Source: Kiritimatiellia bacterium (GTDB lineage Bacteria > Verrucomicrobiota > Kiritimatiellia > RFP12 > UBA1067). From it: a stretch of DNA of 39,117 nt. Both the position numbers and the translations under genes were made by a program. The notes below the pieces were generated by a model. The model did not search any database, was not told where the DNA came from, and saw nothing but the letters and a program-made list of their open reading frames with translations. Where the stretch lies: contig JAGYOL010000007.1 in assembly GCA_018399555.1 (NCBI GenBank), positions 1-39,117 on the forward strand. The letters are read 5' to 3'. This document shows, one piece after another, positions 1-39,117 of this stretch. Every line of letters starts with the position of its first letter. Positions within the stretch are counted from its first letter, which is position 1.

Positions 1-2
1 CC

Positions 3-2699
3 GACACCCAGGTACGCTTCGACACCTCGATCGGTTCCGACGCCGCAGTCATCCTGGATCAGAATACGACTCTGGGGGCGATTCATTTTAACTCTCCCTT
101 CAGCTACACCCTGAACGGCGGAACCTATGGATGGTCACTTGATTCGTCGACCGGTAACAACGTTATAACGGTCGAACAGGGCGTCCATACGATCACCGCT
201 CCCGTAACCTTGCAGGATTCACTTGAAGTTTTTGCGATTACTGGCACCGGAGTTGAATTTACCGGCAACATCTCCGGTGACGGTAATCTGATCAAACAGA
301 ACAGCGGTACCTTGACACTTGCCGGACAGAACAGCTACACCGGTGCCACTTTCGTCGTTGATGGCAAACTGCAACTTAAAAATTACGCCACTCTGGGGGC
401 CGGTGATCTGCATATCAACACAACAGGCGGCAACCTGCTGGTTGATGTCGGTGATTCCTGCACACTCGCCAACAACCTGCGCGTGCAGGCGGGGATTGCC
501 AGACTGGATGTCGAAGGCGAGCTCGAACTGAGCGGCGAAGTTATATGGGACAGCAACGGTTTGTTTACTAAAGACGGTATCGGTACCTTGACCCTTTCAG
601 GATCGAGCGGTGCCGGTGCTGAAGATAGCAACCGATATATCAGAGTTGAGGACGGCACACTTGTATTTGCTGACGGCAGTGACTTCCGTATCAACTATGG
701 TGCCCGCGCGGCTCTCAGAGCCGATGTCAATAACAGCGACTGGCGCAAGATGGTCTTTGAACCCGGTTCATACGTCAAGGCTGGCGGTATCGAGACGCAG
801 TACGGCTATGAGAACCGATTTGAACTGCATGGCAGCATGGAGCTGGTTGCTGTGCCCGACGCGCTGGTTTTACGGGTCAACAGCGCATCGCAGGACCACA
901 TGGACTGGTTTACGGTCTTTGAAGATGGTTATCTCTACACGCCCAGCGGTAATCATCTCAATATCGGTGTGCGTGGTCCGGCCACATTCATTGTTGACGG
1001 CGGCAATGCTGATCTGCACAGTCTCTGCCTCGGCTACCAGCTGGGCACGAGTGTTATGGGCAGCTCAGCCAGTCATGTTGTTGTGCGCAATGGCGGAGTG
1101 CTGAATGCCAGATATCGTCTCAACTGGATGGGCGACCGCTATGAGCGTCATGTCAGCACACTGACAGTGAATTCAGGCTCCGAGTTGACAACCGTGGCCA
1201 CCAAGGAGTACTGGAGCAGCCCGCATTCGGCTCTCTCTCTTGACGGCGGCATGCTGAGCATCAGCGGCGCTGGTGTAATCGGTTCACTTGATAATGCCTT
1301 GGCCGGTTTAAATACTCTGCATCTGGGTGTTAACGGCGCCACTCTGAATCTGGCCGAGGATGCGACCATCACGCAGAGCATCACCCGCGACAGCTCGACC
1401 AACGCTGTTTTCACTAAAACCGGCAGCGGCGCGCTGACCTTGACGCAACCGTTGAGCTGGGCTGGCGGCATTCATGTGCAGGAGGGTGCGCTGGCTGCGG
1501 AACTGAACTCCGATCAGGCACTGACCGATCCGGGCAACATATTCTATCGCGCCAGCTGCGAGGCAGGGCCTGTTTCAGACAGCTCGGGCAACGCTCTGCA
1601 GGGGGTGATTTCGGGCACAACCGTGGATGTCAGTGCCGCCGGTGCTTTGAGTGAACATGCCATGGTCTGTAATGGCAACAGCGCACTCAAAATACCCTAT
1701 CACGATGCGCTCGACAATGCGAATCAATACACAGTCGCCTGCTGGGTGTGGATGGATGAACTGCCCACCGATCTCAAACAGTTCACCTTCTTCACCACTC
1801 GCTGGGCGGACAGTGGCAACTATCAGACAATGCTGCGGGTGCAGAACGGCACCTTCCGTTTCATGACCACCGGCGCATTGTATAGTGACTGGGGGAGTTA
1901 CGGATTGAACGCAGCTCCCACCGGGCATTTCACCACCGGTCAGTGGCATCACCTGGCGGCTGTGGTGGATGTTGATACTGTCAGACTCTATGTCAACGGG
2001 TTACTGAGTGGTAGCAAGACCGTGGCGGGGGCTGATTTGCGTCTGAGCCCCGACCGTAGCGGTACATCGACCTACGGCATGGCCTTCGGCTGCTACAAAC
2101 TCTATGAAAGCAGCAACATGTTCAGAGGCAAACTCGATGACATGCGCGTCTATCTGCGTGCACTGGACGCAGATGAGATCGCTTTGATCGCTCAGACAAC
2201 GGTGCGTTATCCCGATCTGCAGGTTGATGATGGTGCAATCTTCACTGCTGCCGGTGAATCCGCTGTCACCAGTCTCAGCGGTTCGGGCACGGTCGCGGGG
2301 GAGCTGGATGTGCTTGAGCTGCTTGCGCCGGGAGAGAGTGCGGCAGCGCAACCCGGCGCGGAGCTGAATGTCGCGAAGCTTAATCTGGTCGACGGTGTGC
2401 GCTATGCCTGCTCGTGGTCCGCTCAGGCGGCGGATATTGTCGATGTCGAAACACTCAATATCGGCGGCTCCGGTGTGGTTGATCTGGGGCTGACCGGCGA
2501 AAATCCGATTCCGAACGGTGTGACCAGCACAATCCTGTTCTACTACGATCAGATCAGTGGCGCTTCCAATCTGGACAAATGGACCGTTACCAACCTGGGA
2601 GTCAACTCTGGCGGAGTCAACTACACGATTGTTGCGGAGAGTGGCACCGTGACCCTCATAGTGGAAAATCTGCGCGGCACTCTGCTGATTGTCCGGTAA
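3..2699 (+). CDS. Beta-strand-repeat surface protein with LamG domain (5' end missing)
   Basis: The reading frame is open from base 3 to the TAA at 2697-2699 (898 codons) without a credible start, so the N-terminus and signal peptide lie outside the window; the TTG at 210 is only an internal codon. The protein is rich in Gly, Ser, Thr and Asn and holds autotransporter-associated beta-strand repeats of the type GxGxLTLxGxxxYTG followed by xxVxxGxL (about nt 285-375 and 1405-1500), expected to form a right-handed beta-helix. A LamG/concanavalin-like jellyroll follows at about nt 1650-2195, with typical features such as WHHLAAV and LYVNG, and suggests glycan binding. There is no C-terminal autotransporter barrel; the protein ends in RGTLLIVR, a tail shared with three other proteins here. 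Likely a secreted surface or adhesion protein; the ligand is unknown. Confidence 0.85.
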   Translation, partial: DTQVRFDTSIGSDAAVILDQNTTLGAIHFNSPFSYTLNGGTYGWSLDSSTGNNVITVEQGVHTITAPVTLQDSLEVFAITGTGVEFTGNISGDGNLIKQNSGTLTLAGQNSYTGATFVVDGKLQLKNYATLGAGDLHINTTGGNLLVDVGDSCTLANNLRVQAGIARLDVEGELELSGEVIWDSNGLFTKDGIGTLTLSGSSGAGAEDSNRYIRVEDGTLVFADGSDFRINYGARAALRADVNNSDWRKMVFEPGSYVKAGGIETQYGYENRFELHGSMELVAVPDALVLRVNSASQDHMDWFTVFEDGYLYTPSGNHLNIGVRGPATFIVDGGNADLHSLCLGYQLGTSVMGSSASHVVVRNGGVLNARYRLNWMGDRYERHVSTLTVNSGSELTTVATKEYWSSPHSALSLDGGMLSISGAGVIGSLDNALAGLNTLHLGVNGATLNLAEDATITQSITRDSSTNAVFTKTGSGALTLTQPLSWAGGIHVQEGALAAELNSDQALTDPGNIFYRASCEAGPVSDSSGNALQGVISGTTVDVSAAGALSEHAMVCNGNSALKIPYHDALDNANQYTVACWVWMDELPTDLKQFTFFTTRWADSGNYQTMLRVQNGTFRFMTTGALYSDWGSYGLNAAPTGHFTTGQWHHLAAVVDVDTVRLYVNGLLSGSKTVAGADLRLSPDRSGTSTYGMAFGCYKLYESSNMFRGKLDDMRVYLRALDADEIALIAQTTVRYPDLQVDDGAIFTAAGESAVTSLSGSGTVAGELDVLELLAPGESAAAQPGAELNVAKLNLVDGVRYACSWSAQAADIVDVETLNIGGSGVVDLGLTGENPIPNGVTSTILFYYDQISGASNLDKWTVTNLGVNSGGVNYTIVAESGTVTLIVENLRGTLLIVR

Positions 2700-2702
2700 A
2701 AC

Positions 2703-2716
2703 ACTGCAGATGCAGT
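2703..2716. repeat. 14-bp perfect inverted repeat
   Basis: ACTGCA-GA-TGCAGT lies just after the stop codon of the LamG surface protein. It could form a small hairpin at the 3' end of the message, but no T-run follows, so it is not a standard intrinsic terminator. Function is unknown. Confidence 0.4.
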
Positions 2717-2780
2717 CCAGGCTGCAAATGCGAGCTGCAACCGGAGTGACTTCGCAGGCGATAAAAGCGGCTTAACTTGC

Positions 2781-2809
2781 TTGTTTTTTACGAGGGTAGT
2801 TGCGAAAAT
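2781..2809 (+). promoter_or_regulatory. Sigma70-like promoter, possibly giving a leaderless mRNA
   Basis: TTGTTT (2781-2786), a 17-base spacer, then GAAAAT (2804-2809). The same two hexamers with the same spacing occur at 29306-29334. The -10 box ends 8 bases before the ATG at 2818, so the transcript should start at or within a base or two of that ATG. This agrees with the lack of a clear Shine-Dalgarno sequence before the gene. Confidence 0.5.
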
Positions 2810-2817
2810 AGCTGTCG

Positions 2818-4545
2818 ATGCAGTTGAGAACTTTTAAAATAACGTTATGCTCCCTTGTGCTCAGTTCGCTTTGCGCTGCAGCCGGGGATGGAGATGCGGC
2901 CTTCCGGCGAATGCTTGAGCGGGTGGCCAGCATGGATCCGGCACAGGCCGCTTCGGTCTACTCTGCGCGGGCGGTGCAGATGTGCTACGAAACCCTGCTG
3001 GAGTTTGATTACCATGCCCGGCCCTACCGGTTGATTCCGGCACTGGCCGCCCGGCAACCGGAGATATCCTCTGACGGTCTGGTTTATCTTTTCGAGATTG
3101 ACAGTGCGGCGCGTTTCACGCCCGATCTTTGTTTCGGCAGCGATGCGAAGGGTGAGTTGCGCGGACGTCCGGTGCGGGCTTCAGATTTGGTGTTTTCGCT
3201 CAAACGGCTCTCCGACCGCAAGGTCGCCTCGCCGGGTTCGTGGCTGATGGATGACACTGTCAAAGGGATGCGTGCTTTTGCGGATGCTTCCAGCAAAGAT
3301 TCGCCCACCGATTACTCTCTGGAGGTGGCCGGTCTGACGGCCCTTGATGAGCGCCTGCTGCGCATTGAACTCAACCGTCCTATGCAGCATTTCATCTGGT
3401 ATTTTGCAATGGCTTACACCGCCGTTGTCGCGCCGGAGGCGGTCAGTTATTACGGCGACGAGTTCGGCAATCACGCAGTCGGCACGGGAGCCTACTCTCT
3501 GGACGAATGGCTGCGCAACCACCGGATGAGTTTTGAGCGCGATACCGCTTGGCGCGGCTGGAGCTGCGGTCCGGCATCCTTTGACCCCGCCGATGATCTG
3601 CTGCCCTTCGATCGCTTTGTCTTCAATGTGATCGACGATGTATCAACTCAATGGCTCTGTTTTTTGGCCGGAGAGCTGGATTTTCTCGGCAGTATCACAC
3701 GCGATAACTGGGATGTGGTTGTAGATCAGGATGGAGAACTCGACGACTCTCTCAAACGTCGTGGCATTCAGTTGCACTCTATTCCCGCCATGGAAGTGTT
3801 TTATATCGGGTTCAATATGGATGATCCGGTGCTGGGAAAAAATAAAAAGCTGCGCCAGGCACTCAACTGTGCCTTTGACAGCGAAAGATGGGTGAAGTTT
3901 TTCAATAACCACACTATTGCCTGCGACGGGCCGGTACCGCCGGGTGTGCCCGGACGTCTGGATGAGCCCTTCATCTTCGACTTTGATCTGGCAAAAGCGA
4001 AACGACTGCTGGCCGAGGCTGGCTATCCCGATGGAATTGATCCTTCAACCGGACGCCGCTTGGTGTTGGATCTCGATATGGGCCGCACCTCACAGGAGAT
4101 ACGCGAATCAACCGATCTGCTGGTCTCTTTCTACAACCGCATCGGTGTCGCCATAAAACCCAATTTCCACAACTGGCCTGTTTTCCTCAAGCGAATCTCA
4201 AATCGCCAGAGTCAGATGTTCCGCATAGGCTGGATTGGTGACTATCCGGATGCTGAAAATTTTCTGCAGCTCTTTTACGGGGTGAATGTTTGTCCGGGGC
4301 CGAATCGTTGTAATTATGTCAACCCCGAAGTGGACCGCTTCTATCAGCAGGCGGTCGTGACCGCCGATGAGAGTGAGCGCAATAAACTCTGGTTTGAAAT
4401 TCAGCGCATTGTGCGTGATGATTGCCCCTGGCTTTTTATGCACTACCGTAAAACCTATACACTGTGTAATAATCGGGTTATCGGTTATAAACCAACGGAT
4501 TTTCCGTATTCAACGGAGAAATATCTGCGCAGAAAAGTTGAATAG
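2818..4545 (+). CDS. Extracellular solute-binding protein, family 5 (OppA/DppA type)
   Basis: 575 residues, normal for the SBP_bac_5 family. A signal peptide is visible (residues 1-22: KITLCSLVLSSLCAAA), with AAA-G as the likely cleavage site; the Cys at 19 is not in a good lipobox. The body shows typical family features: an early YETLLEFD stretch, a region resembling VxASDLVFSLKRL, the KNKKLRQALNCAFD helix, and a C-terminal FLQLFYGVN...YxNPEVDRF segment. Such proteins bind peptides or, in some bacteria, oligosaccharides, and deliver them to an ABC permease. No permease or ATPase gene is present in the window. The next gene is a GH5 glycosidase, which makes an oligosaccharide ligand plausible, by inference only. 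The start has no clear ribosome binding site and may be leaderless. Confidence 0.85.
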   Translation: MQLRTFKITLCSLVLSSLCAAAGDGDAAFRRMLERVASMDPAQAASVYSARAVQMCYETLLEFDYHARPYRLIPALAARQPEISSDGLVYLFEIDSAARFTPDLCFGSDAKGELRGRPVRASDLVFSLKRLSDRKVASPGSWLMDDTVKGMRAFADASSKDSPTDYSLEVAGLTALDERLLRIELNRPMQHFIWYFAMAYTAVVAPEAVSYYGDEFGNHAVGTGAYSLDEWLRNHRMSFERDTAWRGWSCGPASFDPADDLLPFDRFVFNVIDDVSTQWLCFLAGELDFLGSITRDNWDVVVDQDGELDDSLKRRGIQLHSIPAMEVFYIGFNMDDPVLGKNKKLRQALNCAFDSERWVKFFNNHTIACDGPVPPGVPGRLDEPFIFDFDLAKAKRLLAEAGYPDGIDPSTGRRLVLDLDMGRTSQEIRESTDLLVSFYNRIGVAIKPNFHNWPVFLKRISNRQSQMFRIGWIGDYPDAENFLQLFYGVNVCPGPNRCNYVNPEVDRFYQQAVVTADESERNKLWFEIQRIVRDDCPWLFMHYRKTYTLCNNRVIGYKPTDFPYSTEKYLRRKVE

Positions 4546-4546
4546 T

Positions 4547-4566
4547 GATACGGGATACGGGATCGG
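4547..4566. repeat. Short tandem repeat in intergenic spacer
   Basis: GATACGG occurs twice back to back (4547-4553, 4554-4560), followed by the partial unit GATCGG. It sits directly after the solute-binding protein stop codon. Probably a small slippage duplication. Confidence 0.5.
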
Positions 4567-4619
4567 TTTAATAATTTGTCTGCTGTATAGCGGCAAATAT
4601 GCTGCGAAAAGGATTAATA

Positions 4620-6098
4620 ATGAAAAATACAAAGCTGTTATTGGTTGTGCTTGTTTTGGCTGTTATGAACACAGCTGTTGCAGAGGTGTATAAACCAAAA
4701 GAGCGCTGGCGTGGTTTCAACCTCATGGGAATGTTTGTAAAAGGTTCTAAAATGTCACCTGGATACTATGCAGAAAAAGATTTTAAAGAAATTAATGAAC
4801 TCGGGTTTAACTTCGTCAGATTACCGCTGGATTACCGCTTCTGGATCAAAAATGATGATTGGAACAGCATCGATGAGAGTGCTTTAAAACCGCTGGATGA
4901 TGCGATCGCCTACGGTCGTAAATATCAGATTCATGTCATGCTGAATCTGCACCGCGCTCCGGGCTATACGGTTGCCAAACCGCCCGAAGCACTTGATCTC
5001 TTTCAGGATGCCGAAGCCCTGCGTGTCTGTCGCCAACATTGGAAAATGCTGGCCGGGCGCTATCGTGAGGTGCCGGCGGAAAATTTAAGTTTCAATCTGT
5101 TTAATGAACCTCAGACGACGTCCGCCGACTATGAAAGGGTGGTTGCTTTGCTGGTCGCTGACATTCGCGCCTGTAACCCGCAGCGTCTGATTGTCTGCGA
5201 CGGTCTGGGGTGGGGACGCGAGATAGTGCCTGAACTTTTTAAGTATGGGGTCGGTCAGGCGAGCCGCGGCTACACGCCGATGACAATCTCGCACTACCGC
5301 GCAGCCTGGACCGGTAACTCCACCATTCCGCCGCAGTGGCCGCCGGTCGGAGCGGTTACTCCGCTGTACGGCCCGCTCAAACGACAGTACGCAAAACCGC
5401 TCTGCATCGAGGGTGTGCCAACCTGCAATATGATAATCAAGCCCGGCATGGTCTCAGGCAATGTGACAATCACGGTTGATTCCGAGAAACAGAAGCTTGC
5501 AACACTCAGGTTGGAGCCCGGTGAAACAGATGGCTGGAGCAGTGTGGAATACAAAGAACAGTGGAAAATATATCAGGCCGAATGCGATCGCACTTTTGAA
5601 GTTGCAATACCCGGGAACAGCGGCATAATATCCATTGCGATCAGCGCAGGCGATTGGGCAGAACTTGAATATTTAAAAGTGCGCGATGTTGACGGACATG
5701 AGGCGGAACTGCATTTTACCTATGCCTGGTATGAACAGAACCCGGTTATTCATTTTAAAGGCTTTGGCAAAGGGAATTCTTTCATGGCAGCTGATGCTGG
5801 CAGCGGTGCGGAGTGGCTGAGGGCCAATGTGACCGCTCCATGGGTACAGGCTGCTCAATCCGGCAGATTTGTCTTTGTCGGTGAGTTCGGGGCCTATAAG
5901 CATACACCGCACGCGATTGTGTTGGAATGGATGGAGGACTATCTTAAAATCTGGCAGTCGGCTGGTATAGGCTGGGCGTTGTGGAACTACAAGGGTCCGT
6001 TCGGTATTATCGAGAGTGAGCGCCTGGATGTCGATTATGAGGATTTTCACGGACGTAAAGTGGATCGCGGAATGCTCGACCTGCTACAGCGTTACTGA
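4620..6098 (+). CDS. Secreted GH5-family glycoside hydrolase with inserted domain
   Basis: The ATG at 4620 is preferred over the in-frame ATG at 4599 because AAAAGGA (4607-4613) lies 6 bases upstream and the protein then starts with a clean signal peptide (MKNTKLLLVVLVLAVMNTAVA); 492 residues. GH5 marks are clear: WRGFNLMGMF near the start, LGFNFVRLPLDYRFW (61-75), the NLFNEPQ loop with the acid/base Glu at about 163, SHYRAAW (224-230), and FVGEFGAY with the nucleophile Glu at about 422, followed by WALWNYKGPFG. GH5 enzymes cleave beta-1,4 or related linkages in cellulose, mannan, xyloglucan and other glucans; the substrate cannot be read from the sequence. About 130 residues (266-395) lie between the sixth and seventh barrel strands, an unusual place for an extra beta-rich domain. 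It probably acts in the periplasm or outside the cell. Confidence 0.88.
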   Translation: MKNTKLLLVVLVLAVMNTAVAEVYKPKERWRGFNLMGMFVKGSKMSPGYYAEKDFKEINELGFNFVRLPLDYRFWIKNDDWNSIDESALKPLDDAIAYGRKYQIHVMLNLHRAPGYTVAKPPEALDLFQDAEALRVCRQHWKMLAGRYREVPAENLSFNLFNEPQTTSADYERVVALLVADIRACNPQRLIVCDGLGWGREIVPELFKYGVGQASRGYTPMTISHYRAAWTGNSTIPPQWPPVGAVTPLYGPLKRQYAKPLCIEGVPTCNMIIKPGMVSGNVTITVDSEKQKLATLRLEPGETDGWSSVEYKEQWKIYQAECDRTFEVAIPGNSGIISIAISAGDWAELEYLKVRDVDGHEAELHFTYAWYEQNPVIHFKGFGKGNSFMAADAGSGAEWLRANVTAPWVQAAQSGRFVFVGEFGAYKHTPHAIVLEWMEDYLKIWQSAGIGWALWNYKGPFGIIESERLDVDYEDFHGRKVDRGMLDLLQRY

Positions 6099-6138
6099 GA
6101 AGAGTGAAGAAAAGATTGAAGAGAGAAGAGTGAAGAAA
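6097..6138. repeat. 16-bp direct repeat, purine-rich
   Basis: GAGAAGAGTGAAGAAA occurs at 6097-6112, overlapping the GH5 stop codon, and again at 6123-6138. The spacer up to metY contains nothing else recognisable apart from a TAAAAT box near 6219 without a good partner -35. Confidence 0.5.
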
Positions 6139-6298
6139 GAAACTATACAACTTTTCGCAGCTACCCTCTCTGTGACTCCGTGTCTCAGTGTTCAATTCCC
6201 TTTTCAAATGAATGTGGTAAAATGCAGTATGGGTGGACTTTCCCGCCGCCAGGGGTTGCTGCGCGTTTTGAAGTTGATTAAAGAAAGAGGTGCAGAAA

Positions 6299-7606
6299 AT
6301 GAGTGATAATAAGAGCAGTTACGGGTTACATACAAAGGCACTGCATGCCGGACAGAGAGTCGATCCAGTCACCGGTTCGCGGGCTGTTCCCCTGTATCAG
6401 ACTTCGTCCTATCTTTTTAAAGACTGTGAACATGCCGCGAATCTTTTCGCTCTGAAGGAGTTCGGTAATATCTACACCCGCCTGATGAATCCGACGACCG
6501 CTGTTTTTGAAGAACGGATGGCGGCATTGGAGGGGGGGAGCGGTGGACTGGCGATGGCCTCCGGCATGGCGGCCATAACCGCAACGCTGCTCTCCATCAG
6601 CCGGGTGGGTGATGAGTTCATCGCGGCTGATAATCTTTATGGCGGCACCTACCAGCTTTTCCACTATACCTTCCCGAAGTTGGGCAGGAGTGTCAGATTC
6701 TTCAATTCGGGGCGCCCTGAACTGATCAAAGATATGATCAACGGGTGCACCAAAGCTATCTACGTTGAGACAATCGGCAATCCCAAGCTGGATGTGCCGG
6801 ATTTTGAAGCCATCGCTGAAATCGCCCATGCTGCCGGATTGCCCCTGATTGTGGATAATACCGTCGGAGTCGGTCTGATACGCCCCTTTGAACACGGCGC
6901 CGATATTGTGGTGGCCAGTGCAACCAAATATATCGGGGGGCACGGCACTTCACTCGGGGGCATAATCGTCGATTCCGGCAGGTTCAAGTGGGACAACGGA
7001 CGTTTCCCCGAATTCACCGAACCGGATCCCAGCTATCACGGCATTGTTTACTGGGACGCATTGAGCAATGTGCCCGGTATGGGAAATGTGGCTTTCATCC
7101 TGAAGGTACGAGTCACACTGCTGCGCGATATGGGGGCCTGCATCAGTCCATTCAACGCCCGCGAGCTGATTCTCGGATTAGAGACCCTGCCGCTACGGCA
7201 GAGACGTCACAGCGAAAATGCTCTGGCACTGGCACGCTGGCTGGACGGACATCCGTCGGTCGAGTGGGTCAACTACCCCGGTCTGGAGAGTAGCATCACC
7301 TACGCCACCGCTGTGCGTTATCTCAAAAATGGTTTCGGCGGCATACTTGGCTTCGGTGTAAAAGGGGGGTTGCAGGCCGGCGTAAAATTCATCAACAGCG
7401 TCCGGCTGCTTTCGCATCTGGCCAATATCGGCGACGCGAAAACGCTGGTGATTCATCCCGCCTCCACTACTCATCAGCAGCTTTCGGAGGCGGAACGCAC
7501 CGCAACCGGGGTGACCGAAGATTATATCCGCGTCTCGGTCGGTCTGGAGGATATCGAGGATATTATGAGCGATATCGACCAGGCTCTGGCAAAAAGCATG
7601 CCGTGA
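6299..7606 (+). CDS. metY: O-acetylhomoserine aminocarboxypropyltransferase (sulfhydrylase)
   Basis: PLP-dependent enzyme of the Cys/Met metabolism family (gamma-family transsulfuration enzymes). It is expected to form homocysteine from O-acetylhomoserine and sulfide in the cytoplasm. The ATG at 6299 is chosen over a GTG at 6290 because AAAGAGG (6284-6290) lies 8 bases upstream; 435 residues, the usual MetY length. Family features: HTKALHAGQ near the start, [11 protein letters not shown], the IYTRLMNPT stretch, the ETIGNP loop, the aspartate in IVDNTV, and the Schiff-base lysine in [10 protein letters not shown] (about residue 210). MetY differs from cystathionine gamma-synthase by its longer middle section after the lysine, which is present here. 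It has no functional link to its neighbours and appears to be a single-gene unit, followed by an intrinsic terminator. Confidence 0.92.
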
Positions 7607-7688
7607 CAGGCAGGCAGAACGATGGTTGTATTTGTGACTTGATCTGTTATCCTATTTACGGCATTTGAAAACCGTGCACCTTGCATCT

Positions 7689-7714
7689 ACGGCAAAATGG
7701 CAACTGCCGTTTTT
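7689..7714 (+). terminator. Rho-independent terminator after metY
   Basis: ACGGCA (7689-7694) pairs with TGCCGT (7705-7710) across a 10-base loop and is followed directly by TTTT. It lies about 85 bases after the metY stop and just before the convergent stop of the large minus-strand repeat protein. Confidence 0.65.
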
Positions 7715-7734
7715 AGGGTTATGCGGCTGGATGT

Positions 7735-10700
7735 TCAGCGCACTGTTATCATGGTGCCGCTGGCCGGTCCGGTTTCCAGTACAGTCAGCAGACCTCCGCC
7801 GCTGAAGACCGTATCGTCGATATTGTCCGCACCGCTGCCGGTGGCACCCCAGGTGCCGGCGGTTTTGAAGACACCGTCGATTGCGAAGTGCAGCACAGTC
7901 ACATCAACCCCCGCCTGAATGTCGATCTTCGCCTGATCGCCCTGCGTTGATTTATCAATCCCAGCGTAAAGACGCGTGCAGGTGGCGGTTCCGCCGAAGA
8001 CATCCGTGCTGACCAGTTCAAGGGTGGCGTCGCGTTTCACCTTGACATCCTTCGATGCTACTGTACAGCTTTCAGTAAGTGCCAGCGTACCGTTTTCAAC
8101 AATTGTGTCGGCCATGCTGGCGCAGGCCCCGGCGAGAGACTGACGTCCGCTGCCGCTTTTCACGACTTGAACCAGACCGCCGATCACCCCATTGTAACTG
8201 CCGTCAGTATCATCCGCGCCGACGGTCAATGTCGCAAGCATGGCAACCGAGTTGGTGATCAGTGCATCCGCATCCGCTGCTGAGAGTGCATTAACCGTTT
8301 CATTAAAGCCGTTGAGGTCGAGCGTCGCTCCGCTGTTTAACACAAAACTGCCTTTGCCAGCGCCATGCGGAATAACCTCTGAAGCACCCAGTTTCAATGT
8401 TGCAGTGCTGCCTGAGGCTCCACTCCACTTCGTGGCAATGATTGTGTCACCGCTGTAATCATTGGCGGAGTTGCCAAGTACAACCGCGCCGTTGTCGCAG
8501 TTGATATTGACACTGCCGTTGCCGGTAAGTTGTGAGAGTACCTGCAAACCCAGATTCCAGCCGGCGGTGAAACCGGCACCGCCCTGATTAACGGTGATCA
8601 CCCGGTCGGCTGAGAGTACCGGAGCGTTGTTGAAGTTTTTGATTGAAGCACCGTTGATAATCAGCGGGGCGCTCGTCGGCCCGAAGACACTGTCGCCGGC
8701 AGTGCCGTCACGTTCCACCAGAAGATTCACGTCGGCCAGAATCAGACCGTTGGTCAGCACATTGCTGTAGTCTTCGGTCAATCTGGTATTGCTGTTGTCA
8801 CCGTAGAAATAGAACATACGGGCGGGATCAACCGCACTGATATCCCAGGTGCCGTAGAGACCGATCGGTGAAGCCGGGTCTAGTGTGATACGGCTGTCGG
8901 CACGCAGTGCATTGAGTGTGCCGGTATCCGGGGCGATCAGAGCACCGGCGGCATTGATTGTCACTGAATGGCTGTCACTGAGCATATCGGTGCCGGAGAA
9001 GCCGATCGCGCCGTTATTGACTGTCACATTGGCATGCACCGCGTTGGTGCCGGGGGAGTCATCGTTCCACTTGAATTCATTGCCTTTGACGAATATCTGC
9101 GCTCCGCCGCCCTCTTTCACCAGATTGATGGCACCAGGTGAAACGCATGCGCCGCTAGCACCGATCAACCCTTCAAAGGTTGCACCGGCATGGGTGTTGA
9201 GCGTCAGAGTGGTGGTGGTTCCGGCAACCGAATTAACTACCGCACGGCATTGATTGGTGGAGATGCCCATAGAACTCAATTCGCCGACCTGCTGGGCTGT
9301 GGTGCCCGCGAGATCGAGACGACAGAATATCTGATGATTCCGCCAGTCAAGATTGAAACGCAGCGGAACATCCGCAGGCAGCAGATTGTCGCCGCCGCTC
9401 AATTTCAAGGTGTTGGAATCGGCGCGAGCCGCATCCAACTGCAGCGGGCCCTCGAAGGTGCACGGTTCGGTCAGCACAAAAACACTCTCATGAAGATCAG
9501 CGCCACCCTGTGCCCAGAAACGAAGTGTGCCGCTGCCGTCGATAGTGCCGTTGATGGTCTTTGTCTTCACATCACCACCATAAGAGCCGATGTAGGCGTC
9601 GCCGTCGATGGTGATGTCTCCATTCCAGTTATCATCGCCGTGATAAAAATAGATGGCGCCGTAGCGATCGGTGACACCGCCATTGCCGCTGATGGTTGTA
9701 TGTGCCACTGTTGTATTGATCTGATTAGCCTCGATGCGTCCGCCGTCGGCAACTGTCACATCGGCATTAGGCAAGGCACCACCGTTTATGAGCAGCGTAC
9801 CCTCGGCCACCAGCACATCACCGCTGTGCTCTGCACCGGCACCGGCGAGATACTGGGTGCCCCCCCCTCTTTTAATCAGGTTGATGTGATTGCGCAATGC
9901 GCCGTTGTAGCCGGGTTGCGTGCCAGCCGCGACATTCATTTCCAACGTGGCGGGGGTTGCCGCGCTGTTCACAAAGGCGCGGTCGCCAGCGGTCAGTTTT
10001 GCATTGGCGATGCCTGCGGTCTTTTGCGTAAAGCCTTTCAAATCCAGATGGGTGTGGTTCTCAACGGTATTACCGCCGACACGTATAATCGCATTCGTCG
10101 GCATGGCATTATCCACGCCCCAGTTGAACTCGGCATCAGAGCGGTTCTCATTCTGCAGAATCACATTGCCATTAAAGGTGCAGGCTGCATTGAAATTCAG
10201 AATTTTCAGATGAGTGTCGCCTGCACCACCGCCGCCGATCACAAGATTGCCATTGCCTACAATCGGAGCGTTGAAATTGACTGTCTCAGTGGCGGCAAAG
10301 GCTTTGATTTTGGAGTCGCTGAGCAGTGTGATCGGCGCGTTGAAATGGGTGGTGGAATTGTTTTTCTGAATATAAAGTGCGCCATCGCTCGATCCCTCAT
10401 CATAACGACCTGAGAGATAAATCGGATTATTTATGTTCAGCGTTGAAGTATCCTGATAGGTCAGATGCAACCAGCCGTTATCCTTAAGCGTGATCGGCAT
10501 ATCATCATCAATCAAGCCGGTGTATCGTAAAATAATTTTGCCGTCAGTAATTACCATGCCGCTGCTCACACCGCTCAGAGTTGCCGCATTATTGATTGTC
10601 AATATCCCCGCCCCAGCCTTGAGAAAAAGAACATCATTGAAACTGACGCCACCCAGATTGGGATCGGTTAAATCAACCGCGTTGGCCAGACCCACCATTG

Positions 10701-11925
10701 AGCCAATGGCAAAACTGGCGGAGGGATTGCTCATAGCCGTAACCATGTGCGCAGAACTCACAAAGCCGAGACCGGCATCCGTGGCGACTGTAGCCGCACC
10801 GCTGATGCTGTTCGGCAGCAGCAGTGTGCCGCCCTGAATACTGAGTGGGCCGCTGAAGGAGTTATCAACAGTCAATGTGCCGCTGCCGACTTTGGTTAAA
10901 TCGCCACTGCCACTGATCACACCGGTAAACGCAGATGATCCATCGACTGCCAGATTCGCGCCAGCGCTGAGCTCGACTGTGCCGGATCCGTAGAGATAGG
11001 CGATGCGGGTGGTATCGCTCATGGCGGTAAGATCAAGCGTTCCATCAACATAGACCGGCGTGAATCCGGTTTTCAGATAGCGTTCACCTGCTCCGCTAAG
11101 AGTTGCGCCGGACTCAATTGTAATATTGTCGGTTGTAACGGCACCTGCGCCGTTCAAAGTAACCGTACCCTCTTCAACCTCAATGGTTTTGGCGCTCTCC
11201 TGATCATCCAGGGTGACGGCGTAGCTCTGTGACTGATCAAAGACCGCACAACTGCCGGAGCTCCAGTTGAACGCGGGTGTTCCAACGGAGATATCCGCCC
11301 AGACAGTTGCGTTCCAGTTGCTTGAGAGCGGAGAGGGATTCCAGTAACGCGCCACCGCCGAACCGACCAGTGATATCTGCACATCATCGATAGCCAGGGC
11401 ACAATCGCCGATATGCGGCACACCGTCAAACATCAAGGTATAGGTGCCGGCATGCTGAAAGCCGATATCGGCACTGAAACTTTGAAACACTGCGTCGTTG
11501 TCAATCTGCGCCGCATTCCAGAAAGCAAGTTCTCTGTCATCAAAAAGCACCCGCAAGTTGATCGAAGAGTAGTTCGGACGGTTGGCGGCTTTGAAAGATA
11601 TCTGATAATATCCGCCGTTATCCAGAGTGATCGACTGCGTGACATCACTGTTGTTTTGCAGATAAAGCACCTGTTCTCCCTCTGGAGCAGTGTTGACCCA
11701 GGGAGACCCGTTGCGGGCGACACCGGCCGCGCCTAAGAAGGTCCAGCCGCCGTTCAGACCATCGGTCGGTGGGTCATAATCAACTGCTATTTTATCATAA
11801 TTTGCCACTACCGGTGTTTCAAAACCGGAGTTGACAACCTCGACCGCTTCCAAACGTATTTCACCAAGAACGAAGGATGCAATCACCATCATGATGACGT
11901 TTAATTCTTTCTTCGACATACTCAT
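7735..11925 (-). CDS. Large secreted beta-strand-repeat protein with N-terminal jellyroll
   Basis: The start is set at the ATG ending at 11925 (1396 residues): GGGAGG lies 6 bases upstream and a signal peptide follows (MSMSKKELNVIMMVIASFVLG). An earlier in-frame start at 12036 has no such support. Residues 28-190 look like a galactose-binding-like jellyroll (VVNSGFETP, GGWTF, APEGEQVLYLQ, AIDDVQI). A WNPSPLSSNWN segment and beta-strand repeats such as LTKVGSGTLTVDNSFSG follow. A unit of about 150-190 residues is present three times (about 550-712, 791-976, 1132-1282), each with an LDL-x-G core and a lysine-rich VK-x-G-x-G-x-Q turn. The first ~500 and last ~100 residues match the 830-residue protein at 15139-17631. 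The tail is SGTMITVR. No outer-membrane barrel is present. Probable surface protein of unknown ligand. Confidence 0.85.
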   Translation of the reverse strand: MSMSKKELNVIMMVIASFVLGEIRLEAVEVVNSGFETPVVANYDKIAVDYDPPTDGLNGGWTFLGAAGVARNGSPWVNTAPEGEQVLYLQNNSDVTQSITLDNGGYYQISFKAANRPNYSSINLRVLFDDRELAFWNAAQIDNDAVFQSFSADIGFQHAGTYTLMFDGVPHIGDCALAIDDVQISLVGSAVARYWNPSPLSSNWNATVWADISVGTPAFNWSSGSCAVFDQSQSYAVTLDDQESAKTIEVEEGTVTLNGAGAVTTDNITIESGATLSGAGERYLKTGFTPVYVDGTLDLTAMSDTTRIAYLYGSGTVELSAGANLAVDGSSAFTGVISGSGDLTKVGSGTLTVDNSFSGPLSIQGGTLLLPNSISGAATVATDAGLGFVSSAHMVTAMSNPSASFAIGSMVGLANAVDLTDPNLGGVSFNDVLFLKAGAGILTINNAATLSGVSSGMVITDGKIILRYTGLIDDDMPITLKDNGWLHLTYQDTSTLNINNPIYLSGRYDEGSSDGALYIQKNNSTTHFNAPITLLSDSKIKAFAATETVNFNAPIVGNGNLVIGGGGAGDTHLKILNFNAACTFNGNVILQNENRSDAEFNWGVDNAMPTNAIIRVGGNTVENHTHLDLKGFTQKTAGIANAKLTAGDRAFVNSAATPATLEMNVAAGTQPGYNGALRNHINLIKRGGGTQYLAGAGAEHSGDVLVAEGTLLINGGALPNADVTVADGGRIEANQINTTVAHTTISGNGGVTDRYGAIYFYHGDDNWNGDITIDGDAYIGSYGGDVKTKTINGTIDGSGTLRFWAQGGADLHESVFVLTEPCTFEGPLQLDAARADSNTLKLSGGDNLLPADVPLRFNLDWRNHQIFCRLDLAGTTAQQVGELSSMGISTNQCRAVVNSVAGTTTTLTLNTHAGATFEGLIGASGACVSPGAINLVKEGGGAQIFVKGNEFKWNDDSPGTNAVHANVTVNNGAIGFSGTDMLSDSHSVTINAAGALIAPDTGTLNALRADSRITLDPASPIGLYGTWDISAVDPARMFYFYGDNSNTRLTEDYSNVLTNGLILADVNLLVERDGTAGDSVFGPTSAPLIINGASIKNFNNAPVLSADRVITVNQGGAGFTAGWNLGLQVLSQLTGNGSVNINCDNGAVVLGNSANDYSGDTIIATKWSGASGSTATLKLGASEVIPHGAGKGSFVLNSGATLDLNGFNETVNALSAADADALITNSVAMLATLTVGADDTDGSYNGVIGGLVQVVKSGSGRQSLAGACASMADTIVENGTLALTESCTVASKDVKVKRDATLELVSTDVFGGTATCTRLYAGIDKSTQGDQAKIDIQAGVDVTVLHFAIDGVFKTAGTWGATGSGADNIDDTVFSGGGLLTVLETGPASGTMITVR

Positions 11926-12018
11926 TCCCAACCTCCCGGCTTTGTGACAAGCCGTACCTGTTGTAACACTATCCTCAACAATTGCAGCAACCGCAACTGT
12001 CTGCGATGCTGTCCAGAC

Positions 12019-12024
12019 ATTTTC
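12019..12024 (-). promoter_or_regulatory. Candidate -10 element for the 1396-residue repeat protein
   Basis: On the minus strand the sequence reads TGCGAAAAT, the same extended -10 as in the promoters at 2804 and 29329. It would give a leader of about 87 bases before the ATG at 11925. No good -35 is found 16-18 bases upstream, so this call is weak. Confidence 0.25.
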
Positions 12025-12062
12025 GCAAAGGTTCAAATCACAGCGGTCATATCAAACCTTCC

Positions 12063-12078
12063 GCTCAAACGTTTGCGC
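12063..12078. promoter_or_regulatory. LacI/PurR-type operator candidate
   Basis: GCTCAAACGTTTGCGC is a 16-bp near-perfect palindrome (one mismatched pair) around a central CG, closely resembling operators of LacI-family repressors such as PurR. It lies about 140 bases upstream of the start at 11925, in the spacer between the two minus-strand repeat proteins. No LacI-family gene is in the window. Confidence 0.4.
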
Positions 12079-12181
12079 TTACTTAAACAAAACAAACTTA
12101 ACAAAACAGATCCATTTTAAACCCGCAAAAAGAAAAGTCAAACAAAAAATCACACTCAAACTGCTAGTCTGGAGAAGGTTT

Positions 12182-14905
12182 TCAGCGAATGATGATTATG
12201 GCTCCTTCAGGCAGGGGCATCAGCATAACATCGTTGCCATCGCCGCCGTTGTAGGTGATGCGCCAGTTGTTGGCGGGGGTGATGATTTTGGTGCCTTCGG
12301 GCAGGTTGCTGAAGGTGCCGTTGATGCTGGCAGTGCTCTGGTTGTCGATGATTGTAATGCCGGTATCGTTATCGGGCACGGTGCTGTCGTCGATTTGAAG
12401 AGTGGCGTCTGAGAGAGAGAGTGTGCCGCCCGAGGTGACGGTGGCCTTGAAAAACTCCCCGGCCTCGATATTGGTAACGGTGACTTTGAGTGTGGCGCCG
12501 CTGTTGAATGTGAGATTGTCGGTGATGATTGCTCCGGTACCTCCCAAGGTTGCGCCGGAGTTGACGGTCACAAAGCCGCTGCCGGTTGCTGAGTCGCTGG
12601 TATTGCCGACCAGCAGGGTGCCCTCTGCGACCGTAGTGCCGCCGCTGTAAACGCTGGCTGCGCCGAGTTTCATTGTGCCGCTGCCGGTTTTGATCAATCC
12701 GGCGACATCTCTGCTTTGTGAGGCATCGGCGAAAGTGACGGATGTTGTCAGATCAGGATCGCTGTTGCCGGTGACATTCGCCACGTTGAAGGTGCGGTTT
12801 CCGGGGGCATTGTGCATAAGGTGGATGCTGTCGCCCGGTCCGCCGCCAGCGACTATGGTTGAAGGCGCACTGCCGGTTACCGTGATGTCACCGCGCAAGG
12901 TGAAAGACTGCCAGTTGTCGCTGTTGGCTCCACGTCCGCTCTGCAGCGTGCCGCCCTCCATGGCAATCGCTCCTAAAAGGATGAAAAAGCCGCCGGCTGT
13001 GATGCCTTCGTCATAATTCATCAGCGTGCCGGCCAGGAATATATCGGCAATCCCGCCCAGGCAGTAGCTATTGCGCAAGGCGAGAGTAGCACCGGGGGCG
13101 ATGTTGGCAGCAGTGACGTTGCGCATGCCCTGTGTGCTGACATTGCCGATATCGGCATCCCCCAGCTGCAGAGTGCCGCTCTTGACTGTCAGAGTGCCCG
13201 CGAAGGTATTGGCGTCATGTCCGGCTGAAGCGATAACAACTCTGCCGGCACCGGATTTTGCGATGGTACCTGCGGTTGTTCCGGTGAAGGCGTTGGTGAG
13301 CGTTACGATGCCGGCTTCGAGTGCGAATTCGAGGGTTCCGTCGCTGACAGCGGCGGGTCCGGTAAATCCGGTAAAATCGTTAAGTTGCAGCAGACCGTCG
13401 CCATCCTTGGTCAGGGTGGTTGCACCGCTGATCTTATCCACTTCCAGCAGTGTGAAGTTGCCGCCGTGATTGACAGTGATGGTCGCAGACTGCAACATTT
13501 CGACCTCGTTGATTATCTGATATGATGAGTTTGTTATCGCACCGAACGAAAGCTCGGCATTGTCAGTGGCGGCATTCGCCATGTGACTGATTTCGAAGCG
13601 GGTGGCGTTTATAATCCGGCGCACATAGGTTTCCGGCGGAAGATCGCTATGAGTGACCGGCTGACCGATGCGCAGACCATGATTCGTCAGATCATACCAG
13701 ATGTTGTTGTTTTTCAGAGTCACGGTCTGATTGGTTGCTGCGGCGTTTTCGCGTCCGGTCATGACAAATCCGCCGCCGTTGAGGACGAGCTTAGATGACG
13801 GGCTGTAGGCATTGGTTAGAGCACTGCTGCCGGCATAACCGGCGATGCAGTTGAAATCGGCGATCACGCGTCCGACCTCGACTGTGGTGCAACCACTCCA
13901 GGAGTTGACAGCGTAAGCCGAGCCGTCCGGAGCGTTGCCGTAAGGGGCACCGCCGGTGAAAAGCAGATCACCATCACCGATTTTCAGCAGAGTGCCGGCC
14001 TCGCCGGGTTTATCGACAAGCTGGGCTGAAGGAGTGACATATATGATGCCGTCAGGACCTCTGGCGTTGAAGGTGTGGCTGCCGCTTTCGGAGAGAGCTA
14101 CCGTCAGCGGATGATGCACAGCTCTCTGCATATCTTTGTCGCCGCTGCCATCGAAGGTCAGATATGCGTTGCCGTTCTGCAGCAGGACGTTACTGTTTTC
14201 GATGCGGTTCTGAATTGTTCCGTCGTTAAAGGTCAGTTCTCCGTATTGAAGCCAGCGTGGAACATTTACGGTGTTGCCGTTGCCGTTGCCCACGCCGATA
14301 CGTTCATGAGCCAGGGTGCCGCCGTCGAGCAGGTAATATGCGGTGTTCGGGGTTGCCGGATAACCTGTTGCCTCGAAGAAAGTGAGGCCATAGCCATCGT
14401 TGGCACTGCTGATTATGCCGTCGGTATGGGTGTAGAGATTGTTGGCGGAAGCTACCAGCATGAGCTGTACATCAATGGCTATATCGTAGTCGGTCGCGAG
14501 GTAACCTTTCATTTCTAAGAGCCGGGTCTGCAGGGATGAGGCTGCCAGGCGCGAAGCGGCGGTAGCGGGATTTGTATTCTCAACCCGTACTTTCGTATCA
14601 CCGCTGCCCGAATCGGTAACGCCTCCCGTGACTGTGAGACCGGCACCGTCCTGAACCTTGAGTGAGCATGTCCCGGTGGAGTTGTTGAGTGCCACGCTGT
14701 TTGCGGAAGCATCCGTGCCGCTGACCGAGATTGTACTGCCTACATTGAGATAGACATCATCTGCGGCGGTCGGTATAGCACCTTCACTCCAGGTGGCGAT
14801 ATTGTTCCACTGAACATCGTTGCCGATGTTCCAGTTGCGATCTGCCGCATTGACGACACTGGCGGTCACACAGATGAGCAGTGCTGTTCTGATTGTCTGT
14901 TGCAT
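12182..14905 (-). CDS. Secreted beta-strand-repeat protein (907 aa)
   Basis: Starts with a clear signal peptide (MQQTIRTALLICVTASVVNA, cleavage before ADRNW) and a GGAGA ribosome binding site a few bases upstream. The mature N-terminus has the W-rich DRNWN...WNNIATWSEG pattern common at the head of beta-strand-repeat proteins. Canonical repeats follow, for example LIKTGSGTMKLGAASVYSG with TTVAEGTLLVGN, and TLTKDGDGLLQL, which should form a beta-helix. There is no C-terminal translocator barrel. The protein ends in EGAIIIIR, the shared tail. It is related in style but not colinear with its two neighbours and lacks their N-terminal jellyroll. Probably exported and surface-attached or released; role unknown, plausibly adhesion or matrix structure. 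Confidence 0.85.
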   Translation of the reverse strand: MQQTIRTALLICVTASVVNAADRNWNIGNDVQWNNIATWSEGAIPTAADDVYLNVGSTISVSGTDASANSVALNNSTGTCSLKVQDGAGLTVTGGVTDSGSGDTKVRVENTNPATAASRLAASSLQTRLLEMKGYLATDYDIAIDVQLMLVASANNLYTHTDGIISSANDGYGLTFFEATGYPATPNTAYYLLDGGTLAHERIGVGNGNGNTVNVPRWLQYGELTFNDGTIQNRIENSNVLLQNGNAYLTFDGSGDKDMQRAVHHPLTVALSESGSHTFNARGPDGIIYVTPSAQLVDKPGEAGTLLKIGDGDLLFTGGAPYGNAPDGSAYAVNSWSGCTTVEVGRVIADFNCIAGYAGSSALTNAYSPSSKLVLNGGGFVMTGRENAAATNQTVTLKNNNIWYDLTNHGLRIGQPVTHSDLPPETYVRRIINATRFEISHMANAATDNAELSFGAITNSSYQIINEVEMLQSATITVNHGGNFTLLEVDKISGATTLTKDGDGLLQLNDFTGFTGPAAVSDGTLEFALEAGIVTLTNAFTGTTAGTIAKSGAGRVVIASAGHDANTFAGTLTVKSGTLQLGDADIGNVSTQGMRNVTAANIAPGATLALRNSYCLGGIADIFLAGTLMNYDEGITAGGFFILLGAIAMEGGTLQSGRGANSDNWQSFTLRGDITVTGSAPSTIVAGGGPGDSIHLMHNAPGNRTFNVANVTGNSDPDLTTSVTFADASQSRDVAGLIKTGSGTMKLGAASVYSGGTTVAEGTLLVGNTSDSATGSGFVTVNSGATLGGTGAIITDNLTFNSGATLKVTVTNIEAGEFFKATVTSGGTLSLSDATLQIDDSTVPDNDTGITIIDNQSTASINGTFSNLPEGTKIITPANNWRITYNGGDGNDVMLMPLPEGAIIIIR

Positions 14906-15138
14906 AACTTCTCCTGTCTTTTGTTATCTAAAATTTATAGAATCATTAACTCCCAAAGTAGCACATAACCAAACTGATTAACCAGCAAAATTTCATAAAA
15001 TCGGCTGTAGTTTATTCTGCGCTTTCACCGTGTATCGATTCGCAGTTGTAAATCTTGAAATCAATCTTGTGTTTGCCCTAAAAAAGTGGCATCATGCAAG
15101 TACGATTATGTTATACGTATAGAAAAAGGAGGTTGGTC

Positions 15139-17631
15139 ATGCAGGAGTTACAAAGGGTGATATGGGAAACAGCTTGTGTGTGCGGGCTGATAATCTGTTG
15201 CGCATCCGGTGCGGCGGCGGTGGAGATAATCAACTCCGGATTTGAAGCGCCTGATGCTCAGTCGAATAGTTGGATAAAAATTTCAGAGTTGGAGGATAAT
15301 ACAGATGGAGTTGGCGGCTGGACCTTCAGCGGTGTAAACTGCGGTGTGGCCTACAATAATTCCACCTGGTGCATGACTGCACCTGAGGGTGTGCAGGTTG
15401 CCTACCTGAAATATGAAAACACGATTTCAACCACATTTGCAACCACTCGTCTTGGTACCTACAAACTGACCTTTATGGCGGCTGATCGTCAGGCTAAATG
15501 GCCGGCGGGTCATCTGGGCGTTCTGATTGACGGCGTGCAGGTTGCCTACTGGACATCTGCGGAGATCACCAACGACGATCAGTTCCGGCTTTACACAGTT
15601 GACCTCGGCATATTGTCGATTGACACCCACACACTAACGTTTCAAGGCTGGAGTCCGGGCGAGGATTCAGCAACATTGATCGATGATGTCGCGATTACAC
15701 TCGAAAATCCGTTCAATTTCTGGAGTCCCGATCCGCTTTCAAGTAACTGGAATGATACGGTTTGGGCCACTGTTTCCGGAGGTACTCCTGATCAGAGTTG
15801 GAGTGCCGGTGATCTCGCGGTTTTTGATCAGCCGCAGAGCTACACTGTGACCGTGGATACGGCAGTGAGCGCGGGAATTGTATATGTTGATGCGGGTGAT
15901 GTAACCTTTGTGGGAACTGGCGGAGTAGGTACGGATGAGCTGCGCGTCGCCGCGGGTGCGACACTCAGTGGTGAGGGCGAATGCTATCTGAAAAGCGGCG
16001 TGACTCCGTTGATACTGAACGGGACGCTTGATCTGACAGCTCTGAGTGACAGTACGCGCACTGTGGATCTGATTGCAGGTTCAGGCGAGCTGATACTGTC
16101 AACCAATCTGAGTGTCAACGGAACCGCTACATTTAGCGGGGCGGTCAGCGGTGGCGGGAATCTGACAAAAATCGGAGAGGGTAAATTGCAGATCGACAAC
16201 TCACTCACAGGTGATATTGCAGTTAACTCGGGTTATCTCACGTTGCAGAACACAGCCTCCGGTACTATATCGGTTGCATCTGATGCAGGTTTGTCTTTTA
16301 CAGAGCTTTCCGATCTGCTGGGTGAGCTAGCTGACTCAGATAACGATTTTACCGGTAATGCAATGATCGGGTTACACAATGCCGACGCACTCACCGATCC
16401 CGCCCTCGCCGGTGTTGATTATGGCACTCTGCGCTTTCTGAAAACAGGTGCCGGAGTTTTGAAAATTGCATCATCCTCAGTTCTTTCGGGTATCACCGGC
16501 GGGGTGGTGGTGGCTGAAGGTGAACTGGAGTACGGCTGCACGGATGCGGTAGCACCCGATGTGCCGATCGAAGTCAAGCCGGATGCCCGGCTCTATATGA
16601 ACAATAGTGTTGAAGTTTTTGATGTTTCGCATCCTCTGATTCTCGCGGGCAACATTGATTATACCGGCACCGGAGACGGTTCTATGAAGGTGAGAATTGT
16701 TACACGCACTGCCAATTTCAATGCACCCGTCACAGTGGCCGGCGACACTAAGATCAAGATTTATTCATCAAGTTCAACTGTTAATTTCAACGCGCCGTTC
16801 AATGGAGCTGGCGATCTGGTTATATCGAGTGGCGGAGCCGGTGAGCTGCATGCGCATCAGATGACCTTCAACGCATCATCCACCTTCGAGGGGAATGTCA
16901 CGCTGATGAATGATCTTGGTGCCAGCAGTTATTTCTACTGGGGGGTTGATGATGCGTTGCCGGCAGGTGCTGTCCTGCATGTAGGAAGCACGCAATGGAA
17001 TTCATTCACATATACAACCGAGATCGATCTGAAGGGGTATAATCAGACAATTGCCGGTCTGGCTGACGGAGTTACGATCCACAACGACACTGTGCGTGTG
17101 TTTACCAACAGTATGGCCAATGGCTCAACCCTGACAATGGAAGTCGCCGCCGAAGATCAGCCAGCCTATACCGGTGTCATGGGCGGCGGGATAGAGCTTG
17201 TCAAAAGCGGTGACGGCACACAGATGCTCACGGGCGACGGCAGTGCCCGCAGCGGACGGATTGCGGTGCAGGCCGGCAGTATGCTGCTCGACGAAAGCTA
17301 CCTGCTTCAGGCTGAGACCGTTGAGGTGCTGCATGGGGCGACTCTGCGGGTGGAGGATGCCGGGAGTGTCGAGCCGCTTGATTCGGTCACGATTCTTTAT
17401 GCGGGTCTGAACAAATCGACGCAGGGTGAAACAGCTGTACTCGATATTCCCGTCGGTGTGAATGTGACGGTGCGTCAGTTTGCTGTTGACGGCGTGTTCA
17501 AACACGCCGGTACCTGGGGAGCTTCCGGTAGTGGTGCCGATTATATCAACGATGATCTCTTCAGTGGCAGCGGTACGCTCACAGTGCTCGAAACCGGACC
17601 GCTCGATGGCACACGTATTCTGATCAAGTAG
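15139..17631 (+). CDS. Secreted beta-strand-repeat protein with N-terminal jellyroll (830 aa)
   Basis: The ATG at 15139 is preferred: AAGGAGG (15126-15132) lies 6 bases upstream and a signal peptide follows (residues 1-27, ending ASGAAA). The in-frame ATG at 15094 has no such site. Residues 28-190 form the same jellyroll-type domain as in the 1396-residue protein (INSGFEAP, GGWTFSG, APEGVQVAYL, LIDDVAI), and the SSNWN segment falls at the same residue number (about 201) in both. Repeats such as LTKIGEGKLQIDNSLTG follow, then a single copy of the module that is tripled in the paralogue. The C-terminus (STQGE, DGVFKHAGTWGASGSGAD, FSGSGTLTVLETGP) matches the paralogue closely and ends in DGTRILIK. 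The gene diverges from the 907-residue gene across 233 bases. Confidence 0.87.
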   Translation: MQELQRVIWETACVCGLIICCASGAAAVEIINSGFEAPDAQSNSWIKISELEDNTDGVGGWTFSGVNCGVAYNNSTWCMTAPEGVQVAYLKYENTISTTFATTRLGTYKLTFMAADRQAKWPAGHLGVLIDGVQVAYWTSAEITNDDQFRLYTVDLGILSIDTHTLTFQGWSPGEDSATLIDDVAITLENPFNFWSPDPLSSNWNDTVWATVSGGTPDQSWSAGDLAVFDQPQSYTVTVDTAVSAGIVYVDAGDVTFVGTGGVGTDELRVAAGATLSGEGECYLKSGVTPLILNGTLDLTALSDSTRTVDLIAGSGELILSTNLSVNGTATFSGAVSGGGNLTKIGEGKLQIDNSLTGDIAVNSGYLTLQNTASGTISVASDAGLSFTELSDLLGELADSDNDFTGNAMIGLHNADALTDPALAGVDYGTLRFLKTGAGVLKIASSSVLSGITGGVVVAEGELEYGCTDAVAPDVPIEVKPDARLYMNNSVEVFDVSHPLILAGNIDYTGTGDGSMKVRIVTRTANFNAPVTVAGDTKIKIYSSSSTVNFNAPFNGAGDLVISSGGAGELHAHQMTFNASSTFEGNVTLMNDLGASSYFYWGVDDALPAGAVLHVGSTQWNSFTYTTEIDLKGYNQTIAGLADGVTIHNDTVRVFTNSMANGSTLTMEVAAEDQPAYTGVMGGGIELVKSGDGTQMLTGDGSARSGRIAVQAGSMLLDESYLLQAETVEVLHGATLRVEDAGSVEPLDSVTILYAGLNKSTQGETAVLDIPVGVNVTVRQFAVDGVFKHAGTWGASGSGADYINDDLFSGSGTLTVLETGPLDGTRILIK

Positions 17632-17643
17632 AAGAGTGTCGTC

Positions 17644-17673
17644 AGAGATTGCCGGGTGAAGAGATTGCCGGGT
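17644..17673. repeat. 14-bp direct repeat between convergent genes
   Basis: AGAGATTGCCGGGT occurs at 17644-17657 and 17660-17673, two bases apart, in the 61-base gap between the repeat protein and the end of the polysaccharide operon. No intrinsic terminator is visible in this gap for either gene. Confidence 0.5.
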
Positions 17674-17692
17674 TTAAAGTGAGAGCAATAGA

Positions 17693-19390
17693 TCAATCCG
17701 ATCTCTGAGACGGGAAGACTGTTTCGAGTTGGTGCTGGCAGCGCAGGAATGTTGCTACCACCAGCGGATCGAACTGTGTTCCACTGCAACGCTCAATCTC
17801 AGCCCGCGCCTCTTCATAGCTGCGAGGGGACGAATAGAGTCTGCCCACACGGATGGCATCGTAGCTGTCGGCAATCGCGTTGATGCGTGCTCCGAGGCAT
17901 ATCTGTTCGCCTGGCAGCTTGCGCGGATAGCCTGTGCCGTCGAATCGTTCCTGGTGCGAGAGCACGATTTCCGCAATCTCCCGAAATTCAGGATTTGATT
18001 TCAGGATGTCATATCCGGTTTGCGGGTGTTTTTTGACAATCTCCCACTCTTCAGCGCTCAGCTCTCCCGGTTTGAGCAGAATGGAGTCGGGTATTATGAT
18101 TTTACCGATGTCATGCAGCAGCGCACCTTGTTCACACATTTCGATCTGAGCGTCGGAAAGAGCCATCGTGCGTGCCAGAATGCCGACCATTTTAGATACC
18201 CGTCTGCTGTGTTCGCCGGTCGCTTTTTCGCGGGCGTCAAGCATCTCCACCAGGGTGTTGAAAACATAGTTGAATTTCTGAGTTTGCCGGTTTAAAGCCG
18301 ATGGATGGATTTCGCCGTCTTCCGAATCAAGGCTGTCGTCCTTGTGCCAGAGCGTTATGGTGTTGCGTCCATTGCGCTTTGATTGATACAGCGCGCGGTC
18401 GGCTTTTTTAATCAGATTGTGCAGAGGTCTGGTGCGGATCGGCTTTTCACAGGCTGCGCCGATCGAAAGTGTGACCGGCATACGCGTTTGTCCCGTCGAG
18501 AAATTAGTGTTGCGGATATCAATTAATATCCTGTCGGCGGTTTTGGCAACCGCGTCGCAGTCGTTGACCGGCATAGCAATCACAACCTCGTCGCCACCAT
18601 ATCTGCAGATCAGATCAGAGACGCGCAGCATCGATTTGAGAATGGCTGCAAATTTGCGCAGCACGTAATCGCCGACGGCGTGTCCATAGTTGTCGTTGAT
18701 GATTTTGAAATGATCTATATCGATGATAATTATGCCGATCGACTTATCTTCACGCTCTGCCACCGCTTTAAGCTTACGCAGCTCACGCTGAAAGCCGCGT
18801 CGGTTGAGCAGTCCGGTGAGTGAATCCTCCTGTGACAGATACTGCAGTTTTGCTTTGCTTTTTTCCAGTTCGCAGGTGGTCTGCTTGAGTTTGTTGCAGG
18901 TTTCCAGCAGATTCTGCTCTTTTTCCTTGAGAATCGCAATCGCCGCACATAATTCACGTTCGAGTTTTTTACGGTGGCTTATATCATAAGATATCTTGAG
19001 GTAGTGGCTGATTTCACCTTTTTCGTTGAGGATGGGCGTTACAGAGGTCTGCTCCCAGAAACGTCCGCCATCTTTCCGGCATCCTTCGCTTTCGCCGCTC
19101 CAGCTTTCACCGAGCAGGATATCCTGCCAGACAGAGACAATTGTGTTGTGACAGCACTCAGCGCACGTCAGCACGGAGACATCTTTTCCTTTCAACTCTG
19201 CCATTTCATAGCCGGTCAGATCGGTGAACTTCCGGTTGACATATTCGATCCGCCCGTCGGCGTTCAGCAGCATGACCGGCATGGGGCCGTCGATTATCGC
19301 ACTGACGATAAAGCCTGCCGAGGCCGCATCCATTTTCAAAAACCCCGGTATTTTATCTTTTAAACCTGAAATGGTTTTATTTTGTTTCAT
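17693..19390 (-). CDS. PAS-GGDEF-HD-GYP cyclic-di-GMP turnover protein
   Basis: 565 residues without signal peptide or membrane span, so cytoplasmic. A PAS domain (about 28-140) carries an odd Cys cluster, TCAECC (75-80), plus C104; a coiled coil links it to a GGDEF domain (186-348) and an HD-GYP phosphodiesterase domain (about 370-560). The signature is RYGGDEVVIAM, so GGDEV replaces GGDEF. An inhibitory RxxD site (RVSD, 256-259) lies exactly five residues upstream, as in product-inhibited diguanylate cyclases. The HD-GYP part has HDIGK (426-430) and HQERFDGTGYP (479-489), as in active enzymes. It may therefore make and degrade c-di-GMP, with PAS deciding the balance. It starts 51 bases after the deacetylase and is most likely the last gene of the polysaccharide operon, whose synthase carries a PilZ c-di-GMP receptor. 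Confidence 0.92.
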   Translation of the reverse strand: MKQNKTISGLKDKIPGFLKMDAASAGFIVSAIIDGPMPVMLLNADGRIEYVNRKFTDLTGYEMAELKGKDVSVLTCAECCHNTIVSVWQDILLGESWSGESEGCRKDGGRFWEQTSVTPILNEKGEISHYLKISYDISHRKKLERELCAAIAILKEKEQNLLETCNKLKQTTCELEKSKAKLQYLSQEDSLTGLLNRRGFQRELRKLKAVAEREDKSIGIIIIDIDHFKIINDNYGHAVGDYVLRKFAAILKSMLRVSDLICRYGGDEVVIAMPVNDCDAVAKTADRILIDIRNTNFSTGQTRMPVTLSIGAACEKPIRTRPLHNLIKKADRALYQSKRNGRNTITLWHKDDSLDSEDGEIHPSALNRQTQKFNYVFNTLVEMLDAREKATGEHSRRVSKMVGILARTMALSDAQIEMCEQGALLHDIGKIIIPDSILLKPGELSAEEWEIVKKHPQTGYDILKSNPEFREIAEIVLSHQERFDGTGYPRKLPGEQICLGARINAIADSYDAIRVGRLYSSPRSYEEARAEIERCSGTQFDPLVVATFLRCQHQLETVFPSQRSD

Positions 19391-19441
19391 TTCAACCTTT
19401 TTTTTAAACTATCCGATCACTTTCGTCCGTTACGGCGAAAC

Positions 19442-21130
19442 CTAATCCTGATCGAGATACAACTCACCTTTGACACGATAAAAACGGGGGGTATCAGTAT
19501 TATTAAGCGGCAGAGTCACTGCGGGATATATCAGGTTGTCGGACACAACCTGCCAGCCGGTTGCGTCATTCAGATTGGTCGAAGTTTCAATACTGTAAGC
19601 ATAAGCGTTATCATCCCAGCTTAAATGCAGCAGTTCTGAATTCATGTCCGATTTTATTACTACCTTGATATGTTGCGGACCGACGCCTAGCAGTTTCAGT
19701 GAAACATCGTTGAATGAAACGGTTCCCCCTGTTCTGCTGATGCGGAAATCAATTTCATGCCAACCTCCGGTTGGTATTGTCCGGTTGTAATGACGGGCAG
19801 CCGCCGAAAGATGGTTATCGGTTTGTGACCAGGTGGCATCATACAAGCTCAGCAGGTTTCCGCCTGCAATGGTGAAATCAACAGTCCAGTCAGAAACCTG
19901 GTGCGGGGTGTTGTTGGAAACCGTCATCCGACACCAGGCAAACTCGGTGTTTTGTGAAACAACGTTTGCCGTGATTGCTTCACCGGGCAGCCAAGCTGAT
20001 CCGAGATATGCGGTTTGATAATCAGGTGCAAAAGGCGTGTCAACACCGCAGGTATAAAAAACGTGTTTGCCCGGAAAGTAACATTCTACGATTTCATTCT
20101 CGGGGAATGGTGTGCGCACCGGGGTTTTGAATGACTGATGTGAAGCAGCTTCTGCCGCCTCTGCCGGATTGAGCATATAATCCACCAGATCATTACAGGT
20201 GATAAACCAGGTGTCGGGATGTTGCAGTGCCCAGGTAATGAATTCGTTGAGTGCACCGATACGCCAAGCTTTGTGCTGCGGATTTGAAAGCCATTGAGTA
20301 TCCCAGACCGCATGAAGAAAAATGCCGTAGGGGGAGCGGTTTCCGTTATAACGGCTCAGAAAATTTTCTTTCCAAAGGGAAACTACCTGGTTTGAGTTCA
20401 ACGATGAAGGCGGATCGGTCAATGCCAGCGCGACAGAATTGGTGAACTGCACCCAGACCGGTATTTCAAACAGTCCGGGATAGTTTGTGAGCGGTACGTT
20501 TGGCGGAGCGGCAATCTGCTGCAGTCCGTTATCGAGCGTGTAGGGCCAGATAAGATTATCCGGTGCCGTGCTGTACATTCCGAGAGCTTCACGCATCGAG
20601 GCGTCATAGCGAAAACCTCTTTCGTGCAGCACGCGGAATGTATTGTCGTTCGGATCGACACGCGGTGCCCGGAACCCGTTGATATCTTCGGCGGGTATAC
20701 CGCTAAGATTGACCAGTATTCTTTTTTCACCCGCGATCTCCTGTCGCCAACGCTCGATTGAACAGGTATGATCGGTGCTGTGCGAGATTGTGTGCAGTGC
20801 TATTTCATGGCCCGCGTCATACAGTCGGCGGATAGAGTAATAATCGTAGCCGGCATTGAGTGCGACAAAAAAAGTGGCTTTGATCGTGTCGCCGTTCGGA
20901 TTGCAGTGATTGGTGAGCACCTGCTGTACCAGATCGTAGGAGTTCAATGTAACAGCATCGTCAAAGGTCAGCAACACAATCTGCGGTGTGTTACTTGGGG
21001 CCAGACCGCCGGGTGGAGCGGTGGAAACCGGAACGCTGGATGCCCAAAGCACAGTTTCGGCGCAGCAGACTGCGGCCAAAACTGCCAGCCGCAAACAGAT
21101 AGTTTGAGCAGCTCTGTTTAATTTTAACAT
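19442..21130 (-). CDS. Secreted chitin-deacetylase-like NodB protein with CBM2-like domain
   Basis: The ATG ending at 21130 has GGAGAAG about 6 bases upstream and is preferred over a TTG at 21151; 562 residues with an N-terminal signal peptide. The NodB (CE4) domain spans about 48-320 and has intact key residues: TFDDA (D57, D58), the metal-binding HTISH (H113, H117), FRAPR (R154) and FLHAVW (H273). The details resemble arthropod chitin deacetylases more than bacterial PgaB: NPNGDTIKATFFV, LYDAGHEIALHTISH, NGFRAP, WPYTLD, FEIPVW and NFLSRYNGNRSPYG all have counterparts there. A CBM2-like segment follows (about 370-465: SDWTVDFTIAGGN, DATWS, IPTGGWHEIDF), then a module ending FYRVK (about 488-554). 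It probably removes acetyl groups from GlcNAc polymers outside the inner membrane. Fourth gene of the operon. Confidence 0.85.
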   Translation of the reverse strand: MLKLNRAAQTICLRLAVLAAVCCAETVLWASSVPVSTAPPGGLAPSNTPQIVLLTFDDAVTLNSYDLVQQVLTNHCNPNGDTIKATFFVALNAGYDYYSIRRLYDAGHEIALHTISHSTDHTCSIERWRQEIAGEKRILVNLSGIPAEDINGFRAPRVDPNDNTFRVLHERGFRYDASMREALGMYSTAPDNLIWPYTLDNGLQQIAAPPNVPLTNYPGLFEIPVWVQFTNSVALALTDPPSSLNSNQVVSLWKENFLSRYNGNRSPYGIFLHAVWDTQWLSNPQHKAWRIGALNEFITWALQHPDTWFITCNDLVDYMLNPAEAAEAASHQSFKTPVRTPFPENEIVECYFPGKHVFYTCGVDTPFAPDYQTAYLGSAWLPGEAITANVVSQNTEFAWCRMTVSNNTPHQVSDWTVDFTIAGGNLLSLYDATWSQTDNHLSAAARHYNRTIPTGGWHEIDFRISRTGGTVSFNDVSLKLLGVGPQHIKVVIKSDMNSELLHLSWDDNAYAYSIETSTNLNDATGWQVVSDNLIYPAVTLPLNNTDTPRFYRVKGELYLDQD

Positions 21131-21184
21131 CGCTTCTTCTCCGATATTCAATTTCTTGTTTTCACTTTCTGCCTCAACCTCGGT

Positions 21185-24100
21185 TTAAAACCTGCCGGTC
21201 ACGCCGATCATACCCTGCAGCCGTTCATAACTGGGACTTTGAGCCCAGCGGAGTTCACCGAGCAGCTCGAAATTACGGGTTAAAGTCAATGTTCCGCGTC
21301 CGCGTGCGCTCCACACGAAATCCCAGCTGGTATCACGCTCCTTTGCATAACCGGCTTCGGCACTTACAAAACCTCTGAGACGCTGCCATTCGCCGCGCAG
21401 GGTTGCATGTAGCATGTGCTGCTGCAACTCTTCGGGGGCCCAGTATTCCGGAGGATCGCGATCGCTGTCGGCCACGCGGAAACGCCAGCCTACGCCGAGA
21501 TAGGGCCATTCATTCACACGATACAGCAGACGTCCATCCAGCAGGGTTGTATCGTTGTCGTCGTTGCGTACAATCTGCATCATGTCGGCGTACAGATCGA
21601 AAATGTCGATCAGACGCGAGTATGTTGAAAGGCGATAGGTATCCGCATGGATATCACGCCGCAGTGCTTCGACGGTTTCGATTTCATCGCGTGCGAAAGA
21701 GGGTATGATGTAGCCGCTGAGCAGTGGATTCGGCAGGCGCAGCGCAGCGGAACCTCCGATCAAATCATCGACATCATCCATATCCAGCAGCCACAACGAT
21801 CCTGTGAACCAGGTCTGAGGCGCCAGATAAGCCAGAGTGCGCAATCCATAGCGGGTGCCGTATTCACTGCCGATATCATCGGTGCTCCAGCGGTTGCGAT
21901 CCGCCAGCATTCCGAGACGGATACGTTCGTTGACAAACATGTCGGCGTTACCACCATATTTGAAGTAATCACGATCTTCATTATCCTGCCATCCTGTGAG
22001 ATAAAGGGTGATCTGTGATCGGCGTTGCTCACGTACCCGTTCTAATGCAGCGGGAATCATAGTGTTTTCCGGGTCCAGTTGCTGTGCGGTCAGCAGTTTT
22101 GCCCGTGCGGTTGGCAGGTCGCCCTGCATATAGGCATTCATGCCCCAGTTGAAGTTGACCTCAGCCGGATCAGCGCCATGTTTTTCAGCTTGTTGGAAAG
22201 CGGCATGGGCATCCTCGTGCTGTCCGTTCCAATAAAGCACCCGTGCACGCTCCATCCAGTTAAGAGCCAGGGGATTATGGTTTGTCAGATACTCGGCAAG
22301 CTGATCCGTGCTCCACTGCGGCGGCACGCTACGGGCCGGTATACGCAGAGGATCGTAGTGCTCTGATTTGATCAGAAAACCGCAACTGTCAAAATACACT
22401 GCATGTGTAAAACTATGTGCGACACTGCCGTGCAGCAGGTCGAAGCTGTTCGTGTTCATATCAAGTGAAAGCTGACCGTAATCGCCACCGGGGTAAATCA
22501 GCACACGTTCGTCCCGGTTCTGCAGCATTTTGGATGCGCGTTTTAACTCTGCATCAATCCGGTTGCGGTACTCACTCTCTGTTTCGCTGCTCATCCCGGT
22601 ATGCAAAGGATGGGTCAGGGCGTTGCCCAGGATCGACTCTTTATAGTCCACCCGCTGACGTCGGTTGCCGGGTATGCCGCCGCAGGCTGGTTGCCAGCGT
22701 TTGCTTGAAAGGATAGCACGGGCGTCGGCACTCAGCGGTCTGCCTTCGAGTGTCAGATCAGGTATGGCTGTATTGCCGGCATACAGCACAGCGGCGTGGT
22801 GCTCGCGCAAAACGGGGTCGATGGCTTCTATCACACGGGTAGAGGGATCGATCAGAACCATCATTACACGCAGTTCATCCCCTCCGGATGCGTCATTCTG
22901 AGTGAAGCGGTTGACAAAGGTGTAACCTTGTCCGGCGAGGTGCTGTATGTGCTGAGTGATCTGTTTCACGGAGTTACGTCCGGCATACGGTGTTCCATCA
23001 GGTGAGTTATAAACCAGGATCGGCATGACACCCTGCTTCAGAGTATCATTTTCTTTACGCAGAATTTTGAGAGCCTGGCGGTATTTTTGTTGCTCGGCCA
23101 GCGAGTTGGCGTAGTGGCGCCATACTTCGGCGTTATGCGGTTGAATCAATGTTCTGCGGTACGCGAGTTCAACAGCCTGCTCGACAGCCGCTGATTGTGT
23201 GACCGCGATGCGCAGTGCCTTCAAGGATGGAACGAAGTATGGATTACGCGCGAGCAGCTCGCTGTGGAACTGAACGACCTCATTGGTGGCAGCCATGTTC
23301 TCCAGCATCCGTCCGGCCAGCAGAGTCATCGGGACATGTCCCGGATCCTGAATCAGAAACTTACGAGCTGCAGCGAGAGTTGATTGAGCGTCACAGCCCA
23401 TTCGTTCCCGGCTTTCGGCAAACACTCTGAGCAGGCTTTGCGATTCTTTCAGCTTGAGACCCTGATCGGCCCATTCGGCAGCCCGGCGATACTCTCCGCA
23501 AGCTGAGGATGTTTCAGCAAGTGCTTCAAACAGCCGGTAATCCTGGATGATTTCAGTTGCTTCCCGCAGAACGTCAATCGCCTGGTCGGGTCTGTCAAGT
23601 TTAACCAGAGTGCTTGCGGTACTGATGGCATAATAGGCCGATTCGGGATTTTCGCGTTGCAGTACTCTCCACTCTTTCAGTGCCAGGCGGTGATCACCCT
23701 GGGCGGTCAAAAGTTCAGCTAGGTAGGAGCGCAGAGTGGTTTCACCCGCCGCGACACGCTCGGCGAACCACTGTGTCTGCAGCTGTGCATCAGCGACTCT
23801 GTTTTGATTCAGGAGCGATATGAAGAGAACCTTGCGCAGGGCAGGTTGATCAGGATTGAGATCAATGCTCTCCTGCATCAGATCAGCGGCTACGGCGTTA
23901 TCACCGTTCCGGTCGGCGCGGATGCCCTGGATGCCCTTGATGACCGATGGATCGGAGGCGCGTTTTTCATTGCAGTCCATCCATTTCAGCGGACTTTTTT
24001 CTTCAACCTTCTCGGCCAGCAGCACCGCCCATATCCAGCAACTGCGGTCGGGGTCGCGTTCGAGCAGTTCACGATAGATGCGCAATGCCTGGGTATGATT

Positions 24101-25477
24101 TTCGTCGAGACGCAGTTTCGTTGCTGCGACCTCCATGATCTCAGCGATATGTCGGGTGTAGGGCTCAACGGAATCCAGTTTCGCTTCAAGCTGCCCCACC
24201 AGTTCCGGAGTATCCGTTTCGCTGGCATTCAGCCGGAGTGTTTTCAATGCCAGCTCGGCATTTTCAGTCGAGCATTTACCCGGCGCAGAGAGCAGCGGTG
24301 AGAGATATCTGCGCAGTTCACCGAATTTTCCGTTTCGAGCGCGGACGTATGCCAGGTTTACGCCGACAGGCGGTGTCCGGTTGCCGTTTTGCCAGATGTA
24401 ATCAAGTATAGGCAGAGCAGCTTTGACCCTTTTGTTGCGAACCAGCTCGATCGCCAGTTCGGCCGGGGAGTTCTGCGAATCAACTTTACGCATGAATGTC
24501 ACAGCTTGTTCACCTTGATTCTCTTCTCCTAGTCGTGCGACAACCTGAAAGATCACCTTTTCGCGTTCATCCACGCCGTCGTGTACGGCCTGCTCCAAGT
24601 GTTTCACGGCCGCTGTATGCTGCGAATCCTCCCACAGCAGCCAGCCCAGATCGCGTCGTACGGCGTGTTCATCCGGATGCTGCTTCAAAACCTTGCGGTA
24701 GGCCGCCATTGCTTGTGCACCGTTACCGCCTTTCTGATAGAGCAGGCCCAGAGCACGCCAGGACGCGGCATCCGCCGGCTGGTCCGCCACGATTCGACGC
24801 AGTGCTTCAATGGCATCTTTTTCCCGGCCCAGCCGCGTCAATGCGTCAGCTAATCCGCGCCACGAGGCTGTATCGGAGGCATCAATTGCGACTGCGCGTC
24901 GCAAAGAGACGACCGCGCTGTCAAAATTTCGCATTGATGATTGCAGTGCTCCGAGCTCGCGCCAGCCTGTGCGGTTTTCCGGTTCCAGCTGCACAATTTT
25001 CCTGTAGGCCTCTTCCGCCTCGACATACTTTTGTTCCTCCACCAGCCAGGTGGCCAGATCGCGCCAAGCCGAAGTTGCTTCCGGTTTGAGGTTGAGATAG
25101 CTCCGCAGTGCATCAACTGCCTGTTCGTGTTGGCCGCAGTGCCGGAGAGCAAGGGCAAGCCCACGCCAGGCGGTCTCATCCTTCGCGTTCATTTCGATCG
25201 TCCGTCTGAAGGCTTTGGCCGACTCCTCCGCTTTGCCGCCGCGGTAGAGGGTTACGCCCAGCTGACGCCAGGCGGGGGGATGCGCCGGATCCAGTTCAAC
25301 CGCTTTTTCAGCGTGCTGCAGGGCCTGTCCGATTTTGTCGTCGGCCAGCGCGCTCTGTGAATCTCTGAGCAGCTGAGCCACGCTGACCGCCTCCTGGCCG
25401 TTCGCAATCCCGGTGAACGATCCGATTGTGAACTTCAGCAGCAGCAGAGTGCATATTACCGTTTTATATATTTTCAT
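21185..25477 (-). CDS. TPR / PgaB-like / TPR / outer-membrane barrel fusion, putative polysaccharide exporter
   Basis: The ATG ending at 25477 is chosen: AAAGGAG lies 7 bases upstream, it falls 13 bases after the previous stop, and a signal peptide follows (residues 1-27). A longer frame to 25639 would overlap the upstream gene and lacks support. Of 1430 residues, 45-300 are regular 34-residue TPRs with a recurring WRxL, and further helical repeats run to about 810. Residues 815-1065 resemble the PgaB deacetylase fold (VMPILVYNS at the start, YRNRIDAELKRASKML, IYPGGDYGQ), but the catalytic TFDDG is replaced by VLIDPS. Further TPRs lie at 1070-1145, and 1150-1430 is beta-rich with a C-terminal Phe, as in outer-membrane barrels. 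TPR plus barrel is the plan of PgaA, the PNAG exporter. Likely the scaffold and outer-membrane exit of the polysaccharide. Confidence 0.8.
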   Translation of the reverse strand: MKIYKTVICTLLLLKFTIGSFTGIANGQEAVSVAQLLRDSQSALADDKIGQALQHAEKAVELDPAHPPAWRQLGVTLYRGGKAEESAKAFRRTIEMNAKDETAWRGLALALRHCGQHEQAVDALRSYLNLKPEATSAWRDLATWLVEEQKYVEAEEAYRKIVQLEPENRTGWRELGALQSSMRNFDSAVVSLRRAVAIDASDTASWRGLADALTRLGREKDAIEALRRIVADQPADAASWRALGLLYQKGGNGAQAMAAYRKVLKQHPDEHAVRRDLGWLLWEDSQHTAAVKHLEQAVHDGVDEREKVIFQVVARLGEENQGEQAVTFMRKVDSQNSPAELAIELVRNKRVKAALPILDYIWQNGNRTPPVGVNLAYVRARNGKFGELRRYLSPLLSAPGKCSTENAELALKTLRLNASETDTPELVGQLEAKLDSVEPYTRHIAEIMEVAATKLRLDENHTQALRIYRELLERDPDRSCWIWAVLLAEKVEEKSPLKWMDCNEKRASDPSVIKGIQGIRADRNGDNAVAADLMQESIDLNPDQPALRKVLFISLLNQNRVADAQLQTQWFAERVAAGETTLRSYLAELLTAQGDHRLALKEWRVLQRENPESAYYAISTASTLVKLDRPDQAIDVLREATEIIQDYRLFEALAETSSACGEYRRAAEWADQGLKLKESQSLLRVFAESRERMGCDAQSTLAAARKFLIQDPGHVPMTLLAGRMLENMAATNEVVQFHSELLARNPYFVPSLKALRIAVTQSAAVEQAVELAYRRTLIQPHNAEVWRHYANSLAEQQKYRQALKILRKENDTLKQGVMPILVYNSPDGTPYAGRNSVKQITQHIQHLAGQGYTFVNRFTQNDASGGDELRVMMVLIDPSTRVIEAIDPVLREHHAAVLYAGNTAIPDLTLEGRPLSADARAILSSKRWQPACGGIPGNRRQRVDYKESILGNALTHPLHTGMSSETESEYRNRIDAELKRASKMLQNRDERVLIYPGGDYGQLSLDMNTNSFDLLHGSVAHSFTHAVYFDSCGFLIKSEHYDPLRIPARSVPPQWSTDQLAEYLTNHNPLALNWMERARVLYWNGQHEDAHAAFQQAEKHGADPAEVNFNWGMNAYMQGDLPTARAKLLTAQQLDPENTMIPAALERVREQRRSQITLYLTGWQDNEDRDYFKYGGNADMFVNERIRLGMLADRNRWSTDDIGSEYGTRYGLRTLAYLAPQTWFTGSLWLLDMDDVDDLIGGSAALRLPNPLLSGYIIPSFARDEIETVEALRRDIHADTYRLSTYSRLIDIFDLYADMMQIVRNDDNDTTLLDGRLLYRVNEWPYLGVGWRFRVADSDRDPPEYWAPEELQQHMLHATLRGEWQRLRGFVSAEAGYAKERDTSWDFVWSARGRGTLTLTRNFELLGELRWAQSPSYERLQGMIGVTGRF

Positions 25478-25490
25478 TGTGTGACTCCTT

Positions 25491-27452
25491 TCATTTAGAC
25501 GAAAACGAATCAATCCGTTGGATAGACCTCGGAGCTGATGAGCCTGAAATTCCGACAGTTTCAATCTGAGCCAGCCGGTAGGCGGGCACCGTGCGCAGCA
25601 GAGTGTCGAGCACAAATTCCGTTTCCTTGGCGTCACCATTGATAATAATCACTTCATCACGATATTGATTAGCGGTCAAAGCACCCCACTCTATTGCCTG
25701 GGCAGGATTCAGCAGGTGAAAAACACGGTAGCCGCGGGTGCGTAGCTCATCTGCGATTTCCGGTAATGCTCCTTCGAGCAAGACAGCAGGAAGCAGCATT
25801 TTCAGATCGCGTTGACGGAGCATCTCATCAATTTCGGCAATCCACTGCACTCCATCCTGGCTGCTTACATCGCTTCCGCCGCTTAGCAGCGGATAGGTAT
25901 GTATGCCTCTGACCGAGGCGTACAGCAGGGCTTGTTCATCGGCTCTGGAGAGTTCCGGTTTTTCGGCGGCTTTGAACCACTCCGGCACTATCGCCTGCAA
26001 CTCCTCCGGCCCGGCGGCTTTGATCTGATCCTGATTATCGGTAATCAACCAGCGTTCTGTCAGGGGACGGGCACTGAAATCACCCGCTTCCGCCACGCCT
26101 TGCTGAGCACCGATGCCTACTCGACCGCGCTGTGTGGCGGAAGAAAGCGGCAGGTTCGCAGCTATCTGATTTCCGTCCAGCCACAGCCAGGCACGGTTGT
26201 TACGTATGCGCAAACGCAGTTGATACCCGCCGGATTGTTGATCTGTTGGTGCGGCACGCTCACGAAAGAGGGTGATCACACGATTGTCTGAGCACTCCTG
26301 TACAGCTACTTCGCCATCCCTCAGAGTTACACGCAGCCAGGAGCGCGGCGACGAGGCGCGTGCGTAGAGTGATGCAATACTTTTTTCAGTGCCCTGCATG
26401 CTCGCGGTCACCTCGCAGTCGCGCCAGTTTTCAGTGCCTCGCAACCAGGCGGACGCATCGCTGTTGAGATGCAACTTGTTCCGGCGTATTTCGGCGTCGC
26501 CCTCAAATGCCCACTCCGTGACAGAGCCGATTGACTTCACGGCAGTAGTGCGTGGTCGGTTTGAGTTCAATTCCTTCAGCAGCCGTTCGGGAGTCCAGTT
26601 GCCGGGAACACGCAGTCTGGTTAGTGTCCAGGGGTCGCTGCCGGGACCGTTGAAAGCATTGGAACTTCCGATGAAAGCCAGATCAAAGTGACGTACTACG
26701 GCTTCACGATTTACCGCTTCGGCGAGTGCGTCCGCATGCGCACCCTGTCCCGCATCGGCAAATGGATAGAGATAGAGTGCAACCGGGGCGGCGGATGCCT
26801 CCCTGAGCAGGCGGGCTGAGCGTTCGTAGTCAAGCTCAATACGCTCGCGGAATGCCTGTGCGGTTTCAAGTTGTCCATCTGCGTTCAGTATCCGCCGTCG
26901 TGTCAGAAAACGCCGCTCCTCCTCCGGTGCAGTACCCTCCGTCGCAGTGACCGCCCGGTGTCCCATGCTTCCGACCCGCCACTGCGGCAGTTCGGTTATT
27001 CTGGCGATATCCTTTTTGCGCAGGTAAAAACTGCCCCACTTGCTCATTACATCGGTCGGTACTGTCAGAACAGCGGTGAACCCGGTACGCTGGAGAATCG
27101 GAGTCGCTCGGATGAAGGCCTCTTTGCGCCCTCCTTCAAATATAATCAGCAACGCCTTCTCCGGCAGAGGGGAACGTTCATCCAGACAGGCCCGCAGATC
27201 TTCCGGATACACCGTCCGGTAGCCGGCCTGGCGCAGTGCAGTCAACTGGACTTCGAGTTGTTTTGCAGAGGGATAGACAGCATTGCTCTTGCGTGTTATA
27301 CCGGGATAGGAGATCACAGTGATTCCATTCCAGTTGCGCCAGTCAGCTGGATTGTAAGCCGGCTGAGGTGTTGGCCGCAGAATAATAAACATTACAAATG
27401 CGGCTAGGGCTGCCACGATCAGCCATTGAAAAGCGATCAGTAATTTTCTCAT
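25491..27452 (-). CDS. Membrane-anchored PgaB-like pseudo-deacetylase with concanavalin-like domain
   Basis: 653 residues with one N-terminal membrane span (about 6-25), so probably anchored in the inner membrane facing the periplasm. Residues 43-300 follow the PgaB deacetylase domain: ITVISYPGI, LRQAGYRTVYPEDL, a long FLTRRRILNADG...FRERIELDYERSARLL section, and LYLYPFADAGQ in place of the YPYG loop. The metal-binding TFDDG has become IFEGG (104-108) and the HTxxxH motif is degenerate (MGHRAVTA), so catalysis is unlikely. Residues 312-465 look like a concanavalin-type jellyroll (WLRVTLRDGEVAV, LWLDGNQI, GRVGIGAQ), suggesting glycan binding. The last ~150 residues are unrecognised alpha/beta. 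AAGGAGG overlaps the stop of the synthase gene, so translation is probably coupled. A structural or polymer-guiding role is inferred. Confidence 0.75.
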   Translation of the reverse strand: MRKLLIAFQWLIVAALAAFVMFIILRPTPQPAYNPADWRNWNGITVISYPGITRKSNAVYPSAKQLEVQLTALRQAGYRTVYPEDLRACLDERSPLPEKALLIIFEGGRKEAFIRATPILQRTGFTAVLTVPTDVMSKWGSFYLRKKDIARITELPQWRVGSMGHRAVTATEGTAPEEERRFLTRRRILNADGQLETAQAFRERIELDYERSARLLREASAAPVALYLYPFADAGQGAHADALAEAVNREAVVRHFDLAFIGSSNAFNGPGSDPWTLTRLRVPGNWTPERLLKELNSNRPRTTAVKSIGSVTEWAFEGDAEIRRNKLHLNSDASAWLRGTENWRDCEVTASMQGTEKSIASLYARASSPRSWLRVTLRDGEVAVQECSDNRVITLFRERAAPTDQQSGGYQLRLRIRNNRAWLWLDGNQIAANLPLSSATQRGRVGIGAQQGVAEAGDFSARPLTERWLITDNQDQIKAAGPEELQAIVPEWFKAAEKPELSRADEQALLYASVRGIHTYPLLSGGSDVSSQDGVQWIAEIDEMLRQRDLKMLLPAVLLEGALPEIADELRTRGYRVFHLLNPAQAIEWGALTANQYRDEVIIINGDAKETEFVLDTLLRTVPAYRLAQIETVGISGSSAPRSIQRIDSFSSK

Positions 27453-27463
27453 ATCAGGCCTCC

Positions 27464-29101
27464 TTATTTACGGGTTACCCATGCATTACGCCAGCAGGTC
27501 AGAACAGCCCAGGGTGTCTGCCACACAAGTATGAACATGTAATAAAAGCAGAATACCGTTCCGTAAAACCAGAGCCGTGAGCGCCGGTAAAGCAGATAGG
27601 TGCTGCTCATCAGGGCGCTCATCAGGGTTATGCCGATGATATACATCAACGGAGAGGTGCGCTGCACCAGAGGTATGTATATCAGGGCGCGCACAACAAT
27701 AGCCGGTCCCATCAGCGGCAGAATGAATCCGAGATAGAAGGAGAGCGCCATCAGCGGCTCTTTGCGCCACATGAAGGTCGAGGCGATCAAACTTTCTCTG
27801 AACCATGAGCGCTTCCAGCGCATCTGTTGTTTGAGAAACTCGCCATGCTTTTCAGGCACCATGGTGGTGACGCGAGCTTTGGATTCATAAACCACCTTGT
27901 AGTTGCGCCGCAACAGACTGTTGGTCAGAGAGCGGTCATCACCGAAGGTGGCTGCCGCACCCAGAAATCTCTGATTCAGCCACTCCGGCAATATTGTCTG
28001 CAGCACCTCAGCGCGGTAGGCCGAGATCGGCCCGGAGAGACAGGTTACACTATTGAAAACACTCTCAGCGGCTTTCATTACCCGGAAGGCGATGAAATAG
28101 CGAACCGCCTGCATGCGGGTCAGTCTGTTCGACCAGATGTTTTCAACATCACAGTGCCCGGTCACAGCCGCCACCGCCTGATCAGAGAATCGGTTCACCA
28201 GATTGCGCAACGCCGAAGGCTCCACAAAACTGTCAGAATCAATAAAAACAACGATCTCTCCGGTGGCCAGCGCGACACCGGTAGCCAGCGCATGACGCTT
28301 GCCTGCGTTTTTATCCAGCCCCAGAACCACAAGCTCAGGGTAGATCTTCTGTGCAGCCTTCATTTTCATCAGGGTGTCGTCGGTGCTACAGTCGTCAACG
28401 GCGATAACCTGCAGACGCTCACGCGGATAGTCCGACTCCATCAACTGGCGCAGTGTGCGTTCGATCTGTTCCTCTTCATTGCGCACCGGCACCACTACCG
28501 ATAGGGCTGGCAGTTCGGACAACGGTTTGGCGTCGCTGTAGAACGCCGCGAAAAGAAAGCGGCTGAGCAGATAACTGCCGACCAGCAGGCTGTAAAGAAA
28601 GACCGGCACATCAAACCAGAAATAGTAGTAGTTTTCATATTTGATCAACAGAACAGCACTTGCGCTGACTATCAGCATGACAGCCGCCAGACAGCGCAGA
28701 TAACTCCAGGAGCTCCTTTTGTAACGATCAGCCAGGTCCTGCTCAAACGCCAGCCCGATCAGCGGCGAATCATCATCACGATGACGTACCTGCGCATTGG
28801 TGGCGACAACCCCCTGGATGAATTCCTCAGGCATTGCACCCTCAGGTATGCGGAACTTCATCTTCAGGCGCTTTTCATCCGGTGGCACATCCGGTGCCTC
28901 GATCAGCAGTCCGCCACTGGAAATGTCGTGCACTGTGGCACTGTACTCACGTGCGTTTTTGCCTTCGCCGACAAATATGCGGATTGGAAAATCGGCCAGA
29001 AAACGCTGCGATCTGCGGCGGTCAGAGTAGTTTTCACGCGACCTCGAACGCAACCTTCTTTCGGGTACCGGTTCAGGGTATTTCTGAGTCTCTCTTTTCA
29101 T
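27464..29101 (-). CDS. PilZ-domain family 2 glycosyltransferase, hyaluronan synthase/NodC type
   Basis: The ATG ending at 29101 is chosen: AAAGGA lies 9 bases upstream, while the earlier ATG ending at 29110 touches that site; 545 residues. The N-terminal PilZ domain (about 25-125) has the c-di-GMP motif: RRSQR (RxxxR) and DISSGG (DxSxxG). Two membrane spans follow (about 135-155, 165-188), then a GT2 domain with VPVRNEEEQI, VDDCSTDDT (D236, D237), DSDS (288-291), FGDDRSLTN (386-394) and QQMRWKRSWFRES (425-437), three more C-terminal spans, and a WVTRK ending. GDDRxLTN and RWxxSxFRE are typical of class I hyaluronan synthases and NodC rather than cellulose synthase or PgaC. It likely makes and extrudes a beta-linked, GlcNAc-containing polymer when c-di-GMP is bound. 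First gene of the operon. Confidence 0.88.
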   Translation of the reverse strand: MKRETQKYPEPVPERRLRSRSRENYSDRRRSQRFLADFPIRIFVGEGKNAREYSATVHDISSGGLLIEAPDVPPDEKRLKMKFRIPEGAMPEEFIQGVVATNAQVRHRDDDSPLIGLAFEQDLADRYKRSSWSYLRCLAAVMLIVSASAVLLIKYENYYYFWFDVPVFLYSLLVGSYLLSRFLFAAFYSDAKPLSELPALSVVVPVRNEEEQIERTLRQLMESDYPRERLQVIAVDDCSTDDTLMKMKAAQKIYPELVVLGLDKNAGKRHALATGVALATGEIVVFIDSDSFVEPSALRNLVNRFSDQAVAAVTGHCDVENIWSNRLTRMQAVRYFIAFRVMKAAESVFNSVTCLSGPISAYRAEVLQTILPEWLNQRFLGAAATFGDDRSLTNSLLRRNYKVVYESKARVTTMVPEKHGEFLKQQMRWKRSWFRESLIASTFMWRKEPLMALSFYLGFILPLMGPAIVVRALIYIPLVQRTSPLMYIIGITLMSALMSSTYLLYRRSRLWFYGTVFCFYYMFILVWQTPWAVLTCWRNAWVTRK

Positions 29102-29167
29102 GTTTGTCATTCCTTTCAGAAAAACCGCGTTGCTTAATCTAATTACATTGTTTTCTCTTTTGCGCTC

Positions 29168-29196
29168 ATTTTCTCTAAAAGATAGGACGTTGTCAA
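29168..29196 (-). promoter_or_regulatory. Sigma70-like promoter of the polysaccharide operon
   Basis: Read on the minus strand: a consensus TTGACA (29196-29191), a 17-base spacer, then GAAAAT (29173-29168). Transcription would begin near 29160 and give a leader of about 60 bases before the ATG at 29101. The GAAAAT -10 box is shared with the promoters at 2804 and 29329. Confidence 0.55.
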
Positions 29197-29240
29197 TAAT
29201 AAAACATAGGTATTTGTGTGTTTTGTAAATCGTTGTAATA

Positions 29241-29255
29241 TATCACCTTGTGATA
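29241..29255. promoter_or_regulatory. 15-bp palindromic operator candidate
   Basis: TATCAC-CTT-GTGATA is a perfect inverted repeat with a 3-base centre. It lies between the two divergent promoters, two bases from the right arm of the 13-bp inverted repeat. Its symmetry suits a dimeric helix-turn-helix regulator; which one cannot be told. Confidence 0.45.
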
Positions 29256-29305
29256 CAAACGCGGTTTTTCCAGCTGTTTAAAAGATAAAAAAGTTCAGCA
29301 ATTTC

Positions 29306-29334
29306 TTGTTTTGTCGGCTTCAAACTGCGAAAAT
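29306..29334 (+). promoter_or_regulatory. Sigma70-like promoter of the sulfatase-FAD oxidoreductase pair
   Basis: TTGTTT (29306-29311), a 17-base spacer ending in TGC, then GAAAAT (29329-29334). Both hexamers and the TGC are identical to the promoter at 2781-2809. The expected start near 29341 leaves a leader of about 34 bases with an AGAGG ribosome binding site. Confidence 0.55.
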
Positions 29335-29374
29335 ACCTTTAGATTCAAACGCAAGGTGAAACAGAGGTAAATTT

Positions 29375-31414
29375 ATGATAAAACTTGGATATGTGGCAGC
29401 GGGTTTGCTGATTTTATGTGGCAGCAGCGCAGGAGTTTTTGCGGATGATCGTCCCAACATTCTTTTTGTTTTCACTGATGATCAGCGCTACGACGCGATG
29501 TCGGTTGTTCAGCGTGAACAAGGCGAGAGGGCGCGTTTCCCCTGGCTTGAAACATCAAATATGGACAAACTGGCCGCTGAAGGTGTACGTTTCCGAAACG
29601 CCTTTGTAGTCAATTCTCTCTGTTCGCCGAGTCGGGCGGTCAATCTGACCGGCCGTTACAATCATCTGAATGGCATCGCGTCCAACTTCCGTGACTTCCC
29701 GGTTGACAATGTGACTTACGCCACGCTGTTACGCGATGCCGGTTACGCCACGGCCTACATCGGCAAGTGGCATATGGGCAGCCAGAAGGAGCGTCCCGGT
29801 TTTGATTATGCCGCTTCATTCATCGGACATTCACGATATTTCAATCCTGAGTTTATTGTCCAGGGCAAAAAGGTGCCTCATACCGGGTGGATCGATGATA
29901 TCACCACCGATTATGCGATTGACTATCTCAAAAGCCGCAAAGGATCAGAACAGCCTTGGCTGATGACCGTCGGTTTCAAAACGCCGCATGGTCCTTTTGA
30001 GCCGCCGCCGCGTACGCAGCAGCTTTATGAAAATGAGCTGGCCAGAGTGGTGCCCAATTTCAACGCTCCCGCACCCTACGCCAACGAGAAATTCAAGCAG
30101 AATATCGCCGGGCGTGAGTTGGAGGAAACAATCAGGACCAACCTGGGCTACTTCCGCTGTCTGACGGCGGCTGATCAATGTTTGGGGCGTCTGCTGGATG
30201 CTGTTGATCAGAACGGGTTCCGTGACAACACGGTTGTGATCTACACCAGCGATAACGGTTTTTATCTGGGTGAACACGGATTGGGCGACAAGCGCAGCGA
30301 TTATGAAGAGAGTCTGCGTGTACCCTTCATAGTACGCTACCCTCCCCTGGGCGACGCGGCCAGTGGCCGCATCTGTGACCGTATGGTACTCAATCTCGAT
30401 CTACTCCGGTCACTGCTTGATTTCGCCGGGGTTGAACCGCCCGGTCAGATTCAGGGTCGCAGCTGGAAGCCGTTGCTTGCCGGTGATGTTGAGGATTTCC
30501 GCAAGTCCTGGTTTTTCGAATATTTCGCCGAGGCGCAGCGTGGTTCACGGATACCGGATATCTATGGAGTGCGCACGGAAAATTCCAAATTGGTTGTCTA
30601 TCCCGGTCATCCAGAGTGGACGGAGATGTTCGATCTGGCGAAGGACCCTTATGAAATCAATAATCTCTATAACAATGCTGAACACGCCGCAATGCGTTCC
30701 GGTCTGGAAAAGGAGCTGGAGCGGTTGCTCAAGGAGGTCGAATATGTGGTGCCGGAATACACGGACCGCCCCTATTGGTGGGATCTGCCCGGCGGAGCGG
30801 ATTGGAAGCCGGATGCCGCACCGCATCTCAAACTCGCGATTTCGCCAGCGGGAGTCGACGGTAGGATGGTGGTCAGTTCAGTTAATAAAAACGAACGTGC
30901 CGAAGTGAAGAATGCGGTCAAGGTGGTTGATACCGGAGATGGTTTCCACGCCTTTGATTTCAGCGGCGGCGGCTTTATCGAGGTCGGCAAACCAGCTTCC
31001 GTTGACCCATCGATGAAGGCTTTTACACTCGAGGTTGCGGCGAATATCGACGGTTCAGGCAATGGTGTGCTGGTTGGCAGCGGCGGAGCTTCACTCGGTT
31101 ACTGCCTGGCGGTCAGGCAGGGGCGCGTGCTTTTTGCTGTCAATGCAGGCAACAGACCGGTCGTTCTTAAAACCGCGAAACCTCTGAATGGTTGGATCAA
31201 TATTAGTGCCATTCTATGTGCCGACAGGTCGGTTGAACTGCTCGTAAACGGCATGCGGGTTCAACGCAAACACATAGCCGCCTTTATCACAAAGGTGCCG
31301 AATGACACCATGCAGATCGGAGCGGACAAGGGCAGCCCTGTGCTGGCAGAACCGCTCGGTCAATTCAAGGGTCTGATCAGAAGCGTCAAATTTTACAGTG
31401 GTGAGAAACGCTGA
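29375..31414 (+). CDS. Secreted sulfatase with C-terminal LamG domain
   Basis: 679 residues with a signal peptide (1-23, ending GVFA). Type I (alkaline-phosphatase fold) sulfatase: RPNILFVFTDDQR provides the metal-binding aspartates (35-36), the formylglycine motif is CSPSR (C83-R87) followed by AVNLTGRY, IGKWHMG comes later, and YTSDNGFYLGEHG supplies the second metal site. Cys at the first motif position means activation by a formylglycine-generating enzyme or anaerobic sulfatase-maturating enzyme; neither gene is in the window. KRSDYEESLRVPFIVRYP is typical of sulfatases acting on sulfated carbohydrates. Residues about 520-675 form a LamG/concanavalin-like domain (FDFSGGGFIEVG, LNGWINISAI, ELLVNGMRV), not usual in this family and probably substrate-targeting. 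AGAGG lies upstream of the ATG. The oxidoreductase gene follows within 15 bases, so both are likely cotranscribed. Confidence 0.92.
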   Translation: MIKLGYVAAGLLILCGSSAGVFADDRPNILFVFTDDQRYDAMSVVQREQGERARFPWLETSNMDKLAAEGVRFRNAFVVNSLCSPSRAVNLTGRYNHLNGIASNFRDFPVDNVTYATLLRDAGYATAYIGKWHMGSQKERPGFDYAASFIGHSRYFNPEFIVQGKKVPHTGWIDDITTDYAIDYLKSRKGSEQPWLMTVGFKTPHGPFEPPPRTQQLYENELARVVPNFNAPAPYANEKFKQNIAGRELEETIRTNLGYFRCLTAADQCLGRLLDAVDQNGFRDNTVVIYTSDNGFYLGEHGLGDKRSDYEESLRVPFIVRYPPLGDAASGRICDRMVLNLDLLRSLLDFAGVEPPGQIQGRSWKPLLAGDVEDFRKSWFFEYFAEAQRGSRIPDIYGVRTENSKLVVYPGHPEWTEMFDLAKDPYEINNLYNNAEHAAMRSGLEKELERLLKEVEYVVPEYTDRPYWWDLPGGADWKPDAAPHLKLAISPAGVDGRMVVSSVNKNERAEVKNAVKVVDTGDGFHAFDFSGGGFIEVGKPASVDPSMKAFTLEVAANIDGSGNGVLVGSGGASLGYCLAVRQGRVLFAVNAGNRPVVLKTAKPLNGWINISAILCADRSVELLVNGMRVQRKHIAAFITKVPNDTMQIGADKGSPVLAEPLGQFKGLIRSVKFYSGEKR

Positions 31415-31429
31415 GTGTTGGTGATAGAG

Positions 31430-34282
31430 ATGAAAAGCTTGATTTTAGCAGCTTTAGTTGCGACTCTCCGTCTGAGCATAAATGCAGACAGCGTGCGTTT
31501 TGTATCTCAGAGTGCGCGTGATATCCCGATAGAGGCTGAAGTTGATGTTCTGGTTGTCGGCGGCTCGACTGCGGCTGTGGCCGCAGCTCAGGCTGCGGCT
31601 ACAGTCGGCGCTTCGGTTTATCTGATCGCGCCGCGTCTGTATCTGGGTGAAGAGATGTGCGCGACTCTGCGTCTCAAAGACACAGCCGGCAAAAAAAACT
31701 CGCATCCTCTGTTGAAAGAGATATATGATCGGGGAGATCCCGCCAAACCAGCTGCGGTTAAAGCCGTATTGGTGCGCACTCTGTTTGATGCCGGCGTCAA
31801 CTACATCTATGGTGCCTATGTCACTGATCCGCTGTTTGATCGGGGGGGCGTTATCTGCGGCGTGATCATGGCCAATCGCGCCGGACGTCAGGCGGTTATC
31901 GCTAAAAGCGTGATTGATGCGACTGATTACGCCTGGCTCTGCCGCATGGCTGGTTGTGCCATTTCACCCTGGCCGGGCGGTAAGGTTACCTTCTCGCGTT
32001 CACTCTATGACGCAGTAACGAAAGGCAAACGAAAGTTTTCCGGACGTCGCAAGAAACTCACGATTGATATGCCGGATTTCTCTTTTGCATCACTCAACCG
32101 GGCTGAAGACCTGGCGCGTGTGCAGACTGCCGCTTCCGATCTGCTACGCGGTGCAGAACGTCTGTTCTGTGTGCCGCCGCTGTTTGTCACCTGTCAGGGC
32201 AGTGCTGCCGATGATTTGAAAAGCTTCATTCCGGTCGATCAGAGTCGCCTTTATGTACTGAGCGGTATGGCCGGTGTTTCACGTGATGAGATAGCGCGAC
32301 TGCTGCACCCCGGTGCTCTCATCTCCGCCGGCGTGATGGTCGGTCGCGCGGCGGCGGCTGCTGCTGCCCGGGAAATAACGTTGGGTGATATTCATGTTAA
32401 ATCGAATAAGCAACCGGTGGAAACGGACGGGGATGTCCACGAGATATTGGAGGGCTCACGATCGGTTGCCGCCGGTGGAACACGCAAATTGCAGATTGGT
32501 GCCACAGCTGTTCCGGTTATTGCGTCGGTTGATGTGGTTGTGGTGGGTGGAGGGACGTCGGGAGCCGCGGCGGCGATTGCCGCTGCCCGCCGTGGTGCCG
32601 CGACCATGGTGATTGAGTACCAGGAGGAGTTTGGCGGAGTGGGTACGCTCGGCCAGATCACCAAGCCCTACCATGGACGTAAAATCGGATTTGCCGCTGA
32701 AGTGCCCTTTCCGCAAAGAGTTGAAGCTAAAATGCAATGGTACCGCGATGAAATGCGCAAAGCAGGTTGTCGAATGCTGCTCAGTACGCTTGGTTGCGGT
32801 GCCTTTGCCGACGGCTCAACTGTGAAAGGCGCGGTCGTCTGCACACCCGAGGGACGCGGTGTGATTCTGGCCGAAGTTGTGATCGATGCCACCGGCAACG
32901 CCGATGTAGCGGTAGCGGCCGGTGCCAGCTATCGCTACGGCACCATTGAAGCGGGAGATATCGCACTGCAGGGCACCGGGCTCTCAACCCGAACTCCCGG
33001 CAAGAATTTCAACAACAGCGATTACCTGCTGGTTGATGAGAATGACATGACCGATGTGCGCCGTGCGCTCTCTTCGGTATTTCTGGCCAACCAGCGTAAT
33101 TTTGATGTCGGAACCCTGATCCTCACACGGGAACGTCGTCGCATAGTCGGCGATTTCACTATGCGTTATATCGATCAGATTGCGGAGCGTACCTACCCCG
33201 ACTCGATTGTATTCTCCGGTAGCAGTTATGATTCACATGGTTATCCCAGCTCACCGTTTTTCGCTCTGCTGCCGCATGATAATAAATCACGCAAGAAGAA
33301 TCACCCCGCACCCGGCGGTACCTGCTATACACCCTATCGCTCGCTGCTGCCTGCAGGATTGAATAACATCCTGGTCATCGGTCTGGCTATCAGTATGGAT
33401 CGCGACGCATCGGCAATGGTGCGTATGCAGCTCGATATGGCTAATCAGGGCTATGCCGCCGGAGTGGCGGCAGCTCTCTGCGCCTCTGAAAACAGCCCTC
33501 CGCGTGATGTTGACCTTTCCAGGCTACGCACCCATTTGATTGAGATCGGAGCACTCGACAAGCAGGTGCTGAACCATCAGGACTCTTTCCCGCTTCCCGA
33601 CCCGAAGATCGCCGACGCGGTTGCCGATTACCTCAGTTCAACCAATCCGCAACAGGCTGGCCGGGCGCTGGCTATAATACTAGCCCATCCCGATCGTGCT
33701 TTGCCGCTGCTGCGCCGGAGTTTCAAGCGGAATGAAGGGCAGCCCAGATTGCTCTGCGCTCAGGTGCTCGGAGTGCTGGGCTGCAGAGATGGAGTCGATT
33801 ATCTTGTGCGTACAGCCCGCATGATCAAGAAGTGGGAGGACAAAATTTTGCAGGGTTCCATGGCACCCTATGCCCATCTTCCGACACCTCAGGATTCGGT
33901 TATCATTGCACTGGGTTACGCCGGCGACTCTGCCGCTGTGCCGGTGCTGACCGATCTGACCGGGCGTCTCGACGCCGAGGTCACGCTTTCGCATCATCGT
34001 GCTGTCGCTCTGGCCTGGGAGCGTTTAAAGAGTCCGCTTGGAGCCGAGGCACTCGCACGATTGCTGGCAAAACCGGGAATGCGCGGTTACGCCATGACCG
34101 GAATCGTCCGTTCCGGCAAGGTCGAGGAGCGTACCAGCGCTCTGCGTGAAATCACACTCGCTCGTGCCCTCTACCGCTGCGGTGATTATAATGATATCGG
34201 CGCGGTCATTCTGAAGGAGTATCAGAACGATCTGCGCGGACTGTTCGCCCGCCATGCCGACGCCGTTCTCGCTGGCGAGTAA
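31430..34282 (+). CDS. Exported tandem FAD-dependent oxidoreductase with HEAT-like tail
   Basis: The start is set at ATG 31430 (950 residues), giving a short signal peptide (MKSLILAALVATLRLSINA). A GTG at 31415 is possible; ribosome binding signals are weak for both. Two FAD_oxidored-type units lie in tandem: the first Rossmann motif, DVLVVGGSTAAVAAAQAAA (about 39-57), lacks the usual GGGxxG, while the second, DVVVVGGGTSGAAAA (about 368-382), is canonical and is followed by VVIDATGNADVAVAAGA. Residues from about 735 to the end form helical pairs resembling HEAT repeats (ALAIILAHPDRALPLLRR, VIIALGYAGDSAAVPVLTDL). Such proteins are frequent beside sulfatases and glycoside hydrolases in PVC bacteria; the substrate is unknown. 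It sits 15 bases after the sulfatase, suggesting joint action on a sulfated glycan or its products. Confidence 0.8.
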   Translation: MKSLILAALVATLRLSINADSVRFVSQSARDIPIEAEVDVLVVGGSTAAVAAAQAAATVGASVYLIAPRLYLGEEMCATLRLKDTAGKKNSHPLLKEIYDRGDPAKPAAVKAVLVRTLFDAGVNYIYGAYVTDPLFDRGGVICGVIMANRAGRQAVIAKSVIDATDYAWLCRMAGCAISPWPGGKVTFSRSLYDAVTKGKRKFSGRRKKLTIDMPDFSFASLNRAEDLARVQTAASDLLRGAERLFCVPPLFVTCQGSAADDLKSFIPVDQSRLYVLSGMAGVSRDEIARLLHPGALISAGVMVGRAAAAAAAREITLGDIHVKSNKQPVETDGDVHEILEGSRSVAAGGTRKLQIGATAVPVIASVDVVVVGGGTSGAAAAIAAARRGAATMVIEYQEEFGGVGTLGQITKPYHGRKIGFAAEVPFPQRVEAKMQWYRDEMRKAGCRMLLSTLGCGAFADGSTVKGAVVCTPEGRGVILAEVVIDATGNADVAVAAGASYRYGTIEAGDIALQGTGLSTRTPGKNFNNSDYLLVDENDMTDVRRALSSVFLANQRNFDVGTLILTRERRRIVGDFTMRYIDQIAERTYPDSIVFSGSSYDSHGYPSSPFFALLPHDNKSRKKNHPAPGGTCYTPYRSLLPAGLNNILVIGLAISMDRDASAMVRMQLDMANQGYAAGVAAALCASENSPPRDVDLSRLRTHLIEIGALDKQVLNHQDSFPLPDPKIADAVADYLSSTNPQQAGRALAIILAHPDRALPLLRRSFKRNEGQPRLLCAQVLGVLGCRDGVDYLVRTARMIKKWEDKILQGSMAPYAHLPTPQDSVIIALGYAGDSAAVPVLTDLTGRLDAEVTLSHHRAVALAWERLKSPLGAEALARLLAKPGMRGYAMTGIVRSGKVEERTSALREITLARALYRCGDYNDIGAVILKEYQNDLRGLFARHADAVLAGE

Positions 34283-34297
34283 GGTTCTTGAAATTTT

Positions 34298-35683
34298 TTA
34301 TTTTAACTGAGTCAGTGCGTCGCGGGCGGCGTCGCGCAGTATTTCCGGCAGGGCGGGGTGGATGAATATCAGATCCAGCATATCATTGAGAGTGGCTCTG
34401 CTTTTCAGCAACGGAATCATCATATGCAGCAGCGTGGCGGCATCGTGGCCCATGATCTGACAACCCAGAATCAGGTGATCGGAGCGGTGCACAATAATCT
34501 TGGCGAATCCTTCACGATAACCTCGTGCGATACCGGCATTGCTCTCGGCGAAATCGGATCGTCCGATTGCAATTTCATTACGATATTCCGCCACGTCCTG
34601 TTCGCGCAAGCCCACCCCGGCAATCTCCGGATGAGAGAAGATAGCATGCGGCACAGGACCGTAATCAAGCGGTCTGATTGGTTCACCACTGATAAGATGA
34701 CGCACCAGATAGGCCGCTTCATAGTTGGCTGTATGCCGAAACAGGTGGTTGCCGACCACATCGCCGAGGGCGTAAACACCCGGTGCATCGCTTTGTAATG
34801 TCGAGTCAACCAGGATATGCCCTGCATCGTCAACTCTGATGTCGGTGTTTTCCAGCCCCAATTCCCGCGTTGCCGGTTTTATTCCGGTGCAGACCAGGAT
34901 CGCATCACCGCGGACCGTTCGGCTCTCTGCGTTTGTAGAGTCGCATTTCAGGGTGAAGATGCTGCCGTCATATTCAACTGAACGGAGTTGTGCGCCCATG
35001 TGACACTTGTGGCGTTGGGTGTAAATCCGGTTGAAGTGCTGTGAAATTTCGTCATCCTCTTGCCTAAGGAAGCGGCTCCGCACAATATATTCAACCTTGC
35101 TGCCAGCCGCACCGTAGGCGTAACCAAGCTCGACCGCGATGTAACCGGCACCGACCACAATCAAACGATCAGGCAGAATCGGATTGCTGAGGGCCTCGGT
35201 GCTGGTCATATAGGGGGTTCCGGCCAGTCCGGGAATCGACGGAATATCCGGCTCGGCACCGGTCGCAACGACAATGCGCGGAGCACTCAGCCGCGCTTCG
35301 CAAACCCGTATAACGTGGTTGCTTTCAAATACCGCGCTGCCCTCGAAGCGTTCCAGTCCATCAAGGTCGGCAAGCGATTTCACGATGCCCTCCCTAATCT
35401 CAGCGACCGTGGTTGAGATGCGTTGAACGAGATCGGAAAAGTTGATCTCTGGTTCCGAAACTTCAATGTTGATATTGGCGGCACGGCGGATTGTGTTGGC
35501 AAGCTCACCGGGATAAATGATCATCTTGGAGGGTATGCAGCCGCGGTTCAGGCATGTACCTCCCAACGGCCCCCTTTCGATGAGTGCCGTGCGAAACCCC
35601 TTTCGGGCTGCGGCGGTCGCAACCATCATGCCGCCGCCGGAACCGATGACGATCAGATCAAACTGTTTAATCTCTCTGTTCAA
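34298..35683 (-). CDS. Pyridine nucleotide-disulfide oxidoreductase (Lpd/mycothione reductase-like)
   Basis: 461 residues. An N-terminal FAD Rossmann fold (DLIVIGSGGGMMVATAA), the redox-active disulfide GGTCLNRGCIPSK (C44, C49), an NAD(P)-binding fold (LIVVGAGYIAVELG), the second FAD motif (GVYALGDVVG) and the dimer-interface catalytic pair in HPALPE identify a class I flavin disulfide reductase. The family includes dihydrolipoamide dehydrogenase, mercuric reductase and mycothione reductase. HPALPE and the CIPSKMIIYPGE stretch recall the mycothione reductase branch, but no lipoyl or thiol-pathway genes are nearby, so the substrate is open. The start is a TTG (35683-35681 on the minus strand) with AGGA about 3 bases upstream; the next in-frame Met lies inside the FAD motif, so TTG is the only sensible start. 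Convergent with the oxidoreductase, 15 bases apart. Confidence 0.85.
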   Translation of the reverse strand: MNREIKQFDLIVIGSGGGMMVATAAARKGFRTALIERGPLGGTCLNRGCIPSKMIIYPGELANTIRRAANINIEVSEPEINFSDLVQRISTTVAEIREGIVKSLADLDGLERFEGSAVFESNHVIRVCEARLSAPRIVVATGAEPDIPSIPGLAGTPYMTSTEALSNPILPDRLIVVGAGYIAVELGYAYGAAGSKVEYIVRSRFLRQEDDEISQHFNRIYTQRHKCHMGAQLRSVEYDGSIFTLKCDSTNAESRTVRGDAILVCTGIKPATRELGLENTDIRVDDAGHILVDSTLQSDAPGVYALGDVVGNHLFRHTANYEAAYLVRHLISGEPIRPLDYGPVPHAIFSHPEIAGVGLREQDVAEYRNEIAIGRSDFAESNAGIARGYREGFAKIIVHRSDHLILGCQIMGHDAATLLHMMIPLLKSRATLNDMLDLIFIHPALPEILRDAARDALTQLK

Positions 35684-35716
35684 TTTCCTGCCCCTGTTCT
35701 GAAAGGTAAACTTTTA

Positions 35717-35745
35717 ATTTCAATCAAACGGAATAGCCGCTTCAA
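35717..35745 (-). promoter_or_regulatory. Candidate promoter of the disulfide reductase
   Basis: On the minus strand: TTGAAG (35745-35740), a 17-base spacer, then TGAAAT (35722-35717). A start near 35710 would leave a leader of about 27 bases before the TTG start codon. Confidence 0.35.
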
Positions 35746-35973
35746 TCCATCGGCAGCGTCTGACCGCACATCTTACTGTTAATGGTGTCCGGAATAAAGT
35801 GCAAAGACAGAGAGTTGTCTGACCTTTTTCACTTTTCCTTTCTGCAATTTTTTGGTTGATTTCGCTCACGATTTATGCAAACATCTGCATGGTTAATTCG
35901 AATCGGTGTATCGACACGCGGCTAGAGTGTCAAAACGGAGGACTAAAAAGAATCTCATCATCATCAGTCACTT

Positions 35974-36010
35974 AAAGAGTCGCGGTGTCATCTTGAGCCG
36001 CGGCTCTTTT
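35974..36010 (+). terminator. Strong rho-independent terminator without an assigned gene
   Basis: AAAGAGTCGCGG (35974-35985) pairs with CCGCGGCTCTTT (35998-36009) across a 12-base loop, with one G-U pair and a T-run at the 3' side. The only coding gene on this strand upstream ends at 34282, almost 1.7 kb away, beyond a convergent gene. The next gene starts after its own promoter. The hairpin therefore probably ends a short transcript made within this spacer. Confidence 0.7.
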
Positions 36011-36042
36011 GTTTCATGGCTCGTGTGTTTCATGGCTCGTGT
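36011..36042. repeat. 16-bp perfect tandem duplication
   Basis: GTTTCATGGCTCGTGT is present twice back to back (36011-36026, 36027-36042), immediately after the terminator hairpin. Probably a replication slippage product. Confidence 0.6.
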
Positions 36043-36085
36043 GTGCCTGCGCGATTATACGTACAGCTGCGTGTGCAAAGTTTTG

Positions 36086-36114
36086 TTGAGTTTACTTAAG
36101 CACTCAGGTATCAT
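36086..36114 (+). promoter_or_regulatory. Sigma70-like promoter of the second sulfatase
   Basis: TTGAGT (36086-36091), a 17-base spacer, then TATCAT (36109-36114), five of six matches to the -10 consensus. The leader would be about 27 bases and includes GAGG (36138-36141) 6 bases before the ATG at 36148. Confidence 0.5.
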
Positions 36115-36147
36115 TGCGACAACTGTTTAACATAAGCGAGGTTTATA

Positions 36148-37557
36148 ATGCAGTTTAAATCTGTGATTCTTATAGGTGGCTTGTTTCTGTGTGCTGTGTT
36201 GTGCGGTTCAGCTCTGAGTGATGAGCGACCGAATATACTGTTATTTATTACCGATGATGAGAGCTGGATGGAGCGCAGTGCCTATGGCTGGTCCACATTG
36301 CCGACGCCGCACTTTGATCGTGTGGCGCGTGACGGGGTTCTTTTCACGCAGGCCTACACGTCAGCTCCCTCTTGTGCGCCCTCCCGCGCTGCGACACTGA
36401 CCGGACGCAATTTCTGGGAGTTGGATCAGGGGGCCTTTATTCAGGCCTGGGTGCCGGATCAATTCCCTGTCTTTCCCGCTTTGCTTGCGCAGGCCGGTTA
36501 TCATATCGGTCATACCGGCAAGGGATGGGGACCCGGCGTTTCACCGGAGGGGGCGCACAAATCACCCTCCGGACCGAGTTACAACAAAATTACAATTCCC
36601 AAAGAGCGGCGTGTAAAACACATGTCGTCGATTGATTATGCCGCTAACTTCAAAGCATTTCTGGAAGTACGCGGGGAGGATCAGCCCTTTTATTTCTGGG
36701 TCGGCACACAGGAACCGCATAGTCCCTACGATAAAGAGAACTACAAGCGTCTCGAGCGGGAGTTCGCTTTCAAACTGGATGATATCTCGATGCCGGCATT
36801 TATGGAGGATACACCGCAGACCCGCCGCGCACGCGCCAACTTCCTATACGAAATCTGTTACGCCGATGCTCAGCTCGGGCGAATCCTCGAAACTCTGGCT
36901 GAAAGCGGTGAACTGGACAACACCCTGGTCTTTGTAACTTCGGATAACGGTACTGCCATCAGGAATTTCGCCAAGGCTTCGCCGTACGAGTGGAGCTGTC
37001 ATGAACCGCTGGCCGTGATGTGGCCGAAAAGGGTACCCGGAGGACGCACTGTGACCGACTTTGTTTCTTTCCGTGATTTCGCACCGACAATACTCGCCGC
37101 CGCCGGTGTTGATCTGCCTGAGAGTATGTCCGGTTCCACTCTGCTGCCGCTACTCTTTTCCGAGAAGAGCGGACGAATCGAAGCGAATCGGAACTTTATT
37201 GTGCATGGCCTTGAGTGGCATGGCGAATTTGATCCTGCCAGTCGTTCCCACCGTACTTACCGCAACGACCGCTATGCCTACATCGTACGTTATTCCAACA
37301 AGCTGCCTCCTGAAAACGAGATAGCCGCCGATGCCGAGATAAGTTCCGAAGAACTTTATGATATGCGGAAGGACCCCTGGCAGCGTGAAAATTTAATCGG
37401 CAATCCCGAGTATGCGGCAACTCTGAAAGAGCTGAAATCCGGCCTGAAAGAGTATGCCCTGAAAACCGGTGACCCCAGATTCACCGGCAGGATGAAGGTT
37501 TTCCGGGAGACCCGCGCTTTTGTTCAGGAGCGTAAACGCGGCGGTTATAAACGTTAG
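36148..37557 (+). CDS. Secreted type I sulfatase, heparan N-sulfatase-like
   Basis: 469 residues with signal peptide (1-24, MQFKSVILIGGLFLCAVLCGSALS). ERPNILLFITDDESW carries the metal-binding aspartates (36-37), followed by AYGWSTLPTPHFDRVARDGVLFTQAYTSAPSCAPSR with the formylglycine motif CAPSR (C76-R80), then ATLTGRN, GKGWGPG, WVGTQEPHSPY and the second metal site VTSDNGT. Overall length and the SAYG...TPHFD...APSCAPSR layout recall the N-sulfoglucosamine sulfohydrolase (SGSH-like) branch, which removes sulfate from glucosamine residues; the exact substrate remains open. Maturation needs a formylglycine-generating system encoded elsewhere. GAGG lies 6 bases before the ATG. A third sulfatase follows after 62 bases on the same strand, probably in the same transcript. 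Confidence 0.9.
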   Translation: MQFKSVILIGGLFLCAVLCGSALSDERPNILLFITDDESWMERSAYGWSTLPTPHFDRVARDGVLFTQAYTSAPSCAPSRAATLTGRNFWELDQGAFIQAWVPDQFPVFPALLAQAGYHIGHTGKGWGPGVSPEGAHKSPSGPSYNKITIPKERRVKHMSSIDYAANFKAFLEVRGEDQPFYFWVGTQEPHSPYDKENYKRLEREFAFKLDDISMPAFMEDTPQTRRARANFLYEICYADAQLGRILETLAESGELDNTLVFVTSDNGTAIRNFAKASPYEWSCHEPLAVMWPKRVPGGRTVTDFVSFRDFAPTILAAAGVDLPESMSGSTLLPLLFSEKSGRIEANRNFIVHGLEWHGEFDPASRSHRTYRNDRYAYIVRYSNKLPPENEIAADAEISSEELYDMRKDPWQRENLIGNPEYAATLKELKSGLKEYALKTGDPRFTGRMKVFRETRAFVQERKRGGYKR

Positions 37558-37619
37558 CGTCCATTCTGCCGGTATTTCGCTTATTCGGATTCAGGTTCTT
37601 GACTACGGAGGGTGATGAG

Positions 37620-39117
37620 ATGCGTGGATTATTGATTTTTGTGACAATGCTTGTTTTATTCAGCACCATGTTGGAAGCGAAGCAGGAGCGTCCGAACATT
37701 GTCTGGCTGACAACAGAAGACAACTCGGCCTGCTGGTATCAGCTCTATAATCCTGAACAGGGTGCGGCTATGCCCGTTATCGAGCGTCTGGCGCGTGAAG
37801 GCATTGTGTTCAACAACGCCTACTCATGCGGTGCGGTGTGTTCAGTGGCCCGCAGCACGATTATATCGGGCTGCTATGTGCCGCGTCTGGGTGCTCACTG
37901 GCACCGCCGTCAGGTGGCGGTGCGTATGCCGGAAAATCTCCACATGTTTCCCTATTATCTGCGTCAGGCCGGATACTACACCGCAAATAACCGCAAAGAG
38001 GATTATAATTTCGACCCCTCCGACAAAGCCGGGGTCTGGGATGAATCCTCCGGCAAGGCTTCTTATCGCAAGCGCAAAGCGGGGCAGCCCTTTTTCTATG
38101 TTCAGAATTTTACAGAAACCCATGAGAGCAAGCTGTTCGCAGCTCTGCCGGAAGGGGTCGAGCGCACTGTTGATCCCGAGCAGATTAAACTCTTTCCCTA
38201 TCACCCCGACACCCCCCTTTTTCGTGAGAAATACGCTCAGTATCTCACCCTGAACAGTTATGTAGACCGGTTGATCGGCCGGGTTGTTGAGCAGTTGGAA
38301 GAAGATAGCCTGCTGGATGACACCTTCATCTTTCATTATGGCGATCATGGTGGTGTTCTGCCCGGCGGCAAGAGTTACGCCCGCAATGATGGACTGCAGG
38401 TGGCGATGGTGGTGTATGTGCCTGAGAACTGGCGGCATCTGGCACCAGCGGAGCGTGGGTCGCGAGTGGACGGTATCGTTGAGTTTGTTGACCTGTCCGC
38501 TACGGTGCTGAATCTGGCTGGCGTTGCTATACCTCCTGAAATGGATGGCAGACCCTTTATGGGAGCCGGAGTTACACTCGATGAGCTCAACCGGCGTGAC
38601 ACCGCCTTCGGCCATGCCGACCGGTTTGATGAGAAGTATGATATGGTGCGCTTTTTGCGTAAGGGAAAATATACTTACTGGCGTAGCTACCAGCCTTTCA
38701 ACTTCGACGGCCTGTACAATTTTTACCGTTATAAACAACCGGCGTTTCGTGAGTGGCGTGACTTGGCTTTGAAAGGCACTCTGAATGATGCTCAGAGTGC
38801 TTTTTACCGGGCGCGCCCTCCCGAATCGCTCTTTGATATTGAAAAGGATCCGCATGAAATCAACAATCTCGTTCCGGACCCAGCTTATCATGAGGTTCTG
38901 ATGGATATGCGTGAGTCAATGCGCAAACGTGTCAAGTCGCTGCCGGATTTGGGATTTTACGCCGAACCGGAGTTTCTGCGGCGCAGCGGCGGTAACGGAA
39001 AATCTTTTGGAGAAAGTCATAAAGAGAGGATCGGCACTCTGGTCGATATAGCCGATCTGCAGTTGCACCCCTTTCCTGAAGCAAGATCCAGGATCGCTCA
39101 GACTCTCGGTTCGCCGA
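37620..39117 (+). CDS. Secreted sulfatase with atypical CSVAR active-site motif (3' end missing)
   Basis: The frame is open from ATG 37620 to the window end (499 codons), so the C-terminus is missing. GGAGGG (37607-37612) lies 7 bases upstream and a signal peptide follows (about 1-20). ERPNIVWLTTEDNSACW is the first metal-site region; the active-site Cys region reads GAVCSVARSTIISG, so the formylglycine motif CxPSR is replaced by CSVAR (C74-R78). FIFHYGDHGGVLPGGK matches the second metal site, and LFDIEKDPHEINNLV is the usual sulfatase C-terminal phrase, so most of the catalytic domain is present. C, the distal R and both metal sites are kept, so this looks like a distinct sulfatase subgroup rather than a decayed gene. 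Whether the Cys is matured is unknown. Cotranscription with the upstream sulfatase is likely. Confidence 0.87.
   Translation, partial: MRGLLIFVTMLVLFSTMLEAKQERPNIVWLTTEDNSACWYQLYNPEQGAAMPVIERLAREGIVFNNAYSCGAVCSVARSTIISGCYVPRLGAHWHRRQVAVRMPENLHMFPYYLRQAGYYTANNRKEDYNFDPSDKAGVWDESSGKASYRKRKAGQPFFYVQNFTETHESKLFAALPEGVERTVDPEQIKLFPYHPDTPLFREKYAQYLTLNSYVDRLIGRVVEQLEEDSLLDDTFIFHYGDHGGVLPGGKSYARNDGLQVAMVVYVPENWRHLAPAERGSRVDGIVEFVDLSATVLNLAGVAIPPEMDGRPFMGAGVTLDELNRRDTAFGHADRFDEKYDMVRFLRKGKYTYWRSYQPFNFDGLYNFYRYKQPAFREWRDLALKGTLNDAQSAFYRARPPESLFDIEKDPHEINNLVPDPAYHEVLMDMRESMRKRVKSLPDLGFYAEPEFLRRSGGNGKSFGESHKERIGTLVDIADLQLHPFPEARSRIAQTLGSP

Follow-up and report, generated by a model that had tools for sequence, protein, structure and literature searches.

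The locus described here raises two questions: whether five neighbouring genes encode an exopolysaccharide machine equivalent to Pga, and which polymer such a machine would make. There is, to our knowledge, hardly any record of bacteria that secrete long chains of chitin or chitosan. The bacterial chitin synthases that have been reported are fungal-type genes, whose activity was untested in that study (PMC5122149). The locus lies in a window of 39,117 nucleotides, which is the whole stretch of DNA analysed and one entire contig of a 2.86 Mb genome that is 82% complete.

Layout of the locus

The ORF listing contains five tandem open reading frames within 17693-29101, all on the minus strand and numbered here in the direction of reading (Table 1). 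With ATG starts at 29101, 27452, 25477, 21130 and 19390 for genes 1 to 5, the intergenic gaps are 11, 13, 54 and 51 bases in order; other possible starts are a TTG at 21151 for gene 4 and an ATG at 29110 for gene 1. These strands and gaps agree exactly with a first-pass annotation made from the sequence alone, and its domain calls were confirmed by Pfam and NCBIfam and, for the PgaB-like part and barrel of gene 3, by predicted structure. Good Shine-Dalgarno-like stretches stand 5' of gene 2 (AAGGAGG) and gene 3 (AAAGGAG), the sites before gene 1 (GAAAGGA) and gene 4 (GGAGAAG) are weaker, and that of gene 5 (AAAAGG) is poor; the coupled ribosome binding sites proposed in that annotation thus suit genes 1 to 3, but are less fitting for genes 4 and 5. 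Promoter and terminator scans returned about as many sites in the region as the shuffled expectation, and the promoter-like site upstream of gene 1 is therefore weak evidence. The five genes may share one transcript.

Table 1. Predicted features of the locus (positions in the window)
Feature	Position	Strand	Basis
Gene 1: PilZ-GT2 synthase, NodC/hyaluronan-synthase type	27464..29101	-	Pfam, NCBIfam, motifs, solved relatives
PilZ domain of gene 1	28715..29023	-	RRSQR (RxxxR) at residue 29, DISSGG (DxSxxG) at 59
Gene 2: membrane-anchored PgaB-like pseudo-deacetylase with CBM66-like jelly roll	25491..27452	-	NCBIfam, predicted structure
PgaB N-terminal (CE4) fold of gene 2, catalytic and metal residues gone	26553..27332	-	Z 25.6 to 3vus_B; residue map
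CBM66-like jelly roll of gene 2	26058..26540	-	Z 19.7 to 4azz_A, rmsd 2.5, 153 aligned
Gene 3: TPR superhelix / PgaB-like domain / outer-membrane barrel	21185..25477	-	Pfam, NCBIfam, predicted structure
Second, degenerate PgaB-like domain, inside gene 3	22274..23044	-	Z 16.2 to 3vus_A; catalytic residues lost
16-strand barrel of gene 3	21188..22015	-	16 strands in model; BcsC, PgaA, PelB matches
Gene 4: secreted CE4 chitin-deacetylase-type enzyme with CBM2	19442..21130	-	Bombyx CDA matches; intact catalytic motifs
CBM2-like domain of gene 4	19715..19960	-	Pfam CBM_2 3.8e-11
Gene 5: PAS-GGDEF-HD-GYP c-di-GMP synthase/phosphodiesterase	17693..19390	-	Pfam; active-site motifs
Promoter-like site TTGACA-17-GAAAAT, upstream of gene 1	29168..29196	-	Consensus scan; weak evidence

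Predicted functions of the five proteins

Gene 1 matches the Pfam models PilZ (2.1e-10), Glyco_tranf_2_3 (1.9e-31) and Chitin_synth_2 (1.6e-20), and it scores 180.4 bits against the NodC model (TIGR04242, cut-off 550) and 132.6 bits against the PgaC_IcaA model (cut-off 422.3), below the cut-off in both cases. The nearest solved structures are hyaluronan synthases (HAS). By sequence, the identity is 34.6% to the HAS on a Lactococcus plasmid and 31% to NodC. The DxD, GDDR and QQxRW motifs typical of the NodC/HAS group (QxxRW) are present, although R. etli NodC itself has GEDR where gene 1 has GDDR. A GT2 tree had long branches, did not separate NodC-like from HAS-like enzymes and supported the PilZ group weakly (39/0). 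By sequence, the synthase is nearer to NodC/HAS than to PgaC; the hyaluronan synthase/NodC-type enzyme proposed at first reading is upheld by the higher NodC score, the HAS structures and GDDR.

The RxxxR and (D/N)xSxxG motifs of the PilZ domain are intact in gene 1 and in all five of its other core orthologues, and this domain would bind c-di-GMP. Control of PNAG runs through PgaC-PgaD (review PMC8461298), so a PilZ domain fused to the synthase constitutes a wiring unlike that of Pga. The predicted active-site motifs of both the GGDEF and the HD-GYP domain of gene 5 appear intact, with GGDEV, an RVSD inhibitory site (RxxD), HDIGK and HQERFDGTGYP.

Gene 2 matches the PgaB model (TIGR03938) at 45.7 bits, far under the cut-off of 321.9, and its AlphaFold model (mean pLDDT 80.6) contains, in order, the PgaB N-terminal fold, the CBM66-like jelly roll and a C-terminal domain. 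In the residue map, all four of the PgaB residues D114, D115, H184 and H189 are replaced, and FEG[GA]RK takes the place of FDDG in six of six gene 2 orthologues (FEGG in gene 2 itself); because the altered motif is conserved throughout, the loss of catalysis appears to be old. The N-terminus is a hydrophobic segment with no recognisable cleavage-type or lipoprotein signal after it, which makes it likely that the protein is anchored in the inner membrane.

The PgaB-like part and barrel of gene 3 have no notable family match in Pfam or NCBIfam, and the PgaA model remains under its cut-off by sequence. The modelled part, which is the last 619 residues, comprises the PgaB-like domain, TPRs and the 16-strand barrel; the barrel has Z scores of 24.1 to BcsC (6tzk), 23.7 to PgaA (4y25) and 21.9 to PelB (9h80), with the next barrels at 16.6. 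On this model, gene 3 would group with the exopolysaccharide export porins BcsC, PgaA and PelB. The PgaB-like parts had been described as non-catalytic, and the catalytic residues are indeed lost in the copies of both gene 2 and gene 3.

The best solved relatives of gene 4 are Bombyx CDA1 (5zns, 1.9e-30) and CDA8 (5z34, 5e-29), followed by the next best at 6e-8. Its CE4 motifs (LLTFDDAVT, ALHTISHST and GFRAPRVD) include the catalytic base Asp and the Asp-His-His metal triad, and it has motifs 1, 2, 3 and 5 as described for BmCDA1 (PMC6463723); the Asp pair and two His are retained in all seven gene 4 homologues. Gene 4 shares TFDD, HxxxH and RAP with BmCDA1 and BmCDA8, but is bacterial and has a CBM2 where the insect enzymes carry chitin-binding and LDLa domains. 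The insect matches and intact motifs agree with the earlier call of a chitin-deacetylase-type modifier, and gene 4 is predicted to encode an enzyme of this type.

Conservation of genes 1 to 3

The order and strand of genes 1, 2 and 3 are the same in six genomes of four families, namely that of the window and those referred to here as G014, G351, G363, G241 and G129. In G014 (record JAHFSX010000017.1, labelled Verrucomicrobia bacterium), the identities to genes 1, 2 and 3 are 80, 54 and 52%; direct tblastn placed the synthase in the core loci of G351 and G129, and a gene 3 fragment (59% identity) lies at a contig end in G006. A scan of genome contigs with the gene 1 alignment returned only the G014 record and two distant GT2s, and the same kind of search with gene 2 alone returned no match. 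Gene 2 had no match in the two same-genus genomes searched, and the unit of genes 1 to 3 is thus patchily distributed.

Numerous genomes of the order and of the class have a related but different layout. No PilZ was detected in its synthase, which in several genomes has a zinc-ribbon-like CPxC pair at the N-terminus, and it includes a PgaB-like/TPR fusion protein and, in some genomes, also an MBOAT acyltransferase, a DUF459/SGNH protein and a TPR/CE4-like/barrel porin. In two genomes with this layout (G081 and G038), the porin-fused CE4 domain retains FDD and both histidines, whereas the domain is degenerate in gene 3; the active deacetylase therefore seems to have left the porin and become a gene of its own. 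A plasmid of Paenibacillus cellulositrophicus (NZ_CP045296) carries a PilZ-GT2 that is 42% identical over its full length. The gene immediately after it is a gene 2 homologue (5e-26) with FEDG where PgaB has FDDG, and a further CE4 gene and a GH18-family gene, the latter without the catalytic signature, lie nearby. The plasmid cluster differs from the present locus in its single-membrane host and in having no TPR porin, and the annotation of the stretch shows no GGDEF gene. As this plasmid carries the synthase/pseudo-deacetylase pair, the pair either predates the lineage or moved between phyla. The structure prediction of gene 2 was run without the plasmid row.

The conserved operon is genes 1 to 3 only; their functional partners, genes 4 and 5, vary in linkage. 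Of the five-gene unit first proposed, the part conserved together is genes 1 to 3, for which synteny in relatives was found in five other genomes, but genes 4 and 5 are only loosely linked. No description of this gene set was found in the open-licence literature, in agreement with the statement of the first-pass annotation that it knew of none.

The proposed machine, its partners and its product

The locus shares with PgaABCD/HmsHFRS a GT2 synthase, a PgaB-fold periplasmic protein, a TPR and 16-strand porin, a deacetylation step and c-di-GMP control; it differs in its NodC/HAS-type synthase, to which a PilZ domain is fused, in the absence of PgaD, in PgaB-like parts that are catalytically dead (one being a portion of the porin), in the membrane anchor and the CBM66-like domain of gene 2, in a separate chitin-deacetylase-type enzyme and in its own GGDEF-HD-GYP enzyme. 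By membership tests, it has the TPR and 16-strand PgaA-type porin of Pga, but neither a PgaC-family synthase nor the active PgaB residues, and it has the DxD/GDDR/QxxRW motifs of NodC at a score under the family cut-off; it falls outside both families, yet works like Pga. NodBC of rhizobia likewise combines a NodC-type GT2 bearing GDDR with a NodB-fold deacetylase, but at only 31% identity and without a PilZ domain, porin, pseudo-deacetylase or CBM2, and NodC produces short oligomers, which are modified intracellularly. Bcs cellulose secretion also joins a PilZ-bearing synthase to a TPR/16-strand BcsC-type porin; the PilZ domain is C-terminal in BcsA but N-terminal here, the GT2 is of another clade, and BcsB and BcsZ are absent. 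What is new is a variant of synthase-dependent exopolysaccharide systems, and the earlier view of a Pga equivalent assembled differently is sustained by the predicted folds and the conserved genes 1 to 3.

The preferred reading, to which we give a probability of roughly 0.55, is a trans-envelope, synthase-dependent system that works like Pga and makes a partly deacetylated, probably beta-1,4-linked poly-GlcNAc; the type of machine is well supported and very probable. The inner-membrane GT2 would polymerise UDP-GlcNAc and extrude the chain once its own PilZ domain, at the N-terminus, has bound c-di-GMP. Anchored in the inner membrane, the pseudo-deacetylase, which has kept its fold and a carbohydrate-binding-type domain and lost catalysis, would bind the chain and pass it onward, and the TPR/PgaB-like/16-strand porin would convey it across the periplasm and outer membrane. 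Acetyl groups would then be stripped off by the secreted CE4-CBM2 enzyme, leaving a partly cationic, probably beta-1,4, chitin/chitosan-like polymer, while the PAS-GGDEF-HD-GYP protein would adjust local c-di-GMP.

The gene 4 family is present in 7 of 388 phylum genomes (E < 1e-140), spanning six families, and all seven fall among the 28 genomes with a gene 2 relative (hypergeometric 5e-9, shared ancestry not corrected). Linkage to a GT2 was seen only in the window and, in a different layout, in the genome G278, where the homologue adjoins a GT2 and a GH18 whose catalytic signature is intact. No GH18 was found in the window's own genome (82% complete), and the controls matched; a GH19 search, in which no control matched, says nothing either way. 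Because gene 4 is of the chitin-deacetylase type, a GH18 adjoins the G278 locus and the window's genome has none, beta-1,4-GlcNAc is favoured; the monomer, the linkage and secretion itself are presumed. The chitin- or chitosan-like polymer first suggested gains support from the gene 4 type and the GH18 of G278 and is the best reading of the product, although an unproven one. More tentatively, true chitin/chitosan may be secreted through a Pga/Bcs-like complex under c-di-GMP, with PgaB-like enzymes that are now dead polymer guides, deacetylation passed to an animal-type chitin deacetylase, and a synthase-guide pair common to single-membrane bacteria. If so, this c-di-GMP-gated polymer of the chitosan type would count as a new material among biofilm matrices, and parts of Pga, Bcs and Nod would be shown to be recombined. 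The conserved pseudo-deacetylases offer a clean case with a testable role, and the three-gene core and the cross-phylum pair provide profiles for finding further systems.

A divergent PNAG system, in which a like machine makes beta-1,6-linked, partly deacetylated GlcNAc as in Pga/Ica, would account for the PgaB fold in gene 2 and in the middle of gene 3, for a barrel equally close to PgaA and BcsC, and for the 133 bits of the PgaC model. We consider it unlikely, as the NodC score is higher (180 bits) and GDDR is common to the synthase and NodC/HAS, no PgaD was seen, PgaB catalysis is lost, the modifier is of the chitin-deacetylase type, and a GH18 adjoins the G278 locus.

It is quite improbable that only genes 1 to 3 form one system, with the c-di-GMP enzyme and the deacetylase as chance neighbours and the latter serving the breakdown of foreign chitin. 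The 54- and 51-base gaps and the poor ribosome site before gene 5 would suit this, and the window alone among the six core genomes has the insect-type deacetylase linked to the core; in G363 and G241 the homologue (53-56%) sits on another contig, and in G129 the surroundings of the core showed no deacetylase. However, G014 and G351 have a different CE4 gene near the core, with intact-looking motifs and 52% identity to each other, the deacetylase family co-occurs with gene 2 relatives in seven of seven genomes and has its second GT2 linkage in G278, and chitin breakdown is disfavoured because the window's genome has no GH18. GGDEF proteins are also encoded close to the core in five of the six core genomes (window, G014, G351, G129 and G363; none was seen near it in G241), although the kind of c-di-GMP enzyme, its orientation and its distance differ between them. 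These genes, together with the intact PilZ and gene 5 motifs, bear out the c-di-GMP wiring proposed at first reading.

A hyaluronan-like or other alternating polymer, made by a HAS relative whose GlcNAc, or something elsewhere, the deacetylase acts on, is slightly less probable still, since the HAS structures, the closer Lactococcus enzyme and UDP-glucose-dehydrogenase-type genes elsewhere in the window's genome, through which precursors may be available, are set against the lack of any sugar dehydrogenase within or adjoining the cluster or at any of the six core loci examined, and against two GT2 loci (G278 and Paenibacillus) that hold deacetylases and GH18-family genes instead. As a separate observation, the window's genome contains one GH20.

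Glycosidase-like proteins in related loci

The loci of G363 and G241, two genomes carrying the conserved core of genes 1-3, both encode a GHL10-family hydrolase-like protein, which is possibly their polymer-cutting enzyme, and in each of the two loci a DEAD helicase gene lies after gene 3. The DxxDxDxE signature is absent from the GH18-family protein of the Paenibacillus cellulositrophicus plasmid cluster (NZ_CP045296), and it is intact in the divergent GH18 of the G278 locus. The latter locus also encodes the deacetylase of insect type, together with a protein of 1676 residues that combines TPRs with two CE4-like domains and matches PgaA_barrel weakly.

Locations of the features discussed
Feature	Location	Remarks
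GHL10-family hydrolase-like protein, G363 and G241	L080:5113-7191 and L081:4150-6192	gene divergent from synthase
Paenibacillus plasmid cluster	L109:7102-14732	CE4, PilZ-GT2, gene 2 homologue, GH18-family protein
G278 locus	L089:6331-19270	includes synthase and two proteins without Pfam match
Related layout	L045:3514-18161; also L044, L046, L048, L052	synthase with zinc-ribbon-like N-terminus; PgaB-like/TPR fusion; MBOAT O-acyltransferase and DUF459/SGNH protein; TPR/CE4-like/barrel porin
Four large PATR-repeat proteins	window 210-2699, 7735-12036, 12182-14905, 15094-17631
Family 5 extracellular solute-binding protein adjoining GH5 cellulase-family protein	window 2818-6098	both on one strand
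Sulfatase and FAD-dependent oxidoreductase	window 29375-34282	divergent from gene 1

Neighbours of the five-gene cluster

The sulfatase, whose C-terminus is of the N-sulphoglucosamine-sulphohydrolase type, and the FAD-dependent oxidoreductase share the upstream region of gene 1. The four proteins bearing passenger-associated (PATR) repeats are autotransporter-like and clustered around the five-gene cluster.

A related layout with an MBOAT protein

The related gene layout is common in the order of the window organism, and it suggests that an O-acylated sister polymer is made. At L045 the layout is followed by genes for a response regulator and two ATPases, one KaiC-like and the other of the AAA_22 type.

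Follow-up and report, generated by a model that had tools for sequence, protein, structure and literature searches.

Genes at the locus

The window analysed here is a 39,117-nucleotide stretch of DNA from a Kiritimatiellia bacterium (assembly GCA_018399555.1, contig JAGYOL010000007.1, positions 1-39,117 of the forward strand). It contains an operon of five genes on the same strand, separated by gaps of 11-54 bases, in which a predicted chitin deacetylase (CDA) takes fourth place:

27464..29110, minus strand: PilZ-GT2 synthase, closest named family NodC (from profiles and motifs)
25491..27452, minus strand: PgaB-like protein, NodB domain without catalytic residues (FDDG to FEGG; match to PgaB structure)
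21185..25477, minus strand: TPR and outer-membrane export protein, PgaA-like, with a second degenerate PgaB-like domain (from profiles)
19442..21130, minus strand: predicted insect-type CE4 chitin deacetylase (from ORF, Pfam, PDB search, trees and fold model)
17693..19390, minus strand: PAS-GGDEF-HD protein, likely involved in c-di-GMP turnover (from ORF and domain profiles)

As read from the sequence, an internal ATG at 25477 is the likely start of the TPR/outer-membrane gene. Two sulfatases with SGSH_C domains lie beside the operon (29375-31414 and 36148-37557), and the window also holds large, autotransporter-like ORFs with PATR or DUF642 matches (210-2699, 7735-12036, 12182-14905 and 15094-17631).

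The CDA ORF comprises 562 amino acids counted from the ATG at 21130, with an alternative TTG start upstream at 21151. A hydrophobic, signal-like stretch can be read at the N terminus, followed by the CE4 domain (approximately residues 37-330), a CBM2 domain and a C-terminal beta domain. Pfam searches returned Polysacc_deac_1 (PF01522) at 7e-14 and 52.3 bits, against a curated cut-off of 23.1, and CBM_2 (PF00553) at 3.7e-11 for residues 399-472, bearing out the initial annotation of a CBM2-like domain behind CE4. CBM2 domains commonly bind cellulose. That annotation had also listed an ordered chain of seven CDA motifs, and all seven were found in the quoted order: NPNGDTIKATFFV (residues 77-89), GHEIALHTISH (107-117), NGFRAP (151-156), WPYTLD (195-200), FEIPVW (221-226), NFLSRYNGNRSPYG (256-269) and FLHAVW (271-276). 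Its claim of a full CE4 residue set likewise holds, as CE4 motifs 1-5 are all kept (TFDD 55-58, H113, H117, R154, D239 and H273), including the catalytic Asp and the Asp-His-His metal triad (D57, D58, H113 and H117). These residues are invariant, or nearly so, across 16 bacterial relatives. By score and motifs, the protein belongs to the CE4 carbohydrate esterases (PF01522).

Likeness to insect chitin deacetylases

Resemblance to arthropod CDAs, proposed from motifs read by eye, proved to be far above chance. Insects employ these enzymes in forming their cuticle. When the window CDA was searched against all PDB chains with phmmer, the best matches were Bombyx CDA1 (1.8e-30) and CDA8 (4.9e-29), followed by a fungal CDA at 6.4e-8, fungal enzymes being compared through their PDB entries only. 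A profile built from nine bacterial relatives gave 175 and 159 bits for the insect chains, and 49 for the best of the remaining PDB chains. With an insect-only profile, the window CDA family reached 109-158 bits and a protein from a Cellvibrionales MAG (L031) 185 bits, while a more distant bacterial group scored 51-99 bits and ordinary NodB proteins at most 27. Sequence and profile alike place the window CDA nearer to the insect enzymes than to the rest of CE4, at an identity between the bacterial family and the insect proteins of approximately 30%.

An AlphaFold2 model of the window CDA (pLDDT 83) gave 5z34 and 5zns as top matches in Foldseek, and VIA-align matched it to an insect CDA with a Z score of 38.6 across 339 residues, the next entry reaching 21.3. 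The crystal structures of the insect enzymes show C-terminal loops and a loop insertion that other CE4 structures lack (PMC6463723). Alignments of the window CDA with the insect enzymes cover both features, and the model, a prediction rather than a solved structure, suggests that the window CDA carries these elements reported as unique to insect CDAs. The C..PDC.C motif at the N terminus of BmCDA1 and BmCDA8, taken here as a common rather than a defining feature of insect CDAs, is absent from the window CDA sequence and present at the N terminus of a Kiritimatiellae relative (L022). Of the two insect enzymes, BmCDA1 is inactive without accessory proteins and BmCDA8 is active, on chitinous substrates (PMC6463723).

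Phylogeny and origin

Trees rooted on ordinary NodB joined insects (represented by two sequences), L031 and the window CDA family in one group (support 93/92 and 93/96) that falls outside the distant bacterial group; ordinary NodB split off at 100/100. L031 paired with the insect CDAs (96/88 and 93/82). The L031 gene (L031:3541-5207), nearest to the insect enzymes, has its N-terminal part masked with N. Approximately unbiased (AU) tests did not formally reject a topology with all bacterial sequences apart from insects (p 0.06), nor one with L031 grouped with the window CDA family (p 0.27). Insect-type CDAs were found in 11 of 345 genomes of the class, patchily and across seven families. Relatives are deeply diverse in bacteria, with outgroups in other bacterial phyla; their spread beyond the phylum comes from one genome-contig scan by peptide patterns, which may miss members. 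Plasmid sequences yielded distant CDA relatives only.

These data support descent of the window CDA, its bacterial relatives and the insect CDAs from a common ancestor, separately from ordinary NodB. Placement of best matches or tree position among ordinary NodB proteins had been set beforehand as a test of the initial annotation; both fell instead with insect CDAs. That the protein is nevertheless an ordinary NodB or peptidoglycan deacetylase, its insect likeness being the common CE4 core alone, is scarcely credible: weak matches to general CE4 models speak for it, and we rejected it on the wide score gap, the 100/100 separation in trees and a 339-residue insect match that includes loops reported missing from other CE4 structures. 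Shared ancestry or horizontal transfer had both been put forward at the outset, and it is the ancestry that searches and trees uphold. Fairly recent acquisition of the bacterial gene from an animal would suit its patchy distribution and the fact that animal enzymes are its nearest solved relatives, but it is made very improbable by the identity of only about 30% and by the depth of its diversity within bacteria, where outgroups come from other phyla. Literature searches found no account of bacterial relatives, or of a transfer origin, of metazoan CDAs.

Synthase and export proteins of the operon

The synthase carries PilZ motifs (RRSQR and DISSGG) and GT2 motifs (GDDRSLTN and QQMRW), with GDDRxLT where E. 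coli PgaC has TED. It scored 180 bits against the NodC profile (cut-off 550) and 132.6 bits against PgaC (cut-off 422), and in a tree rooted on PgaC it was placed with NodC and hyaluronan synthase (HAS). NodC is thus its probable nearest family, and the score below the NCBIfam equivalog cut-off puts it outside that family; nor does it appear to be the PgaC-type synthase of the PNAG pga system. Because it lies below both curated cut-offs, the linkage and sugar of the polymer are not fixed. No PgaD-like ORF was found in the operon.

The PgaB-like protein (25491-27452) matches PgaB structures at 1.2e-8, with FEGG in place of the PgaB FDDG and an altered His motif. A full metal triad was present in none of approximately 34 distinct PgaB-like copies aligned from the class, and the catalytic-motif variants among these homologues (L099-L128 and L129-L139) include FEGG, FDHS, FENT and others. 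The PgaB-like NodB domains are apparently pseudo-deacetylases throughout the class, and the window operon would accordingly differ from the PNAG pga system in having no intact PgaB.

Co-occurrence of deacetylase and synthase

Homologues of the synthase were found in 73 of the 345 class genomes, including all 11 that bear the CDA (hypergeometric 2e-8 by genome and 3e-5 by genus, shared ancestry being ignored). The CDA lies with an exopolysaccharide cluster in three families, represented by the window, by G177, where it is 21 bases from the TPR gene, and by G509, where it is approximately 380 bases from a TPR/PgaB-like gene. Against a role in the operon, 8 of the 11 CDA copies were not seen adjoining the synthase, and 62 of the 73 synthase-bearing genomes are without an insect-type CDA. 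Among eight genomes outside the class with distant CDA relatives, six yielded nothing matching the synthase at 1e-20, and two (Myxococcales) had weaker matches.

A second, unrelated short deacetylase, secreted and intact (motifs QFDDGW ... GTHTxxH), was found in 4 of 288 genomes of the phylum, all with a close form of the PilZ-GT2 synthase operon:

L129:1308-2369, unrelated short deacetylase
L132, approximately 2800-3874, unrelated short deacetylase
L149:505-1485, unrelated short deacetylase
L150:619-1635, unrelated short deacetylase

The G101 copy is encoded on the opposite strand, flanked by the TPR and cyclase genes; the homologue in G264 adjoins the TPR gene and a GGDEF ORF. A search of the window's own genome (82% complete) did not recover this type. 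The presence of the CDA or of this enzyme at the corresponding region suggests a swap of deacetylase partner.

Proposed role of the operon

We consider it probable (roughly 70%) that the CDA is a zinc-dependent chitin N-deacetylase that is secreted, belongs to the insect-CDA branch and supplies the deacetylase activity of an operon for a synthase-dependent exopolysaccharide. Most likely, it would remove N-acetyl groups outside the cytoplasm from a chitin-like exopolysaccharide under c-di-GMP control, in place of the dead PgaB domains. Gene order, family placement, CE4 motifs, PgaB residue loss, NodC/HAS motifs and co-occurrence were computed, and from these we infer polymer identity, enzyme activity, the location of deacetylation and c-di-GMP control. 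In the proposed mechanism, c-di-GMP, its local level set by the PAS-GGDEF-HD protein, would bind the N-terminal PilZ domain and switch on the NodC/HAS-type GT2, which would polymerise UDP-GlcNAc into a beta-1,4 chain while extruding it through the inner membrane. This chain may be bound or guided by two PgaB-like domains without catalysis, and the TPR/outer-membrane protein would export it. The CE4 site of the CDA, held on the polymer by a long open cleft and CBM2, would strip part of the acetyl groups, yielding a partly cationic, chitosan-like matrix. The chitin-like beta-1,4-GlcNAc polymer of the initial annotation thereby gains support, at the level of inference, from the NodC/HAS-type synthase and the CDA-synthase co-occurrence. 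It is possible, though tentative, that animal CDAs descend from this bacterial family and that Kiritimatiellae still build a regulated, chitosan-like matrix by means of the enzyme, the dead PgaB domains serving as guides for the polymer.

Two other readings of the operon bear on this role. The presence of PgaB-like and PgaA-like proteins would fit a diverged pga operon making beta-1,6 PNAG, in which the CDA took the place of PgaB. We regard this as unlikely, given a NodC/HAS-like synthase with GDDR rather than TED, the lack of a PgaD-like ORF and the activity of BmCDA8 on chitinous substrates (PMC6463723); production of PNAG by a PgaC-type synthase in particular is disfavoured by profile scores, the rooted tree and the GDDR motif. 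Use of the CDA on external chitin is conceivable because GH18 genes accompany it: they occur in six of seven CDA-bearing genomes, compared with 5 of 12 further genomes that have the PgaB-like system, and in G177 a GH18 chitinase gene (L016:6831-8357) neighbours the CDA in convergent orientation. CBM2 and secretion would also suit an insoluble external substrate. It is quite unlikely, however, that the enzyme is a nutritional one, deacetylating environmental chitin alongside chitinases, and its operon position incidental. No GH18 gene was found in the window's own genome (82% complete), the CDA is co-directional with synthase and exporter genes in one operon, every CDA-bearing genome has the synthase, and in relatives the corresponding region contains a deacetylase of an unrelated type.

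On a plasmid of Paenibacillus cellulositrophicus (L144:5102-12732), the gene for a PilZ-GT2 synthase lies near those for two polysaccharide deacetylases and a GH18 protein. The synthase is 42% identical to that of the window and is placed between the two deacetylases and the GH18 gene, an arrangement that would fit a chitin-like polymer. Strains of Pontiella, another member of the class, make exopolymers with N-sulfated hexosamine (PMC7356697). N-sulfation needs free amines, and a tie to the CDA is a matter for speculation.

Comparison with known systems

Literature searches found no earlier description of a system combining a PilZ/NodC-type synthase with an insect-type CDA. The operon is a candidate for a bacterial system dedicated to a chitin/chitosan exopolysaccharide, which would have a synthase and an exporter of its own and be controlled through c-di-GMP. 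The insect CDA architecture in bacteria offers a tractable system for the origin and working of that branch, and the apparent loss of PgaB catalysis across the class, with separate deacetylases nearby, suggests a testable division of labour.

With BmCDA1 (5zns/5znt) and BmCDA8 (5z34) the window CDA has in common the CE4 motifs, the NPNG, WPYT and NRxP motifs and, in the model, the loop insertion, the C-terminal loops and the fold across 339 residues. It differs in its approximately 30% identity, in having no N-terminal Cys motif, in being a bacterial operon gene and in carrying CBM2 in place of the chitin-binding/LDLa domains of insect CDA groups 1-4. The PNAG systems (E. coli pgaABCD and hms) resemble the window operon in their TPR/outer-membrane exporter, PgaB-like protein, GT2 and nearby diguanylate cyclase gene, whereas the window operon has a PilZ and NodC/HAS-like synthase, a dead PgaB, no PgaD-like ORF and a separate insect-type CDA. 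Rhizobial NodC/NodB provides the nearest named synthase family and a similar pairing of synthase with deacetylase; in contrast, the window synthase does not reach the cut-off of the NodC profile, the operon adds an exporter and PilZ, and its deacetylase is not NodB.
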